Shown here one piece after another: positions 1-64,000 of a DNA stretch of 64,000 nt. The notes under the pieces are model-generated. The model saw only the letters and a program-made list of their open reading frames with translations. It was not told where the DNA came from and ran no database searches. Source of the stretch: Sphingobium arseniciresistens. GTDB taxonomy: Bacteria; Pseudomonadota; Alphaproteobacteria; Sphingomonadales; Sphingomonadaceae. The first letter of the stretch is position 1. Every line of letters begins with the position of its first letter. A program made the position numbers and the translations under genes. Location of the stretch: positions 1 through 64,000 of the forward strand of contig JARFNK010000021.1 in the NCBI GenBank assembly GCA_029167225.1, read 5' to 3'.

Positions 1-68
1 AAATCATGGAAAACCGAAGGAAACCTGCGTCTCTCGCCGCCACGCTCGACATAAACTGCGACTGCAAA

Positions 69-106
69 GAATACGTTTAATGTGGAGCTCCACATTAGAC
101 ATATTC
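69..106. repeat. Near-perfect palindrome at the break point of the strawberry-notch gene
   Basis: Positions 78-97 read TAATGTGGAGCTCCACATTA, a perfect 20-bp palindrome. The symmetry extends imperfectly to 69-106, with 17 of 19 positions pairing. It supplies the TAA stop of the minus-strand helicase gene. On the plus strand it creates a mirror-image ending, so both strands read Glu-Tyr-Val-stop into the centre. The strawberry-notch protein should continue well beyond this point, so the palindrome sits exactly where the gene is cut. It could be the end of an insertion, a recombination site or an inverted-duplication junction. Bases 1-68 hold no gene I recognise. Confidence 0.75.
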
Positions 107-2620
107 ACGGGGTGAAAGCTCGATATCGAGATGAGCACGTTCATCCGCGGGCAGGTCGGCCAGCCGCCGGTCCAGCATCGCCTCGGCCGTCGTGACGAGT
201 TGGACGACCGCATGTCGCGCTTCGGCGACGTCCTGTTGGATCGCGGTCAGCATCGTCGGCAGCTTCATCGCGATCAGGAGCTGGCCGAAGAAGCGTTGCT
301 TGGCGCTCTCGAAGCGGGAGAGCGCCGCGCCCTTGGCCTGACCATTGAGCGACCGGCCGCTCATCCGGTCAACGACATTGGTTTCCTTGAGGACGTCATC
401 GAGGTTCTGGTGGATCAGCGCCCAAGCGTCGGCATATTCGTCATAAATGCGGATCTGCGTGGGCGTGAGTTCATGTTCGAGCGGGTCATATTCGACACCG
501 CGGAACGTGAGCGCGCGGGCGGTGTAGAGGCCAAGCGCTTTCAGATCGCGGGCAACGATCTCCATTGCCGCGATGCCGCCGCTGCCAAGCGCGGTCATAA
601 AGGCTTCGCGGGTTTCGAAGGATGATCCCTCTCCCCACAGCCCAAGGCGGCTCGCATAGCAGAGGTTGGCGGGGTCGGTTGCGCCCGTCGCGCTGTTATA
701 GAGGATGCAGGCGCGCGATAGAAGATTTTGGAGGCGGACGCCGGCCAATCCCTGCTCCGAGCCCTTCTGGGTACCGAATTTGGTCTCGGTGCCCGCCGCG
801 TTCGCCATCTCATGAGCTTCATCGAAGGCGATGACGCCATCGAAATCGGGGCCCAGCCAGGCGAGCACCTGCTGCAGGCGGGAGAGCGCATCGTCGCGCT
901 GGGATCGCAGGGTCGCGAAGGTGAGATAGAGGATGCCGCTGTCCATCGTGATCGACGTGCCGAAGAGAAAGGCGTCGAGCGGCTGGACATCGATGGCCAT
1001 GCCACCGAGCGCGGTCCAATCGCGACGGGCGTCTTCGAGCAAGGCGGCGCTCTTGGAAATCCAGACGGCACGACGTTGCCCACGGCACCAACGGTCCATG
1101 ATGCACGCAGCGATCTGCTGCCCCTTGCCGACGCCGGTGCCGTCGCCGACCATATAGCCCATGCGGTAGACATGGCCGGCGGCATTGGGCGTCAGCAGCG
1201 TGCCCGCATCATTGGGGACGTAGCGGCCAGGCAGGTCGCGCTCGAAGGCTTGGCCCGCATAGATGACGGTTTCGAGCTGGGCGTCCGAGAGGGCCGCGAC
1301 GGCGCGCGGCGGCAACATCGGGCGATAGGTCGGCACCGGTGGCAGGATCGACGCCATCGCGACGGACTCGACCAGTTGGTCCGGGTGCGGATTGGCCTGC
1401 TCGAAGACCATGCGGGAGAGCCGCCAAGGTATGTAAACACCGATCTGCTCGCCGGCGGGCGGCGGGGTCTCCAGCACCTCGTAGGTGAGCAGTTCGGGCT
1501 CGCCCGAGACGATCGGGCGCACGGGCGGCGCTATCTGGCGTGTCGGTTCGACCCTGGCAAACAGTCCGCCCACCCGGGCAGGAAGTGCCAGCCTCGGACT
1601 CGCAGACTGCGCCGGTTCGACCGGCTCGGGTGGCGTGGGTATATCGTCGAGGCGGGGCGGCACGTCGCGAGCGATCGCGAGGGCCTGGCGGATATCGTCG
1701 GCGACATGGCACTCGGATTCGCCGGTCCACCCCTTGTCGAAGACGAGCAGGCGGATCGAGATGGACGTGCCATGCTTCGCATAAGGCTGGCCGTTGATCG
1801 AGATCTCGAAGCGCGGCGGGACCAGGGCGCTGACCGTCTCATAGCCTTTGCTGCCGGTGCCGCCCCGAGCGAAAGCGGGCGACATGATCGCGACGCAGCG
1901 TCCTTGTGGGGAAAGGCGCAACAGCGCGGACCGGAGGTGACGCGCGCCGGCATGGCGGTCCTGCCCCCGGCCTTCACTGCGCGAGAAGGGAGGGTTGATG
2001 AGGACGACGCTCGGACGAATGGTCGGGTCGAGCAGGTCGTGAATGAATTCGGCATCGTGCCGGGTGACGCACTGGTCGAGCGCGAGCGACAGGAGATCGG
2101 CGCGTAGCGGGTCGCGCTCGTTGAGCAGGAGGCTGGCTCCGATCTGGCGGGCATGGACCGCGAGCATGCCGGTGCCCGCGGAGGGTTCGAGGACCGTGTC
2201 GGTATCGGTCAAGCGCGCGGCCTGCGCCGCGAGCCAGGCGAGTTGCAGCGGGGTCGAGAATTGCTGAAGCTCGACCTGCTTTTCGCTGCGATAGGTCTGG
2301 GTCGGTAGCCCGGATATCAGGCGGTCTCGCGCGGCGGCGGCCGCAGCAGGATCCGCATAATCGATGAGCCCTGCCGCCTGATCGAGGGCGAGCAGCACCT
2401 GCGCCGTTTCGAGCGCATCATAAGCGTCGCGCATCGACCAGTCACCCCAGGCGTCGGAGCCGCCGACGCGTTTTTGCATCAGGCTCTTGAGCATCTGGCG
2501 CGAAATGCTGCCGCCCTTGGCGAGGCGGTCGGCGAGAATGCGGGCGATATCGAAAAGCGCCGTGGCTTTGGCGCAGGGACGATCGGCCGCATCGGGTGCG
2601 GCGAAAAGCGAGAGTGTCAT
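95..2620 (-). CDS. Strawberry-notch-like helicase with N-terminal DNA methylase domain, C-terminally truncated
   Basis: Large ICE/plasmid maintenance protein combining a methyltransferase-like fold and a superfamily 2 NTPase. An AdoMet motif (EPSAGTGM) lies near residue 144 and a catalytic-type NPPF near residue 209. A Walker A (GDGTGVGKGQQ, Lys about 499) and a DEAH-type Walker B (FDEAHE, about 600) follow. Family members, as I know them, run to roughly 1,400 residues with a helicase C-terminal half. Here translation stops after LSPREYV at residue 841, inside a normally continuous region, so the protein probably lacks its second RecA-like domain. I chose the ATG at 2620 because GGAG lies about 10 nt upstream and the longer upstream reading is low-complexity. 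It is probably a non-functional remnant unless the rest lies past the palindrome. Confidence 0.8.
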   Translation of the reverse strand: MTLSLFAAPDAADRPCAKATALFDIARILADRLAKGGSISRQMLKSLMQKRVGGSDAWGDWSMRDAYDALETAQVLLALDQAAGLIDYADPAAAAAARDRLISGLPTQTYRSEKQVELQQFSTPLQLAWLAAQAARLTDTDTVLEPSAGTGMLAVHARQIGASLLLNERDPLRADLLSLALDQCVTRHDAEFIHDLLDPTIRPSVVLINPPFSRSEGRGQDRHAGARHLRSALLRLSPQGRCVAIMSPAFARGGTGSKGYETVSALVPPRFEISINGQPYAKHGTSISIRLLVFDKGWTGESECHVADDIRQALAIARDVPPRLDDIPTPPEPVEPAQSASPRLALPARVGGLFARVEPTRQIAPPVRPIVSGEPELLTYEVLETPPPAGEQIGVYIPWRLSRMVFEQANPHPDQLVESVAMASILPPVPTYRPMLPPRAVAALSDAQLETVIYAGQAFERDLPGRYVPNDAGTLLTPNAAGHVYRMGYMVGDGTGVGKGQQIAACIMDRWCRGQRRAVWISKSAALLEDARRDWTALGGMAIDVQPLDAFLFGTSITMDSGILYLTFATLRSQRDDALSRLQQVLAWLGPDFDGVIAFDEAHEMANAAGTETKFGTQKGSEQGLAGVRLQNLLSRACILYNSATGATDPANLCYASRLGLWGEGSSFETREAFMTALGSGGIAAMEIVARDLKALGLYTARALTFRGVEYDPLEHELTPTQIRIYDEYADAWALIHQNLDDVLKETNVVDRMSGRSLNGQAKGAALSRFESAKQRFFGQLLIAMKLPTMLTAIQQDVAEARHAVVQLVTTAEAMLDRRLADLPADERAHLDIELSPREYV

Positions 2621-3132
2621 GAGGATCTCCGGCGATGCGGCGAGAGCCAACCGCCCTCGCCTCGCCGGATTCCCTCCCCCTTCCCTCCTAAGGCTGTTCG
2701 CCGCGCGATATCGGCTTGTTGCGTGATCCGGGATTTCGGAGACTGCGTCGCAGGGCCATTCCCGCACGCGTGAAAACTTGCGCTTCATGGGTGCTCGCGC
2801 GTATTTTGACGCCCTCGGACTTGGAGGCGACGCGGTCACTGTATCGCGCGACTTCCGGGAAAGATGGATCGAAGCGCTCTGATTGGAACCCGCGGGATGA
2901 ATCTCCCTACCAAGTATCAGCCAAGTGTCGTTTCGGACCATGACGAGACGAAGCGTATGATGCTTCTGGCTATCGAGCTTTCTTCCGGCTCGAAGAGCGG
3001 GAACAATGGAAAGAAGCCCACTCTAGCGGACATGGATGAATATCAGGATTTCTGCCGGGCAGCCGATCGTTTCCCGGCACGAACGTCTCGAGCCTGACGA
3101 GCCGCCATCGGGTATTTGGTCGGCGATCAAGG
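2621..3132. other. Non-coding gap with purine-rich leader; no convincing gene
   Basis: This 512-bp stretch separates the helicase gene from the DpdA-like gene. Its left part is the leader of the helicase gene. A plus-strand reading at 2864-3097 (77 codons) has fairly protein-like composition but no Shine-Dalgarno sequence and no recognisable motif, so I do not call it a gene. No tRNA-like or repeat structure was seen. Confidence 0.4.
2665..2686 (-). promoter_or_regulatory. Shared purine-rich leader motif, copy 1
   Basis: On the minus strand this reads as a G/A-rich run, AGGGAAGGGGGAGGG followed by AATCCGG. It lies 45 nt before the helicase start codon. A nearly identical copy lies 49 nt before the ParB-like gene and a weaker one 45 nt before the primase-like gene. 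The constant spacing suggests a 5'-UTR or promoter element common to the three maintenance genes. Its mechanism is unknown. Confidence 0.55.
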
Positions 3133-4158
3133 CTATGACTTCGGCGTGGATCGTCGCCGTGCAGCGTTATAGATGTCGGCTGCCCATTGCTCGATCCATC
3201 CGGTCGTCATTGCGTCGTGGTCCAGGTCGCCGCTCTCGATCAGACCGCGAATTTGGGAACGCGCCTGAGCAATCGCGGCCTCCCAGGAGTCATATGATCG
3301 AACCGGGATGGGTGATGCATTCTCGGCGGGCAGGTGCCGAACGGGTTCGGACAGGCGCATGAGCTGCTGGCGTGTCCAGACCTCCATGTGCTCGGCCACC
3401 AGCGTATCGGATTTCGACACGCAGCGTCGGTAAGCGTCTCTGCGGGCTGCGATGCCATAGGCCTGACTGTCGATCGAGGCGATCCGCCCCTCAAACGCGG
3501 ACAGGTATTGAAGCGCGGAACCTTTCACTCCGAAGGCGTGGAGCCTGACGGCGGCTGGGAGGATGCGGTCCAGATGTTCTACGACCGCGACCAACCCTTC
3601 CGGTCCGCCGATCTCCCGGCGGCACATCGATCCGACACCCAATATGGCGCCGGGACGGATCGAGAGCCAGAGCGCGTCGACGCACCGTTCATAATCGTCC
3701 GGGCGCCGGCCTTGAAGGACCGGCATGAAGCGACTGAGCAGTCCGAGATCGGCGGCACGGTCGCGACAATCCCGGTTGGCACGGATCGTTCGCGAGATCC
3801 GGTCAAGCACCTCTTCCCTGTCCGAGGCGATCTCATGCTCGGTGCAATAATCGAGGCTTGCGATGCGGCGAAACGGGAATGCCTGAGCAAGACGGAAATA
3901 GTCGTCGATGCTCCACGGAAATCCCCGGTATCTGGCCATCGCCACGAAGCCGGCGCTGTCGAGGTCGAGCGAGGCCAATCCCTCTGCGTTGGCGAGCTGG
4001 GCCAATCGCCATCCGGTCCATTCTCGCCATCCTCGTCGACTGGACCAGGAAGAAAGGGCGTTGGCGGAGATCAGGGTGGGAAGTTGCAAGCGGCGGGCCC
4101 TGGCAAGGATGGGTCCCTCGTTCAGGTGGGGCAGCCCGATGACGATCTCGATGGGCAT
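3133..4158 (-). CDS. DpdA-like tRNA-guanine transglycosylase-family protein
   Basis: Probable TIM-barrel protein related to queuine tRNA-ribosyltransferase. DpdA relatives exchange a base for a 7-deazaguanine derivative in DNA. Family-like landmarks in order are ASLDYCTEHEI (the acidic/Cys stretch of the active-site region), a GVGSMCRR strand-loop, LHAFGVKG and SIDSQAYG near the end of the barrel. The CxCxxC zinc site of classical tRNA-guanine transglycosylases is absent, which fits a DNA-type or divergent member. I chose the ATG at 4158 because GAGG lies 5 nt upstream; another ATG lies 15 nt further out. It sits among element-maintenance genes, with no preQ0-pathway partners (queC/D/E-like) nearby. 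Substrate and DNA target are not deducible from sequence alone. Confidence 0.65.
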   Translation of the reverse strand: MPIEIVIGLPHLNEGPILARARRLQLPTLISANALSSWSSRRGWREWTGWRLAQLANAEGLASLDLDSAGFVAMARYRGFPWSIDDYFRLAQAFPFRRIASLDYCTEHEIASDREEVLDRISRTIRANRDCRDRAADLGLLSRFMPVLQGRRPDDYERCVDALWLSIRPGAILGVGSMCRREIGGPEGLVAVVEHLDRILPAAVRLHAFGVKGSALQYLSAFEGRIASIDSQAYGIAARRDAYRRCVSKSDTLVAEHMEVWTRQQLMRLSEPVRHLPAENASPIPVRSYDSWEAAIAQARSQIRGLIESGDLDHDAMTTGWIEQWAADIYNAARRRSTPKS

Positions 4159-4295
4159 GAAGGCCTCGATCATGAAGGAGGCAGAGGCAGGCGCGATCGG
4201 GCGCCGTCACGGAGCCGAGGCGTTCGGGACCGACCGTTCCGTTGTCGAGCGGGGGCGAGCAAGCCGGGGACAGCTTGCCTAGCGAACGCAATACG

Positions 4296-4490
4296 TCAGG
4301 ATTTCGGGTGGTTTGCACCCAAAGCGGCGCGCACGTGATTGGGATCGAAAGGGTCGAGCAGCTCGGCTTCGTGCACGGCTCCCCGGGCCGCAGAACGGCT
4401 GTTCCAGCGGAAATCGTCGTCTGGAATGAGGGTGCCGTCCGCCCGGCGGGCGATCCAGCCGCCCTCAGGGTCGCGCTCGACACGTTTCAT
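4296..4490 (-). CDS. Hypothetical 64-aa protein
   Basis: Small basic-to-acidic protein beginning MKRVERDPEGGW, with GAGGA about 9 nt before its ATG. It lies directly downstream of the ParB-like gene on the same strand, separated by about 67 nt, so it is probably co-transcribed with it. It has no signal peptide, no membrane segment and no motif I recognise. The composition (WIARRADGTLIPDDD, then PFDPNHVRAALG) looks like a folded small protein rather than an antisense shadow. Confidence 0.55.
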   Translation of the reverse strand: MKRVERDPEGGWIARRADGTLIPDDDFRWNSRSAARGAVHEAELLDPFDPNHVRAALGANHPKS

Positions 4491-4557
4491 CGCGCTGGTC
4501 CTCGCTAAGTTGAAAGATGGGGCCGCAGCGGCAGCCGCGGCCCCGAGTTTCGAAGCG

Positions 4558-6624
4558 TCAGGCCGCTTCGGGCAGCGGTTCAGCCTCGCCGTCGTCCGGT
4601 TCAGACACGTCGGCGGACGTGTCGTTGGCGGCCGGCGGCAGGTCGTCCCCGAACAGCTCCGGTTCGTCGTCGAAGCCTTCGGGGACGAACCGCATCGGCC
4701 CGGGAAGCCAGGCAAGCGCCCGGTCCTTGATCTCGGCTTCGCCGATGATCTGGCCGGCGAACAGCTTCTCGGCCGACGCTTCCAGGTCGAACTTGCGCGA
4801 GGCCGCATAACGGTTCCTCAGTTCGATCCCACCGACCGTCTCGAACAGCTTCAGCACCACAGCCTTATTGATGCGGTTGAAGAAGTTGCGCGCGGTCGGC
4901 CGCCACCAGGCCGCGACATCGATGCGGAGCTTGGCACCCAGATGGTTGATAAAGCTGGTCCCGCTCTGGCCGTCCGGGACGGCGTGAAGCGTCCGGGCGA
5001 TCGCCCAACCGAGCCAGCTGGCCCGGGCGCTATCGTCGAGCGCGCAGAAGGCATCGTAGCGCTCGTGGATCTCCTTGTGGTTGATCCAGCTCCGGTCGAG
5101 GGCTTCATCGAGCCGGCCCCAGGCTTCGGCCGCCGGGGTTTCGCTCTTGAAGCCGGCGACGCGGGGGGACGGTGCGTTGGCGCTCAGGTCGCTCGGCATG
5201 CTGCCGAAACCGAGCCGGGAGGCCTTGTCGACCATGATGAAGGTGCCGAGGTCGAGAGCGAAGTGCGGATCGTTGGCGACATGAAGCGCGAGCAGTTCGG
5301 TCTTCATCATCGCCAGTTCATCCTTGAGCTTCTGGCTGTAGCTCTCGCTCGGAGCCTCCACCGCATCGTCGGCCTCGGAGACCGGCTCCTCGACGGCACC
5401 CCCGGCTTCATCCGCCGAGTCCTCGTCCTCGCCGCCGGCAGCCGCATCGGGATCTTCCACGGGAGCCACGTAGAGCTGCTCATGAATGATGGGCTGGCCG
5501 TCCTTGCCGATCATGACATAGGCGATCGCGGAAGCCTTCTGCTTGGCCGAGACGATCACCGGCGTGTTGAGGATCTCGCCGATCTCTTCCTCGAGCGCCT
5601 CGACCCGCTCCGCCTGCTCCTCGGTGTAGCCGTCGGCTTCCTCGCCGAGTTCTTCGAGTTCGGTGAGTTCGGCGGCGATTTCCGTCCGGCGCGCTTCGGC
5701 CTCCGGTGTCAGAGCCGTCCTTTCGCCGACAATGCGCGTGAGCTGGTAGGTGTCCGTGTAGGGGATGGTGGTCGCCGTGACGACGCGCACCTCGGCGAAG
5801 CCTTCCCGTTCACGGATAGCGGACGCAGCCGTAGCGAGGGCTTCGTCGGCGAGCTTCTCGACCAGTCCGCCGTCGAGCCAGAGTTCGGTCAGCTCGTCGG
5901 TGTAGAGGTCGGCCGCGATTCGTCCGCCTGCGTCGAGATAGGTATCGCGGCCCACGAGGAGGGCTTTGGGATCGCCGCCTTTGTAGGTGCCGACGGCGAC
6001 GGCGCGGCGGATCTCGTTCGCATTGTGGCCGTAATAGCTGGCGCCCATCTGAGCGAACACCTTGGCCTGCCGGTCGCTGTCCGAGGTGTGGGCATAAGCC
6101 ATCGCGACATCGATGGTGATCTCGCCCTTCCGCAGCGCCTCGAAGACCGGCGCGGCCAGATTGGCGAGACGCAGGCGGCCATCGACGAAGCGCTCGGTCT
6201 TGCCGAACCGCTTGGCGACATCGATGGGCTTCTTCTTCTCGCGCTCGATGATGGATTGGAACGCGCGGCACTCATCGGCCGGATTCATGGGGAGCTGGAA
6301 GTAATTCTCCATCAGGCTCATCTCGATCGCGTCCTTGGCGGTCTTGGCGAGCAGGACGGGAACCATGAAGTCCTCGTCGAGCGTGCTCGCGGCGATATTG
6401 GTGTGGGTGCCGTCGAGCCGCCGGCCGCCGCCATAGATCTCGTACTTGCCCTTCTTGCTGTTGCGCGGGGCTCGGACGCCGATCAGGTTCTCAAGGATGA
6501 TCTTGGTTTCGCCGATATTGGCCGCAAGTTCGGCATCGGCCTCGGCATCACTCTGGGTGCGGACGTTGTTCGGCGACTTGTAGCAGTCGAGCGCACGCAC
6601 ATAGATGATTTCATGCTGTGTCAT
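4558..6624 (-). CDS. Large ParB/RepB/Spo0J-like DNA-binding protein (688 aa)
   Basis: Element-maintenance protein with a ParB-type N-terminal half. It has a ParB/sulfiredoxin-like fold with the nucleotide-binding-type motif GGGRRLDG near residues 66-73, then NPADECRAFQ and a helix-turn-helix around KPIDVAKRFGKTERFVDGRL. The central part is a highly acidic coiled segment (about residues 330-365) and a long acidic linker. The C-terminal 200 residues (WLGWAIARTLHAVP, MRFVPEGFDDEPELFG) are typical of the oversized ParB proteins of sphingomonad and rhizobial integrative elements. GGAGAA lies 6 nt before the ATG. No ParA is adjacent, so a role in transcriptional control or element replication is as likely as partition. 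Confidence 0.85.
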   Translation of the reverse strand: MTQHEIIYVRALDCYKSPNNVRTQSDAEADAELAANIGETKIILENLIGVRAPRNSKKGKYEIYGGGRRLDGTHTNIAASTLDEDFMVPVLLAKTAKDAIEMSLMENYFQLPMNPADECRAFQSIIEREKKKPIDVAKRFGKTERFVDGRLRLANLAAPVFEALRKGEITIDVAMAYAHTSDSDRQAKVFAQMGASYYGHNANEIRRAVAVGTYKGGDPKALLVGRDTYLDAGGRIAADLYTDELTELWLDGGLVEKLADEALATAASAIREREGFAEVRVVTATTIPYTDTYQLTRIVGERTALTPEAEARRTEIAAELTELEELGEEADGYTEEQAERVEALEEEIGEILNTPVIVSAKQKASAIAYVMIGKDGQPIIHEQLYVAPVEDPDAAAGGEDEDSADEAGGAVEEPVSEADDAVEAPSESYSQKLKDELAMMKTELLALHVANDPHFALDLGTFIMVDKASRLGFGSMPSDLSANAPSPRVAGFKSETPAAEAWGRLDEALDRSWINHKEIHERYDAFCALDDSARASWLGWAIARTLHAVPDGQSGTSFINHLGAKLRIDVAAWWRPTARNFFNRINKAVVLKLFETVGGIELRNRYAASRKFDLEASAEKLFAGQIIGEAEIKDRALAWLPGPMRFVPEGFDDEPELFGDDLPPAANDTSADVSEPDDGEAEPLPEAA

Positions 6625-6672
6625 TGCAGTTCTCCAGTGCGGAGCGACCTGACCACCAGACCGCTAACCGCA

Positions 6673-6694
6673 CCGGATCCCCTCCCCCTTCCCT
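6673..6694 (-). promoter_or_regulatory. Shared purine-rich leader motif, copy 2
   Basis: Almost identical to the element before the helicase gene (22 of 24 compared positions agree), 49 nt upstream of the ParB-like start codon. On the minus strand it reads GGGAAGGGGGAGGGGATCCGG-like. It is too far from the ATG to be the ribosome-binding site, which is the separate GGAGAA. Confidence 0.55.
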
Positions 6695-6790
6695 TCTTCC
6701 CGCCCGGCGGGACACAGTCTCCGGCCGAGGGTTGGACAGCATGGACAGTCCGATCAGTCTGGAAGGGCACTGTGCTCCCCGGTGCAGTGG

Positions 6791-7705
6791 TCAAGCGGCG
6801 ATACGCTCCGCTCGCCGTCGCGCCCGCAACCCCAGTTCCTCCATCAGCACATCGTTCCAATCATTCAGGCCTCGCCAGGGCCAGAGGGTTCTGATTAATC
6901 GACCCGGACGCGCATAGGTGTCGAGGGCCCGTTTCGCTGCCAGGCGACCGCCCTGATCGTTGTCGGGCAAGAGGATCAGTTGATCGACAAAATCGGGAAT
7001 GGCGACGCGCGCCAGCCGTTCATTCCCAAGTGTTGCCCAGACGGGAATATCGAGGAGGATCGCAGCCGACAGAGCGGTTTCGATCCCCTCTGCGAGACCA
7101 AGGCATCGCGTCGGTCGATAGAGGCGCACCGCCCCGGTAAGAGGGCGACCGAGGGTTAGCTTCGCTTTGCGCAGATCGGTGGCGAGCCAGGGTCCTGCGC
7201 GATCGAAGAAGCAGCGTTGGATCGCCGTAATGCCGGCATCATCGCGAACCGCGGCGATCAGCGCTGGCCTGAAGGAAACGCAGTGTTTCTTCCCCAGCGG
7301 GGTGCGCGGATGGTAACGCAGGGCCGCAGGCAGGTGGGTGATCCCTCGCGACGCCAGATAGGTCGCCACTAGCGTTTGCTGCGGCGTCCGGGTTTCGCCC
7401 CAGACGGCGAGCGCCCGCTCCAGGTTGATCGTGTCAGCGGGCGAAGGGGGGCGGACAATGGCGTCCTTGTCCACAGGAACATCGAGGTGCAGGCGGCGGA
7501 TTGCGCGCATGACCTCAAGACCGCTGCATCCGGCAAAGCATTTGAAGAGCAGACTGCGATCACCGACCCGCACCGACAGGCTCGGGCTCCGGTCATCATG
7601 AGCTGGGCAATGGCACATACCGCCCGAGGCGGTCCAGGTTCCGCCGAGTTTTCGGACGAGTTCAGCGGCGGCCGTTTCAAGATGGAGGTTTGAGATCTGG
7701 GTCAT
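6791..7705 (-). CDS. CHC2 zinc-finger/toprim primase-like protein
   Basis: Plasmid-type primase-related protein of about 304 residues. The N-terminal zinc-ribbon is visible as CHCPAHDDRSPSLS...FKCFAGC (about residues 31-60), the DnaG-type CHC2 finger. The toprim part shows the conserved acidic motif AEGIETALSA and, later, LILLPDNDQGG carrying the DxD metal site. It is likely to take part in priming or processing of element DNA during replication or transfer. The start at 7705 is the first Met that gives a family-like N-terminus (MTQISNLHLETAAAELV); the ribosome-binding site is weak. It shares the strand and leader motif of the ParB and helicase genes, suggesting co-regulation. Confidence 0.8.
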   Translation of the reverse strand: MTQISNLHLETAAAELVRKLGGTWTASGGMCHCPAHDDRSPSLSVRVGDRSLLFKCFAGCSGLEVMRAIRRLHLDVPVDKDAIVRPPSPADTINLERALAVWGETRTPQQTLVATYLASRGITHLPAALRYHPRTPLGKKHCVSFRPALIAAVRDDAGITAIQRCFFDRAGPWLATDLRKAKLTLGRPLTGAVRLYRPTRCLGLAEGIETALSAAILLDIPVWATLGNERLARVAIPDFVDQLILLPDNDQGGRLAAKRALDTYARPGRLIRTLWPWRGLNDWNDVLMEELGLRARRRAERIAA

Positions 7706-8220
7706 GGATAGTGTCCATTGAACGGACCCGATCAAGGGCCCCGCCCCTTGATCCCACTCCCCTCTCCGATCCTTATGGTTGGAGCGTCCAGCATCTCGCG
7801 CGGATAAGGCTCGATCAGTCCCGGCGTAGCTCGAAAACGACGGGACCGGCCCCGACAGATCGATTAAGGACAAAATGTTACAAGAACGCCGACTACGAAC
7901 TGTCATGCTGGGCATTCCACGAGCGGAGCATGGACATGATCACGCGACAGTCATCAGGCGAGACCATGATCGCAGCCTGGAATTGGAAGCCCGCGATACG
8001 GTACTGTCGCAGGCTTACCGTTTGTTTGTTCAGGTCTCTGATGTCACGGGCGATATTTAGTCAGAAGATAACCCGTCCGATTCGTGGGCAACATATGGCC
8101 TCTGCACCTTTGTTCAGGCGATGGTGCTATCGCCCAGTGATTATTTCTGCGTGTGTCAATGAGCATCGGCATCCTGCGCGACCGGATCTGTCCGCTCCAG
8201 CGCGGGCGAACAGGTGATCT
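7706..8220. other. Intergenic region between maintenance genes and lasso locus
   Basis: The 515-bp region lies between divergent genes: the primase-like gene leaves to the left and the MarR-like gene to the right. It should hold both promoters. A weaker purine-rich leader copy lies at 7750-7767. Short open frames here have no ribosome-binding site or protein-like composition. I see no RNA gene. Confidence 0.4.
7750..7767 (-). promoter_or_regulatory. Shared purine-rich leader motif, copy 3 (weaker)
   Basis: Minus strand GGAGAGGGGAGTGGGATC, 45 nt before the primase-like start codon. It resembles the copies before the ParB-like and helicase genes in sequence and in distance, although less exactly. 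Confidence 0.4.
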
Positions 8221-8616
8221 ATGTCATGCATGCTCCCCAGCGTCTTCGCGGCAATTGACCGGTGCGCCATGATCAGCTTGGCAGCACACGCACACCGCTT
8301 GATGGGGCAACAATTCGGTCGAGACCTATTTGCGCTTCCCGCGCTTGAGATGCTTTTCGATCTCTATGTAGGCAAGGATCGCAAGCCGCGTTCCTTGACG
8401 GGTCTTTGCACGGCGACGAATGCAAGCGAGCGTACAGCGCTCAGAATCATTCACAGGATGGTCAAGGGCGGATTGCTATCGCTCGCACCCGATCCTCAAG
8501 ACGCGCGCCGGATGAATGTGGAACTCTCATCGCAAGGGATTCAAATGCTGGACAGCTATTTTGATGGATTGGTCAGCTTGCTCGGGAGACCGGAACTCCT
8601 GGAGTCTCGACGGTGA
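8221..8616 (+). CDS. MarR-like winged-helix regulator
   Basis: A 131-aa protein with a winged-helix layout. LPALEMLFDLYVGKD leads into a helix-turn-helix around SLTGLCTATNASERTALRIIHRMVKGGLLS, followed by a wing (PDPQDARRMNVELSSQG). It is distantly MarR-like, with a short C-terminal dimerisation helix. AGGTGAT sits just before the ATG. It lies immediately upstream of the ECF sigma factor of the lasso locus on the same strand, so a role in controlling that locus is plausible but inferred only from position. Similar regulators occur beside sphingomonad sigma/FecR/TonB sets, to my knowledge. Confidence 0.7.
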   Translation: MSCMLPSVFAAIDRCAMISLAAHAHRLMGQQFGRDLFALPALEMLFDLYVGKDRKPRSLTGLCTATNASERTALRIIHRMVKGGLLSLAPDPQDARRMNVELSSQGIQMLDSYFDGLVSLLGRPELLESRR

Positions 8617-8792
8617 GCGGAGAGCCGGGACGCGAAATGGATTGCGCCTCTCGCCGTGGCTTGCATCCGACACGGATCTAATGCAGATTTCGAGAGCAGC
8701 GCGGATCATCAGGCCGGGGGCCGCCTGTAGGATTGACCTGGCGGGACATCATTGGCGCCCATCCATGACGGTTGGGATTGCACGTCTTACTT

Positions 8793-8823
8793 TGAAACCC
8801 GCCGCCCCTGGGTGGCCGTCTCG
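8793..8823 (+). promoter_or_regulatory. Candidate ECF sigma-dependent promoter
   Basis: TGAAACC at 8793-8799 is followed, after 17 bp, by CGTCTC at 8818-8823. This matches the general ECF pattern of a GAAAC-type -35 and a CGTC-type -10 with 16-17 bp spacing. It lies just before the sigma factor gene, as expected for autoregulation. Transcription would start near 8830, which argues against the upstream-most start codons of the sigma gene. Confidence 0.4.
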
Positions 8824-8862
8824 TGGTATTTTACTCACATGAACTTCGCGGTGCGCGTCGTC

Positions 8863-9438
8863 ATGCGCCCACTCGAGGCGTGGTTTGAGACCATGCTTCA
8901 CCCAAACGACGGCGGCCGTTGTCGCCACGCCGAAGGCCGCGCCATCGGGCGCGATCAGCTCGATTCAATCTATCGGGTCGAGGCGCCAAAGCTGCGAGCC
9001 CTGCTCCGGGCGAAGGTCTGGCTCGAGGACGAACGCGCCGACCTCGTGCAGGAAGCCTTTGCGCGCCTTGCCGCCTCGCGATCCTCAGCAGCGCAGGAAA
9101 ATCCCGGCGCCTATCTTCAGGGCATATTGCGGCATCTGCTTGCCGATCGCGTCCGGCGCTGGTCGAAGACCAGGTCACTCGGCGAGGCGGATCTCGCACT
9201 TGGTCGCGAGCCGCTTGGTCCTGACGCGGCCGCAGAGATAAGCCAGATGCAGGAACGGTATCGGGCGGCCGTCGAGTCCCTCCCTCCCAAGACACGCGAG
9301 GTCTATTTGCTACACCGAGTCGAGGACATGGAATATAAGCTGATAGCCGCCCGGCTCGGCATCAGCATTCGCACCGTCGAATGGCATGTGGCCCAGGCGA
9401 TCATTCGGATCAGTAAAAGCGTCGGCAAGGATGGTTGA
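8863..9438 (+). CDS. ECF RNA polymerase sigma factor (FecI-like)
   Basis: Sigma-70 family protein with region 2 (DLVQEAFARLAAS...AYLQGILRHLLADRVRR) and region 4 (LPPKTREVYLLHRVEDMEYKLIAARLGISIRTVEWHVAQAIIRI, including the helix-turn-helix). It would direct transcription of the FecR/TonB receptor genes downstream when a ligand is sensed. The reading frame is open further upstream. I chose 8863 because a candidate promoter ends at 8823, leaving a short leader; 8839 or 8893 are alternatives and none has a strong Shine-Dalgarno. It overlaps the FecR gene by 8 bp, a typical sigma/anti-sigma pairing. Confidence 0.85.
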   Translation: MRPLEAWFETMLHPNDGGRCRHAEGRAIGRDQLDSIYRVEAPKLRALLRAKVWLEDERADLVQEAFARLAASRSSAAQENPGAYLQGILRHLLADRVRRWSKTRSLGEADLALGREPLGPDAAAEISQMQERYRAAVESLPPKTREVYLLHRVEDMEYKLIAARLGISIRTVEWHVAQAIIRISKSVGKDG

Positions 9439-10525
9439 AGGTGAATTGCCCGAAGGTCCGCCTCGGCGAGACCAGTTGCTGGAAGAGGCGTCCTTCTGGT
9501 TCGCCCGCATGCGCGCGCCCGATGCGGAACAGCACCGTGCGGCCTTTGAGCATTGGCTGAAGCTCGGAGCGGCGCATCGCGGTGCCTATAACCGTGCCGG
9601 GGAGATTTTTGCGGTCGGAAAGTTTCTTGCCGAAGAAGCCAAGGGCTCATCGGCGAACGGGGCCGAGGAGCAGCCGGCGGCCAATGACGATGCGCCGTCG
9701 CGCTGGCGCTACGCAGCGATGGTGGCCTGCCTGTTCGTGGTTGTCGGCCTGGGCGCATGGTTCAGCCAGGGTATCTTGTCGTCCTTCATTCTCCCGAAAG
9801 AGCAGTTAGCGACGGTCCCGAATACGTCAGCGGTGGCGGCTGCTGATCGCAAAGTGTTTTCGACCCGGAGTGGTAAAAGGGACATGGTGAGGCTGGCCGA
9901 TGGCTCGACGGTAACGCTCGAGGGTGGCAGCGCGCTCGTCGCGCTGTTCGACAGCCATAGGCGCGAGCTGCGCTTACAGACAGGGCGTGCCCGCTTCGAG
10001 GTCGCGCATGAGTCGCGTCCATTCATCGTATTTGCCGGCGACGGCAGCGTCACGGCGCGTGGAACGATCTTCGACGTGATTGTCGGCCAGGATAATCTGG
10101 TGACGGTGCGCCTGCTGCGTGGAGCGGTCGACGTGGAGCGTCCATCGGGGCCGGGCAGTGCGGGCAAGGCGAGTCAGCCGGCGGTAACGCGGCTGGCTCC
10201 CGGCGAGGAATTGAGCTTTGGCCTGGCCGCGATCCCTGATCTGACCGCGGCCCCGCGCATTCGAGCCGAGACGTCTTTCGCCACGCCGCTGTCCACCCCG
10301 ATCCTCAAGGAATTCGACCGGGCGCCCTTGTCCGAGGTGATTGCGGAAGCGAGTCGCAGTTCGGGCATCGCGATCCGCGCGGGCGACTCTGGAGTGGGCT
10401 CGCTGGCGGTCTCAGGCCGGTTCCGCGTCGATGACCCCGAGCAGGTCGCCGAACGGCTTGCGAGCCTTTTCGACCTGAAAGTCGACCACACGCGACAGGA
10501 TGAAATCGTCCTCCGGGCTAAATAG
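9431..10525 (+). CDS. FecR-family anti-sigma/sigma regulator
   Basis: Inner-membrane signal transducer of about 364 residues. The N-terminal FecR cytoplasmic domain (EEASFWFARMRAPDAEQHRAAFEHWL) is followed by one membrane span (AAMVACLFVVVGLGAWF). The periplasmic FecR domain follows (VRLADGSTVTLEGGSAL, RELRLQTGRARFEVAHESRPFIVFAGDGSVTARGTIFDV), and then a C-terminal STN-like region (FDRAPLSEVIAEASRSSGIAI). It holds the sigma factor until the TonB receptor signals. ATG at 9431 overlaps the sigma gene and follows GGCAAGG. A 97-bp gap separates it from the receptor gene and could hold a second promoter. Confidence 0.88.
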   Translation: MVEGELPEGPPRRDQLLEEASFWFARMRAPDAEQHRAAFEHWLKLGAAHRGAYNRAGEIFAVGKFLAEEAKGSSANGAEEQPAANDDAPSRWRYAAMVACLFVVVGLGAWFSQGILSSFILPKEQLATVPNTSAVAAADRKVFSTRSGKRDMVRLADGSTVTLEGGSALVALFDSHRRELRLQTGRARFEVAHESRPFIVFAGDGSVTARGTIFDVIVGQDNLVTVRLLRGAVDVERPSGPGSAGKASQPAVTRLAPGEELSFGLAAIPDLTAAPRIRAETSFATPLSTPILKEFDRAPLSEVIAEASRSSGIAIRAGDSGVGSLAVSGRFRVDDPEQVAERLASLFDLKVDHTRQDEIVLRAK

Positions 10526-10622
10526 CAAGAAATTTATCGGAGCCACCCCGTAGATTGCAGTTTTGTGGCGATGCTCCCTGAAAGTCCCGTCAAATTGGCG
10601 GAATTGACCAAGGGGATCATCA

Positions 10623-13220
10623 ATGGGGGTAAAGGCGATCGGCATTCGGGGGCGACTGCTCGTGGCGGCGGCGATGGGGGCGATGGTCATCGCCACGCCG
10701 GCCATGGCGGACGATGGTCGTCGGCAGGACTATAATGTTGAGGCCGGCGATCTGGGAGACGCCCTACGCACGGTCAGTCGCCAGTCGGGCCGCGAGATAA
10801 TTTTCAGCGGGAAGGCCGTCGCCGGCATGAGAGCCCCGCGCCTCCACGGCTCCTTCAGCGCGGACGAGGCGGTCAGGGCGTTGCTCGCCGGCACCGGCCT
10901 GATCGCTGAGTTCCGAAAGGATGTCGTCATCATTCGGGGGCGATCCGAGGCGTCGGGCGAGACAAGCGATCGTCCGACGGAAGTTCAAGACATCCTGGTG
11001 ACTGGCTCTCGAATTCGCGGCAGCCAAGGGACAAGCCCGGTCATAAGTGCCACACGCGAGCAAGTGTTGTTGAGTGGACAGTCAGGCCTCGGCGACTATA
11101 TTCGGAGCATCCCACAGAATTACAATGGCGGACAGAATCCGAGCGTCGCCGGTGGCGGGAACCAGGGCGGCAGCAACAACAATGTCAATGGATCATCCAA
11201 TCTAAATCTTCGTGGTCTGGGTGCCGATGCGACGCTGACATTGATAAACGGCCACCGCGTCGCCTATGACGCCGTCGGCGCCGGTGTAGATATTAGTGCA
11301 ATCCCGTTGGCCGCAGTCGACCGTATCGAAATCGTCGCAGATGGCGCATCGGCGATATACGGCTCGGATGCTGTTGCCGGCGTGGCAAATGTCCTGCTGC
11401 GGCGTGATTTCAACGGTCTGACAACATCCGCACGTATCGGCGGATCTACCGAGGGGGGCAATTTCCAACAACAATACGATCTGGTGGGCGGCAAACGCTG
11501 GGGATCTGGCGGCGCTCTGGTCGCGCTCGACTTCTCGCGCAGTACCGCGATCAACGCCAGCGACAGGTCGTATACGCGGCAGATTGATGGAAGCACCACC
11601 CTTTATCCCAAGCTCAAGCAATATTCGGCGGTTTTGGCGGGCCATCAGGCAATCGCGCCGGGCGTTACGCTCGAGATCGACGGGCAATATAGCCATCGGA
11701 CGTCCGAGGTGAATTTCCCTTATCTCCCCGACAAGGACGTGACGGTTGAAGGATTGCGTTCACAGCCTACTGTCGAGTCTTATTCGATCACACCCACTCT
11801 TCGGATCTCGCTCCCTGCACGTTGGCAACTCTCCCTCTCCGGCACACATGGTCAGAGCAAGTCTCATCTGCTCTCTCATATCTATTCGGGCGGTGAGGAG
11901 CTTGCGCTTATTGGAATTCAATACGATGGGCGGATCGATTCTGGGGAGATAAGCGGTGAAGGTCCCCTCGCTCAATTGCCCGGAGGCGAGCTTCGCTTTG
12001 CCGTAGGGACTGGCTATCGTTCGGTAGGTCTCGATGCGTCGTCGCGCCGGACGCTTTTCGGTACGACCACGACGACCCTGGATATCTCGCCGATCCGCGA
12101 GAATTACTATGCTTACGGCGAACTCTCGATTCCGCTGGTCGGCCCCGAAAACAGCAGGCCGCTGCTAAATCGGCTCCGGCTTACGGCTGCCTCGCGGTAC
12201 GAGAACTATCGCGGCGTCGGCGATCTCGCCACGCCGAAATTGGGCGTGATCTACGAGCCACATCGCGCGATCGCAATCAAGGCGACGTGGGGCAAATCCT
12301 TCAAGGCGCCGACGTTGTTCGAGCAGTATCAGGCGACCCAAGGTACACTGATCCGGGGAACCGGGTTCCAGAACAACCTCGGCGGACGGCCAGCGCTTCT
12401 ACTCTATGGTGGCGGTCGCGATCTCGGCCCGGAGAAAGCGACAACCTGGACGACCTCCGTGGAAGTCAAACCCCTTCCCGGATTGCGCATCGAGGCCAGC
12501 TATTTTGACGTGCGATTTCGCCAACGGATCGTCGAAGCGATCGGCGACACGAACCGCGCGTTCGGCAATCCGATGTTCGATGGCCTCATTCTCTACAATC
12601 CATCCGAGCAGCAGGTTCTCGCGGCGCTGGCCACGCTCGATACGCCGCTCCTCAATGCGAGTGGCCAACCGCTGAACGCGGCAAACATCAGCGCGATCTT
12701 CGATGATCGGCTCCAGAACATCTCCCGGCAGCATACGCGGGGCGTCGACCTGTCGGCGTCCTACGACCGCGAATTCGGACCGGGCGAGCATCTCAATCTC
12801 ATGGGGTCGGTCAGCTACCTCGAGGGCAATCGGCAACTCAGTCCAGGACAACCAACCACGAAGTTGGTGGGGCGGATATTCAATCCGCCGCATTGGCGAG
12901 CCCGAGGCGGCGTGAACTGGACGCAGCGCGACGTCACATTCGCAGGTTATGCAAACTATACGGGCGGAACGAACGATGATGTGATCCTTCCAGCGGAAGA
13001 TGTCGGCTCATTTACTACGGTCGATGCTACCATCCGGTATGCGCCCAAAGGAGCACAAGGCGTTTTGCACGGGCTCGAATTGGCGTTGAGCGCGACGAAT
13101 ATCTTCAACGAGAAACCATCGCCGATCCGTACCAGCGATCCGATCGCCATCCCCTATGACAGCACGAACACGTCAGTAACGGGCCGGGTCATTAGCTTCA
13201 CGATCACAAAGAGCTGGTAA
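10623..13220 (+). CDS. TonB-dependent outer-membrane receptor with STN signalling domain (lasso locus)
   Basis: An 865-aa outer-membrane transporter. A signal peptide (LLVAAAMGAMVIATPAMA) is followed by a secretin/TonB N-terminal domain (DYNVEAGDLGDALRTVSRQSGREIIFS, about 35-110) that contacts the FecR protein, then the TonB box region (VQDILVTGSRI). The plug follows (LNLRGLGADATLTLINGHRVAYDA, DRIEIVADGASAIYGSDAVAGVANV) and then a beta-barrel ending in an aromatic residue (ITKSW). In characterised sphingomonad lasso loci, receptors at this position are thought to import the lasso peptide. Its stop codon overlaps the next ATG (TAATG), so the isopeptidase is translationally coupled. A paralogue lies in the second sigma/FecR set. 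Confidence 0.9.
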   Translation: MGVKAIGIRGRLLVAAAMGAMVIATPAMADDGRRQDYNVEAGDLGDALRTVSRQSGREIIFSGKAVAGMRAPRLHGSFSADEAVRALLAGTGLIAEFRKDVVIIRGRSEASGETSDRPTEVQDILVTGSRIRGSQGTSPVISATREQVLLSGQSGLGDYIRSIPQNYNGGQNPSVAGGGNQGGSNNNVNGSSNLNLRGLGADATLTLINGHRVAYDAVGAGVDISAIPLAAVDRIEIVADGASAIYGSDAVAGVANVLLRRDFNGLTTSARIGGSTEGGNFQQQYDLVGGKRWGSGGALVALDFSRSTAINASDRSYTRQIDGSTTLYPKLKQYSAVLAGHQAIAPGVTLEIDGQYSHRTSEVNFPYLPDKDVTVEGLRSQPTVESYSITPTLRISLPARWQLSLSGTHGQSKSHLLSHIYSGGEELALIGIQYDGRIDSGEISGEGPLAQLPGGELRFAVGTGYRSVGLDASSRRTLFGTTTTTLDISPIRENYYAYGELSIPLVGPENSRPLLNRLRLTAASRYENYRGVGDLATPKLGVIYEPHRAIAIKATWGKSFKAPTLFEQYQATQGTLIRGTGFQNNLGGRPALLLYGGGRDLGPEKATTWTTSVEVKPLPGLRIEASYFDVRFRQRIVEAIGDTNRAFGNPMFDGLILYNPSEQQVLAALATLDTPLLNASGQPLNAANISAIFDDRLQNISRQHTRGVDLSASYDREFGPGEHLNLMGSVSYLEGNRQLSPGQPTTKLVGRIFNPPHWRARGGVNWTQRDVTFAGYANYTGGTNDDVILPAEDVGSFTTVDATIRYAPKGAQGVLHGLELALSATNIFNEKPSPIRTSDPIAIPYDSTNTSVTGRVISFTITKSW

Positions 13221-15319
13221 TGGCGGCGGTTCCGGCCGGTCTCGGCATAGGCATGGCCGCGTTGCTTGGCTTGGCGTTTCCAGCAAACGCCAGCGAGCGT
13301 TGCGCGGGAATTTTGCCCGGCCCCAGCGCGCCGGATAAGCTTCAGCGGCCGTTGGAGCCGATCGACCTTGTCCGGCTGCGCGACATAGGAGCAAGCTACA
13401 CGGTCCCGTCGAGTGCAAAAGCATTCTCAATATCGCCCGACGGCAAGCGCGTCGCCTTTCAGATCCGTCAAGCAGACCCTGGCTCGAACGGTTATTGCCT
13501 CACCATGGTTGTCGTGGATTTGCGGCACGGGTCGCTGCCTAAGATCGTTGACAGCGGTGGCGATTATATCCGCTGGAGCTTTGAGTTCCGTGGAAAAGCG
13601 GGGTTCCCATCTGGTCTACCGGTCACCGTCACGCCACATTGGTCACCTGATGGGCGATGGATCGCATTTCTAAAGAAAGTTGGATCGACGACCCAAGCCT
13701 GGCTTGCGCGGACGGATGGTAGCGGGAGTTCAGCAATTACGAAGGCGTCCACCGATGTCGTCGATCTGGGGTTCGCCGCAGATGGTCGCGGGATCATTTT
13801 TGCAACCCGGCCCGGCCTCGTCGCAGCCTCTGCGAAGATCGATCAGGAAGCATGGTACGGGTTTCAGTTCGATGACCGCTATTCGCCAATGACCCGGAGC
13901 CGGCCTTTTGCAGTGGGTCCGATGGACGAGGAGTTGTTTGTCCTAGACATCGCGAGCGGGGTGGTTCGGCAGGCCGACGCAGCCGAAAGTCGAGCGTTCC
14001 TCCAGCCTTCCGGCAGCATTCCAGATGCAGTCGAGGTCGCCCTTTCCACTAACGGCAAAGCAGCTTGGGTAATTCCGCCGCAAGGCGACGACTTCTTCTG
14101 GAATCGGAGGTTGGCTTTCCAGGACGGCAGTGGCGAAACGCAGGTCTGCCGAGCGACCCCGTGTTCGTCCTGGGTCAGCAAACCGTGGTGGACAACAGAT
14201 GGCCGTCATGTGCGCTTTTTTCGGCGGGAGGGTTGGGCCGAGAGCGTGACCGCAATCTATGAATGGACGCCGGCTACTGGCCGGCTGCGCCGGCTCTATC
14301 GCACTGAAGATCTCTTGGTGCAGTGCGAGCCTTGGAAAGGCCGGCTGATCTGCCTGCAGGAAAGTTCGATCAATCCCAGGCGGTTGGTCGCTATCGATCT
14401 AGATAGAGGAGAGGCCACGGAGTTGTTCGATCCGAACCCTGAGTTTCTAAACATCAGGCTTGGTGCTACCGAACGCCTTCGTTTCAAGAATGATTTTGGA
14501 ATAGAGAGCTATGCTGACCTGGTGTTTCCTGTCGGGTACGAGCCCGGTAAGAAATATCCTCTTGTCATCGTGCAGTATGAGACACGGGGCTTTCTGAGAG
14601 GCGGGACCGGAGACGAGTATCCGATCCAGGCATTTGCCAACCGTGGATACATGGTTCTCAGCTTCGCCCGCCCTCGCGACATCGGCTATTTTCGTGCAAA
14701 GGACGAAGCGGGGGTCAGCAAGGCTGATACGGAGGATTTCGCGGACAGGAAAAGTGTTCAGTCCTCCCTCAGGGAAGCGATCCAAATTCTCGCTGATCGC
14801 GGGCTGATCGATAGAGACAAGATAGGAATCACCGGACTAAGTGATGGAGCCTCGACCGTCTTGTTCGGCTTGATCAACGATCCGATGTTCGCGGCTGCGG
14901 CGATAAGCAATTGTTGCTTCGATCCGACCTCGATGCTGCTCGTGGGACCGACCGCAACGCGCCATTTCGTCGAGGAGGGATATCCAGCGCCGACCGCGAC
15001 GGCCGACGACTTTTGGAAGCGTATCTCTCTTGCGCGCAACGCCGAGGCCGTCAGAACGCCGATCCTCATGCAACTGTCTGACGACGAATATCTCACCGCG
15101 CTGGAAAGCTACACTGCGCTCAGGCAAGCCAACGGTCCGGTGGAGCTTTATGTCTATCCGGATGAGCACCACATCAAATGGCAACCGGCGCATCGGCTAT
15201 CGATCTATGAGCGCAGCATCGCCTGGTTTGATTATTGGCTGAAGGATATCCGACCTTCGTATAGCCGCGCAGCGACGGAAGTTCCCGGATGGGATCGCCT
15301 ACGAGAGGCACGCCGGTAG
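13220..15319 (+). CDS. AtxE-type lasso-peptide isopeptidase (S9 family)
   Basis: A 699-aa secreted serine hydrolase that cleaves the isopeptide bond of lasso peptides, linearising them. A signal peptide (GMAALLGLAFPANA) precedes a WD-like beta-propeller (repeated SPDGK/SPDGRWIAF units, about residues 70-330) and an alpha/beta-hydrolase domain. The catalytic serine is Ser541 in GITGLSDGAS. A glutamate at 623 (LSDDEYLT) and a histidine at 650/651 (DEHHIKW) match in order and spacing the Ser/Glu/His set I recall for AtxE2. It is coupled to the TonB receptor gene and converges on the C gene with a 21-bp 3' overlap. The presence of B, C and two precursors next door makes the isopeptidase assignment strong compared with a general prolyl-oligopeptidase. 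Confidence 0.9.
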   Translation: MAAVPAGLGIGMAALLGLAFPANASERCAGILPGPSAPDKLQRPLEPIDLVRLRDIGASYTVPSSAKAFSISPDGKRVAFQIRQADPGSNGYCLTMVVVDLRHGSLPKIVDSGGDYIRWSFEFRGKAGFPSGLPVTVTPHWSPDGRWIAFLKKVGSTTQAWLARTDGSGSSAITKASTDVVDLGFAADGRGIIFATRPGLVAASAKIDQEAWYGFQFDDRYSPMTRSRPFAVGPMDEELFVLDIASGVVRQADAAESRAFLQPSGSIPDAVEVALSTNGKAAWVIPPQGDDFFWNRRLAFQDGSGETQVCRATPCSSWVSKPWWTTDGRHVRFFRREGWAESVTAIYEWTPATGRLRRLYRTEDLLVQCEPWKGRLICLQESSINPRRLVAIDLDRGEATELFDPNPEFLNIRLGATERLRFKNDFGIESYADLVFPVGYEPGKKYPLVIVQYETRGFLRGGTGDEYPIQAFANRGYMVLSFARPRDIGYFRAKDEAGVSKADTEDFADRKSVQSSLREAIQILADRGLIDRDKIGITGLSDGASTVLFGLINDPMFAAAAISNCCFDPTSMLLVGPTATRHFVEEGYPAPTATADDFWKRISLARNAEAVRTPILMQLSDDEYLTALESYTALRQANGPVELYVYPDEHHIKWQPAHRLSIYERSIAWFDYWLKDIRPSYSRAATEVPGWDRLREARR

Positions 15320-17098
15320 GTTGATTTCACGATCAATCGGGGCGTTTGACTTGGCCAGCCAATGATCAATCCAGGCTTCGGTATCGAGAAACGCCATGAT
15401 GCGAACATGGGCTCCGCCGAGATCCGGGCGATCATCCGAGAGCGCCGCGTCGAGAGCCGCGGGGTCGGCGATTTCGCGTTCGACCAGATGACCACCGAGG
15501 AGACGGTCCCGTATGGCAGCGCGGTGTCGGGATATGATTGCCTGGCAGAATGCATCCGGCCCTCCTTTCGACTGCCTCGACACGATTGCCTGAGGAAGCC
15601 GATTGGAAAATGCCTGCCGCGCAATCGACCTGTTTTCACCGTTTGCCACCCATTGCCAGGACGGAATGCCAAGGCAGCATTCGATGACAGGCTGACTCAT
15701 CAAGGGATTGACGATAGGCGGCGCTGCTGTTGGGTCCATTCCGTCCAACTGCTGCTGGATGCGAAGCAGCAACGCGATGTGCCCTGATTTTCCCGGCAGC
15801 GCGTCTCGCGGCGCGATGAGCCAAGGGTGCTGATCGTCTGCTCCATCGAGAACCGCGGCAATGGCAGGATGTAGAAACTCTGGATCGGTGCGCCAGCTAT
15901 AGGCATAGCTCGGGCGTCGCCAGATGCGGTGCGCTGTCAGGAGCGCTTGCCAAAAACTGGCTCCCGAAAGTTTGCAAATGTCCAAAAGGGTTTTAACCGA
16001 ACCAAAAGCCAGCCCCTCGGTTGCGTAACGATCGACGACCGGTGACGCCGAATAGGAGAATGCGAATACATTGTCGCCGCCATTGCCCGTGAATATGGCG
16101 TCTGCTTGGTAATACCGCGCGATCTCCAGGATAGCCGCATCATAGGCCTGAGCCTGAAGCCGGCCTATTGGCCGCGGGAGATGTGCGACGCTGGACACGC
16201 CGAGATCGATCTTATCCAGATCGTGTTTTCGCTCGTCCAGATGCGTGTCGAGTTTTTCGCATAGCGTGCGTGCATAGTATCGCTCGTCACCATCCGGGTC
16301 GTCAGTCGAGAGCGTGATGCAGGAGAGCTTGCGGTTCGCAGCGCGCAAAGCGGCAGCGACAATGGAAGAGTCGAGGCCTCCAGACACGCCAAGCACGATC
16401 CGGTCGAACTGGGAAGATAGGGCGCCGACAGTGGATTGCAGAACCCTTGCCAAGTTCTCCGCATTGGCGTGTTCGGACTGTTGCTCTCCGCGACGGACAT
16501 GATCCCACGGTGTCCAGAGAGTATCGGTGCTGATACCGTCTTGCAGTAGTTGAAAAGCGGTTCCTCTCTGGACCTCGTGCAGACCAACCAGGCCGGTACG
16601 GCCGCTGGGCTGGCCGCCAGAATAAAAGTATCGACTGACGAAGCCCCAATCCACCTGGGGGCGATACAACCCGCTCTCAGCCAGGATCGCTGGGTCGGAG
16701 CCGATTACGCGGCAATCAGGTCGCCCGGCGAAATAGCATGGTAATGCACCCGAAGGATCGCGGATAATTCGAGGACCGCGTTGGTCATCGACAAGTGCAA
16801 CATATCCACCCCAGTAGCGATCGATGAGCGAGGCACCCCCAGTGGCAAGGATGCGCTCAGCCTCAGCGGGCTCGATTGCTTCGATCCGGCGACCGGGTCC
16901 GTGTCGATAAAACAGTGAGCCGAAGATGGCCCCGCATCCATTCGGCAACACCGTCACCAACTGCGGATCAGAGGCAAGAAGAACGGCATGGCGCGCCCGA
17001 TAAACGATAGAGAGACCGATCTGCGGGGGCACGCGCGTCGCGAACAGATCCAGAATTTCTGCGCGACGCGATTCCACAATGAGGTATCGGGGAGCCAT
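15299..17098 (-). CDS. Lasso peptide C protein (asparagine-synthetase-like macrolactam synthetase)
   Basis: A 599-aa protein that adenylates the ring-forming Asp/Glu side chain of the precursor and closes the macrolactam with the new N-terminus. The N-terminal third resembles the glutaminase-like half of asparagine synthetase but lacks the initiating Cys nucleophile (it begins MAPRYL). The C-terminal half has the ATP-pyrophosphatase P-loop SGGLDSS (about 238-244) and the downstream motif FTGNGGDNVF. It overlaps the B gene by 1 bp (TGATG), so the two are co-translated. Together with the precursor and B genes it forms a minus-strand biosynthetic operon in the order A1-A2-B-C. Confidence 0.92.
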   Translation of the reverse strand: MAPRYLIVESRRAEILDLFATRVPPQIGLSIVYRARHAVLLASDPQLVTVLPNGCGAIFGSLFYRHGPGRRIEAIEPAEAERILATGGASLIDRYWGGYVALVDDQRGPRIIRDPSGALPCYFAGRPDCRVIGSDPAILAESGLYRPQVDWGFVSRYFYSGGQPSGRTGLVGLHEVQRGTAFQLLQDGISTDTLWTPWDHVRRGEQQSEHANAENLARVLQSTVGALSSQFDRIVLGVSGGLDSSIVAAALRAANRKLSCITLSTDDPDGDERYYARTLCEKLDTHLDERKHDLDKIDLGVSSVAHLPRPIGRLQAQAYDAAILEIARYYQADAIFTGNGGDNVFAFSYSASPVVDRYATEGLAFGSVKTLLDICKLSGASFWQALLTAHRIWRRPSYAYSWRTDPEFLHPAIAAVLDGADDQHPWLIAPRDALPGKSGHIALLLRIQQQLDGMDPTAAPPIVNPLMSQPVIECCLGIPSWQWVANGENRSIARQAFSNRLPQAIVSRQSKGGPDAFCQAIISRHRAAIRDRLLGGHLVEREIADPAALDAALSDDRPDLGGAHVRIMAFLDTEAWIDHWLAKSNAPIDREINLPACLS

Positions 17099-17754
17099 CA
17101 GAGCGCCAGGATGGGTGTAAAGATACGGACCTGGTCAACCGAATCCGTGAGGATTCGCGATTGGTCCTGAATCCAGCAATGCGCGGTAAAGGGGTTCACC
17201 CGAACCCCGATAACCAGCTGCGGATAATATCCCCGGCGATTGCACATGGAGAGAAAGGCAAGCGATCTTGGCAGGCAAGTGTTCGTGCGGCCAAAGAGAA
17301 AATCGGTTGCGGCAAAAGCGCCGACAACGGCATCGACGTTTGAGCTGGTCCCCGTGCCTCCGGACAATCGGGTAGCGCGTCGTTTCCGAGCGAGATGCCG
17401 ATAGATCCGTGGAAATCCGTTGATCTTCAGGATCAACAGCGCCGACAGTCTTTCAACCGTAGCCAAGGCGATAAGGCCTGCGTTGGCGTCAAACGGTAGT
17501 GCCACGGGCGCGGAGGTGTCTAACGCGTTCGGATGAGATGGAGTGGCAGACGTGACGGCCGCTGGCTGGATCGTCAGGATATTCCGGCACCGGAGCCAGT
17601 CGATCTGCTCGGGATTCGCCGCCCCCCTAACAAATGCCTCGAACGCGGTCTCGCCTGCCGGAGGCAAGCAGAAATAGCGTCCTGCTGCCGCATCGAGGAA
17701 GATCGCTCGGCCGCCGCAAAAACAATGGTGTAGATTTTCGCGGACGGACAACAT
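17098..17754 (-). CDS. Lasso peptide B protein (fused leader-binding domain and peptidase)
   Basis: Leader peptidase of the lasso pathway. The N-terminal part (FCGGRAIFLDAAAGRYFCLP) matches the PqqD-like leader-recognition domain. The C-terminal part is the transglutaminase-like cysteine protease (PF13471 type), with Cys in NTCLPRSLAF (about 159), His in FTAHCWIQ (about 190) and Asp in ILTDSVD (about 202). Fusion of the two domains is the usual proteobacterial arrangement. The start at 17754 (ATG) gives the family-like N-terminus. An alternative TTG at 17829 overlaps the stop of the upstream precursor (TTGA) and would add 25 residues with coupled translation. The product removes the leader after the Thr-x site, supplying the free Gly1 for cyclisation. 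Confidence 0.88.
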   Translation of the reverse strand: MLSVRENLHHCFCGGRAIFLDAAAGRYFCLPPAGETAFEAFVRGAANPEQIDWLRCRNILTIQPAAVTSATPSHPNALDTSAPVALPFDANAGLIALATVERLSALLILKINGFPRIYRHLARKRRATRLSGGTGTSSNVDAVVGAFAATDFLFGRTNTCLPRSLAFLSMCNRRGYYPQLVIGVRVNPFTAHCWIQDQSRILTDSVDQVRIFTPILAL

Positions 17755-17825
17755 CCAGCATGCCCCATTCAAAAATGCGGGCGCTTGCTGGATCCGGCCG
17801 GCAAGCACCCGCACGCGGCGATCGC

Positions 17826-17963
17826 TCAATCCTCGGCGATACCGATACTGGTGCGGAGTCCGCCCATGAGGTCGTCCTTGTTCCCGTCCGGCCCGCGGGT
17901 CAGCTCGGAAACATCACCGAGATCCAGGACGTCCTCGGGCAATGTTTTGGTATCCGTTTCCAT
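17826..17963 (-). CDS. Lasso peptide precursor A2 (45 aa)
   Basis: Too short for routine gene calling, but in the exact precursor position between A1 and B. The leader begins METDTKTLPEDV and carries DLGDVSELTR, with the conserved Thr at the penultimate leader position. The predicted 22-residue core starts GPDGNKDD and continues LMGGLR, ending SIGIAED. Gly1 and Asp8 would form an 8-residue macrolactam (Asp7 is the less likely alternative). The core has the same length and pattern as the sister precursor: Gly1-Pro2, an Asp pair at 7-8, GGLR at 11-14 and IG near the C-terminus. GGAGATAT lies just before the ATG. I cannot match the core to a named lasso peptide from memory. Confidence 0.85.
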   Translation of the reverse strand: METDTKTLPEDVLDLGDVSELTRGPDGNKDDLMGGLRTSIGIAED

Positions 17964-18022
17964 CGAAATATCTCCAGATAGGTTTATGGATCGCCGGGCG
18001 ACTGCAACCGCAGCCGCGCCGG

Positions 18023-18160
18023 TTACTCGTCCGTCAGGCCGATGGTTTGGCGAAGGCCACCGACGAAGTCGTCGCGGTCGCCGGAGGGACCCTTGGTCTC
18101 CTCGACGATCGCGCCGAGATCGATCACGTCGCCGTGTTGCTGTTCGTCATTGCGCTCCAT
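18023..18160 (-). CDS. Lasso peptide precursor A1 (45 aa)
   Basis: First gene of the lasso operon. The 23-residue leader begins MERNDEQQHG and contains DVIDLGAIVEETK, with Thr at the penultimate position as in astexin-type leaders. The predicted 22-residue core starts GPSGDRDD and continues FVGGLR, ending TIGLTDE. Gly1-Asp8 ring closure is predicted. The acidic C-terminus resembles the tails I recall for sphingonodin-type peptides (ending in SDD). AGGAG lies 6 nt before the ATG. An upstream Met at 18250 would give 75 residues but lacks a ribosome-binding site and precursor-like sequence. A1 and A2 are clearly duplicates that have diverged in the ring and in the tail. Confidence 0.87.
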   Translation of the reverse strand: MERNDEQQHGDVIDLGAIVEETKGPSGDRDDFVGGLRQTIGLTDE

Positions 18161-18179
18161 GACACGCTCCTCTTGATCC

Positions 18180-18274
18180 GCCGCGAGAATTCGCGGCAGT
18201 CCAACGGTAACCGAAGCAAATCGGGGAATGGTCGGAATATATCCCGACAAAATGGCGCGGTATCCGTGCGCGCC
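18180..18274. promoter_or_regulatory. Operator-like inverted repeats upstream of the lasso precursor operon
   Basis: Three inverted repeats precede the A1 start. The first is GCCGCGA-GAAT-TCGCGGC at 18180-18197. The second is GTCGGAATATATCCCGAC at 18231-18248, an 18-bp near-perfect palindrome with an AT-rich centre. The third is GGCGCG-N9-CGCGCC at 18254-18274. The region lies between the GntR gene and A1 on the same strand and should hold the precursor promoter. The palindromes are plausible binding sites for the adjacent GntR or XRE regulators. Which protein binds which repeat is unknown. Confidence 0.5.
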
Positions 18275-18337
18275 AACTCAACATTCATCGGGAATGCCTC
18301 CCGAGACAGCGAAGCCAATGTATTCTGCCAGTTTTTC

Positions 18338-18976
18338 TTATGTTGGCCGTTGGTGGCGATAGTCCCTAACAGCTTTTTGACGGTGGATTCGCCGGTCGTG
18401 ATAGGCTTCGATCCGCCGGCGAATGTTCTTTTGGACATCCGTTACGGCGGAGTTGGTGAGGGTTCGCAACTCCCTGGCGGCCTCCTTCGTGTCTGTGATT
18501 TCCAAGATCCTCGGATAGTAAAGCCGCTCGTTCATATTGCGAATTGTAGCGATGGCCCTCGGATTGCCGGTGGCTTGCGCAAACGCCAGGAAGATGGCGC
18601 CGGTGTGGGTCGCAAGGTCAATCGCCGTGGTACCGATCGAAGCGCCGGCGAGGCGGTCGAGGGTTTCCCGGAGCATCGATTCCCGGACGCCATGGACCAG
18701 GCTCAGGATCAGATGCATATTCCAGGCGTAAAGGTCGATGAGATCGTCCGGTCCATCGAACGCAATCCTGAACCCACCGTCGGGATGGGGATCGATCAGT
18801 CCTTCCCCCATCAACCGGCAGGCTGCTTCCCTGACCGGAGTCTTGCTCGACCGATAGCGATCGGCAAGTTCGGGCACATCGAGCTTTTCACCGGCCGAGA
18901 AATGCCCAGCGAGATAGTCCGCTCTCAGCGCCTGATAGACGCGCTCCTGCATGATCGGATCGAACGCCGACATCAT
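18338..18976 (-). CDS. GntR/FadR-type transcriptional regulator
   Basis: A 212-aa regulator with an N-terminal winged helix (QERVYQALRADYLAGHFSAGEKLDVPELADRYRSSKTPVREAACRLMGEGLI) of the GntR type, including the characteristic KTPVREA segment. It has an all-helical FCD-like C-terminal effector domain (residues about 85-200), which would bind a small ligand, often a carboxylate. ATG at 18976 overlaps the stop of the upstream XRE gene (TGATG), so the two regulators are co-translated. It lies directly upstream of the lasso precursor genes on the same strand, with 177 bp between, and is the best candidate for their specific control. Confidence 0.82.
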   Translation of the reverse strand: MMSAFDPIMQERVYQALRADYLAGHFSAGEKLDVPELADRYRSSKTPVREAACRLMGEGLIDPHPDGGFRIAFDGPDDLIDLYAWNMHLILSLVHGVRESMLRETLDRLAGASIGTTAIDLATHTGAIFLAFAQATGNPRAIATIRNMNERLYYPRILEITDTKEAARELRTLTNSAVTDVQKNIRRRIEAYHDRRIHRQKAVRDYRHQRPT

Positions 18977-19392
18977 CAGGCCGGTCCGATCGCAAGGGTC
19001 GGGCCATGCCATATAGGCGTCAGCGCTCTGGTCAGTTGGTTGAGCTTGCGCTCCGCGATCACCTCGATGCAAAGCCGTTCGAGATCGCAGAGGTCGCCGG
19101 CAGCGAGCTGCAATGGATAGGACATGCGTTGGCCGGCAAAGAGGAGCGGTATCAGGATATGTCCGGTCGACAGACCGAGACGATAGGCGCAGATCAAATG
19201 ATCATCGAGAGTAGATTTCGGGTTGCCAGACTCAATTTCCCGCAGCCAACGCTCGCCCATACCAAGTTCCCGCGCTAATTGGCGCTGCGTGAGACCGAGT
19301 TTCTTCCGTGCCTCTTCTATCTGTCGCCCGGACTGCAACTTGACGTGCGAGAGCGGACTTTCAGCAACGGAAGCCGCGCATTCGTGCGACAT
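18976..19392 (-). CDS. XRE-family helix-turn-helix regulator
   Basis: A 138-aa protein with a Cro/C1-type helix-turn-helix (GRQIEEARKKLGLTQRQLARELGMGERWLREIESGNPKS, about residues 22-60) followed by a helical C-terminal region of unknown fold. AAGGAGA lies 8 nt before the ATG at 19392. It is translationally coupled to the GntR regulator. I infer that the pair forms a two-regulator cassette controlling the lasso operon, or was inherited with it. Confidence 0.78.
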   Translation of the reverse strand: MSHECAASVAESPLSHVKLQSGRQIEEARKKLGLTQRQLARELGMGERWLREIESGNPKSTLDDHLICAYRLGLSTGHILIPLLFAGQRMSYPLQLAAGDLCDLERLCIEVIAERKLNQLTRALTPIWHGPTLAIGPA

Positions 19393-19514
19393 TTCCGTGT
19401 CTCCTTACGGGAGATTCCGCCCGCCAAGGCCAATCGAGCTTTTATAGCTAGGTGGACATACCACCATGGTCAAGAAGAACCCCAGCCAAATTGTCGGAAC
19501 TGGAGCGGTCAGGT

Positions 19515-19955
19515 CTATGGAATAGTGCGGTTATTGACCTGCGGGCGTCGCAGCGCGGTCTGAGTGCGCTCAAACGCATCCATGAGATCGGCCCCTCTCG
19601 CGTTGGGCAGCTGCTGGAGCGCGAGGAGATAGATCATGCCCAGAGTCGGCGGTTCGCGGTCAGGCGTGGCACGCTGGATCCGATCGACGATGCGCGAGGC
19701 GATGTCCCATAGCCGCTGCGGCGCGCCGACATGGTGCTCTTCATTGCCGCTCAGCCGCGCTTCCCCCAACTCGCCAAGGCGCTCGACGATGGCGCTCGCC
19801 GGAACGGTGTCGAGATAGTTCACCGCGACATGCAGCGTGGTCCCCCACGCGATGAGGCAGCGAGTCGTGCGAATAAGATGGCAATGCGAGTCGATAAAGA
19901 CATCCATGCCGGCCGGGGACAGCCGGAGTTTGAAGCTGCGTGTTGCTCGGCCCAT
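19515..19955 (-). CDS. Conserved-looking hypothetical protein (146 aa)
   Basis: Not recognised as a named family. A very good AGGAGGT ribosome-binding site 8 nt before the ATG, and balanced hydrophobic and charged composition, argue that it is real. Visible features are a basic N-terminus (MGRATRSFKLRLSP), a His/Cys-rich segment (FIDSHCHLIRTTRC) and a helical second half. It lies upstream of, and divergent from, the conjugation operon, with 350 bp between, where an element regulator often sits, but it has no clear DNA-binding motif. Confidence 0.6.
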   Translation of the reverse strand: MGRATRSFKLRLSPAGMDVFIDSHCHLIRTTRCLIAWGTTLHVAVNYLDTVPASAIVERLGELGEARLSGNEEHHVGAPQRLWDIASRIVDRIQRATPDREPPTLGMIYLLALQQLPNARGADLMDAFERTQTALRRPQVNNRTIP

Positions 19956-20305
19956 CTGCGTTCCACCTCCTCTCTTTCGGTATCTGCCGCCTCTTTGAGT
20001 GCGAAAATCGGTCCATTTTTACGCCAATTTTGAACAAATCGGCACTGAAGTGCCGATCAACGCCATTTCGTGCCTATTCTGCGCCTGACCGCCGTTTGCA
20101 TTCAAATTGCGGACTTTTCAGCTTTCTTTCGCCGGATCGGCACTTCAATGCCCTCCCTATTGCGGACCTTTCGAGGCGCCGTCATTTCTCGTGCCGCACC
20201 GGATCGACGGTCATCGGCAGCCCCGGCTGAAGCCCGAATACAGTCGGTCCGCACCAGCCAACCCGAAATTCAAGCGCCGTCCCGCGCCACGAGGAGACTT
20301 GTCCT
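19956..20305. promoter_or_regulatory. Divergent promoter region upstream of the conjugation operon
   Basis: A 350-bp AT-richer stretch between the 146-aa gene (left) and the first tra-operon gene (right). It contains the perfect inverted repeat at 20038-20057 and a partial copy at 20136-20152. A repeated ATTGCGGAC element occurs at about 20106 and again about 50 bp downstream. No gene was seen. It is the only sizeable intergenic gap before the 25-kb tra operon, so the main transfer promoter is probably here. Confidence 0.5.
20038..20057. promoter_or_regulatory. Operator-like palindrome before the tra operon
   Basis: ATCGGCACT-GA-AGTGCCGAT is a perfect 9-bp inverted repeat with a 2-bp centre. 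A half-conserved second copy, ATCGGCACT-TC-AATGCC, occurs at 20136-20152, 98 bp downstream. Two related sites in the only promoter-sized gap suggest a dimeric repressor of transfer, possibly one of the HTH regulators in the window. Confidence 0.55.
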
Positions 20306-20614
20306 ATGAACATGCGCCCCCATTCCGGGCTTGCCGTGATGCTGCCGCTGGCCCTGCTGGCCGCACCCGCCCAGGCCCAGGACAATCCCCGCGACGCGGA
20401 GGCCTATCCCTGCGATCAGCGCGGCGACCTGACGGTCGTCCAGGATGGTCCGAGCTATTCGATCCGTCCCCGACTGGTCGTGGCGCAGGCCCCCTCGCCC
20501 ACCAACACCACGGCGACCGCGATCTCCATCGGAACCGCCCTCAAGGTCGACTCGCGTATTTTCGCGCAAGCCGGCGGTCTCGTGAAGGAGGCTTCCCATG
20601 CGCCGCGCCGCTGA
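20306..20614 (+). CDS. Small exported protein, first gene of the tra operon
   Basis: A 102-aa protein with a signal peptide (SGLAVMLPLALLAAPAQA) and a short mature part with one Cys (AYPCDQRGDL) and no recognised domain. GAGGAG precedes the ATG. Its 3' end overlaps the DsbC gene by 17 bp, showing that it belongs to the operon. It may be a periplasmic accessory factor of the conjugation apparatus. Function unknown. Confidence 0.65.
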   Translation: MNMRPHSGLAVMLPLALLAAPAQAQDNPRDAEAYPCDQRGDLTVVQDGPSYSIRPRLVVAQAPSPTNTTATAISIGTALKVDSRIFAQAGGLVKEASHAPRR

Positions 20615-21374
20615 GCTGCTTGGCGCGGCGATGCTGGTGCTGGCGACGCCGGCATTTGCCCAAGATGCGCCGGCGGGCCCCGCGACCAGTGAGCCGCTCG
20701 CCGCCGCCGCGGCAGATGCCGAGCGCGAGCTGCGCCAGACCTTCACCAACCTCACCTTCGAGGATTTCGGTCCTGCGCCCGTGAAGGGGCCAATCTATCA
20801 GGCGAGCGCGGGCGGACGCATCATCTATTTCGCGCCGGAAAGCGGGCACCTGCTTTTCGCCGCGGTCTATGACCGCAACGGGCTCAACGTCACCGCCCTC
20901 GCGCAGGATGCCAATGCCCGCAAACGACTCGCCGCGATCGACCCGGCCGATGCGCTGCTGATCGGCCCGGCCGGTGCGCCCAAGGTGATCGAGTTCACGG
21001 ACCCCGACTGCCCCTATTGCCAGGCGCTCGAACGCTTCTGGCTGGCCAAGGCCGCCGAGGGCAAGCCGGTGCAGCGCCTCATCTACTTCGTGAGCGGCAT
21101 CCATCCCGAAGCCGCGGCGAAAGCGGAGCATATCCTCTGCTCGCCCGACAAGGAGGCGACCTTCAAGGCCATCTATGCGGGCGCGAGGCCGGCGACGCTT
21201 CTCAAATGTGCGACCGGGCATGACAAGGTCGCCAAGGATGCGGCCACCGTTCGCAAGATGGGGATCAGCGGCACGCCGACCCTGTTCGTCGACGGCAAGC
21301 TGGTCTCGGGCTTCCAGCAGGCGGAACTCCAGGCCTTTGTCGATCAGAAGGGAAGCGCCGGTGTGCGCCCCTGA
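20598..21374 (+). CDS. dsbC: DsbC-like thiol:disulfide interchange protein
   Basis: A 258-aa periplasmic disulfide isomerase. A signal peptide (LLGAAMLVLATPAFA) precedes an N-terminal dimerisation-like region (residues about 40-120) and a thioredoxin fold with active site CPYC (in FTDPDCPYCQAL). The cis-proline loop is ISGTPTLFVDG, and a second Cys pair (HILCSPDK, LLKCATGH) is typical of DsbC/G. It would isomerise disulfides in the Cys-rich transfer proteins encoded downstream (TraU, TraN, TraH). A dedicated DsbC is common in F-type operons. Confidence 0.88.
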   Translation: MRRAAELLGAAMLVLATPAFAQDAPAGPATSEPLAAAAADAERELRQTFTNLTFEDFGPAPVKGPIYQASAGGRIIYFAPESGHLLFAAVYDRNGLNVTALAQDANARKRLAAIDPADALLIGPAGAPKVIEFTDPDCPYCQALERFWLAKAAEGKPVQRLIYFVSGIHPEAAAKAEHILCSPDKEATFKAIYAGARPATLLKCATGHDKVAKDAATVRKMGISGTPTLFVDGKLVSGFQQAELQAFVDQKGSAGVRP

Positions 21375-21600
21375 GCCTCGCGTGGCAGCGGGCATCGTCC
21401 GCTCGCGCCCTTTCCATCTGGCGGGCCTCACGACCGCTCGCGGCAGCCGCTCGAAGGAGCGCGCGCCCGGCGGTTCGAGGGCCGAGATGCCGGCGGCCGT
21501 GCTCTTGTGGAGCCGTCCAGAACTGCCGTCGGCCGGACACGATTTCGATCGCAGCCGGCAGGCATGTCTTCGGACGGCTCCTTTCTTGAGGAGACCATCA

Positions 21601-21978
21601 ATGCTCAAACTGCTTCGCCTGCAGGGCTTCGGCTCGGCCTATCTGGCCGGGAGGGGGTCCTTTCTCGAACGGCTGCGGAGCCGGACGCTCACCACCCTCG
21701 ACGCCGCCCTTCTGCTGCTGGTGGCGGCGCTCGCCGGCACGGGCGTCGCCCACGCCTTCGCGGCGCCGGCGGCGGGCGACCTCGGCTATGACATCTACGA
21801 CATCGTGGTCAACCAGGGCGTCAAGGGTCCGCTCGGCTTCGTGGGCGGCGTCGCCGCCTTCCTGTTCGGGGTCTCGCGGCTCTTCTCCAACATCATGATC
21901 GGCATCCCGACGATCGTGGCGGCGGTCTGCCTGATCAAGGCGGACTCGATCCTCCAGACCTTCGGCATGGTGATCTGA
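21601..21978 (+). CDS. Probable conjugative pilin (TraA-like)
   Basis: A 125-aa protein in the place of the pilin gene, directly before traL. A long positively charged N-terminal extension (about 50 residues including ALLLLVAALAGTGVAHAFA) looks like the long TraA leader. The mature part has two hydrophobic segments (GFVGGVAAFLFGVSRLF and IGIPTIVAAVCLIKA) separated by a short basic loop, as in F pilin. GAGGAG lies 7 nt before the ATG. The name rests on position and topology, not on sequence identity I can verify. The 226 bp before it contain no gene. Confidence 0.68.
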   Translation: MLKLLRLQGFGSAYLAGRGSFLERLRSRTLTTLDAALLLLVAALAGTGVAHAFAAPAAGDLGYDIYDIVVNQGVKGPLGFVGGVAAFLFGVSRLFSNIMIGIPTIVAAVCLIKADSILQTFGMVI

Positions 21979-22067
21979 GCCTCGGCGCGCCGCGCCGGGC
22001 CTCCGGCCAGGCGCGCCTTTCGAGACGGGGGGCGGTGGTCGCCTCTCGGAAATCACGCTGATGCGTG

Positions 22068-22355
22068 ATGAAGCAAGGGAGAAGGACGTTGGATGAACGT
22101 CTTCCGCAGTTCCTGCACCGGCCGGTCCAGATCCTCTGGTTCGACAGTCAGGAGTTCATCGTCGTGATGAGCACGATCTTCGTCGCGGTCATCGTCGGCG
22201 GGATCATCGGCTGGGCGCTCATTGGCGTTCTTCTCCTCTTCATTCCCTGGAAGCGCACCAAGCCGCGCGGATTCATCCCGCATCTGGCCTGGCGCTGGGG
22301 CCTCACGCGCTTCCGTCACTATCCGGGTCCGACCCAGACCCGCTTTTTCGAGTAG
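22068..22355 (+). CDS. traL: TraL, type IV secretion inner-membrane protein
   Basis: A 95-aa protein with the TraL signature: LPQFLHRPVQILWFDSQEF, then a membrane hairpin (VVMSTIFVAVIVGGIIGWALIGVLLLF), and a basic C-terminus ending TRFRHYPGPTQTRFFE. TraL is a small core protein (VirB3-like) needed for pilus assembly. The ribosome-binding site is unclear: ATG at 22068 follows a GTG, and a TTG at 22089 with GGGAGAAGG upstream is an alternative. It lies 5 bp before traE. Confidence 0.88.
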   Translation: MKQGRRTLDERLPQFLHRPVQILWFDSQEFIVVMSTIFVAVIVGGIIGWALIGVLLLFIPWKRTKPRGFIPHLAWRWGLTRFRHYPGPTQTRFFE

Positions 22356-22360
22356 AGCGC

Positions 22361-22996
22361 ATGGGGCATCCTTTCCGACGTAAAGCCGCGACCGACATGA
22401 TCGGCGACACGCGCCCGAGCTGGCATCTGCACCGCTATCTCCAAGGCTCCGCGAACCTGTTCGAGGAGAACCGGCTGCTCAAGTTTGCGATCATCGGCCT
22501 GTTCGGCATTACCGCGGTGCTGGGGACCGTCCTCTATACCTCGAACCAAAACAGTCGCACGGTGATCGTGCCCTTCGGTTCGGGCGGCGATCTCTATGTG
22601 ACCGGGAACAAGCCGTCACAGGCGTATCTGCGCACGATCACGTTCAACATCGTCAGCCTGTCCGGCACCTATTCTGCCTATTCCGCTGATCGCCAGTTCC
22701 AGGAGCTGCTGACGATCGTCCATCCGAGCAGCTATAACGGCCTGCGCGACAGCCTCAGCCGGCTGCTGGATGAACTCAGCAACAATCCCACGCTGTCGAT
22801 CGCGACCTACATCCGCGGCGATCAGCCCGTCACCTATACGAGCAGCGAGATCGTCGTGCCCGTCGAGAAGGTGCGCGTGATCGGCGGCGTGATCCGCAAG
22901 TTCCGGGGCGATCTGCACATCCGATACGCGCTCGAGAACGGCCGCTTCTGGCTGACCGCCCTTCAGGAGGAGAATTTCAATGCCGATGTCCGGTAA
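22361..22996 (+). CDS. traE: TraE, type IV secretion pilus assembly protein
   Basis: A 211-aa VirB5/VirB8-like assembly protein. A short cytoplasmic N-terminus is followed by one membrane helix (LLKFAIIGLFGITAVLGTVLY) and a periplasmic domain. The domain has the TraE pattern VSGNKPSQAYLR-like (here VTGNKPSQAYL), then TFNIVSLSGTYSAYSADRQFQELL and a C-terminal beta-rich part (VRVIGGVIRKFRGDLHIRY). Its 3' end overlaps traK by 17 bp. Confidence 0.9.
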   Translation: MGHPFRRKAATDMIGDTRPSWHLHRYLQGSANLFEENRLLKFAIIGLFGITAVLGTVLYTSNQNSRTVIVPFGSGGDLYVTGNKPSQAYLRTITFNIVSLSGTYSAYSADRQFQELLTIVHPSSYNGLRDSLSRLLDELSNNPTLSIATYIRGDQPVTYTSSEIVVPVEKVRVIGGVIRKFRGDLHIRYALENGRFWLTALQEENFNADVR

Positions 22997-23762
22997 GCGA
23001 AGCCGTGTCGGCCCGTTGTGGCTTGCCTGCTTCATGACGCTGCTTTCGGCGTCCTCCACCACCCTCGCCCAATCGATCGCGGCGCTGCCTGACCAGACCA
23101 GCCGGATCCGGCTGTCGAACCGGGACGTGAACCATGTCGTGTGCGTCGGCGGCGAGATCGACGACGTCAGATTCTCGGCCGAAAAGGGCCTGGCGGTCGA
23201 GCGCGGCGGGTCGGACGCCTGGATCAAGTTCCTGGTGCTCGAAACCGACGATGCCGGCGCGAAGACCCGCAGCTATGTGACGACGCCTTCGGAGTTTTTC
23301 GTCTCCTGCAATGGCGCCATCTACCCGCTCTACGCCGAACCGGCCGACATTCCGGCGCAGACTGTCACGCTGATGCCGGGCACCGCGCAGCGGGCTCGGG
23401 CGAACGACGCGCTGCTGGGGCCGCTGGTCGAGGAGGAGCGCGCGGTCGGAATCGCGCTGGCCATTCTGCAGGACCGGGTGCCTGCGTCCTTTTCGGAGGT
23501 TGCGCCGGCGAGCGCCCCGCTGATGATCGCCGACGTGCCAACGGTCTCGCTCACCGAGCGCCGACGCCTTGAGATCGAGGGCGCGGGGCTGTCGGTCAGC
23601 GAATATCTGGTCAGGGCAAATACCGCGGTGACGCTCGACGAACGCGACTTTCTCGATGGCGCGCTGGGGTCGGACATCTTCTCGATCACGCTCGATCGCC
23701 TGAGCCTGGCTCCGGCTGAGACCGCGCGGCTGATCGTCGTGCGGCGGAGTATCCAGCAATGA
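22980..23762 (+). CDS. traK: TraK, type IV secretion outer-membrane core protein
   Basis: A 260-aa VirB9-like protein. A signal peptide (WLACFMTLLSASSTTLAQ) is followed by a beta-rich domain beginning with the secretin-like pattern SRIRLSNRDVNHVVCVGGEI and, later, YVTTPSEFFVSCNGAIYPLYAEPADIPAQTV. With TraB and TraV it forms the envelope-spanning core. It overlaps traB by 4 bp (ATGA), so the two are translationally coupled. Confidence 0.9.
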   Translation: MPMSGKRSRVGPLWLACFMTLLSASSTTLAQSIAALPDQTSRIRLSNRDVNHVVCVGGEIDDVRFSAEKGLAVERGGSDAWIKFLVLETDDAGAKTRSYVTTPSEFFVSCNGAIYPLYAEPADIPAQTVTLMPGTAQRARANDALLGPLVEEERAVGIALAILQDRVPASFSEVAPASAPLMIADVPTVSLTERRRLEIEGAGLSVSEYLVRANTAVTLDERDFLDGALGSDIFSITLDRLSLAPAETARLIVVRRSIQQ

Positions 23763-25063
23763 GCCCCGAAAACGCCTCCGGCCCCGATAAGGGCGCCCCT
23801 TTGCCCCCGGCCGATCCGCGCGACGTCCATGACGACGTTTCTCTCCGTCCCGCACTTTTCGATCTGCGCGCGCAATGGGAGCGGCTGACGTCTGACCAGA
23901 AACTGCGCGCCAAGCAGCTCGGCGTGGTCTCGACGATCGCGCTGCTCGGCATCGGTCTCTACACGGCGTCTTCGCATGGCGGCAAGGAACCGCCCAAGCC
24001 GCCCGAAGCCTCCAAGCTCGACATGGGCGCGGGGCTGCGTGGCGACAGCCTTGAAGTAAAGCTGCGCGGCGATCTGCAGAAGATCCTCGATGGGCAGACG
24101 CTGCTCGGCGACCGTGTCACGGCGATCGAGGAGGGCAAGGTCGTTCCCGGCACCGCAGGCGCCGTTCATGGCCCGGCGCCGACCGCCGAGGACGGACTCC
24201 CGCCGGCATTGCCGGGGGATGCGCCGGCCTATCCGCCGTCGCCGCCCGAAGCGAAGGCCGAGGCGGACAAAGTGCCAGCGCCGCCCGCCGCGCCGACGGC
24301 ACCCCCCGCCCCGCCTGCGCCTCCAACCGAACGGCAGGTCGGCGCGATCGGTGCGGCCACCACGGCAGTCGCGGCGGAAGGAGGCGCGGCCGGCGGGGCG
24401 CGATCAAAAAAAGCGACCAGGACAATCTATTTGCCACCTGGTTTCATGAAAGCGCGACTGCTGACCGGCATCGACGCGCTCGCGAGCCGGGACGCGACCA
24501 GTAACCCCGAACCGATCATCGCGCGGGTCCAGGCGCCAGCGGTGCTCCCGAACGACGTGAAGGCGAACCTTGCGGGTTGCTTCGTCATCGGCAACGCGAC
24601 GGGCAGCCTCGCCAAGGAGCGAGTCGAGATCCAGCTCGTCTCGATCTCGTGCGTCGATTTCGACGAACATGCCGTTGTCGATCAGGCGATCAAAGGCTTC
24701 TTCGTCGATGCCGATGGCAAGAAAGGCCTGTCGGGCAAAGTGGTGACCCGGGCCGGCGCGACGCTCGCTCGATCGTTCATCGCAGGCACCATTTCCGGCA
24801 TCGCCCAATCGGTCGAGAACACCTTCGGCGACGTCTCGACCTCCGCGCTCGGCAGCGTCCGCACGCTCGACGCCGGAGATGCGGCCAAGTCCGGCATTGC
24901 CGGGGGCCTGTCCAAGTCCTCGGATAAGCTGACCGATTTCTATCTGGACCTAGCCCGCCAGGCGGGGCCCGTCGTCGAAGTCGGCGCCGCCAAGGATGTG
25001 GTCGTCGTCGTGCAGGAGGGCCTCGCCCTCGAAATCAAGCCAACGGTCGGGAGCAAGTTCTGA
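23759..25063 (+). CDS. traB: TraB, type IV secretion core scaffold (VirB10-like)
   Basis: A 434-aa protein linking inner and outer membrane. It has a cytoplasmic N-terminus, one membrane span (LGVVSTIALLGIGLYTAS, about 55-73) and a long proline-rich periplasmic linker (about 145-195). The C-terminal VirB10-type domain begins IYLPPGFMKARLLTGIDA and continues NLAGCFVIGNATGSLAKERVEIQL, with KGFFVDADGKKGLSGKVV. It is followed by a TGATG overlap with traV. Confidence 0.92.
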   Translation: MSPENASGPDKGAPLPPADPRDVHDDVSLRPALFDLRAQWERLTSDQKLRAKQLGVVSTIALLGIGLYTASSHGGKEPPKPPEASKLDMGAGLRGDSLEVKLRGDLQKILDGQTLLGDRVTAIEEGKVVPGTAGAVHGPAPTAEDGLPPALPGDAPAYPPSPPEAKAEADKVPAPPAAPTAPPAPPAPPTERQVGAIGAATTAVAAEGGAAGGARSKKATRTIYLPPGFMKARLLTGIDALASRDATSNPEPIIARVQAPAVLPNDVKANLAGCFVIGNATGSLAKERVEIQLVSISCVDFDEHAVVDQAIKGFFVDADGKKGLSGKVVTRAGATLARSFIAGTISGIAQSVENTFGDVSTSALGSVRTLDAGDAAKSGIAGGLSKSSDKLTDFYLDLARQAGPVVEVGAAKDVVVVVQEGLALEIKPTVGSKF

Positions 25064-25722
25064 TGCGCCCGATTGTCTCCAGCCAAGGAACGCCCCCCAT
25101 GCCGATCTCCGGTTTGCGCCCTCCGCTGCGCGTCATGCTCGCCCTTTCCGCGATCGTCGGACTCTCGGGCTGCGCCACGGTCGGCTCGATGATGTCACCC
25201 TATTCCGAGAAGTTCGATTGCAAGAACAAGGATCACGGCCAGTGCATCCACCCGGAAAAGGCCTATGAGGATGCTGTCGCCGGGGTGGTATCCAAGTCCG
25301 ATCCGGCAGTCACCAATGACAAGAAAATGCTGCGCGGCACGGCAGCGGAAAATGGCGGCAAGCCCGCCAAATCGGGCAAGGTCGTCGCGGGCGGCTCTGC
25401 TTATGGCAGCTATAAGGACAGCGTCTATCGCGAGTTGAAGGGGCTGATCGATGCGCCGGTGACACCGATGCTCAAGCCCGCGCGCACGGTGCGGACGCTG
25501 ATCCTTCCCTATGCCGACCGGCAGCGGCCAGATCGCCTCTATATGCCGCGCTACGTCTATTCGGTGGTGGACAAGCCGGTATGGGTCGTGGGCGGAACCT
25601 TGGTGTCCTCACCCAGCCAGGCATCGAAGGCGCCCGTGCTCGGCCAAGTCAAGGAACAGGCAGCCGCGCCGGGCGATACGCCCGACGCGCCCCAGCCCGC
25701 TCTGCCGGAACCCCGGCCATGA
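25063..25722 (+). CDS. traV: TraV, outer-membrane lipoprotein of the conjugation core
   Basis: A 219-aa lipoprotein (VirB7-like). The lipobox LSGC lies near residue 36, followed by the TraV motif MSPYSEKFDCKNKDHGQCIHPEKAYEDAV with two Cys. The C-terminal half has TLILPYADRQRPDRLYMPRYVYSVVDKPVWV and a proline-rich end. A second in-frame Met 13 codons later is a possible start. The gene overlaps traC by 4 bp (ATGA). Confidence 0.9.
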   Translation: MRPIVSSQGTPPMPISGLRPPLRVMLALSAIVGLSGCATVGSMMSPYSEKFDCKNKDHGQCIHPEKAYEDAVAGVVSKSDPAVTNDKKMLRGTAAENGGKPAKSGKVVAGGSAYGSYKDSVYRELKGLIDAPVTPMLKPARTVRTLILPYADRQRPDRLYMPRYVYSVVDKPVWVVGGTLVSSPSQASKAPVLGQVKEQAAAPGDTPDAPQPALPEPRP

Positions 25723-28214
25723 GCGCGGCGACATCCCGCGGAGGGCTTAGCTATGCGCGGCTGCGCAACGCCGTCCGCCGCGACAGCTTTTCCGACTATC
25801 TCCCGCTGATAGCCTGGGACGGCGACACGGAAGCGTTCCTGTGCCTCGACGATACCTGGGGCCATGCGTGGGAGATCGTGCCGACAGCCTATATGTTCGC
25901 GCACGTTCAGGGTGCGCTTCAGGGCCTGCTCAACATCCATTTCCCGGACGGTACGGTCCTCCAGCTTCACACCTTCGCCGATCCGCTGATCGACGATGCG
26001 CTCGACGCTTTTCTCGATCTCAAGACCCGCGACGATCCGCTGATCCAGGCTTCGGCACGTCGGACACATGACTATCTGAGCCGCGGCCGCCACGGGCTAA
26101 AGGCGCTGCATGGAATCCCGGTGCGGAACTTCCGCACCTTGCTGTCGATCAAGACGCGGCGCCCGCTCGGCGACGATCTGCGTCGCCAGGTCGAGGAGCA
26201 GCTTTCCAAGCTCGGCATCCGCCGCCTCGAGCCCGAAGAGATGGTCGCGTTTTACCGACGCGTGTTCAACGGCGTGACGGCTCCTGCCCCCGGCGTGTTC
26301 GCCGATGGCACAACGGTCGGGGCCCCGCCGATCGCCAAGCAGATCATAGACGCCGGCCCCGATCTCGTTTTCGAAGGTGCCGAGGTGTTTCTCGGCAACC
26401 AGGTAGCCCGCTGCCTGACCCCAAAGGCACCCGCGCGCAGGATCACAGCAGAGCGCGCCAACCGGCTGATGGGCGGCATGCGCGGCTCCTCGGAGGACAG
26501 CGACCAGATCGGCGGGCCATTCCTCTACACGCTGAACATCCTGTTCGATCATTCGCAATTCGAGATCCACAAGCGCGCCCAGATCTTGTCCGCGCAAAAG
26601 GCTGCGGGCTCCTTCGCCGTCGAGGTCGGCAAGCAGATCGATGAAATCGGCTGGATTCTCGACGAAGCCGGTAACTCCAAGTTCGTGCGCGTGATTCCGA
26701 CGGTCTGGGTGTTCGGCCGAGACCGGGCACACGCCCGCGAACTGGCGGCGCGCGCCAAGCGGCTATGGGAAAGCGAGCCGCTGCCCTTCTCGATGCAGGA
26801 GGAGAGCTATCTCAACCCGACCCTGCTGGTGATGAGCCTGCCGTTCGGCCTTTACCCCGACCGGTCGACGCTCAGGATGCTGGAGCGCGACTTCCGCATG
26901 CCGGTGAAGGCTGCGGTGCTGATGGCGCCGATCCAGACCGATTTCCGCGGCGGCGGTCGCCCTGCGCTGCTCTACACGGGCCGCAAGGGGCAGCTCATCA
27001 CGCTCGACCTCTTCGACCCGCGCATCAACAACTACAATTTCATCGTTTCGGCTGAGAGCGGCGCGGGCAAGAGCTTTTTGCTTAACAACCTCTGCCAGCA
27101 ATATTACGCCAATGGCGCGCTGATCCGCATCATCGATATCGGCGGGTCGTACCGGAAGCTCTGCACGCTGTGCTCGGGCCGCTATATCGACATCGGCGAG
27201 GAGCATCTGGTCCTCAACCCCTTCGACATGGGGCTGGCGCTCGACGGCGACGACAAGCAGTCGGCGATCACGATGGCGGTCGCGATCGTCGCCGAGATGG
27301 CCAATGCCTCGACCCGCAAGGGTGTCACCACCTCCGAATGGAACCTGCTCAAGTCGGCGGTCCAATGGACGATCGACACCGGACGCGCCGATCACGGCAT
27401 CGATGCGGTGCGCGAATGGCTCGGCACCTATCCCGCGCTCGTCGAAAGCGATCTTGATCGCGTCGAGCATCTGGTTCCGACGGCACGCGAGCTGGCCTTC
27501 AACCTGCGCGATTTCGGATCGGACGGAGCCTATGGTCACTATTTCAACGGGGCCTCGACGCTCGACATTCGCGCCGATGAATTCGTGGTGCTCGAACTCG
27601 AACGCCTGAAGGCGATGCCCGACCTGTTCAACGTGATCGTGATGGTGGTGGTCAACGCGGTCACCCAGGAACTTTACCTGTCCGCCCGTGACCGTCCCCG
27701 CTTCGTGCTCTGCGACGAATCCGCCCAGTTCATGACCGGAGGCGATGGCCAGGATTTGTCGCGGCTCGCCGAGGCCTTCGGCCAGGGCTATCGCCGCGCG
27801 CGGAAATATCGCGGGTCGTTCGGCATCGTGCTCCAGAGCATGAACGACCTGCTGCTGTTCGGGGGCACCGGCCAGGTCATCCTCGAAAATGCGGCGACGC
27901 GCTTTCTGCTCCAGGGCTCGACCTATGACCGGGCGGTCGACAACAAGATCCTCGACTATTCGGGGTTCGTCCTCGACCTCCTGAAATCGGTCCGCAACTC
28001 CAAGCCCAATTATTCGGAAGTCTTCATCGACTCACCGCTGGGCCTGGGCATCGCGCGGCTCGTGGTCGATCCCTTCTCCTACTGGATCAACACGTCCGCG
28101 CCCGACGAAGTTGCCGCCTTCGAGGGATTGCTGCGTCAGGGCCTGTCGCCGCTCGAGGCGGTCTGCCGGTTGGCAGGCGTCGATCCGGCCAAAATTCTGG
28201 GCGGGGAGGTCTGA
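25719..28214 (+). CDS. traC: TraC, type IV secretion ATPase (VirB4-like)
   Basis: An 831-aa cytoplasmic ATPase powering pilus assembly. The N-terminal TraC/VirB4 domain (residues about 1-420) leads to the RecA-like core with Walker A AESGAGKS (Lys451). Walker B is RFVLCDESAQFM, followed by a Gln/Arg-type motif (GIVLQSMNDLLLF). The true start is ATG 25719, overlapping the traV stop; the reading frame open upstream is the traV region. The length is typical for the family. Confidence 0.95.
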   Translation: MSAATSRGGLSYARLRNAVRRDSFSDYLPLIAWDGDTEAFLCLDDTWGHAWEIVPTAYMFAHVQGALQGLLNIHFPDGTVLQLHTFADPLIDDALDAFLDLKTRDDPLIQASARRTHDYLSRGRHGLKALHGIPVRNFRTLLSIKTRRPLGDDLRRQVEEQLSKLGIRRLEPEEMVAFYRRVFNGVTAPAPGVFADGTTVGAPPIAKQIIDAGPDLVFEGAEVFLGNQVARCLTPKAPARRITAERANRLMGGMRGSSEDSDQIGGPFLYTLNILFDHSQFEIHKRAQILSAQKAAGSFAVEVGKQIDEIGWILDEAGNSKFVRVIPTVWVFGRDRAHARELAARAKRLWESEPLPFSMQEESYLNPTLLVMSLPFGLYPDRSTLRMLERDFRMPVKAAVLMAPIQTDFRGGGRPALLYTGRKGQLITLDLFDPRINNYNFIVSAESGAGKSFLLNNLCQQYYANGALIRIIDIGGSYRKLCTLCSGRYIDIGEEHLVLNPFDMGLALDGDDKQSAITMAVAIVAEMANASTRKGVTTSEWNLLKSAVQWTIDTGRADHGIDAVREWLGTYPALVESDLDRVEHLVPTARELAFNLRDFGSDGAYGHYFNGASTLDIRADEFVVLELERLKAMPDLFNVIVMVVVNAVTQELYLSARDRPRFVLCDESAQFMTGGDGQDLSRLAEAFGQGYRRARKYRGSFGIVLQSMNDLLLFGGTGQVILENAATRFLLQGSTYDRAVDNKILDYSGFVLDLLKSVRNSKPNYSEVFIDSPLGLGIARLVVDPFSYWINTSAPDEVAAFEGLLRQGLSPLEAVCRLAGVDPAKILGGEV

Positions 28215-28219
28215 TCGTC

Positions 28220-28549
28220 ATGCGGCGTCTCTTCACCCCTCATCCCGACCAGCTGAAGCTGGAATGGCCCGATGAAGACCTGATCGAAAAGATGGTCGAA
28301 GAACGGGTCGAGGAACGGTTCGAGGCAGAATCCTTCCGTTGGCGCTTTCGACTGGTCGGCATCGAAACCGTCATGATGGGGTCGCTGGTGCTGATCGCTG
28401 GCCTGCTGCTCCACCAGCCCACCATGCTTGTGCTGCGGGCCACGGCGCTGGTGGCGGCGTCCTGTTTCGCGACCGGCCTCCTGCTGCTGTTCCTGTCGGC
28501 GTCCACCGCCAAACTGATGACGCGCCTGCGAAAAGGTCCGCGCTCGTGA
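28220..28549 (+). CDS. Small membrane protein of the tra operon (109 aa)
   Basis: An acidic, charged N-terminal half (WPDEDLIEKMVEERVEERFEAESFRWRF, probably helical and cytoplasmic) is followed by two adjacent membrane helices (VMMGSLVLIAGLLL and ALVAASCFATGLLLLFLS) and a basic tail. No named family is recognised. Its place between traC and traW, where F-type operons carry small genes, and the 4-bp overlap with the next gene (GTGA) suggest an accessory of the transfer machine. Confidence 0.7.
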   Translation: MRRLFTPHPDQLKLEWPDEDLIEKMVEERVEERFEAESFRWRFRLVGIETVMMGSLVLIAGLLLHQPTMLVLRATALVAASCFATGLLLLFLSASTAKLMTRLRKGPRS

Positions 28550-28779
28550 ACGGGCTCATCTCCGCCAAGCCGTCGCAAACGGCGATCCGCCTCGCATTTG
28601 GCGGTTTCCTGCTGCTGCTGGTGCAGAGCCTGCTGCTCCTGCTTGTGCCGGGGCTGGATGGCAGCGTCCGCTTGCTGGTCTGGGTGCTCACCCCAATCGC
28701 CCTGGTCGCCTTCGTCGCGGCGTTGGTCGGCCTCCCCGATCCACCGGCGGAGCATTGGAGGCGGCGCCATGGCCGCTAA
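28546..28779 (+). CDS. Small two-helix membrane protein of the tra operon (77 aa)
   Basis: Starts at GTG 28546, overlapping the previous stop (GTGA). Two hydrophobic helices (AFGGFLLLLVQSLLLLLVPGL and LLVWVLTPIALVAFVAALVGL) are followed by a basic end (EHWRRRHGR). It overlaps the methyltransferase gene by 11 bp. No homologue is recognised. It probably acts with the preceding 109-aa membrane protein. Confidence 0.6.
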   Translation: MNGLISAKPSQTAIRLAFGGFLLLLVQSLLLLLVPGLDGSVRLLVWVLTPIALVAFVAALVGLPDPPAEHWRRRHGR

Positions 28780-29581
28780 GTTTCGCCTCCCGCCCCTGAA
28801 CACCGGCGACAGCCCCGGCACAGCCATCCGCTCTGCGATCCTGCTCACGGGCGACTGTCGCGAGCAAATGCCGGCGAGAGGGCCTTTCGACCTCATCATC
28901 GCCGATCCGCCCTATGGCGACACGTCGCTGAGCTGGGATCGACAGGTCGAGGGCTGGCTGATGCTGGCGCGCGCGGCACTGCGGCCGACTGGATCGATCT
29001 GGATCTTCGGCTCGCTGCGCTCTTTCCTGCGGATCGCGCCGGCGCTTCACAAGGCCCGGTTGCGCCTGGCGCAGGACGTAATCTGGCAGAAGCAGAACGG
29101 CACCAGCTTCCACGCCGATCGCTTCCGGCGGGTCCATGAGATCGTCGCGCAGTTCTATCGGACCGACACGCCGTGGCGACTGGTCCATAATGCGGTCCGC
29201 ACGACGCCCGACGCAACAGCCAGAACGGTGCGGCGCAAGACGCGTCCCCCGCATATGGGCGATATCGGCGTCGGCCACTATCGCAGCCTGGACGGCGGCC
29301 CTCGCCTGATGCGCTCGGTCCTGGTCGTGCGGAATTGCCATGGCCGGGCCATCCACCCGACCGAAAAGCCGGTCGAGCTGCTCGAAACCCTGATCGAGAC
29401 GTCCTGCCCGCCCGGCGGCCTTGTCGGCGACTGGTTTGCCGGATCGGGTGCCGTGGGCGAAGCCTGCCTCAGGACGGGCCGGCGCTATCTCGGTTGCGAG
29501 ATCGACCCCGCGATGGCGGAACGCGCGCGCCTGCGCCTGCAGGGCTTCGCCGCCTTCTACCCGGAGGACGGCGATGACTGA
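28769..29581 (+). CDS. Site-specific DNA methyltransferase (DPPY type, beta-class order)
   Basis: A 270-aa AdoMet-dependent DNA adenine or N4-cytosine methyltransferase. The catalytic motif DPPYGD (in FDLIIADPPYGDTSLSW, about residue 48) comes first. The AdoMet-binding region FAGSGAVGEA, with RYLGCEIDPAMAERAR, comes near the C-terminus and is preceded by HPTEKPVELLETLI. This is the permuted beta order found in CcrM-like and plasmid enzymes. No restriction partner is nearby. It is embedded in the tra operon between traC-linked genes and traW, overlapping the gene on each side, so it is co-expressed with transfer. Confidence 0.88.
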   Translation: MAAKFRLPPLNTGDSPGTAIRSAILLTGDCREQMPARGPFDLIIADPPYGDTSLSWDRQVEGWLMLARAALRPTGSIWIFGSLRSFLRIAPALHKARLRLAQDVIWQKQNGTSFHADRFRRVHEIVAQFYRTDTPWRLVHNAVRTTPDATARTVRRKTRPPHMGDIGVGHYRSLDGGPRLMRSVLVVRNCHGRAIHPTEKPVELLETLIETSCPPGGLVGDWFAGSGAVGEACLRTGRRYLGCEIDPAMAERARLRLQGFAAFYPEDGDD

Positions 29582-30221
29582 CCGCACTAACTTCTGCGCT
29601 GCCCGCGCGTTGGCGGCCCTGCTGCTGGCCGGCGCTACGCTTGCCGGTGCGGCCTACGCATCCACCGCCCAAATCGGCCGGACATGGCCGATCGCCGAGC
29701 CCGATGCGCTCGCCGAGATCGAAGCCAAAGTGGCGACGCTGCCCAAGGATATGAGCAAGGCCTTCGGGCCGCGCGAGCATTGGAGCGCGCTCAAGGCGGC
29801 TCCCTTGGCCGTCGCGGGCGCCGACCGGGTGCGGACGCTTGTTCCCTTCTACACCCTCGACTTCGATATCCAACTGCCCGACGGGCGGGTCCTCTATCCC
29901 AAGGGCTTCACCTTCAATCCGCTGACCTATGTGCGGCTGCCGCAGCGACTGGTGGTCGTGCATCCGCGCGATCTTGGCTGGGCGCTGAAGGTCGCGCGGC
30001 CGAGCGATTTTATCCTGTTGACTGCGCTCGGAGGTCAGAACGGCGACGCGATCGACCTCAGCGAGAAGACCGGACGCGCCATCTACATTCTCGAAGAGCG
30101 CGTGAAGGATCGTCTCGGGCTCACGGTCGCGCCGGTGATCGTCGCGCAATCCGGCACCAAGCTCGTCCTCACCGAATATGGCCCCAAGAGTCGGCCCATG
30201 CCGAAAGGAGCCAGCCAATGA
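29574..30221 (+). CDS. traW: TraW, conjugal transfer periplasmic protein
   Basis: A 215-aa periplasmic protein needed for pilus assembly. A signal peptide (LAALLLAGATLAGAAYA) is followed by the TraW pattern QIGRTWPIAEPDALAEIEAK and RVRTLVPFYTLDFDIQLPDGRVLYPKGFTFNPL, then VVVHPRDLGWAL and a C-terminal domain VAPVIVAQSG. ATG at 29574 overlaps the methyltransferase stop. Its own stop (CAATGATGCG) would overlap a traU start in an uninterrupted operon; here a toxin-antitoxin pair intervenes. Confidence 0.9.
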   Translation: MTDRTNFCAARALAALLLAGATLAGAAYASTAQIGRTWPIAEPDALAEIEAKVATLPKDMSKAFGPREHWSALKAAPLAVAGADRVRTLVPFYTLDFDIQLPDGRVLYPKGFTFNPLTYVRLPQRLVVVHPRDLGWALKVARPSDFILLTALGGQNGDAIDLSEKTGRAIYILEERVKDRLGLTVAPVIVAQSGTKLVLTEYGPKSRPMPKGASQ

Positions 30222-30225
30222 TGCG
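30216..30225 (+). repeat. Direct repeat CAATGATGCG, left copy flanking inserted toxin-antitoxin pair
   Basis: CAATGATGCG spans the traW stop codon. The same ten bases recur at 31214-31223, spanning the traU start codon. The 988 bp between the copies hold the GNAT/DUF1778 pair. The left copy looks like the original traW/traU overlap, so the repeat may be a target-site duplication or the product of homologous insertion. Confidence 0.6.
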
Positions 30226-30250
30226 CTCTTTGTGCGGAGAGGATTGCGCT

Positions 30251-30775
30251 CTATGGCGCTTCTATCAGCTGGCCTATCGTCGCGACGGGCAGATAGAGGC
30301 GAAGCGGAGCCTCCGACAGGGCTCGGAAGCCGTAACGCAGATAGAGCTGCTTGCGCCTCTCGACTTGCACCGGATCGCCGCAGTCGAGAACATCGAGAAG
30401 CACAACAGCGATTCCGAGGTCACGGGATGCCCGATAGATGCGCTTGAGAGCATCGGCGAGCAGGAGGCCACCATAGCCTTGGCCCTGATAGCGGGCATCA
30501 ACCCCAATCATCGAGATGAAGGCAGCGGGAATCCGGCCATGACTTGGCCGATTGCGGGCGAAGGACCCCGGCAGATCGGAATAATGAATGTCGTGCGCGT
30601 TCAGCGTGTAATAGCCGACGATCCTGCCTTCCCTAGAGACGAGAACGAAGGCGCGCACATTGTCGGCCTGGGCCAGCTTGTTCGCCGTCTTGCGCAGATA
30701 GTTGTCAACCGGTCCAACGCCGGAAGCGAAACTCGTTCGGTCGTGCCGCTTGGGGTCGAGCGGCTCGATGTTCAT
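30251..30775 (-). CDS. GNAT acetyltransferase toxin (TacT/AtaT-like)
   Basis: A 174-aa GNAT-fold protein of the type that acetylates the amino group of charged tRNAs and blocks translation. The acetyl-CoA loop is IGVDARYQGQGYGGLLL. The N-terminal region DRTSFASGVGPVDNYLRKTANKLAQADN and the end LYLRYGFRALSEAPLRLYLP match TacT-type toxins paired with DUF1778 antitoxins. ATG at 30775 follows AGAAGAA. It is transcribed opposite to the tra operon, 27 bp after its antitoxin. Confidence 0.87.
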   Translation of the reverse strand: MNIEPLDPKRHDRTSFASGVGPVDNYLRKTANKLAQADNVRAFVLVSREGRIVGYYTLNAHDIHYSDLPGSFARNRPSHGRIPAAFISMIGVDARYQGQGYGGLLLADALKRIYRASRDLGIAVVLLDVLDCGDPVQVERRKQLYLRYGFRALSEAPLRLYLPVATIGQLIEAP

Positions 30776-30802
30776 TTCTTCTTCTGGCACGCAGTTTCGC
30801 TC

Positions 30803-31111
30803 TTAGCGGTTTTCGATCATCCGGTCGTGACGCGCGAAGGCTTCGCGCAGCCGCTCGGTGGGCGCCGGCGGATTATCGAGGGCGTTGAAGAACGCCTCAT
30901 GATCCACGGGTCTGAGCACGGTGCGTTCGTGCGTCGAGATAGTCTCAAGCGCAGCCTTGTATGCGGCGTTGATGGTGAAGACCGAGTCATCCACGCCCGA
31001 AAGCGCCGCGGCACGCTGAATGGTCCGCTTGATATGCGGCTTCGTGCGAAAATTCATTCGCACCGTGCTGCGCTCGCTCACCGAGCCGGTGAAGTCGTCG
31101 AACGCCTGCAT
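30803..31111 (-). CDS. DUF1778 (ribbon-helix-helix) antitoxin
   Basis: A 102-aa antitoxin. The ribbon-helix-helix DNA-binding part (STVRMNFRTKPHIKRTIQRAAALSGVDDSVFTINAAYKAALETI) is followed by a toxin-neutralising tail (VLRPVDHEAFFNALDNPPAPTERLREAFARHDRMI). ATG at 31111 follows AGGAAAAGG. It is the upstream gene of the GNAT pair and should autoregulate the promoter just to its right, inside the tra operon but on the opposite strand. Confidence 0.87.
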   Translation of the reverse strand: MQAFDDFTGSVSERSTVRMNFRTKPHIKRTIQRAAALSGVDDSVFTINAAYKAALETISTHERTVLRPVDHEAFFNALDNPPAPTERLREAFARHDRMIENR

Positions 31112-31213
31112 GACCTTTTCCTTTCCATTACACAGTGGCCCATCATGTACGTCGCAAAGACGCACATTTCAAGAATAACACGCGCCCGTCCGATCATGCG
31201 CGTCCAGAGGGAT

Positions 31214-31223
31214 CAATGATGCG
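31214..31223 (+). repeat. Direct repeat CAATGATGCG, right copy
   Basis: The right-hand partner of the repeat at 30216-30225. It contains the ATG-ATG start of traU. An AGAGGGA ribosome-binding site for traU precedes it, so traU keeps its own initiation signal after the insertion. Confidence 0.6.
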
Positions 31224-32232
31224 TCGCTGGAACGTCTTCTTTATCGGTGTCCTGATCGGCCTTGTGGCAACGATTGGCTGGCCGAACCAGGCCCATGCCT
31301 CCATGTGCGAGGCTGGAACGGTCTTCAATCCGATTACCAAAGTCCGTTGGACGTGCATTTTTCCCATCACGGTCGGCGGCATCCGTATCGGCAGCTACGA
31401 CAAACTCGACAAGGCGCTCGACGCGCAGTCGGCGTCCAAGCCCCTCTGCGCCTGCCGGAAAGGCCTACAGTTCTGGTTCGGGGTCAAGGTCTCGTACTGG
31501 TCGCCCAACCGGATGATCGATGTGGTGACCGAACCGGGCTGCATGATGGCGTTAGGCGCCGATCTCATGCCGACCGGCGGCAAGCTGCAGGGTAGCCAAT
31601 CGTCGATCTCCGACGGCACCAACACGCGCAAGATGTTCGCACAGATGCACTATTACATCAGCCCCGTCTGGGCGATGCTCGATATGTTCACGGACCTGCC
31701 GTGCCTCGAGAATGACGGCTTCGATGTCGCCATGATCACCGAGGTACTGCCGACTTGGCAATCGGGCACTTTGGGCGCGATTATCCAGCCCGAGGGCATA
31801 TTGTTCGGCAATCCCGCCGCCGGCCTCGCGTGCATGGGCGACAGCGCCGCTGCCGCAGCCGGGAAGGTCATCGATCCTCTCTTCTGGTGCATGGGTTCGT
31901 GGGGGGCGACCTATCCGATCGCCGGCGACATCCATTTCGACGACAGCGTCGAGGCTTGGGCCGGGCTCGCCGCGCGCGGCACCTTCATGATGGGACGCCT
32001 GGGCGCGCTTACGATCAGTTCGGCCGACGGCTGTTCGTTCATCCCCCAGCCTATCTGGACCAAATCGCGCTACAAGCTCCAGATCATGGAGCCCGTGAAG
32101 GGCGGCAAGTGCGTCAATATCGGGCGCCCTGGCGCGCTATGGTCCTCGGCCAAGCACGCTCCGGGCAAGGACAACGCCCAGTTCATGCTTTTTGAAAAAG
32201 TGATCTGCTGCGCCGGGATTGCGGTGCCATGA
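31216..32232 (+). CDS. traU: TraU, conjugal transfer periplasmic protein
   Basis: A 338-aa Cys-rich periplasmic protein required for DNA transfer. A signal peptide (FFIGVLIGLVATIGWPNQAHA) is followed by the TraU signature: FNPITKVRWTCIFPITVGGIRIG, CACRKGLQFWFGVKVSYWSPNRMIDVVTEPGCM, DLPCLENDGFDVAMITEVLPTWQ and DPLFWCMGSWGATYPI. Many paired Cys explain the DsbC encoded in the same operon. Start 31216 follows AGAGGGA. It overlaps the next gene by 4 bp. Confidence 0.93.
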   Translation: MMRRWNVFFIGVLIGLVATIGWPNQAHASMCEAGTVFNPITKVRWTCIFPITVGGIRIGSYDKLDKALDAQSASKPLCACRKGLQFWFGVKVSYWSPNRMIDVVTEPGCMMALGADLMPTGGKLQGSQSSISDGTNTRKMFAQMHYYISPVWAMLDMFTDLPCLENDGFDVAMITEVLPTWQSGTLGAIIQPEGILFGNPAAGLACMGDSAAAAAGKVIDPLFWCMGSWGATYPIAGDIHFDDSVEAWAGLAARGTFMMGRLGALTISSADGCSFIPQPIWTKSRYKLQIMEPVKGGKCVNIGRPGALWSSAKHAPGKDNAQFMLFEKVICCAGIAVP

Positions 32233-32570
32233 GCAGATCGCTTCCCCAACATCCTGCGCACGCTGCCGGCCATCTTCGGAGGCCTGCCCGCCAAGGCCTG
32301 GAGGGCCTGGGTTGGCTGCGTGGGATGGGAGCGGCGTCGAACAGCCCCCTCGGCGCCGCTCCACCCCCGGTCAGCACGGCCACCGGTCCCTCCACGGCGC
32401 GGGAGGGCGCCCCCCAGCCACTCCGCGCCGCGGTGGCCGTGCTGACCATCTTCGACGGGCAGGCCGTCTATCGCGTGACCGCCTCGGATGAGGCCCGCCT
32501 GCCGCTTCGCGCGATGCTGCGCTTCCGGCCCGGCTCCCGCACACATGAGCCGAGAGGGACATGGCCATGA
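32229..32570 (+). CDS. Hypothetical protein between traU and traN (113 aa)
   Basis: The start overlaps the traU stop (ATGA) and the end overlaps the traN start, so it fits the coupled operon. The N-terminal two-thirds is proline/alanine-rich and low in complexity. The C-terminal part (RAAVAVLTIFDGQAVYRVTASDEARLPLRAMLRFRP) looks like one beta-rich fold. There is no signal peptide. No family is recognised. Composition is less convincing than its neighbours, but the overlaps support it. Confidence 0.5.
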   Translation: MSRSLPQHPAHAAGHLRRPARQGLEGLGWLRGMGAASNSPLGAAPPPVSTATGPSTAREGAPQPLRAAVAVLTIFDGQAVYRVTASDEARLPLRAMLRFRPGSRTHEPRGTWP

Positions 32571-34486
32571 GGCGCGTCATTCCCTTCGCCTGCCTCGCGG
32601 CGCTGGTTGCCGTACCCGCCGCCGCCCAGACCGCCGAGGAGCGCGCCCGCGCCGCCGCTGCAGCGTCGCGCGCAAAGACCAGCGACAGCGACACACTGCT
32701 CAACAACTATGTGACGCCGGGACTTGCGGGCCAGACGATCGCTACCGTCGACGACAGCAAGACCTTCTCGCCGAATATCGCGTGCCAGAAGACGGCGACG
32801 ATGATGGAGGTGCTGGTGCAGCCCGGGTCGGGCGGCGATCTCTCCACCATCAGCATCGCCCGCGACACCGATCTCGATGGCGCGATCGACAGCCGGACCA
32901 GCCTGCCCGTCGCGGTTTCGGGCATCTGCGCCAACGGCGTCATTTCCTGTCAGCCCGGCACCTGGAATCAATGCAATTTCTTCCGCTGGGATGTCGATGG
33001 CGCACGCAACCTGAAGCTCACCCAGGTCGATATGCCGCAGCTATCGGGGTGCTACTGCATCAACAACAGTTGCGGCACGAATCTCGCCTGGGGCAATATG
33101 GCCTCGGTCCTTCGCGATCTTGGCGGGGGCATGATCGGGGCGCTCACCACCGCCGATCCGCGCTATGGCGTCGCGGAAGCGGTGATCGACGGGCCGATGA
33201 TCCGCTACGTCGGTGCCCAATCGACGGCCTGCACCGCCAATCCGTCGCTGCCGCAGACGGCCTATCGTGCGACCCCGACCGCCATCGCTGCGGACGCCTA
33301 TTCGGCCTCGACCGGCAGCCCGGTCTTCCAGGCGCTGGCGGCTTCGCAGGTCGGCGTCGGCACCGCGCTGCAATACCGCCATTGCACCATCGAACGGCAG
33401 GTCACGGTGCTTAAACCCCGCGCCGAGGATATCATCAGCCGGGTGTCGGGCGGGTATTCGACAATCCAGAACGGGTCCTCGTTCGACTTTCTGATGGGCT
33501 CTCCTGCGGACAACAGCCTCGGCGGTAATTGCAGTCTCATCGATTTTCGCATGACGCTGCATGTGGGCGACGCCAACAGCATCGTCGATGCGAGGCTCAG
33601 CCAATATTTCGCGGACGACTGGGGACAGGTTCGCATCGACGGCACGCTGGTCGCGTCGGGACCGGAGAACTGGCCCTCGATGGGTGTGCCGCCCGGCAAA
33701 TGCGAGCAGAAGAAGACCTTCTATCGCTATCCCAATCTCGACCTGAAGCCTTGGCTCACGCCCGGCGATCATGAGATCTGGCTGCGGGTAGCGGTCGCGG
33801 AGGGCGGAGAGGGCTTCGCCCAGGTCCATGTCGACGTAGACGGCAGTTGCCGGACGCTCGAACAGGTGGTCGATCGATGCGGGACCATTGCGGCCGATCC
33901 GCAGTGCCGGATCGACCGCGAGCTGGTCGATGGCGTGCAGACCTTCATCAACGGGGTCGCGACGGGACTGCGGCCGCTGGCGCAGACCCGGATCATGGGC
34001 GGTGTCTCCTGCCCCACCGAGTTGACCCGAGACTTCTTTCTCAAGGATCGCACCTATCGCTGCAAGATCGACGACATCGCGCAGCCCGACACGAGCCGCG
34101 GCACCTATATCATCGATCATTCCACCGAAACGATGCTCGCCGACCGGGCCCGGCAAAGCGACGGTAGCTTCGTGGAATCGACGCGCGCCTTCAGCCTGCC
34201 CGATCGCGGCTCGGTTCCGGCTTGCGAGGCCATCTGCAAGACGCGGGCGCCCAAGACGAACAACGATGCCGCGCTCGATGGCGTGGTCGGCAACAAGCAA
34301 AACAATCCGACTGGCTACGACACCTTCTACCATGCCTGCGACAGCGACAACCGCTGCCCGGCCGGGCCGGGCGAAGAGGTCGTTTCCGCCTGCGGCTGCC
34401 TCGACGATTTTCCTGAAGCGGTGGTGATGATGCAAACGGTCCGTCTCGCCGGCGCCGACCTCGTCTGCACGGGGACCGTGCGATGA
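32567..34486 (+). CDS. traN: TraN N-terminal-type protein (mating-pair stabilisation, split form)
   Basis: A 639-aa exported protein. A signal peptide (VIPFACLAALVAVPAAAQ) is followed by a Cys-containing surface-type region (SGCYCINNSCGTNLAWGNMASVLRDLGGGMIGAL, GGNCSLIDFRM) and a C-terminal part with HACDSDNRCPAGPGEEVVSACGCLDDFPEAV. The pattern fits the first portion of TraN, the outer-membrane adhesin that stabilises mating pairs. Start 32567 is preferred because GAGAGGG lies 8 nt upstream. It overlaps the next gene by 4 bp. That gene carries the TraN C-terminal signature, so TraN is encoded as two proteins here. Confidence 0.78.
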   Translation: MRRVIPFACLAALVAVPAAAQTAEERARAAAAASRAKTSDSDTLLNNYVTPGLAGQTIATVDDSKTFSPNIACQKTATMMEVLVQPGSGGDLSTISIARDTDLDGAIDSRTSLPVAVSGICANGVISCQPGTWNQCNFFRWDVDGARNLKLTQVDMPQLSGCYCINNSCGTNLAWGNMASVLRDLGGGMIGALTTADPRYGVAEAVIDGPMIRYVGAQSTACTANPSLPQTAYRATPTAIAADAYSASTGSPVFQALAASQVGVGTALQYRHCTIERQVTVLKPRAEDIISRVSGGYSTIQNGSSFDFLMGSPADNSLGGNCSLIDFRMTLHVGDANSIVDARLSQYFADDWGQVRIDGTLVASGPENWPSMGVPPGKCEQKKTFYRYPNLDLKPWLTPGDHEIWLRVAVAEGGEGFAQVHVDVDGSCRTLEQVVDRCGTIAADPQCRIDRELVDGVQTFINGVATGLRPLAQTRIMGGVSCPTELTRDFFLKDRTYRCKIDDIAQPDTSRGTYIIDHSTETMLADRARQSDGSFVESTRAFSLPDRGSVPACEAICKTRAPKTNNDAALDGVVGNKQNNPTGYDTFYHACDSDNRCPAGPGEEVVSACGCLDDFPEAVVMMQTVRLAGADLVCTGTVR

Positions 34487-35694
34487 CGCGCCTCTGGTAT
34501 CTTGGTCCACGCGCGGCTGCGTGCATGGTGGCGCTCGGTATCGGCATTGGCTTGAGCTGGCATGGCACCGCGCTGGCGCAACCCCTGCCCCAGCAACAGA
34601 TCCAGGCTGCCGGGCTCGTCGAACCGCAGCCCGAGCCTGACCCGGCACCCGGCGGCGAAACGCCGAGTGATCCCCAAAGCCTGCAATTGTGCGCGGCCGA
34701 TCTCAACGGCAATGGCGACGCCGCCGATCCAGGCGAGACCGCCTATTGCACGCCGACACCGTCGGGACAGTTCCTTTGCCCGATCCAGGAAGTGGACTGT
34801 GTCGCGGATGCCGCCGGCCAATATAGTTGTCCCCTCGGGCCTCAGCTCGCCTGCATCGCGAAAACCACCGGCGGTGTTCCGGCCTGCTCGCCCAACCAAT
34901 GCGCCGACATCAAGACCAATCCGATCGTGGATGAGCCGCCGATCGCCGATCCAGGCACGGAACCCGACGGCGGGATGGACGCCGAGGGCAATTGCATGGG
35001 CACGATCGAGATCTTCAGCGGACGCGGCATGCGCTGCCGCCCGCCGGGTCTCAGCACCACGCTCTCCAATTGCTGCAAGGACAAGGGCAAGATCGTGAAG
35101 GATGGCATGGGCTCGTCCCTGTCATCGATCAGCACCAAGATCGCCGTCGCCAAAGGCGTGTTCAACGGGATGAAGGCCGCCTATGCTGCGTTCCAGGCGG
35201 GTGCGACCGCGAGCCAGGCGGCCAACGCCGGCCTCAATGCTCTCGTTGTAGGGTTCGATCCGACCTCGATCGCAGTCAGCCTTGCGATCAACTTCATGAT
35301 CGACTTCCTGTTCTCGGGCTGTGACCAGCAGGACATGGAAACCGCGATGCTGCGGAGCTCCGGCTTCTGCCACGAGATCGGCAGCTATTGCACGTCGAGC
35401 TTCCTCGGCATCTGCCTCCAGAAGGCGCGAGGCCATTGCTGCTTCAACACCAAGCTCGGCCGCATCATCCAGGAGCAGGGGCGGCCCCAGCTCAAGTCGT
35501 TCAACGGCAATCTCTGGGGGACGGCCAAGAAACCGATGTGCCGCGGCTTCACGCCGGAAGAGTTTCAGGCGCTGGATTTCTCCAAAATGGATCTTTCCGA
35601 ATATTACGCGGACATCGAAGCCCGCGCCCAGTCCGACATCCAGATCGACATGAAGGAGCGCGTCGATGCGTATCTCAACGCCGTCAAGCCGTAG
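34483..35694 (+). CDS. traN: TraN C-terminal-type protein (mating-pair stabilisation, split form)
   Basis: A 403-aa protein with its own signal peptide (CMVALGIGIGLSWHGTALA) and a Cys-rich region (QLCAADLNGNGDAADPGETAYC, FLCPIQEVDC, YSCPLGPQLAC). It has the TraN end signature SNCCKDKGKI, then CHEIGSYCTSSFLGICLQKARGHCCFNTKLGRIIQEQGRPQL. In single-chain TraN these parts follow each other. Here two genes with separate signal peptides overlap by ATGA, which looks like stable fission rather than a frameshift. It overlaps trbC by 29 bp. Confidence 0.82.
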   Translation: MTRLWYLGPRAAACMVALGIGIGLSWHGTALAQPLPQQQIQAAGLVEPQPEPDPAPGGETPSDPQSLQLCAADLNGNGDAADPGETAYCTPTPSGQFLCPIQEVDCVADAAGQYSCPLGPQLACIAKTTGGVPACSPNQCADIKTNPIVDEPPIADPGTEPDGGMDAEGNCMGTIEIFSGRGMRCRPPGLSTTLSNCCKDKGKIVKDGMGSSLSSISTKIAVAKGVFNGMKAAYAAFQAGATASQAANAGLNALVVGFDPTSIAVSLAINFMIDFLFSGCDQQDMETAMLRSSGFCHEIGSYCTSSFLGICLQKARGHCCFNTKLGRIIQEQGRPQLKSFNGNLWGTAKKPMCRGFTPEEFQALDFSKMDLSEYYADIEARAQSDIQIDMKERVDAYLNAVKP

Positions 35695-36523
35695 CGCCGC
35701 GGTGCTCCTGGCGGTGAGCATTGCAAGTGCGGCGCTCGCCCAGGACTCCGCCCGCGAGCGTGCGCAGAAGGAAGGCGACGTCGTGATGGAGCGGCTGAAG
35801 GGCGCCGTTTCACGGCAGAAGGCGCAGTCAAGCGAGGTGCCCTCGCCGCATCTGCCCCCCGCGCCGACTGAGGCGGAGCGCCGGCGCGCCTTCGAGGGGC
35901 TTCGCGCCCGGAAGGCGATGCCAGTGATCGACGCCCGCGCGAAAGCCGCGCTGGAAGCGAGCGAGGCACGGATGGCGGCAGAGCGGGAGGCTCAGGCCAA
36001 GCGGCTGCGCCAGGCGTTCGGACTCGAACCTTCCGAGGAGAAGGCGCTGGCCAAGGCAGCACCAGCGCCGGCGGCCAAAGCCTGGGTGCCGGTCCTGTTC
36101 GTCTCGTCGTCCATGCCGATCCCCGTGCTCAGGACCTATGCCGCGCAACTCGAACGGGTCCATGGCGTGCTCGCCTTTCGCGGTATGCTGGGAGGGCTGC
36201 ACAAGGTCGGACCGATGGCGAAGCTCTCGGCGCAGATCCTGCGGATCGATCCGGGCTGCGAGGGACCGGCCTGCGCGATGCGCAATGTGCAGCTCATCGT
36301 CGATCCGATCGTGTTCCGCCAGCATGGGGTGGGCCGTGTGCCCGCGCTGGCGATGATCCCAGGCGATCCGACCGAGGCTTATTGCGAGCGGGACGATGAG
36401 AGCCCGAGAGCGACGCATGTCGTCTATGGCGACAGCGCGCTTGCCGGTCTCTTCGAGGAATATGCCCGATTGGGCGGACAAGCGGAGGTGCGCGATGCTC
36501 AGGCTCTTCTGGGTTCTCGTTGA
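35666..36523 (+). CDS. trbC: TrbC, F-type conjugation periplasmic protein
   Basis: A 285-aa periplasmic protein. A signal peptide (AAVLLAVSIASAALAQ) is followed by a charged helical linker (about 25-130) and the TrbC domain WVPVLFVSSSMPIPVLRTYAAQLERVHGVLAFRGMLGG. This continues IDPGCEGPACAMRNVQLIVDPIVFRQHGVGRVPALAM, a thioredoxin-like fold without an active CxxC. It functions with TraW in pilus assembly. The gene overlaps both neighbours. Confidence 0.9.
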   Translation: MRISTPSSRSAAVLLAVSIASAALAQDSARERAQKEGDVVMERLKGAVSRQKAQSSEVPSPHLPPAPTEAERRRAFEGLRARKAMPVIDARAKAALEASEARMAAEREAQAKRLRQAFGLEPSEEKALAKAAPAPAAKAWVPVLFVSSSMPIPVLRTYAAQLERVHGVLAFRGMLGGLHKVGPMAKLSAQILRIDPGCEGPACAMRNVQLIVDPIVFRQHGVGRVPALAMIPGDPTEAYCERDDESPRATHVVYGDSALAGLFEEYARLGGQAEVRDAQALLGSR

Positions 36524-37100
36524 GGCGCTGCGCGGCCTCTGGCCGCGGCTGTGCCGGTTGCCGGGCAAGGCGGCGGTCGCGCTGGGCGCGGCGGGCATGG
36601 GCGAGCCCGCCCGGCCGGAGCGGCTATGGCGCGCGTTCGCGATCGTGTTGCCGGTCGCGCTGTTCGCGGCACTGGTGCTGCCGAAGATTACGCTGGTGAT
36701 GAGCCCTTCGATCGATGCCTGGGCCGTTCGTGAAGCGCCGGGGCCGATCGTCAGGGGCGACTATGTGAAGTTCACGCTGCGGCATCCGATCGCAGGGCCG
36801 AATCCGGTCAGCGTGACCAAGCACGCGCTGTGTATGCCCGGCGATCATCTCGACCATATCGAGACCCCATCGGTCTCGGCGCCGCACGCGTGGGATGGGC
36901 GCTATTTCTGCAACGGCGAGCTGCTCGGTGTGAGCCTGCCTTACGGGCTGCATGGGCTCCGGCTCCAGCATCTTCAGTGGAGCGGCATGATCCCGCCGGG
37001 GATGGTCTATGTCGGCTCGCATCACCCGCGCGGTTTCGACAGCCGCTATTTCGGGCTGGTTCCGATCAGCCGCCTCACGCGGATGGAGAAGCTGCTGTGA
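36495..37100 (+). CDS. S26-family signal peptidase (conjugative TraF-type peptidase)
   Basis: A 201-aa membrane peptidase. One membrane anchor (FAIVLPVALFAALVLPKITLV) is followed by the catalytic serine segment MSPSIDAWAV. The lysine segment is VTKHALCMPGDHLDH, with box E-like YVGSHHPRGFDSRYFG near the end (the GDxxxNSxDSRxxG pattern of S26 enzymes, partly changed). It probably matures the pilin. GGAGGTG precedes ATG 36495. It overlaps the thioredoxin-like TraF gene (GTGA). Confidence 0.85.
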   Translation: MLRLFWVLVEALRGLWPRLCRLPGKAAVALGAAGMGEPARPERLWRAFAIVLPVALFAALVLPKITLVMSPSIDAWAVREAPGPIVRGDYVKFTLRHPIAGPNPVSVTKHALCMPGDHLDHIETPSVSAPHAWDGRYFCNGELLGVSLPYGLHGLRLQHLQWSGMIPPGMVYVGSHHPRGFDSRYFGLVPISRLTRMEKLL

Positions 37101-37993
37101 AGGGGGCCATTCCATTGGTCGCGGTCGCAGCCGCGGCGGGCCTGCTTTCCTCCGCCGCGGCGGAGGCCCAGGAGCCGGGCGCCCGGGAACGGCCCAAGCA
37201 GGGTTATTGGTGGTATGAGGCTCCCAAGCCGGCCCCGCCCGCTAAAGAAGATCCCGATGCGCTGGTGAAGCCGGTGATCCCCCCGATGGCGGAGCTGGCG
37301 ACCTGGACGCCGCCCAAGATCCGCAAGCTGATCGAGCAGCAGCGCGACTATGCGGCGACGGTCCTGACGGTCGATGCGGTCGCCGATTTCTGGCGGCTTC
37401 AGGACTTCGCGCGCCGCAAGGCGCGTGCCTTTGCCGGCGTCACGCAACTGGCGATGTTGACGCACCCCGAACTCAACTCGAAGTCCGCCAATCCGATGGT
37501 GACGGATGCCCGCTCAGAACTCACCGCCGAGAAGGATGCCATCCGCCGGGCCTATCTGCGCTCGCACGCGAACGAATTCGCGCTGGTCATGTTCTCGCGC
37601 GCATCCTGCGGCTATTGCCGGGTCCAGTGGCCGATCGTCCAGCGTTTCCAGGAGGAAATGGGCTGGCAGGTGACGCTGATGGATGTCGACCGGCGCCCCG
37701 ATGTCACACAGCGGTTCGGTGTCGAGATCACGCCGACCACGATGCTGATCCGGCGGGGCAGCCAGCAGCGCATGATCATTGCCTCGGGCGTCGAGGCCTA
37801 TCCGAACCTCGCCCAGATGGCTTACCAGGCAGTGCGGCTGCTGCTCGGCGATATCCGGCCCGAGCAGTTCATGACTGGCCCCGGCGAGGACAACGGCTTC
37901 TTCGATGCTTTGTCAAACGGGCCGGTTTCCTCGACCGATCCACGCGCGCTGGGTGGCGATCTCGTCAATGCGGGCACGGAGCCCCGGCCATGA
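37097..37993 (+). CDS. traF: TraF, thioredoxin-like conjugation protein
   Basis: A 298-aa periplasmic protein beginning at GTG 37097. A signal peptide (LVAVAAAAGLLSSAAAEA) is followed by the TraF pattern GYWWYEAPKP, a helical region (TWTPPKIRKLIEQQRDYAATVLTVDAVADFWRLQDFARRKARAFAGVTQ) and a thioredoxin fold. The redox motif is CGYC (FSRASCGYCRVQW) and the cis-proline loop is ITPTTML. It pairs with DsbC and the later CxxC protein as the disulfide team of the transfer apparatus. The C-terminal stop lies 47 bp from an inserted toxin gene on the other strand. Confidence 0.9.
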   Translation: MKGAIPLVAVAAAAGLLSSAAAEAQEPGARERPKQGYWWYEAPKPAPPAKEDPDALVKPVIPPMAELATWTPPKIRKLIEQQRDYAATVLTVDAVADFWRLQDFARRKARAFAGVTQLAMLTHPELNSKSANPMVTDARSELTAEKDAIRRAYLRSHANEFALVMFSRASCGYCRVQWPIVQRFQEEMGWQVTLMDVDRRPDVTQRFGVEITPTTMLIRRGSQQRMIIASGVEAYPNLAQMAYQAVRLLLGDIRPEQFMTGPGEDNGFFDALSNGPVSSTDPRALGGDLVNAGTEPRP

Positions 37994-38040
37994 AGGTGGT
38001 TATCACCATGCGATGCCCTGTGATCGAGCAGGCTGCCGGA

Positions 38041-38439
38041 TCAGGCGGGGACACGGGCCTTTTCACCGTTTCCTTGCACAAGCTTAACGGCGTTTTCGTC
38101 GAAGCTCACGAAGGTTTCGCCCCCGAGCCATCGCCCTTCATGCGCGATGACCCCATCGGCGAAGTCGCCCCCGGCGTCGAGAAATGCGAGCCCGGCCTCC
38201 ACTGCGGCCACGTCAGCTTCGGTATTGCCGGCGGCGATCAAGGTGCGAATGGCTGCAGCGATCCGCTCATGGCTTTCCTTATAGCCTTTCAACATCACCC
38301 AGACGAACTCGCACAAGGCAGGAAGCGTCAGCGCGACCAAGTCAGCTTCCTCCAACACTCTCTTTGCGATGGGGGTCTGGATTTTGTCATCTTCGACGAG
38401 GGCTCGAAGAATAATATTGGCGTCTGCCGTGATCTTCAC
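38041..38439 (-). CDS. PIN-domain toxin (VapC-like)
   Basis: A 132-aa PIN-fold ribonuclease toxin. Conserved acidic residues lie in ITADANIILRALV (first Asp), ALCEFVWVM (Glu), GDFADGVIAHE (Asp) and VSFDENAVKL (Asp). It follows its AbrB-type antitoxin with a 4-bp overlap. The pair lies between the traF and trbB-like genes, opposite to the operon. Confidence 0.88.
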   Translation of the reverse strand: MKITADANIILRALVEDDKIQTPIAKRVLEEADLVALTLPALCEFVWVMLKGYKESHERIAAAIRTLIAAGNTEADVAAVEAGLAFLDAGGDFADGVIAHEGRWLGGETFVSFDENAVKLVQGNGEKARVPA

Positions 38440-38687
38440 AGTTCGCCGGCCCAGCCCTTCGCAGTAATCTCATTGATTTCCTCGATCGATAGCGACTTGC
38501 GGCCCTCCCGCTTCAGCATGCCGAACGCATCGGAAATTTTGCCAGTAGGCCGAACTGCCCGAATCCTGACTTCACCGCCCGGCAGCTTGTCGATGCTGAT
38601 CTTCTCCCCAGGGTGGACGCCAAGATGCCTCAGCAATTCCTTCCGCAGCGTGATCTGCCCCTTGGAGGTAATGGTGATCGCGTTCAT
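38436..38687 (-). CDS. AbrB/SpoVT-type antitoxin
   Basis: An 83-aa swapped-hairpin AbrB DNA-binding protein. ITITSKGQITLRKELLRHLGVHPGEKISIDKLPGGEVRIRAV is the full AbrB motif, followed by a toxin-binding tail (SDAFGMLKREGRKSLSIEEINEITAKGWAGEL). Start 38687 begins MNAITITSKGQ, the normal family N-terminus. A perfect inverted repeat lies 28 bp upstream and is probably its operator. Confidence 0.88.
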   Translation of the reverse strand: MNAITITSKGQITLRKELLRHLGVHPGEKISIDKLPGGEVRIRAVRPTGKISDAFGMLKREGRKSLSIEEINEITAKGWAGEL

Positions 38688-38714
38688 CCGCCGAGTCCTT
38701 TCATCGGCCATTGT

Positions 38715-38730
38715 AAGGAAGAACTTCCTT
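38715..38730. promoter_or_regulatory. Operator-like palindrome of the PIN/AbrB pair
   Basis: AAGGAAG-AA-CTTCCTT is a perfect 7-bp inverted repeat just upstream of the AbrB antitoxin. It is also 20 bp before the trbB-like start of the tra operon. An AbrB dimer binding here could influence both directions. Confidence 0.5.
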
Positions 38731-38750
38731 CCCTTCAAGGAAAGGACGGC

Positions 38751-39338
38751 ATGATGCGCTCGCTTGCGATTTTGCTCGGTCTTCCCGGAATAGCGATCGT
38801 GATCGGCTCGGCGGCCGCCGCGCAGACCGTCACGCGCGAGCAGGCGATGCGCGCCGCGATCCATCCCGTCAGCGATAGCCAGACAATGCAGGCATGGCTG
38901 TCGCGTGTTCCCGTGACCCGAGATTTCCCGGACGATTTCGGGGCAACCCTGGGCGGGCAGGGCTCAGCCTTCGTGGTCGAGATGACGACGAGTCCAGGCT
39001 GCGTTCCCTGCGGCGATCTCTGGCGAAAGCTGACGGATCTTGGACGGCGCTACGGCTGGCAGGTGCGTACAATCAGCGCGCAGGAGGCGATGATCCGCTC
39101 AGGGAGGCTTGGCCTTCCGTGGGTCGGGCATCCGGTCGCCTGGGCCCGACCGATCAATGACGCCTCGCGGATCGTCCCGATCGCGATCGGGACAGACCAT
39201 GCGCCCAATCTGGCGCGCAATCTCTACCTCGCGGCGAAAATGCTGACCGGGGTTCGGCCGGCGGTGGGCGTGCGGGCCATGTCGAAGTTCACTGGCATCG
39301 TTGGCGTTCCCAGTCGCTCCCCGGCAGGGAGACGCTGA
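38751..39338 (+). CDS. TrbB-like periplasmic thioredoxin-fold protein
   Basis: A 195-aa protein. A signal peptide (LAILLGLPGIAIVIGSAAAA) is followed by a thioredoxin-like fold with CVPC in VEMTTSPGCVPCGDLW and a following helix (KLTDLGRRYGWQV). Position after traF and before traH corresponds to trbB of F-like systems, the disulfide isomerase of the mating-pair genes, but sequence identity to TrbB cannot be judged here. AAGGA precedes ATG 38751. Confidence 0.72.
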   Translation: MMRSLAILLGLPGIAIVIGSAAAAQTVTREQAMRAAIHPVSDSQTMQAWLSRVPVTRDFPDDFGATLGGQGSAFVVEMTTSPGCVPCGDLWRKLTDLGRRYGWQVRTISAQEAMIRSGRLGLPWVGHPVAWARPINDASRIVPIAIGTDHAPNLARNLYLAAKMLTGVRPAVGVRAMSKFTGIVGVPSRSPAGRR

Positions 39339-39365
39339 ATGTCCTCTTCGCCTTCTCCCCTCGCC

Positions 39366-40535
39366 TCAATCATGAAGCGCGAGAAGTTCACGGCTCGCCT
39401 GCGCGAGCGGCACTGCTTCGATGGCGTGTCCCATCGGGAAGCGCTCGACGCCGGGATAGATGACGATCCTGCGGGCAGGTTGAAGGTCTTCAACCGCATG
39501 GTGGAATCCGCGCTCGACTTTGGGGGCGAGGCTGCGCTTGATTTCGATGGCCCAGAGAGCGCCATGCGGCAGGGTAAGCACGAGATCGATTTCCGCACCC
39601 GCCAGGGTCCTATAGAAGTTCGCGACGGTCCCTTCGGGCGCGGCGGCGATCAAGCTTTCGATCGCGAAGCCTTCCCAGCTCGCACCCGCCACGGGGTGCC
39701 CCAGCACCGCCTCCTGGTCGCCCAGGTTGAGCAGCGCATGGACGAGGCCGCTGTCGCGGACATAGATGCGGGGCGACTTCGTCAGGCGTTTGGCGGCATT
39801 GCTGTGCCAAGGCTCAAGCCTGCGAACCAGCAGCAGATCGACGAGGAGGTCGAGGTAGCTGGCGACGGTCTTGGAATCCACGCCAAGACTGCGCGCGAAT
39901 TCCGAGGCGTTGAGCAGCCCGGACTGATGGTGTGCCAGCATCGTCCAAAAGCGTCGCAACGTCTCCGCTGCAATACGCGGGCCGAACATGGGAATGTCGC
40001 GCTCAAGATAGGTGCGGATGAAGTCGCGCCGCCAGCGAAGGCTGATGCGATCGCTTCGCGCGAGATAGCTGTCGGGAAACCCACCCCGGATCCACAGACC
40101 CGGCAAATCCTGCTCCGGCACCTCAAGCGCATCGAGCGGGCCCATTTCGAGATAGCTGATGCGGCCCGCGAGGCTTTCTCCAGATTGCGCCATGAGGTCG
40201 ATCGATGCCGATCCGAGCAGCAGGAACCGCCCTGCCCTGAGCCCCTTGCGTCGGCCGCGATCGATCAGTCCACGGAGGATCTGGAAGAGGCCGGGCAAGC
40301 GATGGACCTCGTCGAGAACGACCAGCTTGTCTTGGTGGCTCGTGAGATACTGCTCGGCGTCGGCGATCTTCGCACGATCGGCTTCGGATTCCAGGTCGAG
40401 ATACACAGATGGCCGCGTCGCAGCGATTTCCTGAGCCAGGGTGGTCTTGCCAACCTGTCGCGGCCCGAGCAGGGCGACAGCAGGCGTCTCGTCAAGCCTT
40501 GCGGCCAGTTCCGTCCTGATACGTCGTTTAATCAT
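39366..40535 (-). CDS. AAA ATPase with DUF4143 (stand-alone cargo)
   Basis: A 389-aa ATPase of the AAA_14/DUF4143 type. Walker A is LLGPRQVGKTTL (Lys about 30), Walker B is KLVVLDEVHRLPGLFQILR, and a sensor follows (FLLLGSASIDLM). The C-terminal DUF4143 part has a winged helix (LNASEFARSLGVDSKTVASYLDLLVDLLLVRRLEPW) and a nuclease-like fold (GAEIDLVLTLPHGALWAIEIKRS). The role of such proteins is unsettled; they are frequent in mobile and defence regions. ATG 40535 gives the family start MIKRR. It is inserted against the operon between the trbB-like gene and traH. Confidence 0.85.
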   Translation of the reverse strand: MIKRRIRTELAARLDETPAVALLGPRQVGKTTLAQEIAATRPSVYLDLESEADRAKIADAEQYLTSHQDKLVVLDEVHRLPGLFQILRGLIDRGRRKGLRAGRFLLLGSASIDLMAQSGESLAGRISYLEMGPLDALEVPEQDLPGLWIRGGFPDSYLARSDRISLRWRRDFIRTYLERDIPMFGPRIAAETLRRFWTMLAHHQSGLLNASEFARSLGVDSKTVASYLDLLVDLLLVRRLEPWHSNAAKRLTKSPRIYVRDSGLVHALLNLGDQEAVLGHPVAGASWEGFAIESLIAAAPEGTVANFYRTLAGAEIDLVLTLPHGALWAIEIKRSLAPKVERGFHHAVEDLQPARRIVIYPGVERFPMGHAIEAVPLAQASRELLALHD

Positions 40536-40543
40536 CCTCGTAT

Positions 40544-40564
40544 ATTCGGATCGCAACTCCGAAT
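40544..40564. promoter_or_regulatory. Inverted repeat before the DUF4143 ATPase gene
   Basis: ATTCGGA-TCGCAAC-TCCGAAT has perfect 7-bp arms. It begins 9 bp before the ATPase start codon in an AT-rich stretch (40536-40600) unlike the surrounding GC-rich operon. It probably overlaps the gene's promoter and could be an autoregulatory site. Confidence 0.45.
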
Positions 40565-40660
40565 TTACAAGGATAATTATCACACCCCGTCATTCTTTCC
40601 GTGGCAAGCTCTGCTGGCGGGCGAGCTGTCGCGACCATTTCTGCGAAGAGGATTCCCGCC

Positions 40661-42079
40661 ATGGTTCGACCCCGCCTGATTACCGCGTTGTGCGCCCTGC
40701 TCGCCTGCTGGTGCGCTGCTGCGCCGGCCCACGCCCAGAGCTGGGCGGAAAGCTGGTTCGACAATGTGACCTATACCTCGCCTGGCAGTTTCGAGGATCA
40801 GACCCGGGGCTACGTCACGGCAGGCGGTATGTCCGGACGGGTCGACGTCCATAACGACTATCTGATGTCGATCAGCCTTCCCAAGGTGCGCGCCGGCTGC
40901 GGCGGCATCGATATGTTTTTAGGCGGCATGAGTTTCCTCGACCCCGATTATCTCGTCCAGAAACTGGAGAGCATCCTTCAGGCGGCGCCCGCCGTGGCCT
41001 TTCAATATCTCCTCGAAACCTTGGACGAGAAGATGGGGAACATCATCTCGAAGATGGAAGCCGCCACCAATTTCCTGAACAGTATCCAGGTCAACGACTG
41101 CCGACTCGCCAACCGCATGGTCCAGATCGCCAAGGGCGACGACAATATGGGCGGGATCATCGAGGAGATGACGGGGTACAAGTCGGTCAAGGAGGGCTTT
41201 GCCAAGAGCTATCAACAAAGCCGCGAGAAGATCCAGGCGAACAACAACAACCCGACCGAGGATCTGAAGGATGTGCTCGCCAACTGCCCGGCGGAAGTCA
41301 CGGACATCTTCCGTACCGGGTCGCTGCTATCCCACGCTGCCTCGCGCGTCGGCGCCGGCGACTGGGCGAGCGTGATGCGCGCCCGCGTGGGCGACGTCTA
41401 TATGCGCTGGGATCCGGCCGATAAGGTTCCGTTGTTCACCGCCATCCCACAATGCCCCGCGCAGGACACCGAAAGCTCGCAGGATTTCCTGACCGGGCGC
41501 GTCCAGCGTCGATCGCTGAACATCCCGCCATCGGCGGCGGATTGCTCGCAGGATGGCGGCGGCCGCGGCGCGCTTATCCTTGCGCGTGAGCGCATGGAAT
41601 CGATCGCCACCAAGATCAGGACGCGCGCCGCGCTCAGCACCGAGGAGCGCCAGTTCGTCGCCAACGTCCGGACGCTGCCGATCTACCGGATGCTCGAATG
41701 GGGCGTGCGGCAGGGCGTGGTCGACTCGGTTATCTCCGATACCGACGAGTTGGTCGCGCTGACGCTTGCCTATCAGATGCTCAACGACCTCACCCGCACG
41801 ATCGATTTCACGGTGAGTAATGCCGAGCGGGGCGCGACCACGGCCGGTGCCGCCGATGGCAACAACGCCAATGTCTGCCAGACACGCATCCTCTCCAAGG
41901 GCATCGAGCAGCTGCGGGATCTGCGCGACGAGGTGCTGCGCCAGCGTGCGCAGATGCGGCAGAGCTATATGGCAGCGCTCTCGGCGGCGAACCTGTCGGC
42001 GAACTATGCGGGCCTCATCCGCGACCGCGACCGCGATGCTCGCGACGCCGCCGGCGCGGCGGCCGCGCGCAACCAGTAA
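40661..42079 (+). CDS. traH: TraH, conjugal transfer pilus assembly protein
   Basis: A 472-aa periplasmic/outer-membrane-associated protein. A signal peptide (ITALCALLACWCAAAPAHA) is followed by the TraH opening FEDQTRGYVTAGGMSGRVDV and LPKVRAGCGGIDMFLGGMSFLDPDYLVQKL. The middle has KMGNIISKMEAATNFLNSIQVNDCRLAN and the C-terminal half is coiled (KGIEQLRDLRDEVLRQRAQMRQSY). It is involved in pilus extension with TraF and TraW. I took ATG 40661 over the open frame from 40601 because it starts the signal peptide and follows GAGGA. Confidence 0.93.
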   Translation: MVRPRLITALCALLACWCAAAPAHAQSWAESWFDNVTYTSPGSFEDQTRGYVTAGGMSGRVDVHNDYLMSISLPKVRAGCGGIDMFLGGMSFLDPDYLVQKLESILQAAPAVAFQYLLETLDEKMGNIISKMEAATNFLNSIQVNDCRLANRMVQIAKGDDNMGGIIEEMTGYKSVKEGFAKSYQQSREKIQANNNNPTEDLKDVLANCPAEVTDIFRTGSLLSHAASRVGAGDWASVMRARVGDVYMRWDPADKVPLFTAIPQCPAQDTESSQDFLTGRVQRRSLNIPPSAADCSQDGGGRGALILARERMESIATKIRTRAALSTEERQFVANVRTLPIYRMLEWGVRQGVVDSVISDTDELVALTLAYQMLNDLTRTIDFTVSNAERGATTAGAADGNNANVCQTRILSKGIEQLRDLRDEVLRQRAQMRQSYMAALSAANLSANYAGLIRDRDRDARDAAGAAAARNQ

Positions 42080-42093
42080 CGGGAGGCAAGTCC

Positions 42094-45000
42094 ATGCGCC
42101 GCATCGCCAAACTGCTTGCCCTCCTCCCCGCGCTGCTCGCCGCTACGCCGGCGCTGGCCGTCGATACGAGTTTCCACACCTATGACGGTTTCGCCGAGAC
42201 GGTGGAGGCGTTTCGGCTCGTCTCGATGATCTTCGCTGATCCCCGATATGAGACGCTGGTGCTGATCGTCGCGACGGTCGGGATCGGCCTTGGGGCGATA
42301 GTGGCGAGCGTGCGCGGCTCGGGAATGGGGCTGGTCGCATTCGGGTTCCAAATGCTGTTCGGCGTCGGGCTGTTCGTGGGGCTGATCGCCACCACGGGCA
42401 CGGTCCATGTCTATGACCGAGTCCGCAACGCCTATCAGCCAGTCGGCGGCGTCCCCAATCTGCTTGTGCTGGTGGCGGGTGTGACCAACATGATCGAGCG
42501 GGCGCTGGTCGAGACCATCGACGACAATACCATTGACCCCGATGCGAAGATCGAGTTCGGCGCGGGTGGCCACAGCTTCGATCTCTTCCTCAACGCGGTT
42601 TCCCCGCGCGGCCCCATGACCGACACCTTCCTCGACGCGACCATCAAGGACTATGTCCGGCAATGTTATCCGGTGGCGCGCGTTTCAGCTGCCTATGGGA
42701 TCGATGACGACAAGCTGTTCCGCACGGCAACGGACCTGCCGGGCGCCTTCGCGGCGATGGCCGGACCCGCCACTTTCTCGACCGTCTATACCGAGAGCGA
42801 CAAGGGCGGCACGACGATGAGCTGCACCGATGCCTGGACGCATATCTCGGATCGCCTGTCCGACCCTGCCTTGTTCGACGGCTATACGCGGCAGATCTGC
42901 GCCCGCACCGGCTTCAACGTCGACGACGCGCAACAGATGAACCGATGCCGCCAGCAGTTGGGCGAGATGGGTCAGATGATGCTCGGTCAGCCGCTGTCCA
43001 CTCAGGCGCTCCTGACCCACATCTTACTCGGCAATACGGTTGGTGACGTCCTGTTCGAGGATTCGCCGGCCAGCGCGGCGCGCGTCATGGCCAACCGGGC
43101 AGTGATCTCGAACGGTCTTGCGACCCTGTCGGTCGCCAATGAATGGATGCCAACGATCCGGGCGACGGTGTTCGGGATCATGCTATTCATGGTGCCTGTC
43201 GCGCTGCTGTTCATCCTGACGCCGATCAATCTCCGGGTCGCGAGCTTCGCGCTCGGCCTGTTCGTGTTCGTAGCTCTCTGGGGCGTTATTGACGCGGGCA
43301 TCTATCAGCTCACGCTGGGCCGTGCCCATGCCGCGCTCGAGGAATTGCGATCGAACGCGCTCGCCGCCAATGCGTGGTTGCTAGCACCCTCGGCGGCGAT
43401 GAAGGCGCTGGCGATCTTCGGCAGCTTCCGCACAGCGGCAGCCGGCCTGGCAGGCGCCTTCGTGTTCACCGTGTTCCGCTTCAGCGGCAATGTCTTCACC
43501 TCTTTCACCTCGGGCGCGCTTGGTGTCGCCGGCCAGGGCACGGCGGCGGCCGCTCCGATGGCGACGACCGAGGGACAAGCCTCGGCACTCGAAGCCCAGG
43601 CCTCCGCGCTCGGCACGCGGGCGCGGGCAGCCGCATCCTCCAGCTTCGGGGATTTCGGCGAGAGATCGACATTTGGGGCCAACCGAGCGTTCGGCCAGGC
43701 AGATCACATCCTGGGCGAGCGTCCAGGCACATCCGGCGGCACCGCTTTCGCTCTCGGCGGCCTTCAGGGCGCCGAGGAACTGGGAAGGCTCGCCCCCGCC
43801 CTCAACGGGCGCGATCTGGCGGATCCACAGGTCGCGCGGGCAGTCCGGGCGAATGCTGCGACGACAGCTATTCACCAGTTCGCCGAAAAGGATGCGCTTC
43901 GCACGCTCGGCACCACCTATTTCGGGGAAGGTCAGACCGGTGAAAAGGCGTTCGCCGCTTTCGCGCAGAATCTCGTCCAGTGGCGCGCCTTCGGCGATCA
44001 ACGGGCTTACGGGATGATGATGCAGGCGGCGACCCGGCACTTCGAGCGTGGCGGCTATTCCGCTAAGGATGCTGAACTCAAGGCGTCCGGGATCATTGCC
44101 GAGGCACAGTCCGATCCCACCTTCGCGAAGCTGATCGCCAATACCTTCGACCAGGAGCGCTTGCTCGAGAACGATCTCACCGCGGCGCAGACCCAGGTCG
44201 GCGCGATGGAAGGCCGACGCGATTATGCCGGCGACAATGTCGCCGGGGTGGAGCGGTCCAATGTCGCGACCGAACAGGCTTGGCGTTCTGGCAGTAACCA
44301 GGGCCAACGCGAGGCCGCCGCGATGCTTGGCCTCCCCGTGGACGAGACATCCCGCCGCATCGGTTTCATCAACGCGCTCTCCGGCGAAGCGCGAAGCACC
44401 GCGATCACCCAGCTCGCGCGCGCGACCGGGCGGAACGAGGGTCAGGTCGAGCGCGCGCTGGAGCGCTATAATGCCGCGGTTAGTGTCGGCACGGCTGATG
44501 GTGCGACCGCTGAGGCGGCGCGCGAGGGAACCAGCGTCTATGGCCGCACGCTAGAGGCGGCTGGCTATGATTTCGCGGAACGCTCGGGCAAGCTCGATGC
44601 GCAGCGCGAAGTCGGTACCAGCGGCACGCGCGATGCGGCCCGGATCGGCGAGCAGCGGCGGCAATCGGAGAATTTCGGCTTTGCCGAAGGCGCCGCTGCG
44701 GCCGGTGTCTCGACGCGCGAGGCAGCGCGTCTCGACAGCTTCATCCAGGCGCTGAGCCGCACGGCCGGCAATCAGGTGGACATGGCCGAAGGCGGCGCGG
44801 AAGGCATCGCCGATCGCGCGCGGAACGAGCGTCTGACCCGCATCGTCGACAATGAGCGTCTGACCCGAATGCAGGGGCTGCTCGCCGAAAACGGCGTTAC
44901 CCTGACCAAGCGACAGATCGCCATGGACCAGAATGGTGATCTCAGCCTCAACCTGACGCCCCAGACCGCCGCTGCGATGTATAAGGCTGGTCTCATCAAC

Positions 45001-45819
45001 GAGAGCCAGCTCGGCGCAATCGCCAATGGCGGGCGGGCACGGTTCAGCTTCGCTGATAATGACCTGCTGGTGTCGAGCGGGACCGACTTCAGCCGTTCAG
45101 CGCGCAACGATACCAGCACGCGGTTCGAGGCGGGTAAGCAGGCCGGCCCCGATACGATCGAGCATTTCATGGGCGGTGGTGAGGAAGGCCGTGCCGCGAT
45201 GGAGAATTGGCTGCGCGGTGGCTTCGAGATGGACCGCAAAGGGAATTGGCGGCTCAAGCCTCAAGTTGCCGACACGCTCCAGCGCGACGTGCAGGCGATC
45301 ATGACGCAGACTGGTTGGACCCGATCTATTTCGCGGAGCGCAATGCATCAGGTATCACAAGGGACGATAGTCGGTGGCCAGATCGAAGGCGGGGCCTCGC
45401 GCGGAGGACGCGGTTCTGGAGCGAAGGACGGGAATTCGACGTCTTCGGGGTATAGTGGGCGAGCTTCTGTGCAGGTCGGCGCAAGCAGTAGCGATACGGG
45501 CACAGGCTCGATCGACGCAATGGCAACGATGGACATCGTAAACTATGACGTGCGCGAAGCTATCGCCAATGCGGAACGTGCATCCACAAAATCTGCGGCT
45601 CCTGAGAAGGCCTTCTCCCTCGAATTGAGCCGACAAATCCTCGGCTCTCAAGGTCTAAGAAACCGATATCTAACCCAATCCTCATCTGGCCGAGGCGTAG
45701 GAGATTGGTCTGCTCCGCTAACAGGTATAGAGCAGCGCAGCATTCTCGATACGGGCCGCTTCTCTGATGATTTGGATCATAGCTCTCGAGACGGCGACGC
45801 TGAATTTAAGAAAAGATAG
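42094..45819 (+). CDS. traG: TraG, mating-pair stabilisation/pilus assembly protein
   Basis: A 1,241-aa inner-membrane protein, last gene of the tra operon. A signal-like N-terminus is followed by several membrane helices (LVLIVATVGIGLGAIVAS, GMGLVAFGFQMLFGVGLFVGLIA, VFGIMLFMVPVALLFIL, FALGLFVFVALWGVIDAGIY). A periplasmic Cys loop (CYPVARV...SCTDAWTHISDRL) follows, then a very long Ala/Gly/Gln-rich soluble tail (about residues 480-1241). F TraG combines pilus assembly with entry exclusion through its C-terminus. GGGAGG lies 8 nt before the ATG. The stop lies 3 bp from a converging gene. Confidence 0.92.
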   Translation: MRRIAKLLALLPALLAATPALAVDTSFHTYDGFAETVEAFRLVSMIFADPRYETLVLIVATVGIGLGAIVASVRGSGMGLVAFGFQMLFGVGLFVGLIATTGTVHVYDRVRNAYQPVGGVPNLLVLVAGVTNMIERALVETIDDNTIDPDAKIEFGAGGHSFDLFLNAVSPRGPMTDTFLDATIKDYVRQCYPVARVSAAYGIDDDKLFRTATDLPGAFAAMAGPATFSTVYTESDKGGTTMSCTDAWTHISDRLSDPALFDGYTRQICARTGFNVDDAQQMNRCRQQLGEMGQMMLGQPLSTQALLTHILLGNTVGDVLFEDSPASAARVMANRAVISNGLATLSVANEWMPTIRATVFGIMLFMVPVALLFILTPINLRVASFALGLFVFVALWGVIDAGIYQLTLGRAHAALEELRSNALAANAWLLAPSAAMKALAIFGSFRTAAAGLAGAFVFTVFRFSGNVFTSFTSGALGVAGQGTAAAAPMATTEGQASALEAQASALGTRARAAASSSFGDFGERSTFGANRAFGQADHILGERPGTSGGTAFALGGLQGAEELGRLAPALNGRDLADPQVARAVRANAATTAIHQFAEKDALRTLGTTYFGEGQTGEKAFAAFAQNLVQWRAFGDQRAYGMMMQAATRHFERGGYSAKDAELKASGIIAEAQSDPTFAKLIANTFDQERLLENDLTAAQTQVGAMEGRRDYAGDNVAGVERSNVATEQAWRSGSNQGQREAAAMLGLPVDETSRRIGFINALSGEARSTAITQLARATGRNEGQVERALERYNAAVSVGTADGATAEAAREGTSVYGRTLEAAGYDFAERSGKLDAQREVGTSGTRDAARIGEQRRQSENFGFAEGAAAAGVSTREAARLDSFIQALSRTAGNQVDMAEGGAEGIADRARNERLTRIVDNERLTRMQGLLAENGVTLTKRQIAMDQNGDLSLNLTPQTAAAMYKAGLINESQLGAIANGGRARFSFADNDLLVSSGTDFSRSARNDTSTRFEAGKQAGPDTIEHFMGGGEEGRAAMENWLRGGFEMDRKGNWRLKPQVADTLQRDVQAIMTQTGWTRSISRSAMHQVSQGTIVGGQIEGGASRGGRGSGAKDGNSTSSGYSGRASVQVGASSSDTGTGSIDAMATMDIVNYDVREAIANAERASTKSAAPEKAFSLELSRQILGSQGLRNRYLTQSSSGRGVGDWSAPLTGIEQRSILDTGRFSDDLDHSSRDGDAEFKKR

Positions 45820-45822
45820 CCA

Positions 45823-46269
45823 TCAGTTGTGACGGTGCCTGACAATATAGGCCGGATTTGCGGGATTCAGAGGCGAACGGATGTCGGTCGGATCGGACAT
45901 ATACGACATCGGAATAGGGCGATGGAAGCCGATACCGTCGCCACTATAGAGTTCATCAGTATGATCACCGTCGGCACTTTCGTCCGTATAGCCGGGGTCC
46001 CAAGGGAAAACCACTTGCTGCCGCCAAACCCAAAGTGCACGGATAGCGACGTACCAGAAGAGCGCGAATGGATGAAAGATCAGCGTGAGAACCAACGCAA
46101 AGGTTCCGTCGGGAGGAACGAGGGTCTTGGGAGCGAAAAGGGCGACGAGCCAAGTCGTCACCGCCATCAGCCACCAGAGCTTTGCATACCAAGGCTTCCA
46201 CAGCCAGGCCGAGAGACCGGGCCAGGGTGCTTTGTTTGCGGCATCTTTGGTTTCGATGGTCTGCTCCAT
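45823..46269 (-). CDS. Hypothetical membrane protein (148 aa)
   Basis: Two membrane segments (WWLMAVTTWLVALFAP and GTFALVLTLIFHPFALFWYVAIRALWVW) lie in the first 90 residues. A hydrophilic acidic tail (GYTDESADGDHTDELYSGDG) follows. AAAGGAT precedes the ATG. It converges on traG with 3 bp between. Its place at the end of the transfer operon would suit an entry-exclusion or accessory protein, but no family is recognised. Confidence 0.65.
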   Translation of the reverse strand: MEQTIETKDAANKAPWPGLSAWLWKPWYAKLWWLMAVTTWLVALFAPKTLVPPDGTFALVLTLIFHPFALFWYVAIRALWVWRQQVVFPWDPGYTDESADGDHTDELYSGDGIGFHRPIPMSYMSDPTDIRSPLNPANPAYIVRHRHN

Positions 46270-46385
46270 CGCGAAATCCTTTCGATAGCCATATAGCAGT
46301 TCGGATCGCGATTGTCACGGCGGAATGGCGATCAGCGCTTGTCCTTTTTGTCGCTATTGGCATATTGGAGACAGAAAGGACACCG

Positions 46386-47021
46386 ATGGCAACCAACGCT
46401 TCTCTCGTTCCGGCGCGTCGGAAAACAGGCGGTCGCAGCACGAGCCTGACGAACGATACGCTGCGGCGCAAGGCGCTCGAAAAGCTGACGCTCGCCATCG
46501 TCAAGGCGGTCGAGTCCGCGAGCGATGATACGCTGGCCGATATCGTGGGCACGTCTGATCTTCGCCATGCGCTGGCCATCGCGCCGCGCGACATCGCCCC
46601 AGAATCGCCCGCCGATCTCGAAGCGATCATGGCAGCGCGCGAGAAGACGGTCCGCTTCCGCGAGGACATGGCCGCCCGCGCGGGCGGCATGCTCGATCGC
46701 GCCGACGTCGCAGCGATGTTTGGGGTCACGCCAGCCGCGATCGACAAGCAACGCCAGCGCCGGCAAATCCTGGGGGTCCCCTATGGAGCCGAGATGCGCT
46801 ATCCCGCCGCGCAGTTCGTCGACGGCGAGGTGCTACAGGGTCTCAAGGCTGTGCTGGAGGCCTTCGATGACATGAATCCTTGGGAGCAGCTGATGATGCT
46901 CACCACACCGCTCGAAGGGTTCGGTGCGCAACCCGAGACGATCTTGCAAACGCTGACCAGACGGCCGGAGCCGAGGGTGTTGAAGCAGCTTGCAGCGCTC
47001 GCGGCGAGCTGGGCAGCCTGA
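46386..47021 (+). CDS. Xre/ParS-like antitoxin of the RES toxin
   Basis: A 211-aa protein with a helix-turn-helix-like centre (MLDRADVAAMFGVTPAAIDKQRQRRQILGVPYGAEMRYPAAQF) and a helical C-terminus (LKAVLEAFDDMNPWEQLMMLTTPLEGFG...) resembling the toxin-contacting end of Xre/MbcA/ParS antitoxins. It has a long basic N-terminus. AAAGGA precedes ATG 46386. The RES-domain gene follows 6 bp later, so the two form a toxin-antitoxin operon. The antitoxin assignment leans on that pairing. Confidence 0.75.
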   Translation: MATNASLVPARRKTGGRSTSLTNDTLRRKALEKLTLAIVKAVESASDDTLADIVGTSDLRHALAIAPRDIAPESPADLEAIMAAREKTVRFREDMAARAGGMLDRADVAAMFGVTPAAIDKQRQRRQILGVPYGAEMRYPAAQFVDGEVLQGLKAVLEAFDDMNPWEQLMMLTTPLEGFGAQPETILQTLTRRPEPRVLKQLAALAASWAA

Positions 47022-47027
47022 TCATCC

Positions 47028-47588
47028 GTGCCGACCGTTCGACTGAGACGGATCGATGCCGGCGTTCGCCTTTATCGCATCCACCGTACCGGCCATGACC
47101 CGATCTACTTCGGACCAGATGGCGAGACGCCGCTGTCCCGTTATGACTCGCCCGATGGCAGCTACAAGGTTTTGTATGCCGCCCGGACTCTCGAAACAGC
47201 CTTCGGCGAAACCCTCGTTCGCGCGCCCGCGACTCCGCACGTTCTTTCGACGATGGTAGAGGCGCGGGTGCGCAGCGAACTGGTAACGACAAGGCCGCTC
47301 CGACTCTATCCACTCCTCGACGCCGGCGTCTCGGCGCACGGACTGTCCTTCACGGACCTTCATGGGATCGACTATGTCCGAAGCTGGGCGGTTTGCGCCG
47401 AGATCCACGCCACGACTGCCGCAGATGGCATCCTCTATACCTCCCGGTTCGACAACCGGCGCTGCGTCGCCCTGTTTGATCGTGCGGCCGCGGCGATCGA
47501 AGCCGGCCCGGTGAGCAGGGTCTCAATATCGCCGTCCGAAGCTGCGGCCCTGGCAGGCCATTTCGGCAAAATTTATGTCGAGCCTTAG
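47028..47588 (+). CDS. RES-domain toxin
   Basis: A 186-aa RES-domain protein, a family whose studied members degrade NAD+ by phosphorolysis or ADP-ribosylate targets. RES-like landmarks are LYRIHRTGHDPIYFGPDG, YKVLYAARTLETAFGETLVR (the Arg-Glu signature region) and a Ser-containing C-terminal segment (SRFDNRRCVALFDRA). GTG start at 47028. It is the second gene of the pair with the Xre-like protein. Confidence 0.88.
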   Translation: MPTVRLRRIDAGVRLYRIHRTGHDPIYFGPDGETPLSRYDSPDGSYKVLYAARTLETAFGETLVRAPATPHVLSTMVEARVRSELVTTRPLRLYPLLDAGVSAHGLSFTDLHGIDYVRSWAVCAEIHATTAADGILYTSRFDNRRCVALFDRAAAAIEAGPVSRVSISPSEAAALAGHFGKIYVEP

Positions 47589-47668
47589 GGCGGGATAACG
47601 AGGGTATCGCGAAGCGGGGCACGCCGGAACCGGAAGAGATGAGGAAATCATTCGAAATTGCTAGTGCG

Positions 47669-48577
47669 CTACACAGCCAAACGCCGATGTTGCATTGGCG
47701 TGCATCCCACCGACCGGCGAAATGCGGCGCTGAAAGCCGCTTCGGATTCATAGCCGACAGAGAACCCGATGCTCGCCACGCTCTCATCGGTGTGCCGCAA
47801 GCGATCGGCGGCAAGGCGCATCCGCCATCCGGTGAGGTAGCCAAGCGGCGTCTGCCCGACGACATCTCGAAACCGCCCTGCGAAAACAGTCCGGGACATG
47901 CCAGCGAACCCGGCCAGTTCGGCGAGTGTCCACCGCCGGGCTGGCTCCCCGTGCATAGCCCCCAGGACGCGCGCAAGGCGCGGATCGGCCAGCGCCCCCA
48001 GCCAACCAGTATGTTTCTCCTTGTCCGAGGCCAGCCAGAGCCGGATTACCTGGAGAAGCATGATCTGTGCGAGATGGTCCGCCATCAGTGTGCCGCCGGG
48101 CAACCCTTGTTTCAATTCCGTCGCCAATTGTTCCAGCGACCAGCGTAGCACCGCCGCCTGGTTCGAAGCGTAACGGACATGGACGATGGCCGGCAAGGCG
48201 TTGAACAGCAGCTCGGCATGTCTGCCATCGAAGAAAAAGCGGCCACCGATCAGGAGGAAATCTCCACCACCATTGCAGGTCGCGACACAATTCAACGCTT
48301 GGTCGTAGATTGTCGCGGATTCGATCGCGGGGAGCGTTCTGTCGGTCGTAAAAAGGAATGGGCGCCCGCGCGTCAGCAGGAAGCAGTCACCCGCCTCAAT
48401 ACGCAACGGCTCGGACTCGCCATCGACCTGCACCCAGCACGCGCCCCGCAAGACAGCGTTGAACTTGATACCCTCATGGGCTGGAAAGCGGATCGCCCAC
48501 TCTCCCCCCGCATCGAGGCCCGCGCTGATTATGCTTCGGGACCTCAACAGGGAAAGCACATCGGACAACGGGTCCAT
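47669..48577 (-). CDS. AraC-family transcriptional regulator
   Basis: A 302-aa regulator. It has an N-terminal cupin-type sensor (MDPLSDVLSLLRSRSIISAGLDAGGEWAIRFP, GDCFLLTRGRPF). The two C-terminal helix-turn-helices are WTLAELAGFAGMSRTVFAGRFRDVVGQTPLGYLTGWRMRLA and ASIGFSVGYESEAAFSAAFRRSVGCTP. I chose the MDPLSDVL start at 48577, the usual family N-terminus; the frame is open 22 codons further. It is divergent from the SDR gene, with 125 bp between, so it is the likely regulator of that gene. Confidence 0.87.
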   Translation of the reverse strand: MDPLSDVLSLLRSRSIISAGLDAGGEWAIRFPAHEGIKFNAVLRGACWVQVDGESEPLRIEAGDCFLLTRGRPFLFTTDRTLPAIESATIYDQALNCVATCNGGGDFLLIGGRFFFDGRHAELLFNALPAIVHVRYASNQAAVLRWSLEQLATELKQGLPGGTLMADHLAQIMLLQVIRLWLASDKEKHTGWLGALADPRLARVLGAMHGEPARRWTLAELAGFAGMSRTVFAGRFRDVVGQTPLGYLTGWRMRLAADRLRHTDESVASIGFSVGYESEAAFSAAFRRSVGCTPMQHRRLAV

Positions 48578-48702
48578 ATCACAACAATCCGAACTAGCGC
48601 GATAGATTGGCGAACTCTGGCGCATGGATCGTTCGATTGCCATCGCTAACTCTACCCCAGGCAGGATCAGCGATCTGGCCTGCCTGTTATTGGAGAACGA
48701 TC

Positions 48703-49656
48703 ATGACTGATTATCAAAACCCCCTCGGCTCGGGTTTTGATGCCCGATCGACCGCCTCGGAAGTTCTTGCGGGGCTGGATCTGAAGGGAAAGCGCGCCAT
48801 TGTCACGGGCGGTCACTCCGGCCTTGGTCTGGAGACGACGAAGGCCCTTGCCGAAGCGGGCGTTGATGTGCTCGTCGCCGCGCGGAAACCGGACGTGGCG
48901 AAGATCGCGACGCGAGACATTCCTGGCGTGGAAATCGACACGCTTGACCTGTCGGACCTTGCCAGTGTGCATTCCTTCGCTGCCCGTGCGCTGGCATCGG
49001 GGCGGCATGTCGACATGCTCATCAATAACGCCGGCATCATGGCCTGTCCCGAAACACGAGTCGGGCCGGGTTGGGAAGCGCAATTCGCGACCAATCATCT
49101 CGGGCATTTCGTGCTGACCAATCTGCTCTGGCCGTTGCTCGACGGAGGCGCCCGGGTCGTCGCGCTCTCGTCGGCCGCGCATCATCTGTCCGCCATCCGA
49201 TGGGACGATGTGCAATTCGAGCACGGCTATGACAAGTGGTTTGCCTACGGCCAATCCAAGACCGCTGACGCCCTCTTCGCGGTTCATCTCGACCGCCTCG
49301 CCCACGATCGCGGCGTTCGGGCATTTTCTGTCAGTCCGGGCAAGATTCTTACGCCGCTGCAGCGTTACATGACCAGGAGCGAGATGGTGGCGCAAGGCTG
49401 GATCGACGAGGCGGGAGTGTCGATCGATCCAACCTTCAAAACGCCGGAACAGGGAGCAGCAACGCAGGTCTGGGCGGCAACCTCGCCTCAGCTTGACGGG
49501 CTCGGGGGTCTCTACTGCAAGGATTGCGACGTCGCGATACGCGCGGAAGATGCTGATGCGCCGTTTGTCGGGGTCAAAGCCTATGCAGCCGATGGAAAGG
49601 AAGCCGAGAAGCTTTGGCGGCTATCGGTTGAACTCACCAATATCAACGCATTTTGA
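48703..49656 (+). CDS. Short-chain dehydrogenase/reductase
   Basis: A 317-aa SDR resembling the retinol-dehydrogenase/oxidoreductase type. Cofactor motif TGGHSGLG (about 37-44), NNAGIMA, and active-site Tyr-Lys in YGQSK with a preceding Ser-Ser (ALSSAAHH). The substrate is unknown. TGGAG precedes ATG 48703. Control by the divergent AraC regulator is inferred. The pair sits between toxin-antitoxin genes as separate cargo. Confidence 0.88.
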   Translation: MTDYQNPLGSGFDARSTASEVLAGLDLKGKRAIVTGGHSGLGLETTKALAEAGVDVLVAARKPDVAKIATRDIPGVEIDTLDLSDLASVHSFAARALASGRHVDMLINNAGIMACPETRVGPGWEAQFATNHLGHFVLTNLLWPLLDGGARVVALSSAAHHLSAIRWDDVQFEHGYDKWFAYGQSKTADALFAVHLDRLAHDRGVRAFSVSPGKILTPLQRYMTRSEMVAQGWIDEAGVSIDPTFKTPEQGAATQVWAATSPQLDGLGGLYCKDCDVAIRAEDADAPFVGVKAYAADGKEAEKLWRLSVELTNINAF

Positions 49657-49856
49657 TGATGCTCCCCGGCTGGCGCGTTTGGTTCGATGGTTCTCCAACT
49701 AGCCGAAATGATCATGGAAATCGGTGGACCGCGCGCGGTGCATAGATCAGCACGTCCCCGGTCATTTCGCGCTCCTACCACGATCGGTGAGAAAACAGAT
49801 GCCGGCCTCGATCGCTTGTTGAATTGCACCGGCCAATAGGCCATAATATAGTCACG

Positions 49857-50171
49857 ATGACCAGTTATGAGGCGGAAATGGCCGCGCGCAAAGCACCCTC
49901 GATCAACCCGGATCCTCGCCGCCGCTGGCGGTTGCAGGATGCGAAGGCCCGCTTCAGCGAGGTGGTGCGCCTGGCCCAGGAGGACGGCCCCCAGAGGGTA
50001 ACACTCCACGGGCGAGACGCCGTCATCATCGTTTCGGCTGAAGCCTGGGACAGGGACCACCGGGATCGGACCGGGCGGCGGCTCGTAGAAGCGCTCGCGA
50101 CCTCACCACTCAGCGACCTCGATCTCGACCGCGCTACCACCGTCGGGCAGGTGCGCGAGGTGGAGCTTTGA
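49857..50171 (+). CDS. Phd/YefM-type antitoxin
   Basis: A 104-aa antitoxin. RRRWRLQDAKARFSEVVRLAQEDGPQRVTLHGRDAVIIVSAEAWDR is the Phd/YefM DNA-binding domain. The acidic tail LATSPLSDLDLDRATTVGQVREVEL neutralises the toxin. ATG 49857 is weakly supported by upstream sequence. It overlaps the PIN toxin gene by 4 bp (TTGA). Confidence 0.87.
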   Translation: MTSYEAEMAARKAPSINPDPRRRWRLQDAKARFSEVVRLAQEDGPQRVTLHGRDAVIIVSAEAWDRDHRDRTGRRLVEALATSPLSDLDLDRATTVGQVREVEL

Positions 50172-50701
50172 ACGGTTTCCTGCTCGATACCAACGTGGTT
50201 TCCGATCTTCGCAAGCCCCGCCCCGATCCCGGCGTTGTCGCTTTCGTCAGCAGCCAGCAGGAAAGCGACCTGTTCCTGTCCGATGTCGTGTTCGCGGAAA
50301 TCCGCTTTGGGATCGAGCAACTCGACGATGTCGAGCGCCGGACCTCGATCACCACATGGCTCGATCATAATTTGCGTCCGCTGTTTGTCGGGCGGACGTT
50401 GAGCATAACCGAAGATACCCTGCTCAGATGGCGGCTGAAAATCGAGGGCGGCCGCAAGAAGGGCCACACGTTCGGGCAGCCGGATCTGTTCGTCGCCGTG
50501 CTAGCCGAGGAAAGCGACATGGTCGCGGTGACGCGCGACGTCACGCATTTCGTCGCGGCGGGCGTCGCAACCTTGAACCCCTGGGAGGGACGTTTTCACG
50601 CAGCTTCCGGCTTGGACCATGTGGTCGATGATCTGAAAGCCCCTGACCTGCTCGACCGGCTTACCGTCCTTAACCGAACGAGGCGGCGGAGATCGAAGTA
50701 A
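50168..50701 (+). CDS. PIN-domain toxin (FitB/VapC-like), TTG start
   Basis: A PIN-fold ribonuclease toxin. LLDTNVVSDLRKPRPDP (first Asp), VVFAEIRFGIEQL (Glu), FGQPDLFVAVLAEESDMVAVTRDVTHF (Asp residues). At 177 residues it is longer than typical: about 40 extra C-terminal residues (FHAASGLDHVVDDLKAPDLLDRLTVLNRTRRRRSK). The only coupled start is TTG at 50168 overlapping the antitoxin stop. The MNT-HEPN gene follows immediately. Confidence 0.87.
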   Translation: MNGFLLDTNVVSDLRKPRPDPGVVAFVSSQQESDLFLSDVVFAEIRFGIEQLDDVERRTSITTWLDHNLRPLFVGRTLSITEDTLLRWRLKIEGGRKKGHTFGQPDLFVAVLAEESDMVAVTRDVTHFVAAGVATLNPWEGRFHAASGLDHVVDDLKAPDLLDRLTVLNRTRRRRSK

Positions 50702-50702
50702 C

Positions 50703-51617
50703 ATGCGCACCGAACTCGACCATCTCCCAGCGGCAAAGCAGCGCGAGCTGGACCGCGTCATCCAAATCCTGTTCGAGGAGTTCGAGGACGCCCATGGCAA
50801 GCCGAACGGCCAGCGCAAGCTGGGCCGCATTCTCAAGGTGATCCTCTACGGTTCCTACGCGCGTGGCGGTTGGGTCGATGAACCGCATACGGCGAAGGGA
50901 TATCAATCCGATTTCGATCTGCTGGTGATCGTCAACCAGAAGGAACTGACGGACCGGGTGGATTATTGGGAGCGAGCCGAGGAACGGCTCACCCGCGAAC
51001 GCGCGATCACGAGGTCGCTCAAGACGCCCGTCAACTTCATCGTCCACAGCCTCCAGGAGGTGAATGACGGGCTGGCGCATGGCCGATATTTCTTCATGGA
51101 TGTCGCCCGCGACGGCATCGCGCTCTATCAGGCGGACGAAGAGGACCTGCTCGCCCCCAAGCCCAAGACGCCGCAGGAGGCGTTCGACATGGCGCAGGAA
51201 TATTATGACTACTGGTTCTCGCTGGCGGTCGATTCCCAAAAGGTATTCCATTTCTGCCTTTCACAGAAATCCTACCGTCACGCCGCGTTCAATTTACATC
51301 AAGCGTGCGAGCAACTCTATCACTGTGTCTTGCTCGTCAGAACCTTCTACACGCCCCACGTTCACAATCTGAACTTTCTGCGGACGCAGGCCGAGCGGCT
51401 TTCGATCCGGCTGGTCTCGGCCTGGCCACGCGAGAGCAAGAAGGACCGCGCCCGGTTCGAGAAGCTCAAGGACGCCTATGTGAAGGCTCGCTATTCCAAG
51501 CATTACCGCATCACCGAGCAGGAGCTTCGGTGGCTCGGAGAGCGCGTCGAGGAACTGGGCACGATCGTCAACGACATCTGCACCGCGAGACTGGCCGAGT
51601 TGAAGGCGACGCTCTGA
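50703..51617 (+). CDS. Fused nucleotidyltransferase-HEPN protein (MNT-HEPN)
   Basis: A 304-aa single-chain fusion of two modules that are usually a toxin-antitoxin pair. The N-terminal minimal nucleotidyltransferase has GSYARGG...SDFDLLVI (about 49-76). The C-terminal HEPN domain starts near DMAQEYYDYWFSLA and has the Rx4-6H ribonuclease-type motif in ARYSKHY. In split systems the MNT enzyme AMPylates the HEPN toxin to silence it. Here both are in one chain, so regulation would be in cis. The ATG lies 1 bp after the PIN gene stop, so all three genes may be co-transcribed. Confidence 0.82.
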   Translation: MRTELDHLPAAKQRELDRVIQILFEEFEDAHGKPNGQRKLGRILKVILYGSYARGGWVDEPHTAKGYQSDFDLLVIVNQKELTDRVDYWERAEERLTRERAITRSLKTPVNFIVHSLQEVNDGLAHGRYFFMDVARDGIALYQADEEDLLAPKPKTPQEAFDMAQEYYDYWFSLAVDSQKVFHFCLSQKSYRHAAFNLHQACEQLYHCVLLVRTFYTPHVHNLNFLRTQAERLSIRLVSAWPRESKKDRARFEKLKDAYVKARYSKHYRITEQELRWLGERVEELGTIVNDICTARLAELKATL

Positions 51618-51901
51618 ACCGGTCGCATTTTCGATCTGTCGCCGCGGGGCATCACATCCTCCATCAATGCTATGGGACGCCAGAGCTGGTCGATCGGCTC
51701 ACCAAAGCGCCACAGCGCGATGGCCGCCGATCGTCGCAGCTGTGACACGGCCGGCCGCCAGCATTTCGAGTCCCAACGATTAATCCCTACTCAATTAGTA
51801 GATATTCTATGCGGGCAATCGCGGGTGAATTCGATATGTGAGATGAGGCCGCTGGCGACTCTGGAAGATCCTTTGCGATGCGGCGCTTCAGGACGTACGC
51901 A

Positions 51902-52426
51902 ATGGACTTTGTCGCAATCGATTTCGAGGCAAGCTGCCTTCCCCGACACGGCAGATCCTTTCCAATCGAGGTCGCTATCAGCGGACCGGAAGGGACCAGA
52001 AGCTGGCTGATCCGGCCGCATGCAAGCTGGCGCGACTGGGACTGGACGGAGGAGGCAACGCGGCGGCACTGCATCAGCGCGGACGAACTGGACCGCAAGG
52101 GCGTCTCACCACGCCAGGTCGTGCAAGAGATCACCAAGGCAGTTTGCGGCCGCAGATTATTCGCTGACAGCACCATCGATGCGATCTGGTGGGCGACACT
52201 GCACGCGGACGCCGGGATCGATCCATTGGCCCCGATCGAGCACGCGAGTCTGCTTGTCGATGCACTTGGCGCCGGCAGCGGCGAGATCGCGGCAGCAAAG
52301 AAGGTCGCCGACTGTCGCTGCCCGGGCCGTCATCGCGCGGGGCCGGATGCTGCCTGGCTGTGGCAGCTACTCTCCGAACTGGAACGGATCGTCCTCGCCC
52401 GCAGCGAGCTACGGCGGGCAGCGTGA
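51902..52426 (+). CDS. DEDD-type 3'-5' exonuclease-like protein
   Basis: A 174-aa RNase T/DnaQ-like protein. The first motif is FVAIDFEAS (Asp, Glu), the second acidic position lies in FADSTIDAIWW, and the third is HRAGPDAAWLW with the His/Asp of DEDDh enzymes. No partner domain. I chose ATG 51902 because it starts right at the first catalytic strand. The preceding 284 bp contain no gene I can support. Confidence 0.75.
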   Translation: MDFVAIDFEASCLPRHGRSFPIEVAISGPEGTRSWLIRPHASWRDWDWTEEATRRHCISADELDRKGVSPRQVVQEITKAVCGRRLFADSTIDAIWWATLHADAGIDPLAPIEHASLLVDALGAGSGEIAAAKKVADCRCPGRHRAGPDAAWLWQLLSELERIVLARSELRRAA

Positions 52427-52466
52427 TGCAGCACGATTTCCTCACATTCTCACGGAGCGGCAAGAC

Positions 52467-53327
52467 ATGAGCATCAATGCCCTCGCCAATTCCCCATCGC
52501 GCACTGCGGCAGGTTCGAAAAGCGTGACAGCCGTTCTGCAATTTACCGAGCACACGGGAGAAAAGCCCTATGCCTATGCCGGACCGCCACCCGAGGGCGT
52601 TCCCGAGCGGCGCGGTGAATATCGCGACCATGATGTCCGTATCGAGAACGCCCGCCCCTTCGCCGACCGCCTCAGCCTTGAGGTCGAAGGTATCGCGGTG
52701 GTTCGGTCGCCCAGTGGAGTCGGCGATCTGTTCGACGAAGCGCAGACGCTTGCCCTCGGCCACCCTGAAACCGCGGCGCTCGTCATGCAGGTAACCGGCG
52801 CCGCGCGAGTCGTGGTGTTCGACCATACCCGGCGGCGTGCCAGCCAGGACGCCTCCGACGACAGGACACTGGATCTGCCGCGGCCACCCGCCTCGCGCGT
52901 CCATGTCGACCAGACGCTGTGGTCCGGACCCAAGCGCGTGCGTGAGATCATGGGCGGACAGGCCGACGCGCTGCTTGCCGGCCGCGCGGCGATTATCAAT
53001 GTCTGGCGGCCGATCGGCTATCCCGCGCGCGACTGGCCGCTCGTGCTCGGCGACGCGCGTAGCTTCGCACCGGAGGACCTGATCGCCACCGACCTGATCT
53101 TCCCGCATCGCCGCGGCGAGACCTATGGCATCGCCTACAATCCCGCGCAGCGCTGGCTCTATGTTCCCGACCTCACGCCCGAGGAGGCGATCCTCATCAA
53201 ATGCTGGGATTCGGACGGCTCCGTCGCGCAGTTCGCGCCGCATAGCGGCTTTGCCGATCCGACCACGCCGCCCGGCACGCCGCCGCGCCAGAGCATCGAG
53301 TTCCGTACCATCGCCTTTTTCGACTGA
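52467..53327 (+). CDS. CmcJ/NvfI (AsaB)-family oxidoreductase
   Basis: A 286-aa protein of the family that includes CmcJ and NvfI/AsaB, proposed or shown to be iron/2-oxoglutarate-type oxidases of small molecules. Family landmarks are RVHVDQT (His-x-Asp metal motif), INVWRPIGYPARDWPLVLGDARS, YNPAQRWLYVPDLTPEEAILIKCWDSDG, and APHSGFADPTTPPGTPPRQSIEFRTIAFF (second His and substrate-loop Arg). It is the first gene of a three-gene operon with GST and SDR genes. The substrate is unknown. ATG 52467 has a weak ribosome-binding site. Confidence 0.82.
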   Translation: MSINALANSPSRTAAGSKSVTAVLQFTEHTGEKPYAYAGPPPEGVPERRGEYRDHDVRIENARPFADRLSLEVEGIAVVRSPSGVGDLFDEAQTLALGHPETAALVMQVTGAARVVVFDHTRRRASQDASDDRTLDLPRPPASRVHVDQTLWSGPKRVREIMGGQADALLAGRAAIINVWRPIGYPARDWPLVLGDARSFAPEDLIATDLIFPHRRGETYGIAYNPAQRWLYVPDLTPEEAILIKCWDSDGSVAQFAPHSGFADPTTPPGTPPRQSIEFRTIAFFD

Positions 53328-53337
53328 AAGGACCGCC

Positions 53338-54078
53338 GTGATCGATCTTCATTATTGGCCGACTCCGAACGGCAAGAAGGTGACGATCCTGCTTGAGGAG
53401 CTCGCCATTCCTTACCGCATCGTTCCGGTGAACATCGGTCGCGGCGACCAGTTCAGCGACGACTTCCTCGCGATCAGCCCCAACAACCGCATGCCGGCGA
53501 TTGTCGATACCGAGCCCAAAGGCGGCGGCGCGCCGATAAGCGTCTTCGAATCGGGCGCTATCCTTTTCTACCTCGCTGAGAAGGTCGGCCGCTTCTGGCC
53601 GCAGGACGACATCAGCGCGAAATATGAGGTGACCCAATGGGTGATCTGGCAGATGGCCAACCAGGGCCCCAAGTTCGGCGAGCGCGGCCATTTCTCTCGC
53701 GTGCCCGAAACTGCCGGCGATCTCTCCTACGCCCGGCGCCGTTTCGATGACGAGGTGCATCGCCTCTACGGCGTGCTCAACAACCGCCTGTACGACCGGC
53801 GCTATCTGGCTGCCGACGACTACACTATCGCCGACATCGCCGCCTACCCCTGGACGGTGTCCTGGCAGCAGCAGGGCATCGATCTCGACGAGTTCCGCTA
53901 CGTCCGGCGTTGGTTCGACGAAGTGTCGACGCGACCGGCGGTCCAGCGCGGGCTTGCGGTCGACGCGGGACCGGCCGAGGACCCGGCAAGCTTGCCGCCC
54001 GATGAACAGGAACGGCGGCGAAAGATCCTCTACAATCAGCGCGCGAGACCCGCGCCCACGACGGAGGTTCCGGCATGA
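53338..54078 (+). CDS. Glutathione S-transferase family protein
   Basis: A 246-aa GST with an N-terminal thioredoxin fold (LHYWPTPNGKKVTILLEELAIPYRIVPVNI, then NNRMPAIVD with the cis-Pro, and VFESGAILFYLAEK as the glutathione-binding ESGAI). The C-terminal helical domain includes YTIADIAAYPW. It is of the YghU/Ure2-like type (PTPNGKK). GTG start at 53338 after AAAGGA. It overlaps the SDR gene (ATGA). Confidence 0.88.
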   Translation: MIDLHYWPTPNGKKVTILLEELAIPYRIVPVNIGRGDQFSDDFLAISPNNRMPAIVDTEPKGGGAPISVFESGAILFYLAEKVGRFWPQDDISAKYEVTQWVIWQMANQGPKFGERGHFSRVPETAGDLSYARRRFDDEVHRLYGVLNNRLYDRRYLAADDYTIADIAAYPWTVSWQQQGIDLDEFRYVRRWFDEVSTRPAVQRGLAVDAGPAEDPASLPPDEQERRRKILYNQRARPAPTTEVPA

Positions 54079-54776
54079 GCGCCCTGCCCTATCGCACGGC
54101 GCTTGTCGTCGGCACCGGACCTGGGATCAGCGCATCGCTGGTCCGTGCTCTCAGCGCGGCCGGGCTCAAGGTCGCCGCAGCCGCGCGTGACGTGGGCAAG
54201 CTCGAATCCCTCGCCCAGGAGACCGGCGCCGCCCTGTTTACGGCCGATGCCACCGATCCGGCAGCGGTGGCCCGCCTCTTCGAGGAAGTGGAAGCGCGGG
54301 TCGGTGTGCCGGAGATCGTGGTCTATAATCCGTCGGGCCGGATTCGCGGGCCGATCGTCGACCTCGATCCCGACGAGGTGCGCCGGGCGATCGAGGTGTC
54401 GGCGTTCGGCGGCTTCCTCGTCGTCCAGCAGGCGGCGAAGCGGCTCGAACCGCTCGGCCGGGGCGCGATCCTCCTCACCGGCGCCACCGCCAGCGTCAAG
54501 GGGTTCGCGGGTTCATCCACCTTCGCGATCGGCAAATTCGGCCTTCGCGGTCTCGCCCAGAGCGCCGCGCGCGAACTGGCGCCCAAGGGCATCCATGTCG
54601 CGCATTTTGTGATCGACGGCGCCGTCCGGAGCGCCGTCCGCCCCGATCCGCGCGACCGTCCCGACAGCACGCTCGATCCGGACGCCATCGCGCAGAGCTA
54701 TCTCGCGGTGCTCGCCCAACCCCGCAGCGCCTGGACCTGGGAGATCGAACTTAGGCCTTGGGTGGAACCTTTCTGA
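54075..54776 (+). CDS. SDR-fold protein lacking the catalytic tyrosine
   Basis: A 233-aa Rossmann protein of the SDR superfamily. The glycine-rich motif is changed to GTGPGIS, the NNAG motif to YNPSG, and the active-site YxxxK to FAIGK (in STFAIGKFGLRGLAQSAARELA). With Phe in place of Tyr, normal SDR dehydrogenase chemistry is unlikely, so it may act as a non-canonical reductase or a binding protein. It is translationally coupled to the GST gene and ends the operon. Confidence 0.85.
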   Translation: MSALPYRTALVVGTGPGISASLVRALSAAGLKVAAAARDVGKLESLAQETGAALFTADATDPAAVARLFEEVEARVGVPEIVVYNPSGRIRGPIVDLDPDEVRRAIEVSAFGGFLVVQQAAKRLEPLGRGAILLTGATASVKGFAGSSTFAIGKFGLRGLAQSAARELAPKGIHVAHFVIDGAVRSAVRPDPRDRPDSTLDPDAIAQSYLAVLAQPRSAWTWEIELRPWVEPF

Positions 54777-54937
54777 GATGGGCGAGCGGCGAGCGTTCGC
54801 GGTGCTGACCGATGTCTCGGCCTGCTGCCTGCGCCAAGGTGCCGACGGTTCGTTGCGGCTCCGGCCGATGCATGTGCTGGTCCCGATCGAGGATCCCGAC
54901 GTTGCATCGGGCAGGGCCCTGCGGGCATCGGCCGAAC

Positions 54938-57256
54938 TTAGCGCGCCGCAGCCGCCGAAGAAGCCTCCTGCATTTGCCGCAGCTCCCGCCAGCGCCGATA
55001 TTGCTCGGCCTTGGCAGGATCGGGATCTTCATAGCCTTGCAGCCAGAACCGGAACCAGTCCACCGAACCGCCCTGCGACGCCATCCTAACCGTAGGATTG
55101 GTTAATAGATGCTCGTCCGTATTGAGCAATATCAGATCGACCGGCTTATTCTGGAAGCGCAACAAGGCATAAGGTTCCCACATGAACATCAGGCTTAGCT
55201 TCCCTTCGCCGACCACTTGAACCGCAGCGCTAATTCTGTCCGTATTGAATGTGGGCGAGTTCTTCAGCCAAGTCTGGAGACCGACACCGAAGGGCTTCGC
55301 GCCGATCATTGCGTCCGCTTCGGCGGAAATGCCACTGTCGTTCAACAGGCCCGCCGACATGATGTATTGCCAGTAGCCTTCGTTCACGCCGTCTGTGATT
55401 GACGCCGCTTTGAAGCGCACTGAACTCTTTGTGAGAGCTTCCATCACGTAATAACAGGTGCGACTAAAGCCGATAATGCCGATCTCTTCGGGGTCTATCA
55501 TACCCTTTGCTGCGAGGGCCTTGACTGCGGACTCATATGCGTCGACCTGACAGGCTGCTTCCCTCGGCGTCACAGTCTCAGCGTCACGACAGCGAGTTTC
55601 CAGAACTATGATCCCACTCGCCGCTAGGACTTGAGCAGCATAACCTGTGGTGTAGCCGCCGCTCGGCCGGAACAATTCCGAGGAGAAGCCGTGTGTCTGG
55701 ATAACCAGCGGATAGCGTTTCCCAGGACGATAATCTTGAGGCAGAAAGAGACCGCCGCTCTGCTGTCGACCTGCACTGTCGGTCCACTCAAAGACCTGAG
55801 GCTTACTGAAGGTTATATCTGCAATTTCCGGGTTTGGGTCCCAAACGACGCGCGATACCCCGTTCGCCGTGTTGGTCACGAGCAGGCGTGGTGGCTGAAT
55901 GGCGGATTGATCCACGCTGACGCTAAAGCTGGCCATCGTATCACGGCGAGGTTCAGTCGCTGTCATTGCCCACGCGCCTCCGGCTTTTGAAACGTAGTGA
56001 CGGTTTCTTACCTCGGCGGTCCGAATATCTTTCGCAGTGATTGTAATAGACGATCCAGCAGAATCGTCGAACTTGATGGCAGAGATAAATTCGGCTCCCG
56101 GAACCATCGAGCCTCCTTTACTATAGGTCTTCGCTAGTGGCTCGACGCACCGAGTTGCGCGAGAAGAGATCAAGAAAACCCCAATGCAGGGCGGTGCCGC
56201 GCTCGTTCCTAAATCGGCGTTGGGTTGGAATACGCCAGGTAGCAGGACCGCACTACCATCGGCCGACCACATTGGCGACGCATCAGGCCACCATCCGGCA
56301 GATCGGCCGGTGGGCGTGTTAAGTGGAAACAATGTTCCATTCGTCCGCGTGTCGATCAGCGCATATCTGGACGTCAGCGAGTGACCGAATAGCGAGTCGA
56401 CATTTTGGCGTCCCGCTGGGATCGGATTGGATCGCGCGCTGGTAGGCGATGGGTATCGCTCGCGCCAATCATCGGGAACGACAGATAGCGGCAGCGCCGT
56501 CAAAATCCATCGTCCATCAGGAGACATCGCCAAGGCACGGACGCCTTCGTCGAAGACGACCAATGGCTTCCCGGAAGCCGGGTCTAAGACCGCCCGCGCC
56601 GTTCCGTTGGTGGCAGCCCAAATCGTATTTCGGTCGATGCTATGGTCAAGGGATTCAGGGATGACAACATCCGTGAGTGAACGCCCGGTCAGCACTTCCG
56701 AGGGCTGATCGGATGCGCCTCGTCCACCATCCCGAACCGCTCTGACCGCGTAGGCGAAGTGAGCGCGATCGGCGACCGTGAAGCCGGTAACATCCTGACC
56801 GTCGTCCGAAAGTGACGACAGCGTTTTGTTGGCTACATCGGCCAGCATGAGCCGCTTCACACCGGCCGTCGTCTTCTGCAAGAAGACGATGGCTTGAGAA
56901 TTAGCGGTCCATTTTATACCGTCAATGCTCGGCCCCGCTTTCGACGTCGCAAGTTTAATCGTCCACAGGGAGGATGGTGATAAGCGATTCGCGCTTGCTC
57001 CACTCACCAACGCCCGCAACGCATCCGCGGAATAGATACGCAGTTCACTTTCGATCCTGCTTTCTTTCAACAGTCCGCGCCTCACGTTGACCGCGAGCAG
57101 CTTTCCGTCCGGCGAATACGAGATTGCCGCGTTATCCAACCAGAAGTCAGCAAACTGAACTTCATCCCTGAGAGTATAAGGGCGCTTTGCGCTGGCCGGC
57201 AGCGAGAGGCCACCAATCAGCAATACAGAAGAAATAGCAAGCAGCCGCGTTCTCAT
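54938..57256 (-). CDS. Second S9-family lasso isopeptidase-like hydrolase
   Basis: A 772-aa secreted hydrolase with a signal peptide (RLLAISSVLLIGGLSLPASA), a beta-propeller (SPDGKLLAVNV, SPDGRWILTA and similar blades) and an alpha/beta-hydrolase end. Catalytic candidates are Ser598 in GIIGFSRTCYYV, Glu694 in MFMWEPYALL and His716 in TDEHLLTNP. The Ser-Glu-His order fits AtxE-type isopeptidases. The nucleophile motif GFSRT differs from GLSDG of the first enzyme, and the Ser-to-Glu spacing is longer. ATG 57256 follows GAGG. It is the last gene of the second sigma/FecR/TonB set. No precursor, B or C gene lies nearby, so an orphan isopeptidase or another S9 peptidase is possible. Confidence 0.8.
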   Translation of the reverse strand: MRTRLLAISSVLLIGGLSLPASAKRPYTLRDEVQFADFWLDNAAISYSPDGKLLAVNVRRGLLKESRIESELRIYSADALRALVSGASANRLSPSSLWTIKLATSKAGPSIDGIKWTANSQAIVFLQKTTAGVKRLMLADVANKTLSSLSDDGQDVTGFTVADRAHFAYAVRAVRDGGRGASDQPSEVLTGRSLTDVVIPESLDHSIDRNTIWAATNGTARAVLDPASGKPLVVFDEGVRALAMSPDGRWILTALPLSVVPDDWRERYPSPTSARSNPIPAGRQNVDSLFGHSLTSRYALIDTRTNGTLFPLNTPTGRSAGWWPDASPMWSADGSAVLLPGVFQPNADLGTSAAPPCIGVFLISSRATRCVEPLAKTYSKGGSMVPGAEFISAIKFDDSAGSSITITAKDIRTAEVRNRHYVSKAGGAWAMTATEPRRDTMASFSVSVDQSAIQPPRLLVTNTANGVSRVVWDPNPEIADITFSKPQVFEWTDSAGRQQSGGLFLPQDYRPGKRYPLVIQTHGFSSELFRPSGGYTTGYAAQVLAASGIIVLETRCRDAETVTPREAACQVDAYESAVKALAAKGMIDPEEIGIIGFSRTCYYVMEALTKSSVRFKAASITDGVNEGYWQYIMSAGLLNDSGISAEADAMIGAKPFGVGLQTWLKNSPTFNTDRISAAVQVVGEGKLSLMFMWEPYALLRFQNKPVDLILLNTDEHLLTNPTVRMASQGGSVDWFRFWLQGYEDPDPAKAEQYRRWRELRQMQEASSAAAAR

Positions 57257-57350
57257 GGATCGCCTCGTCAAGATGATAAATCTGTTGAAATTCAAAACGT
57301 ATCATCGGGGCTGGAAAATAATTCCGCGCCCCCGATGATAGTGGATTACG

Positions 57351-59912
57351 CTACCAGCGTTTCGCTATGCTGAAGCTCACCAGTCTTCCAATGGCGGAAT
57401 AATTGGTAGAATCGTAGTTGACGTAGAATGCCTGCGAGTTCTTGAGATAGGGTGGCCGTTGATTGAGGAGATTTTCAACCGAAAGCGACAGGTCGATGTT
57501 GCTGAAGATACCGTGGCCGCTCTTGAGGCTGTAAACCGCAGCGAGATCGACCGTGGTCATCGAATCGCCTTTGACCGGCGGCGTTAGCGTCGGGTCCGTG
57601 ACGCCTCCGAGATAGTTGAGGAAGGCCGAGAGGACCAACCCGCCACGGTCCCAAGACAGGCTGGACCGGGACCGAAAATGAGGCGGGTCGAAGGTCGTGC
57701 CGGCGAGAGTCACCGGCGCCGATGTCGGCGTAGTTCGCTGGCTGCTTGAGATATAGCTGGCCTGCTCTCCCAGGGTGATATGGCCGTCGCCCACGTCGAT
57801 GCGGTAGCTCAGATTGCCATCGACGCCCTCGACGCTTTGCGAGGAAACATTCAGATAGAGACCATTGATAATCGCAGCGACGTTCGCCGGATCGTATGGC
57901 TTCCCTGTTATGTTCATGATGCCGGCCGGCGCCATGTCGATGAAGCTGTTTTGTAGATCGACGGAAGGGTTGCGAAGGATCAGATTCGCCAGGCTGGGAT
58001 TGTTGTAAAGATCGCCCAATAGTCGGGCTTGTATGACGCGATTGGTGTATTTCACGTTGAAATAGCTGACCTCGACGCGCAGGCCGGGAACGCTTCTCGG
58101 ATGAATGCTCAACGTGGCGGTCCAGGTGGTCGCGCGCTCTGGCTTCAGATTCTTGTTACCGCCGAGCGCATAAAGGACCGTCGCGCTACTCGGAAAGCCG
58201 GTGCCGTATTGGGCAGCGGGATAAAGATAGACTGTCGTGGTCGAGAACTCTTGCGCCAAGGTCGGCGCCTTGAAGGATTTTCCCCAAGACCCCTTAAAAT
58301 CGAAGTCCTCGGTCGGCGAGTAGATCGCACCGATCTTCGGGGTCGCGATGCCGCCGATGTCGTTATAATCTTCGTATCGGACCGCACCCGTGAACGACAG
58401 GCTGCGAACGAAGGGGATATTCTGATCGCTCCCGATGACCGGAAGATAGAGTTCGCCGAAGCCGTAATAGCTGTGCCGTTTGCCGAAAGTCCGAATCTGC
58501 CTCGTGATATTGTTCTGATCGAAGCTGTTCTCGCGATAGCCCCCGCCGAGCGCCACGCGCGACTGCCCGCCTGGTAGCTGAAATAACGGTCCTTCCGCGT
58601 TCAGCTCGACGGATTTGACCGAATTGCAATAGCAGGTGACGCCTCCGGCGAGAAAGGCACCCGTCGCGATTGCGTATGCCTTGGTATCGCTGTCCGTGTC
58701 GTCGCGTCCGTAAAGGCCGCTGATGGAGAGGCTCCAGCTTTGTGGGAGATGAAATTCGATCTTCGGCGCTACGGTATAGCTCTCCGACGATAGAGAGGTC
58801 CGGCCGATTGCCGTCGTCGAAGTGACCGAATTTGATAGGCGTTTGCTGTAAAGACCGTCGATCGAGAATGTCGCAAAGGAACCGATGTCCTGATGCCCGC
58901 TCACGACAAGCGCGTGGGTCTTGTTCGATCCGAGCAGCGTGTAGGGTTGTCGAAGATAGTCCGTATAGTCTCGCTGATCCGCATAGATCGGGGTCGAGCG
59001 GGAGAAGTTGTAAGTGGCGATAAACCCGCCATCGGACCACCGTTTGCCAGCAACGATGCCGTATTGCTGCTGAAAGTCGCCCCCATCGGTCGCTTGACCA
59101 AGACGTGCGGATGTCGCCACCCCGTCATAGTCCGGTTTCAGAATAACATTGGCGACACCGCCGACTGCATCAGAGCCGTAGATCGCCGAGGCGCCATCCG
59201 CGACGATTTCAATTCTGTCCAGCGCGTCGATCGGGATCGTTGAGATGTCGATCGCTTGAGTAAAGGCATCGTAGGCCAACCGCTTTCCGTTGAGAAGGGT
59301 GAGCGTCGCGTCGGGGCCGAGACCGCGAAGGTTGAGAGCAGAACCACCAGTGAGATTCTGATCGCTCACGCTGCCCTGCGTGCCGCTGGCTACTCCCGGA
59401 TTTTGTCCGCCGGAGAAGTTTTGGGGGATGCTGCGGATGACTTGGCCGAGGTTGGTCTGCCCTGCTTCGCGAATGCTTCGCTGGCTCAGTTCGATTACCG
59501 GCGATGTCGGCGGCGATCCCTTAATCCGGGAACCTGTGACGACGATGTCGGAGTTGTCGCTGCGACTCTTTTCAGCATCGGTTAAGTCGGCATCTTCGAT
59601 AGGGACCACTGTGTAGGTCTGCGCCCCCGTGGCCTGTGCGTGAAGTCCTGTGCCCTTGAGAAGGTGCCGTAATCCCTCCTCAATCGAGAAATTGCCTTTC
59701 ACGGCGTGCGTGCGCTTCCCGGAGGCGTCACGGGCCGAAATGAGGAGCTGAATATCGGCCTGCCGCGCAAAGGACGCGACGCCGGATGCCGCATCCTGCG
59801 CCTGAACGTCGAAAGTCTTGGTCTGTGCATAGGCCGGCGAGGCGACTGCCAGCGTGACAACCGCTACCGACGCCATGAGTCCGTGACGAGCGAAATCCCG
59901 ATATCCAACCAC
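57351..59912 (-). CDS. TonB-dependent receptor with STN domain, paralogue of the lasso-locus receptor
   Basis: An 853-aa outer-membrane receptor. A signal peptide (SVAVVTLAVASPAYAQ) is followed by an STN signalling domain (FDVQAQDAASGVASFARQADIQLLIS) and a TonB box region (DIVVTGSRIKG). The plug is nearly superimposable on that of the lasso-locus receptor (LNLRGLGPDATLTLLNGKRLAYDA, DRIEIVADGASAIYGSDAVGGVANV), and the barrel ends in IAKRW. GTG 59912 is preferred because AAGGGGG lies 6 nt upstream; the open frame extends 13 codons further to a TTG. By analogy it imports a lasso or similar peptide that the linked hydrolase then opens. Confidence 0.88.
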   Translation of the reverse strand: MVGYRDFARHGLMASVAVVTLAVASPAYAQTKTFDVQAQDAASGVASFARQADIQLLISARDASGKRTHAVKGNFSIEEGLRHLLKGTGLHAQATGAQTYTVVPIEDADLTDAEKSRSDNSDIVVTGSRIKGSPPTSPVIELSQRSIREAGQTNLGQVIRSIPQNFSGGQNPGVASGTQGSVSDQNLTGGSALNLRGLGPDATLTLLNGKRLAYDAFTQAIDISTIPIDALDRIEIVADGASAIYGSDAVGGVANVILKPDYDGVATSARLGQATDGGDFQQQYGIVAGKRWSDGGFIATYNFSRSTPIYADQRDYTDYLRQPYTLLGSNKTHALVVSGHQDIGSFATFSIDGLYSKRLSNSVTSTTAIGRTSLSSESYTVAPKIEFHLPQSWSLSISGLYGRDDTDSDTKAYAIATGAFLAGGVTCYCNSVKSVELNAEGPLFQLPGGQSRVALGGGYRENSFDQNNITRQIRTFGKRHSYYGFGELYLPVIGSDQNIPFVRSLSFTGAVRYEDYNDIGGIATPKIGAIYSPTEDFDFKGSWGKSFKAPTLAQEFSTTTVYLYPAAQYGTGFPSSATVLYALGGNKNLKPERATTWTATLSIHPRSVPGLRVEVSYFNVKYTNRVIQARLLGDLYNNPSLANLILRNPSVDLQNSFIDMAPAGIMNITGKPYDPANVAAIINGLYLNVSSQSVEGVDGNLSYRIDVGDGHITLGEQASYISSSQRTTPTSAPVTLAGTTFDPPHFRSRSSLSWDRGGLVLSAFLNYLGGVTDPTLTPPVKGDSMTTVDLAAVYSLKSGHGIFSNIDLSLSVENLLNQRPPYLKNSQAFYVNYDSTNYSAIGRLVSFSIAKRW

Positions 59913-59999
59913 AATCGTCCCCCTTGCGAGATCGGCATCAAATGCCTTCAATTCGCAAGAGTCCCGGCAACGACGCTTCCTTAGCGGACGCGGAAAAAA

Positions 60000-60971
60000 T
60001 CAGGATGATGGTTGGCCGATTACTATGTTGCCGTTCTCCGAAGTCTCCACTGGCGCTCCGAGGCTCCGGTTGACGGCCGTCGCAAATCCGCCGGGATCAT
60101 CCGTGCGGAATATCCCGTAGAAGCGTTCGCCGGCCAGGCGGGGGTCAATGATCGTCAGCTTCTGCTGGTTGTAGCGATTGAACTCGGCTGCTGCTTGAGC
60201 AAGCGTCTCTCCAGCCAGGTCAATCTTGCCGCCCCGCCATGCGAGCGCGCGATCGACCTCGGACGGCTTCGCCTCATTGTGCGTGACGGCTGCATTATCT
60301 GCGACGAATGCTCGCTCGCCAGCGCCGAGACGGATTTTGGCGCCTTCGGCACCATCCGCCCAGGCTTCAACGATACCCTCGGTCACGAGGACATCGGCGC
60401 CATCATCGCGGCGGCGCACCGAGAAGGCGGTTCCCACCGCTTCAACCCGGATGCGTCCAGCTTCTACGATGAACGGCCGGGCACGGTCCTTCGCGACCTG
60501 AAACCAGACCTCGCCCTGGTCGATGCGGACGTGCCGCACGCTCTTTTCAAGTCGGACCCGGACATCGCTGGCGGTGTTGATCGTCGCGCTGGAGCCGTCT
60601 GCCAGCGGCACCCGGCGGATTTCCCCAACCGTCGTGCGAAATTCGGTGCCCGCACCCCACCAATAGACGCCGAACGCGAGCGAAGCGGCCAGCGCCGATC
60701 CGGTTCCGGCTGCTACGCCGAGGACGCGACGTCGGGTCAGCAGCCCGGGCGGAGCCGGCTCCTCTTCGTCGGCCGCGGAGTGGTCGTCGCCAAGACGATC
60801 GAGCATCGCCCAAGCCGCTTCGGCCTGAAGAAGCGCGCCCTGCCGACGGGGATCGGCCGATACCCAGGTATCCAGTTCGGCCTTGAGCTGGGGCGTTCGT
60901 CCTTCGCGGTCGATACGCATCAGCCAGAAGACGGCCTCCTGTTCGATTTCGGCAGCGGTCTGGCGCGTCAT
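60000..60971 (-). CDS. FecR-family regulator, second set
   Basis: A 323-aa membrane anti-sigma/sigma regulator. It has the cytoplasmic domain IEQEAVFWLMRIDREGRTPQLKAELDTWVSADPRRQGALLQAEAAW and one span with a twin-Arg-like start (RRRVLGVAAGTGSALAASLAFGVYWW). The FecR periplasmic domain follows (VPLADGSSATINTASDVRVRL, HVRIDQGEVWFQVAKDRARPFIVEAGRIRVEAVGTAFSV), and the C-terminus is STN-like (LAQAAAEFNRYNQQKLTIIDPRLAGERFYGIFR). It overlaps the sigma gene by 4 bp (ATGA). Confidence 0.88.
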   Translation of the reverse strand: MTRQTAAEIEQEAVFWLMRIDREGRTPQLKAELDTWVSADPRRQGALLQAEAAWAMLDRLGDDHSAADEEEPAPPGLLTRRRVLGVAAGTGSALAASLAFGVYWWGAGTEFRTTVGEIRRVPLADGSSATINTASDVRVRLEKSVRHVRIDQGEVWFQVAKDRARPFIVEAGRIRVEAVGTAFSVRRRDDGADVLVTEGIVEAWADGAEGAKIRLGAGERAFVADNAAVTHNEAKPSEVDRALAWRGGKIDLAGETLAQAAAEFNRYNQQKLTIIDPRLAGERFYGIFRTDDPGGFATAVNRSLGAPVETSENGNIVIGQPSS

Positions 60972-61543
60972 GCTGCACCTCCCTGCGGCCAGCCGCTTTC
61001 CAGCGCCGTGACGCTCGCCTGTTCGGATTCACGGAGGGCTGCGAGGACAAGGCGCACGCCCTTGGCCGCGTCGTTCTCCACCGTCGATTCCGTAACGCCG
61101 AGGCGACGCGCGATTTCCTTCTGCGAGATGCCCTCGATCTTCCGCATCTCGAAGATGAGTCGGCAACGCTCCGGCAGGCCCGCAACGATCTGACGAACGC
61201 GGTCGACCTCTATGCGTCCGCCGACCTGCCGCTCCGGCGAAGGGGTTTCATCGAAGGGAGCCAGTGCCTCGATGTCGGCAACCGCGTCGATACGGACGAT
61301 ACGCTGCCGCCGCATCTGCGCGGTCAGAAGATTACGCGCGATCGAGAAGAAATAGGCGTCAGGACGATCGACCGCCGCCACGTCATCCAGCGACGCGAGG
61401 CGGCAATAGGTTTCCTGAATCACGTCGTCTATGTCTTCCTGCTGCATTTTCGACCGGCTCAGCCAGGCACGCACCTTCCCTTCGTGGGGCATGACACGAT
61501 CGGCCACCCACGCCACGATCCTCCGGCGGCGTTGCTCTTCCAT
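60968..61543 (-). CDS. ECF sigma factor, second set (FecI-like)
   Basis: A 191-aa ECF sigma. Region 2 is EDIDDVIQETYCRLASLDDVAAVDRPDAYFFSIARNLLTAQMRR and region 4 is LPERCRLIFEMRKIEGISQKEIARRLGVTESTVENDAAKGVRLVLAAL. It heads the minus-strand set sigma-FecR-TonB receptor-hydrolase. It differs clearly from the sigma of the first set, so the two systems should not cross-activate freely. Confidence 0.88.
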   Translation of the reverse strand: MEEQRRRRIVAWVADRVMPHEGKVRAWLSRSKMQQEDIDDVIQETYCRLASLDDVAAVDRPDAYFFSIARNLLTAQMRRQRIVRIDAVADIEALAPFDETPSPERQVGGRIEVDRVRQIVAGLPERCRLIFEMRKIEGISQKEIARRLGVTESTVENDAAKGVRLVLAALRESEQASVTALESGWPQGGAA

Positions 61544-61581
61544 CCATCAATCCGTTCGAGAGGAAGGCCCTCTACCTCCCC

Positions 61582-61610
61582 TTAGACGCCCGGCGCGGCA
61601 ACCTCCTTAA
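61582..61610 (-). promoter_or_regulatory. Candidate autoregulated ECF promoter of the second sigma gene
   Basis: On the minus strand TTAAGGAGGTTG is followed, about 11-15 bp later, by CGTCTAA (61582-61588), a common -10 form for FecI-type ECF sigma factors. It lies about 40 bp before the sigma start codon. The -35 half is uncertain. Confidence 0.3.
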
Positions 61611-61651
61611 AACGGTTTCATTTTTATTTCAGGGCGCGGCGCCGGTCGTTG

Positions 61652-62047
61652 CTACTCCTCCACGGGTTCGGCTACCTTGCGCCGACGCCCGCGCGGTTTC
61701 GGTGTCGGCGGCACCGGCGGGGCGGCCCGCTTGCGCCCGAGGCCGATCTTGTGCGCCAGATCCCGGCGCTGTTCGGCATAGGCGGGTGCGACCAGCGGAT
61801 AGTCGGAAGGGAGCTGCCATTTCGCCCGATATTCGTCCGGCGTCATGTCGTGATCGGTTTTCAGATGCCGTTTCAGCATCTTCAGTTTCTTGCCGTCCTC
61901 CAGGCAGACGATGTGGTCGCGTTTGATCGAGCTGCGAACTGTCACCGCCGGCTGCTGTGCCGTCTCCGTCGGCTGGATCGGCGCACCGAGTCCGGCCAGC
62001 GCCGAATGCACATTGGCGATGAGCTGCGGCAGGTCGCCCACCGCCAC
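61652..62047 (-). CDS. MucR/Ros-family regulator, N-terminally truncated
   Basis: A 131-aa (GTG start) zinc-finger regulator of the alphaproteobacterial MucR type. SSIKRDHIVCLEDGKKLKMLKRHLKTDHDMTPDEYRAKWQLPSDYPLVAPAYAEQRRDLAHKIGLGRK is the full DNA-binding region, with Cys and two His visible and one zinc Cys apparently replaced. The basic tail KPRGRRRKV is normal. Upstream of the GTG the frame still reads AHVGSNSV, typical of MucR, and then becomes antisense to a DUF2285 fragment. The native first 20 or so residues were therefore lost in a rearrangement near 62065. The product may still bind DNA. Confidence 0.78.
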   Translation of the reverse strand: MAVGDLPQLIANVHSALAGLGAPIQPTETAQQPAVTVRSSIKRDHIVCLEDGKKLKMLKRHLKTDHDMTPDEYRAKWQLPSDYPLVAPAYAEQRRDLAHKIGLGRKRAAPPVPPTPKPRGRRRKVAEPVEE

Positions 62048-62069
62048 GGAATTGCTACCGACATGCGCT

Positions 62070-62398
62070 GCGCGGCCTCGACTGCTTCGCCTCGCTCCTC
62101 GACGACGAAGGCGAACATATCCTGTTCTCCGATGGGCTGCGCTCGATCCGACTCGATATGCTGGCGGGCAGCCTCGCCGCTGGCCCGGCCGCGCTATGCT
62201 GGCACATCGACGGCATCGCCGGCGCCGGCCCGCAGATATTGGCGCTGCGCCAGTTCGTCGCGCTGGCGCGCAGCGGCGGCTTCGCCCGCTCGCTGCACCC
62301 GCCCGAACGCCGCGCCCGGCGCTGGGTCCAGATGCTCCGTGTCCATGACGCGCTGGCGGTCGGCGCGACCCATCGCGAGATTGCCGGGGCGCTGTGTT
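62070..62398 (+). pseudogene. Internal fragment of a DUF2285-domain gene
   Basis: In one plus-strand frame the region reads RGLDCFASLLDDEGEHILFSDG, then LRSIRLDMLAGSL. It continues LALRQFVALARSGGFARSLHPPERRARRWVQ and HDALAVGATHREIAGALC. This is the DUF2285 pattern of alphaproteobacterial mobile elements. There is no start codon or N-terminal half. The fragment is fused at its left to the MucR 5' end and at its right (about 62400) to the XRE gene 3' end, both in antisense. It is a relic rather than a gene. Confidence 0.65.
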
Positions 62399-62613
62399 GC
62401 GGTCAGCGGGTGCAGCATTTCCCCCGGCGCGATGCCGAGGGCTTCGGCCAGGCTGTCGAGCTTGTCGATCGACAGCCTATATTTCCCATGCTCGATGTCG
62501 CTGATGTAGCTGCGATCGACTCCGGCAATCACGGCCAGCTCCACCTGACCGAGACCACGCGCATCGCGAAGGGCTTTCAAATTACGCGCCACGATTTTCC
62601 GCAAAGGAGTCAT
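62194..62613 (-). CDS. XRE-family regulator with chimeric C-terminus
   Basis: The first 75 residues are a normal XRE protein (MTPLRKIVARNLKALRDARGLGQVELAVIAGVDRSYISDIEHGKYRLSIDKLDSLAEALGIAPGEMLHPL), the usual full length of this type. After that the frame runs on for about 65 residues (GRADRQRVMDTEH...) that are antisense to the DUF2285 fragment. The native stop was therefore lost in the rearrangement. AAAGGAG-like sequence is not obvious; ATG 62613 is the family start. It may remain functional as a DNA-binding protein. Confidence 0.7.
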   Translation of the reverse strand: MTPLRKIVARNLKALRDARGLGQVELAVIAGVDRSYISDIEHGKYRLSIDKLDSLAEALGIAPGEMLHPLTATQRPGNLAMGRADRQRVMDTEHLDPAPGAAFGRVQRAGEAAAARQRDELAQRQYLRAGAGDAVDVPA

Positions 62614-62702
62614 TCGCGCGACTGTGGTCGCCAATCGAATTACTCGTGTAGGAAATAGTCCACACGGCTATTCGCCCTTTCGGGCGTCGGGATCGCTGCT
62701 CC

Positions 62703-63032
62703 CTACTGGTCGTCCGAAACATGCAGCCATTCGGGAATGTCGCGGCGCGCGTCGAGGACGCGCCACACGTCGATATGGTCGGCGCGCTCGACATAGAAAA
62801 CCAGATAGGGGAACCGGCCCAGCGAGCGATGGCGCAGGCCCGGCAGGTCGAGTTCATGCGCGTAGCGCGGCGATCCCGTGCCCGGATGCTCGCCGATCCA
62901 GCGATAGGCCGCCTCCAGCGCCTCGACGAAGCCGAGCGCGATGTCCGCGCCGGCCTCGCGCGCATAATGGTCGATTGCGTCCTCGACGTCGCGATGAGCC
63001 TGCGCGCGCGGAACGACCGCCTTCGCGGTCAT
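62703..63032 (-). CDS. parE: ParE/RelE-type toxin
   Basis: A 109-aa RelE/ParE-fold toxin. PRAQAHRDVEDAIDHYAREAGADIALGFVEALEAAYRWIGEHPGTGSPRYAHELDLPGLRHRSLGRFPYLVFYVERADHIDVWRVLDARRDIPEWL shows the whole pattern, including the C-terminal VLDARRDIP. ParE members poison gyrase. The gene overlaps its ParD antitoxin by 4 bp. Confidence 0.9.
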   Translation of the reverse strand: MTAKAVVPRAQAHRDVEDAIDHYAREAGADIALGFVEALEAAYRWIGEHPGTGSPRYAHELDLPGLRHRSLGRFPYLVFYVERADHIDVWRVLDARRDIPEWLHVSDDQ

Positions 63033-63262
63033 TGCGTGCGGCTGGTCCGCTCGCGCAATGCGTCGAAATAGGCGGCGTCGGCCGGGACGCCGGGCGCGGA
63101 CTCCGCGCCGTCGAGCAACAGGCGGCGAAGCCGCTGGCGGTCCTGATCCTTACGGATCAGCTCACGCACATATTCGCTGCTGGTGCCGTAGCCACGCCCG
63201 GCAACCTGTTCGTCGACGAAGCTCTTGAGCGTGTCCGGCAGCGAGATGTTCATCGTGCTCAT
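63029..63262 (-). CDS. parD: ParD-type antitoxin
   Basis: A 77-aa ribbon-helix-helix antitoxin. MNISLPDTLKSFVDEQVAGRGYGTSSEYVRELIRKDQDRQRLRRLLLDGAESAP is the ParD pattern. ATG 63262 begins MSTMNISLP; a second Met 3 codons later is possible. Upstream open sequence to 63448 is not protein-like. Confidence 0.9.
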   Translation of the reverse strand: MSTMNISLPDTLKSFVDEQVAGRGYGTSSEYVRELIRKDQDRQRLRRLLLDGAESAPGVPADAAYFDALRERTSRTQ

Positions 63263-63317
63263 GGTGCCCAAGATAGATGTTTGGCAAAATTTGGCAAGAT
63301 TGACGATCGCGCCACCG

Positions 63318-63515
63318 TCAGGCGATCGGGCCGAGATCGTCGGGGAACAGCGCCGGCTGGCAATAGCGCGCTCCCGCTTCCTCGCTGCGGATGTCGAAGC
63401 AGCGCAGCCGCTCGGCGATATGGCGGGCGAGGTTCGTGGTCGCGGCATGGCGCTGGCGGCGGTCGGGATCGGTCAGCCCGTCCAGCAAGGCCGGGGCTGC
63501 GCCGAAGAGCGTCAC
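63318..63515 (-). CDS. Hypothetical short ORF, possibly a 3' gene remnant
   Basis: A 65-aa reading from a GTG, ending LARHIAERLRCFDIRSEEAGARYCQPALFPDDLGPIA, with protein-like composition but no ribosome-binding site. The frame stays open upstream of the GTG for about 25 more codons, so this is more likely the tail of a broken gene than an intact one. No family is recognised. Confidence 0.3.
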   Translation of the reverse strand: MTLFGAAPALLDGLTDPDRRQRHAATTNLARHIAERLRCFDIRSEEAGARYCQPALFPDDLGPIA

Positions 63516-63604
63516 TTCGAGGTGCAGCGCAAGATCGTTCGCGGTGCAGCCACGATAATTCTGGACGCAGAATCGATTCTCATTGTCTTGGTTCGGCTCA
63601 TCAT
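63512..63604 (-). pseudogene. Possible N-terminal remnant of an SRPBCC/AHSA1-like gene
   Basis: A 30-codon reading from tandem ATGs (RIDSASRIIVAAPRTIL near its centre) resembles the first strand of SRPBCC-domain proteins as I remember them, then stops. A loose AGGA lies upstream. Too short to function, and the similarity is by eye only. Confidence 0.25.
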
Positions 63605-63922
63605 GAGGACGGTCCTATCCCTAACTCGCGCCACGACGCCACTTTTCTTGCCGATCGATCTCCCTGACAGGAAATCCGTCCGCCCTGCCCCACCTCTCGT
63701 CCTTCGATCAGGCCAGCAAGACGACCGTTAGCGCTGCAACGAATGACTCTTGACACCCCCAATTAGATGATGTGTCACGTATTTGCATGATGTATCATCG
63801 GTTTCTAAAGGTCGGATTCGAGTAATTTTCAGCAAATATCAATGGGTTCGATACCGACCAGCGAGTCGAGCCCTCCATCGATGACGCTCATGGAGACGTA
63901 TCTATTTTTGGAGCAGCGGCAT
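63605..63922. promoter_or_regulatory. Intergenic region before the right-edge oxidoreductase gene
   Basis: 318 bp with lower GC than average and no gene seen. TTGACA at 63750-63755 could be a -35 element. Nearby are two related repeats, ATGATGTGTCA and ATGATGTATCA, about 20 bp apart (63766-63800), which could be regulator sites. Confidence 0.3.
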
Positions 63923-64000
63923 GTCTGAAAATTTCGATGTGGTGGTGATCGGGTCCGGCCATAACGGGCTGGTCACGGCAGGCTATCTCGCCAAGGCCGG
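63923..64000 (+). CDS. FAD-dependent oxidoreductase (phytoene-desaturase-like), 5' end only
   Basis: The first 26 codons are visible: MSENFDVVVIGSGHNG, then LVTAGYLAKAG. The GxGxxG dinucleotide-binding motif at the very N-terminus with HNG is characteristic of the phytoene dehydrogenase/PYROXD2-like family. The rest lies beyond the window. GGAGCAGCGGC precedes the ATG. Confidence 0.75.

Follow-up and report, generated by a model that had tools for sequence, protein, structure and literature searches.

The window analysed here, a 64,000-nucleotide stretch of Sphingobium arseniciresistens DNA, carries an isopeptidase-type (benenodin/subterisin) lasso peptide system with a known gene set, headed by two tandem precursor genes, A2 and A1, and by a leader hairpin that covaries across the family (Table 1). 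Very likely, the locus yields two lasso peptides that the cell takes back up and linearises, as part of a feedback loop linked to a conjugative element. Judging from the gene families named below, the GntR-family regulator, together with a conserved promoter and leader, would drive an A2-A1-B-C operon; B would cut the leader off after Thr(-2), and C would link Gly1 to Asp8, turning each 22-residue core into a lasso peptide with an 8-residue ring. A dedicated TonB receptor would import the lasso peptide, the isopeptidase E would linearise it once imported, and the sigma/FecR pair beside the receptor would tune the uptake genes, closing the loop. The proposed module lies in the F-type transfer region of the element, next to dsbC.

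Table 1. Features of the lasso locus and of other regions of the window
Feature	Position	Strand	Remarks
DpdA-like (deoxypurine in DNA) protein	3133-4173	minus	
Sigma-70-family sigma factor, FecI-like by position beside FecR	8752-9438	plus	family model
FecR-type anti-sigma regulator	9386-10525	plus	family model
TonB-dependent outer-membrane receptor	10623-13220	plus	family model
E, Atxe2-type lasso isopeptidase	13220-15319	plus	NF033523 814 bits, cut-off 400
C, asparagine-synthetase-like lasso cyclase	15299-17098	minus	SGGLDSS ATP site; PF00733 83.1 bits, cut-off 21
B, leader peptidase (Transglut_core3)	17098-17829	minus	NF033537 82.7 bits, cut-off 33; Cys185 and His217 (TTG numbering)
A1, lasso precursor, second in operon	17826-17963	minus	45 aa; core GPDGNKDDLMGGLRTSIGIAED; PF24178 37.0 bits, NF033522 38.2 bits
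A2, lasso precursor, first in operon	18023-18160	minus	45 aa; core GPSGDRDDFVGGLRQTIGLTDE; PF24178 54.8 bits, NF033522 51.3 bits
Predicted A2 mRNA leader hairpin	18178-18199	minus	core stem GCCGC/GCGGC, 17 nt ahead of start codon
TANNNT box (TACCGT), candidate -10 element	18204-18209	minus	predicted transcript start about 18200
Conserved upstream box, candidate GntR site	18236-18259	minus	CGCGCCATTTTGTCGGGATATATT; conservation in relatives
GntR-family regulator, upstream of precursors	18338-19072	minus	Pfam
HTH regulator	18976-19392	minus	Pfam; homolog beside two lasso-free dsbC regions too
ORF146, 146-aa protein, conserved beside cluster and dsbC	19515-19955	minus	no Pfam family
DsbC-type protein, start of divergent F-type transfer region	20598-21374	plus	Pfam
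Second sigma factor (60968-61543), FecR, TonB receptor and Atxe2-like protein	54938-61543	minus	Atxe2-like protein 175 bits, cut-off 400

The sequence-only reading had proposed two tandem lasso precursors with predicted 8-residue rings, encoded by two 45-aa ORFs ahead of B and C. Both points were borne out, by the family models, by the neighbouring B, C and Atxe2-type isopeptidase genes and by a near-invariant acid at core position 8. A1 and A2 each scored above the curated cut-off in the NCBIfam (benenodin NF033522, 33 bits) and Pfam (Subterisin PF24178, 27 bits) libraries, and the order on the minus strand is A2, a 59-base gap, A1, B and C. Residues 1-122 of B, where the leader-binding (RRE) domain should be, gave no family match in NCBIfam or Pfam, and no convincing solved structural relative of B was found. 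C scored far under two curated lasso/macrolactam cyclase models (39 bits against 525 for NF033535; 82 against 300 for the other). E matched the AtxE2 structures (5TXC, 5TXE) over residues 40-698 (472 bits, E-value 1.9e-140 for 5TXC) with the catalytic motifs GLSDG and EHH kept. The cognate peptides of AtxE2 have 9-residue rings. A GntR homolog lies within 4 kb upstream, on the same strand, of at least 72 of the 99 C homologs in the genus, a lower bound drawn from 95 rows with those weaker than 8.2e-11 left out. The genes scanned between 8752 and 19955 include no ABC transporter or exporter. This layout is typical, since it matches the order of the isopeptidase clusters known to a review (PMC9266682, in the portion available), with GntR ahead of the precursor and the receptor and sigma/anti-sigma genes past the isopeptidase.

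A second uptake set near the far end of the window has no A, B or C genes among the ORFs listed around it, and its Atxe2-like protein has GFSRT as serine motif instead of GLSDG. This set resembles the uptake half of a lasso cluster, either altered or copied as a receiver only. Elsewhere on the conjugative element lies a gene for a DpdA-like protein.

The A1 and A2 precursors are 44% identical. Their leaders carry the motif DLG...T(-2) and end in Thr(-2)-x, after which Gly1 starts the core. As first read from the sequence, both cores have Gly-Pro at positions 1-2, Asp at position 8, GGLR at positions 11-14 and acidic ends; Asp also occupies position 7 in both. We compared them with 55 other cores, selected from the fetched loci on three criteria (leader motif, Gly1, core length) with positions 7-9 unconstrained; 12 chance leader-like ORFs were left out, and the filter also missed the precursor of N. 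percolationis (L070; leader EFG, acid at position 8). Some of these loci were collected with the Subterisin model, a possible bias towards the usual pattern, and others through C homologs. GGLR is absent from all 55 (NGLR occurs in two), GG stands at positions 11-12 in 13, and the last residue is acidic in 53. Neither core is a described peptide as far as we could find, in agreement with the first reading: the strings GPDGNKDDLMGGLRTSIGIAED and GPSGDRDDFVGGLRQTIGLTDE had zero matches among 5.39 million open-licence papers, and none of the 55 cores is identical to either. A search for precursor A2 in phages gave no match. The cores are new; the peptide family (subterisin, benenodin) is well known.

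Because the family conserves an acid at position 8, Asp8 is the expected ring residue despite the Asp at position 7. Acids over the 55 other cores number 54 at position 8, against just 8 at position 7 and 9 at position 9, so that predicted Gly1-Asp8 rings are well supported for A1 and A2. The calculated lasso masses are 2212.043 for A1 (m/z 1107.029, 2+) and 2286.088 for A2 (m/z 1144.051, 2+). Rings closed at Asp7, with seven residues, are highly improbable on these counts, although both cores offer Asp at 7 as well as 8 and, according to the available part of PMC11006600, the ring-closing residue of a lasso peptide may be the 7th, 8th or 9th.

Among the systems compared, subterisin (PF24178) shares with A1 and A2 the precursor family, the leader, the Gly-Pro start and the acid at position 8; it differs in its tails and in having Glu at position 8, where A1 and A2 have Asp. 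Five of the eight residues of the A2 ring, GPSGDRDD, recur in GPPGDRIE, with which a core from locus L027 begins; we take that core to be subterisin's. The benenodin-1 family (NF033522, with BenE) has a similar gene set with isopeptidase, and both precursors pass its model; the benenodin-1 core sequence differs from those of A1 and A2. The source of subterisin is Sphingomonas subterranea (PMC9266682, available portion). By layout, the nearest of the described systems compared is sphingocin of Sphingomonas BPH, as given in the accessible text of PMC11006600. Like A1 and A2, its 45-aa precursor has a GP start, GG in the loop and an acidic end, and its operon likewise lacks an exporter and has isopeptidase and TonB receptor genes divergent, but it has one precursor and a different core, GPGFINNDGVGGKLPFAGLSDD. 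The same text links the sphingocin B gene to phenanthrene use. On pCHQ1 of Sphingobium indicum UT26S, the order is the same as here, with tra genes and dsbC and, divergently, a hypothetical gene, HTH, GntR, A, B and C; opposite A-B-C lie an isopeptidase (unannotated, found by tblastn), a receptor, FecR and sigma. pCHQ1 differs in having one annotated precursor and a C protein 33% identical to that of the window. A phytanoyl-CoA dioxygenase gene and an acyl-homoserine-lactone synthase gene lie a few kb from its lasso cluster. The lasso clusters on the plasmids of Novosphingobium sp. PP1Y and sp. ES2-1 have as neighbours GntR, a phytanoyl-CoA dioxygenase gene, an acyl-homoserine-lactone synthase gene and a further gene of LuxR or autoinducer-binding type.

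The DNA upstream of A2 is conserved in relatives and includes a palindrome whose position, just ahead of the ribosome site, is common to precursor mRNA leaders. Of 58 discovery-set leaders, 50 have a hairpin whose end lies 10-28 nt ahead of the start codon (A1 is among the eight failures), as do the leaders of 12 out of 13 first precursors from named plasmid loci (two of the 13 encode one and the same peptide); dinucleotide shuffles gave such a hairpin in 559 of 3550 cases. The score threshold was fixed after seeing the discovery set and before the leaders of the 13 plasmid loci. We then aligned 68 leaders by sequence only (70 references minus the downstream copies in L013 and L015; the A1 leader was excluded). 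RNAalifold gave five pairs, four of them with two-sided changes, and 96.1% of cells were paired. Two-sided changes occurred in 54 cells, compared to 14.9 in shuffles, and covariation was 0.538 compared to 0.276; none of 500 shuffles reached either value. Two other measures, pairs showing a two-sided change (4 vs 3.5) and further pair types (11 vs 9.1, reached in 31 of 500), did not clearly exceed the shuffle control. When the partner was slid by one base, 17-22% of cells were paired, and 25-39% when slid by two; slides of +3 and -3 left 66% and 58% paired, with at most 21 two-sided changes and a covariation of 0.160. Rfam 15 had no match at the gathering threshold in 8000-20500.

A TANNNT box stands 5-9 nt ahead of the stem in 42 of the 68 leaders (6-7 nt in 40), whereas 200 letter shuffles averaged 7.7 and never exceeded 15. 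Given such a -10-like box, usual promoter spacing puts the transcription start at or near the stem. Most likely, then, the A2 transcript begins at a short stable hairpin directly ahead of the ribosome-binding site, and the hairpin would protect the 5' end of the mRNA. No clear -35 box appeared in the profile of the 42 leaders anchored on TANNNT, which is AT-rich at -52/-51 and at -30 to -27 before the box. These positions fit the upstream box as a candidate GntR site, a fit that falls short of proof. The pattern CGCGCCATTTTGTCGGGATATATT, drawn from this site and its relatives, has one match with up to three mismatches in the window, where 0.01 is expected. Neither the tra nor the receptor promoters of the window carry a further copy of the upstream box, and co-control of tra by it is therefore unsupported. 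No earlier description of the covarying leader hairpin was found in the open-licence literature searched, and to that extent it counts as a new regulatory part of this lasso family; a report may be in print in the subscription journals, most of which lie outside that set.

A covariance model built from the leaders found, as its five best matches in the 6.6 Mb genome, the five lasso loci, all of them in the training set. The sixth-best match (C49:16217-16267, E 0.016) has no precursor in the adjacent ORF list. Across 94 genus genomes, the model gave 65 matches at E ≤1e-4, of which 58 adjoin the start of a precursor found by the protein model, 33 of these outside the training loci; the other 38 of the 71 precursors outside the training loci were missed at this threshold. 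Two of the seven remaining matches are precursors known from training loci (L042, L044), and one lies beside a GntR gene. These counts hold for E ≤1e-4 only; many weaker matches had no adjoining precursor, some of them in precursor-free genomes. The leader hairpin may help to find precursors missed by the protein model, with G424:C36 as a candidate.

From 20598 onwards, dsbC and the transfer genes run divergently from the lasso cluster. TraE, TraC and TraG-type genes were identified by family models, which marks an F-type conjugative element; traL, traK, traB and traV were named by position and by their matching order in pCHQ1. No end overlap that would point to a closed circle was found for the 95,661-base contig C35, to which the window belongs. 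The 94 genus genomes have 93 dsbC homologs; for 59 of these a precursor lies within 6 kb, always in divergent orientation, and the distance is 1.9-2.6 kb in 57 of the 59 linked pairs. Conversely, such a dsbC accompanies 60 of the 107 precursor places. For this count the A1 place was left out and three precursor places were entered manually: L042, L044 and G424:C36, the last of which was deduced from a leader-model match beside a GntR gene. Random placement would give about 0.3 dsbC-precursor pairs; the rows share descent, hence the comparison does not amount to a significance test. In the same genome, contigs C40 and C32 show the same transfer-region arrangement, each with its own lasso cluster, and C39 and C2 carry tra genes and an HTH gene, and no lasso genes turned up in the 14 kb fetched. 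Proteins 27-72% identical to ORF146 occur next to dsbC in five more transfer regions with lasso genes; none was detected beside the two lasso-free transfer regions of the same genome. A link between lasso clusters and conjugation in sphingomonads was not reported in the titles and abstract starts listed by searches of the open-licence literature; subscription journals are mostly outside this set, and such a report may be in print. The accessible text of PMC6771000 just lists lasso clusters, with no conjugation link.

The genome as a whole (6.6 Mb) has six Subterisin-model precursors and five C homologs; its stated contamination is 6%, and a second organism could contribute to these numbers. 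Four further lasso loci, on contigs C1, C12, C32 and C40, encode four different cores. Five C matches at E ≤1e-60 occur in only one other of the 94 genus genomes (G473). For several C homologs the listed match contains stop codons, which may reflect match overrun or decayed copies. Over 19,797 bases the locus agrees with DNA of Novosphingobium naphthalenivorans NBRC 102051 with 0 mismatches, and a near-identity search of plasmids with 8700-20000 gave no match.

We also compared the window gene by gene with the loci on C40 (L038) and in N. percolationis (L070). The traL to traV proteins are 68-92% identical, DsbC 75-83%, HTH 78% and ORF146 60-72%. Identity is lower for GntR (43-58%), B (31%), C (38-43%), E (43-48%), the receptor (45-55%), FecR (49-58%) and sigma (51-66%), with the minimum around the precursor in both comparisons. 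The lasso genes are thus more diverged than the adjoining tra genes. C32 (L037) shows no such peak (tra proteins 55-78%, DsbC 70%, HTH 38%, ORF146 27%, GntR 31%, B 36%). Faster evolution of the lasso genes, swapping, or selection for new specificity may each be responsible and would look alike here.

Several features of this locus can be read in another way. A1 might be a degenerating or silent tandem copy, leaving A2 as the only working precursor. It scores below A2 with PF24178, lacks the standard hairpin at the standard place and a copy of the upstream box, and the upstream DNA kept in relatives corresponds to that of A2. The A2-A1 gap also folds (-25.2 kcal/mol), farther from the start than the family hairpin, and was not counted as one. 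Moreover, a motif search of the fetched stretches, with L070 read separately, found one precursor upstream of C per relative. Against this, A1 retains the leader motif, Thr(-2), Gly1, Asp8, a GGAG ribosome site and an open frame, and its stop overlaps the listed TTG start of B (an internal ATG, MLSVRENL, is a possible alternative start). Tandem precursors also recur: 8 of 67 matching genomes, counted by eye, have two places within 1 kb, Novosphingobium resinovorum has two precursors and Caulobacter sp. FWC26 has three. We consider a degenerating or silent A1 quite unlikely. It appears somewhat unlikely that the palindrome in the leader acts at the DNA level, as an operator bound by GntR or the HTH protein. 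Dyad symmetry and the adjacent regulators would fit an operator, and paired changes could also arise in co-evolving operators, but across the 68 leaders the arm distance varies (6 nt in 30, 7 in 11, 8 in 17, others in 10) and the arm sequence changes while pairing persists. The palindrome also lies downstream of the -10-like box and adjoins the ribosome site, and a separate conserved box is already present upstream. These features favour an RNA hairpin.

The neighbourhood itself could reflect one plasmid lineage that carries the cluster along with no role in transfer, and here we regard the case as evenly balanced. The rows compared are related by descent, so the 59 linked dsbC homologs are not independent; the other 34, including those on C39 and C2, have no precursor within 6 kb; and the upstream box is not repeated at the tra promoters of the window. 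On the other hand, spacing and divergent orientation are kept while the linked dsbC spans 60-81% identity. Of the eight records in a plasmid collection whose dsbC is 60-80% identical, seven have a C homolog at a distance of 3.0-3.7 kb from it (Rhizorhabdus wittichii DC-6 is absent from the 37 plasmid records with a C match), and an MPF_T plasmid of strain PP1Y has its lasso cluster between the trb genes and traG.

To our knowledge, the purpose of isopeptidase-type lasso peptides is not established. In the portion of PMC9266682 available, they are without known antimicrobial activity, astexin-1 excepted. The loop may serve scavenging, housekeeping or conjugation. One conjecture, which we consider unlikely, is that a benenodin-type lasso peptide is a cell-to-cell signal of the conjugative element: each F-type transfer region would bring its own peptide, receptor, isopeptidase and sigma pair, by which a donor would sense if its neighbours already carry that element and adjust transfer. 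If true, such signalling would explain the recurring place next to dsbC, the general lack of antibiotic activity and the different lasso set in each of three transfer regions of one genome. The recurring tra-adjacent position offers a concrete hypothesis, testable by knock-out, on the purpose of isopeptidase-type lasso peptides.
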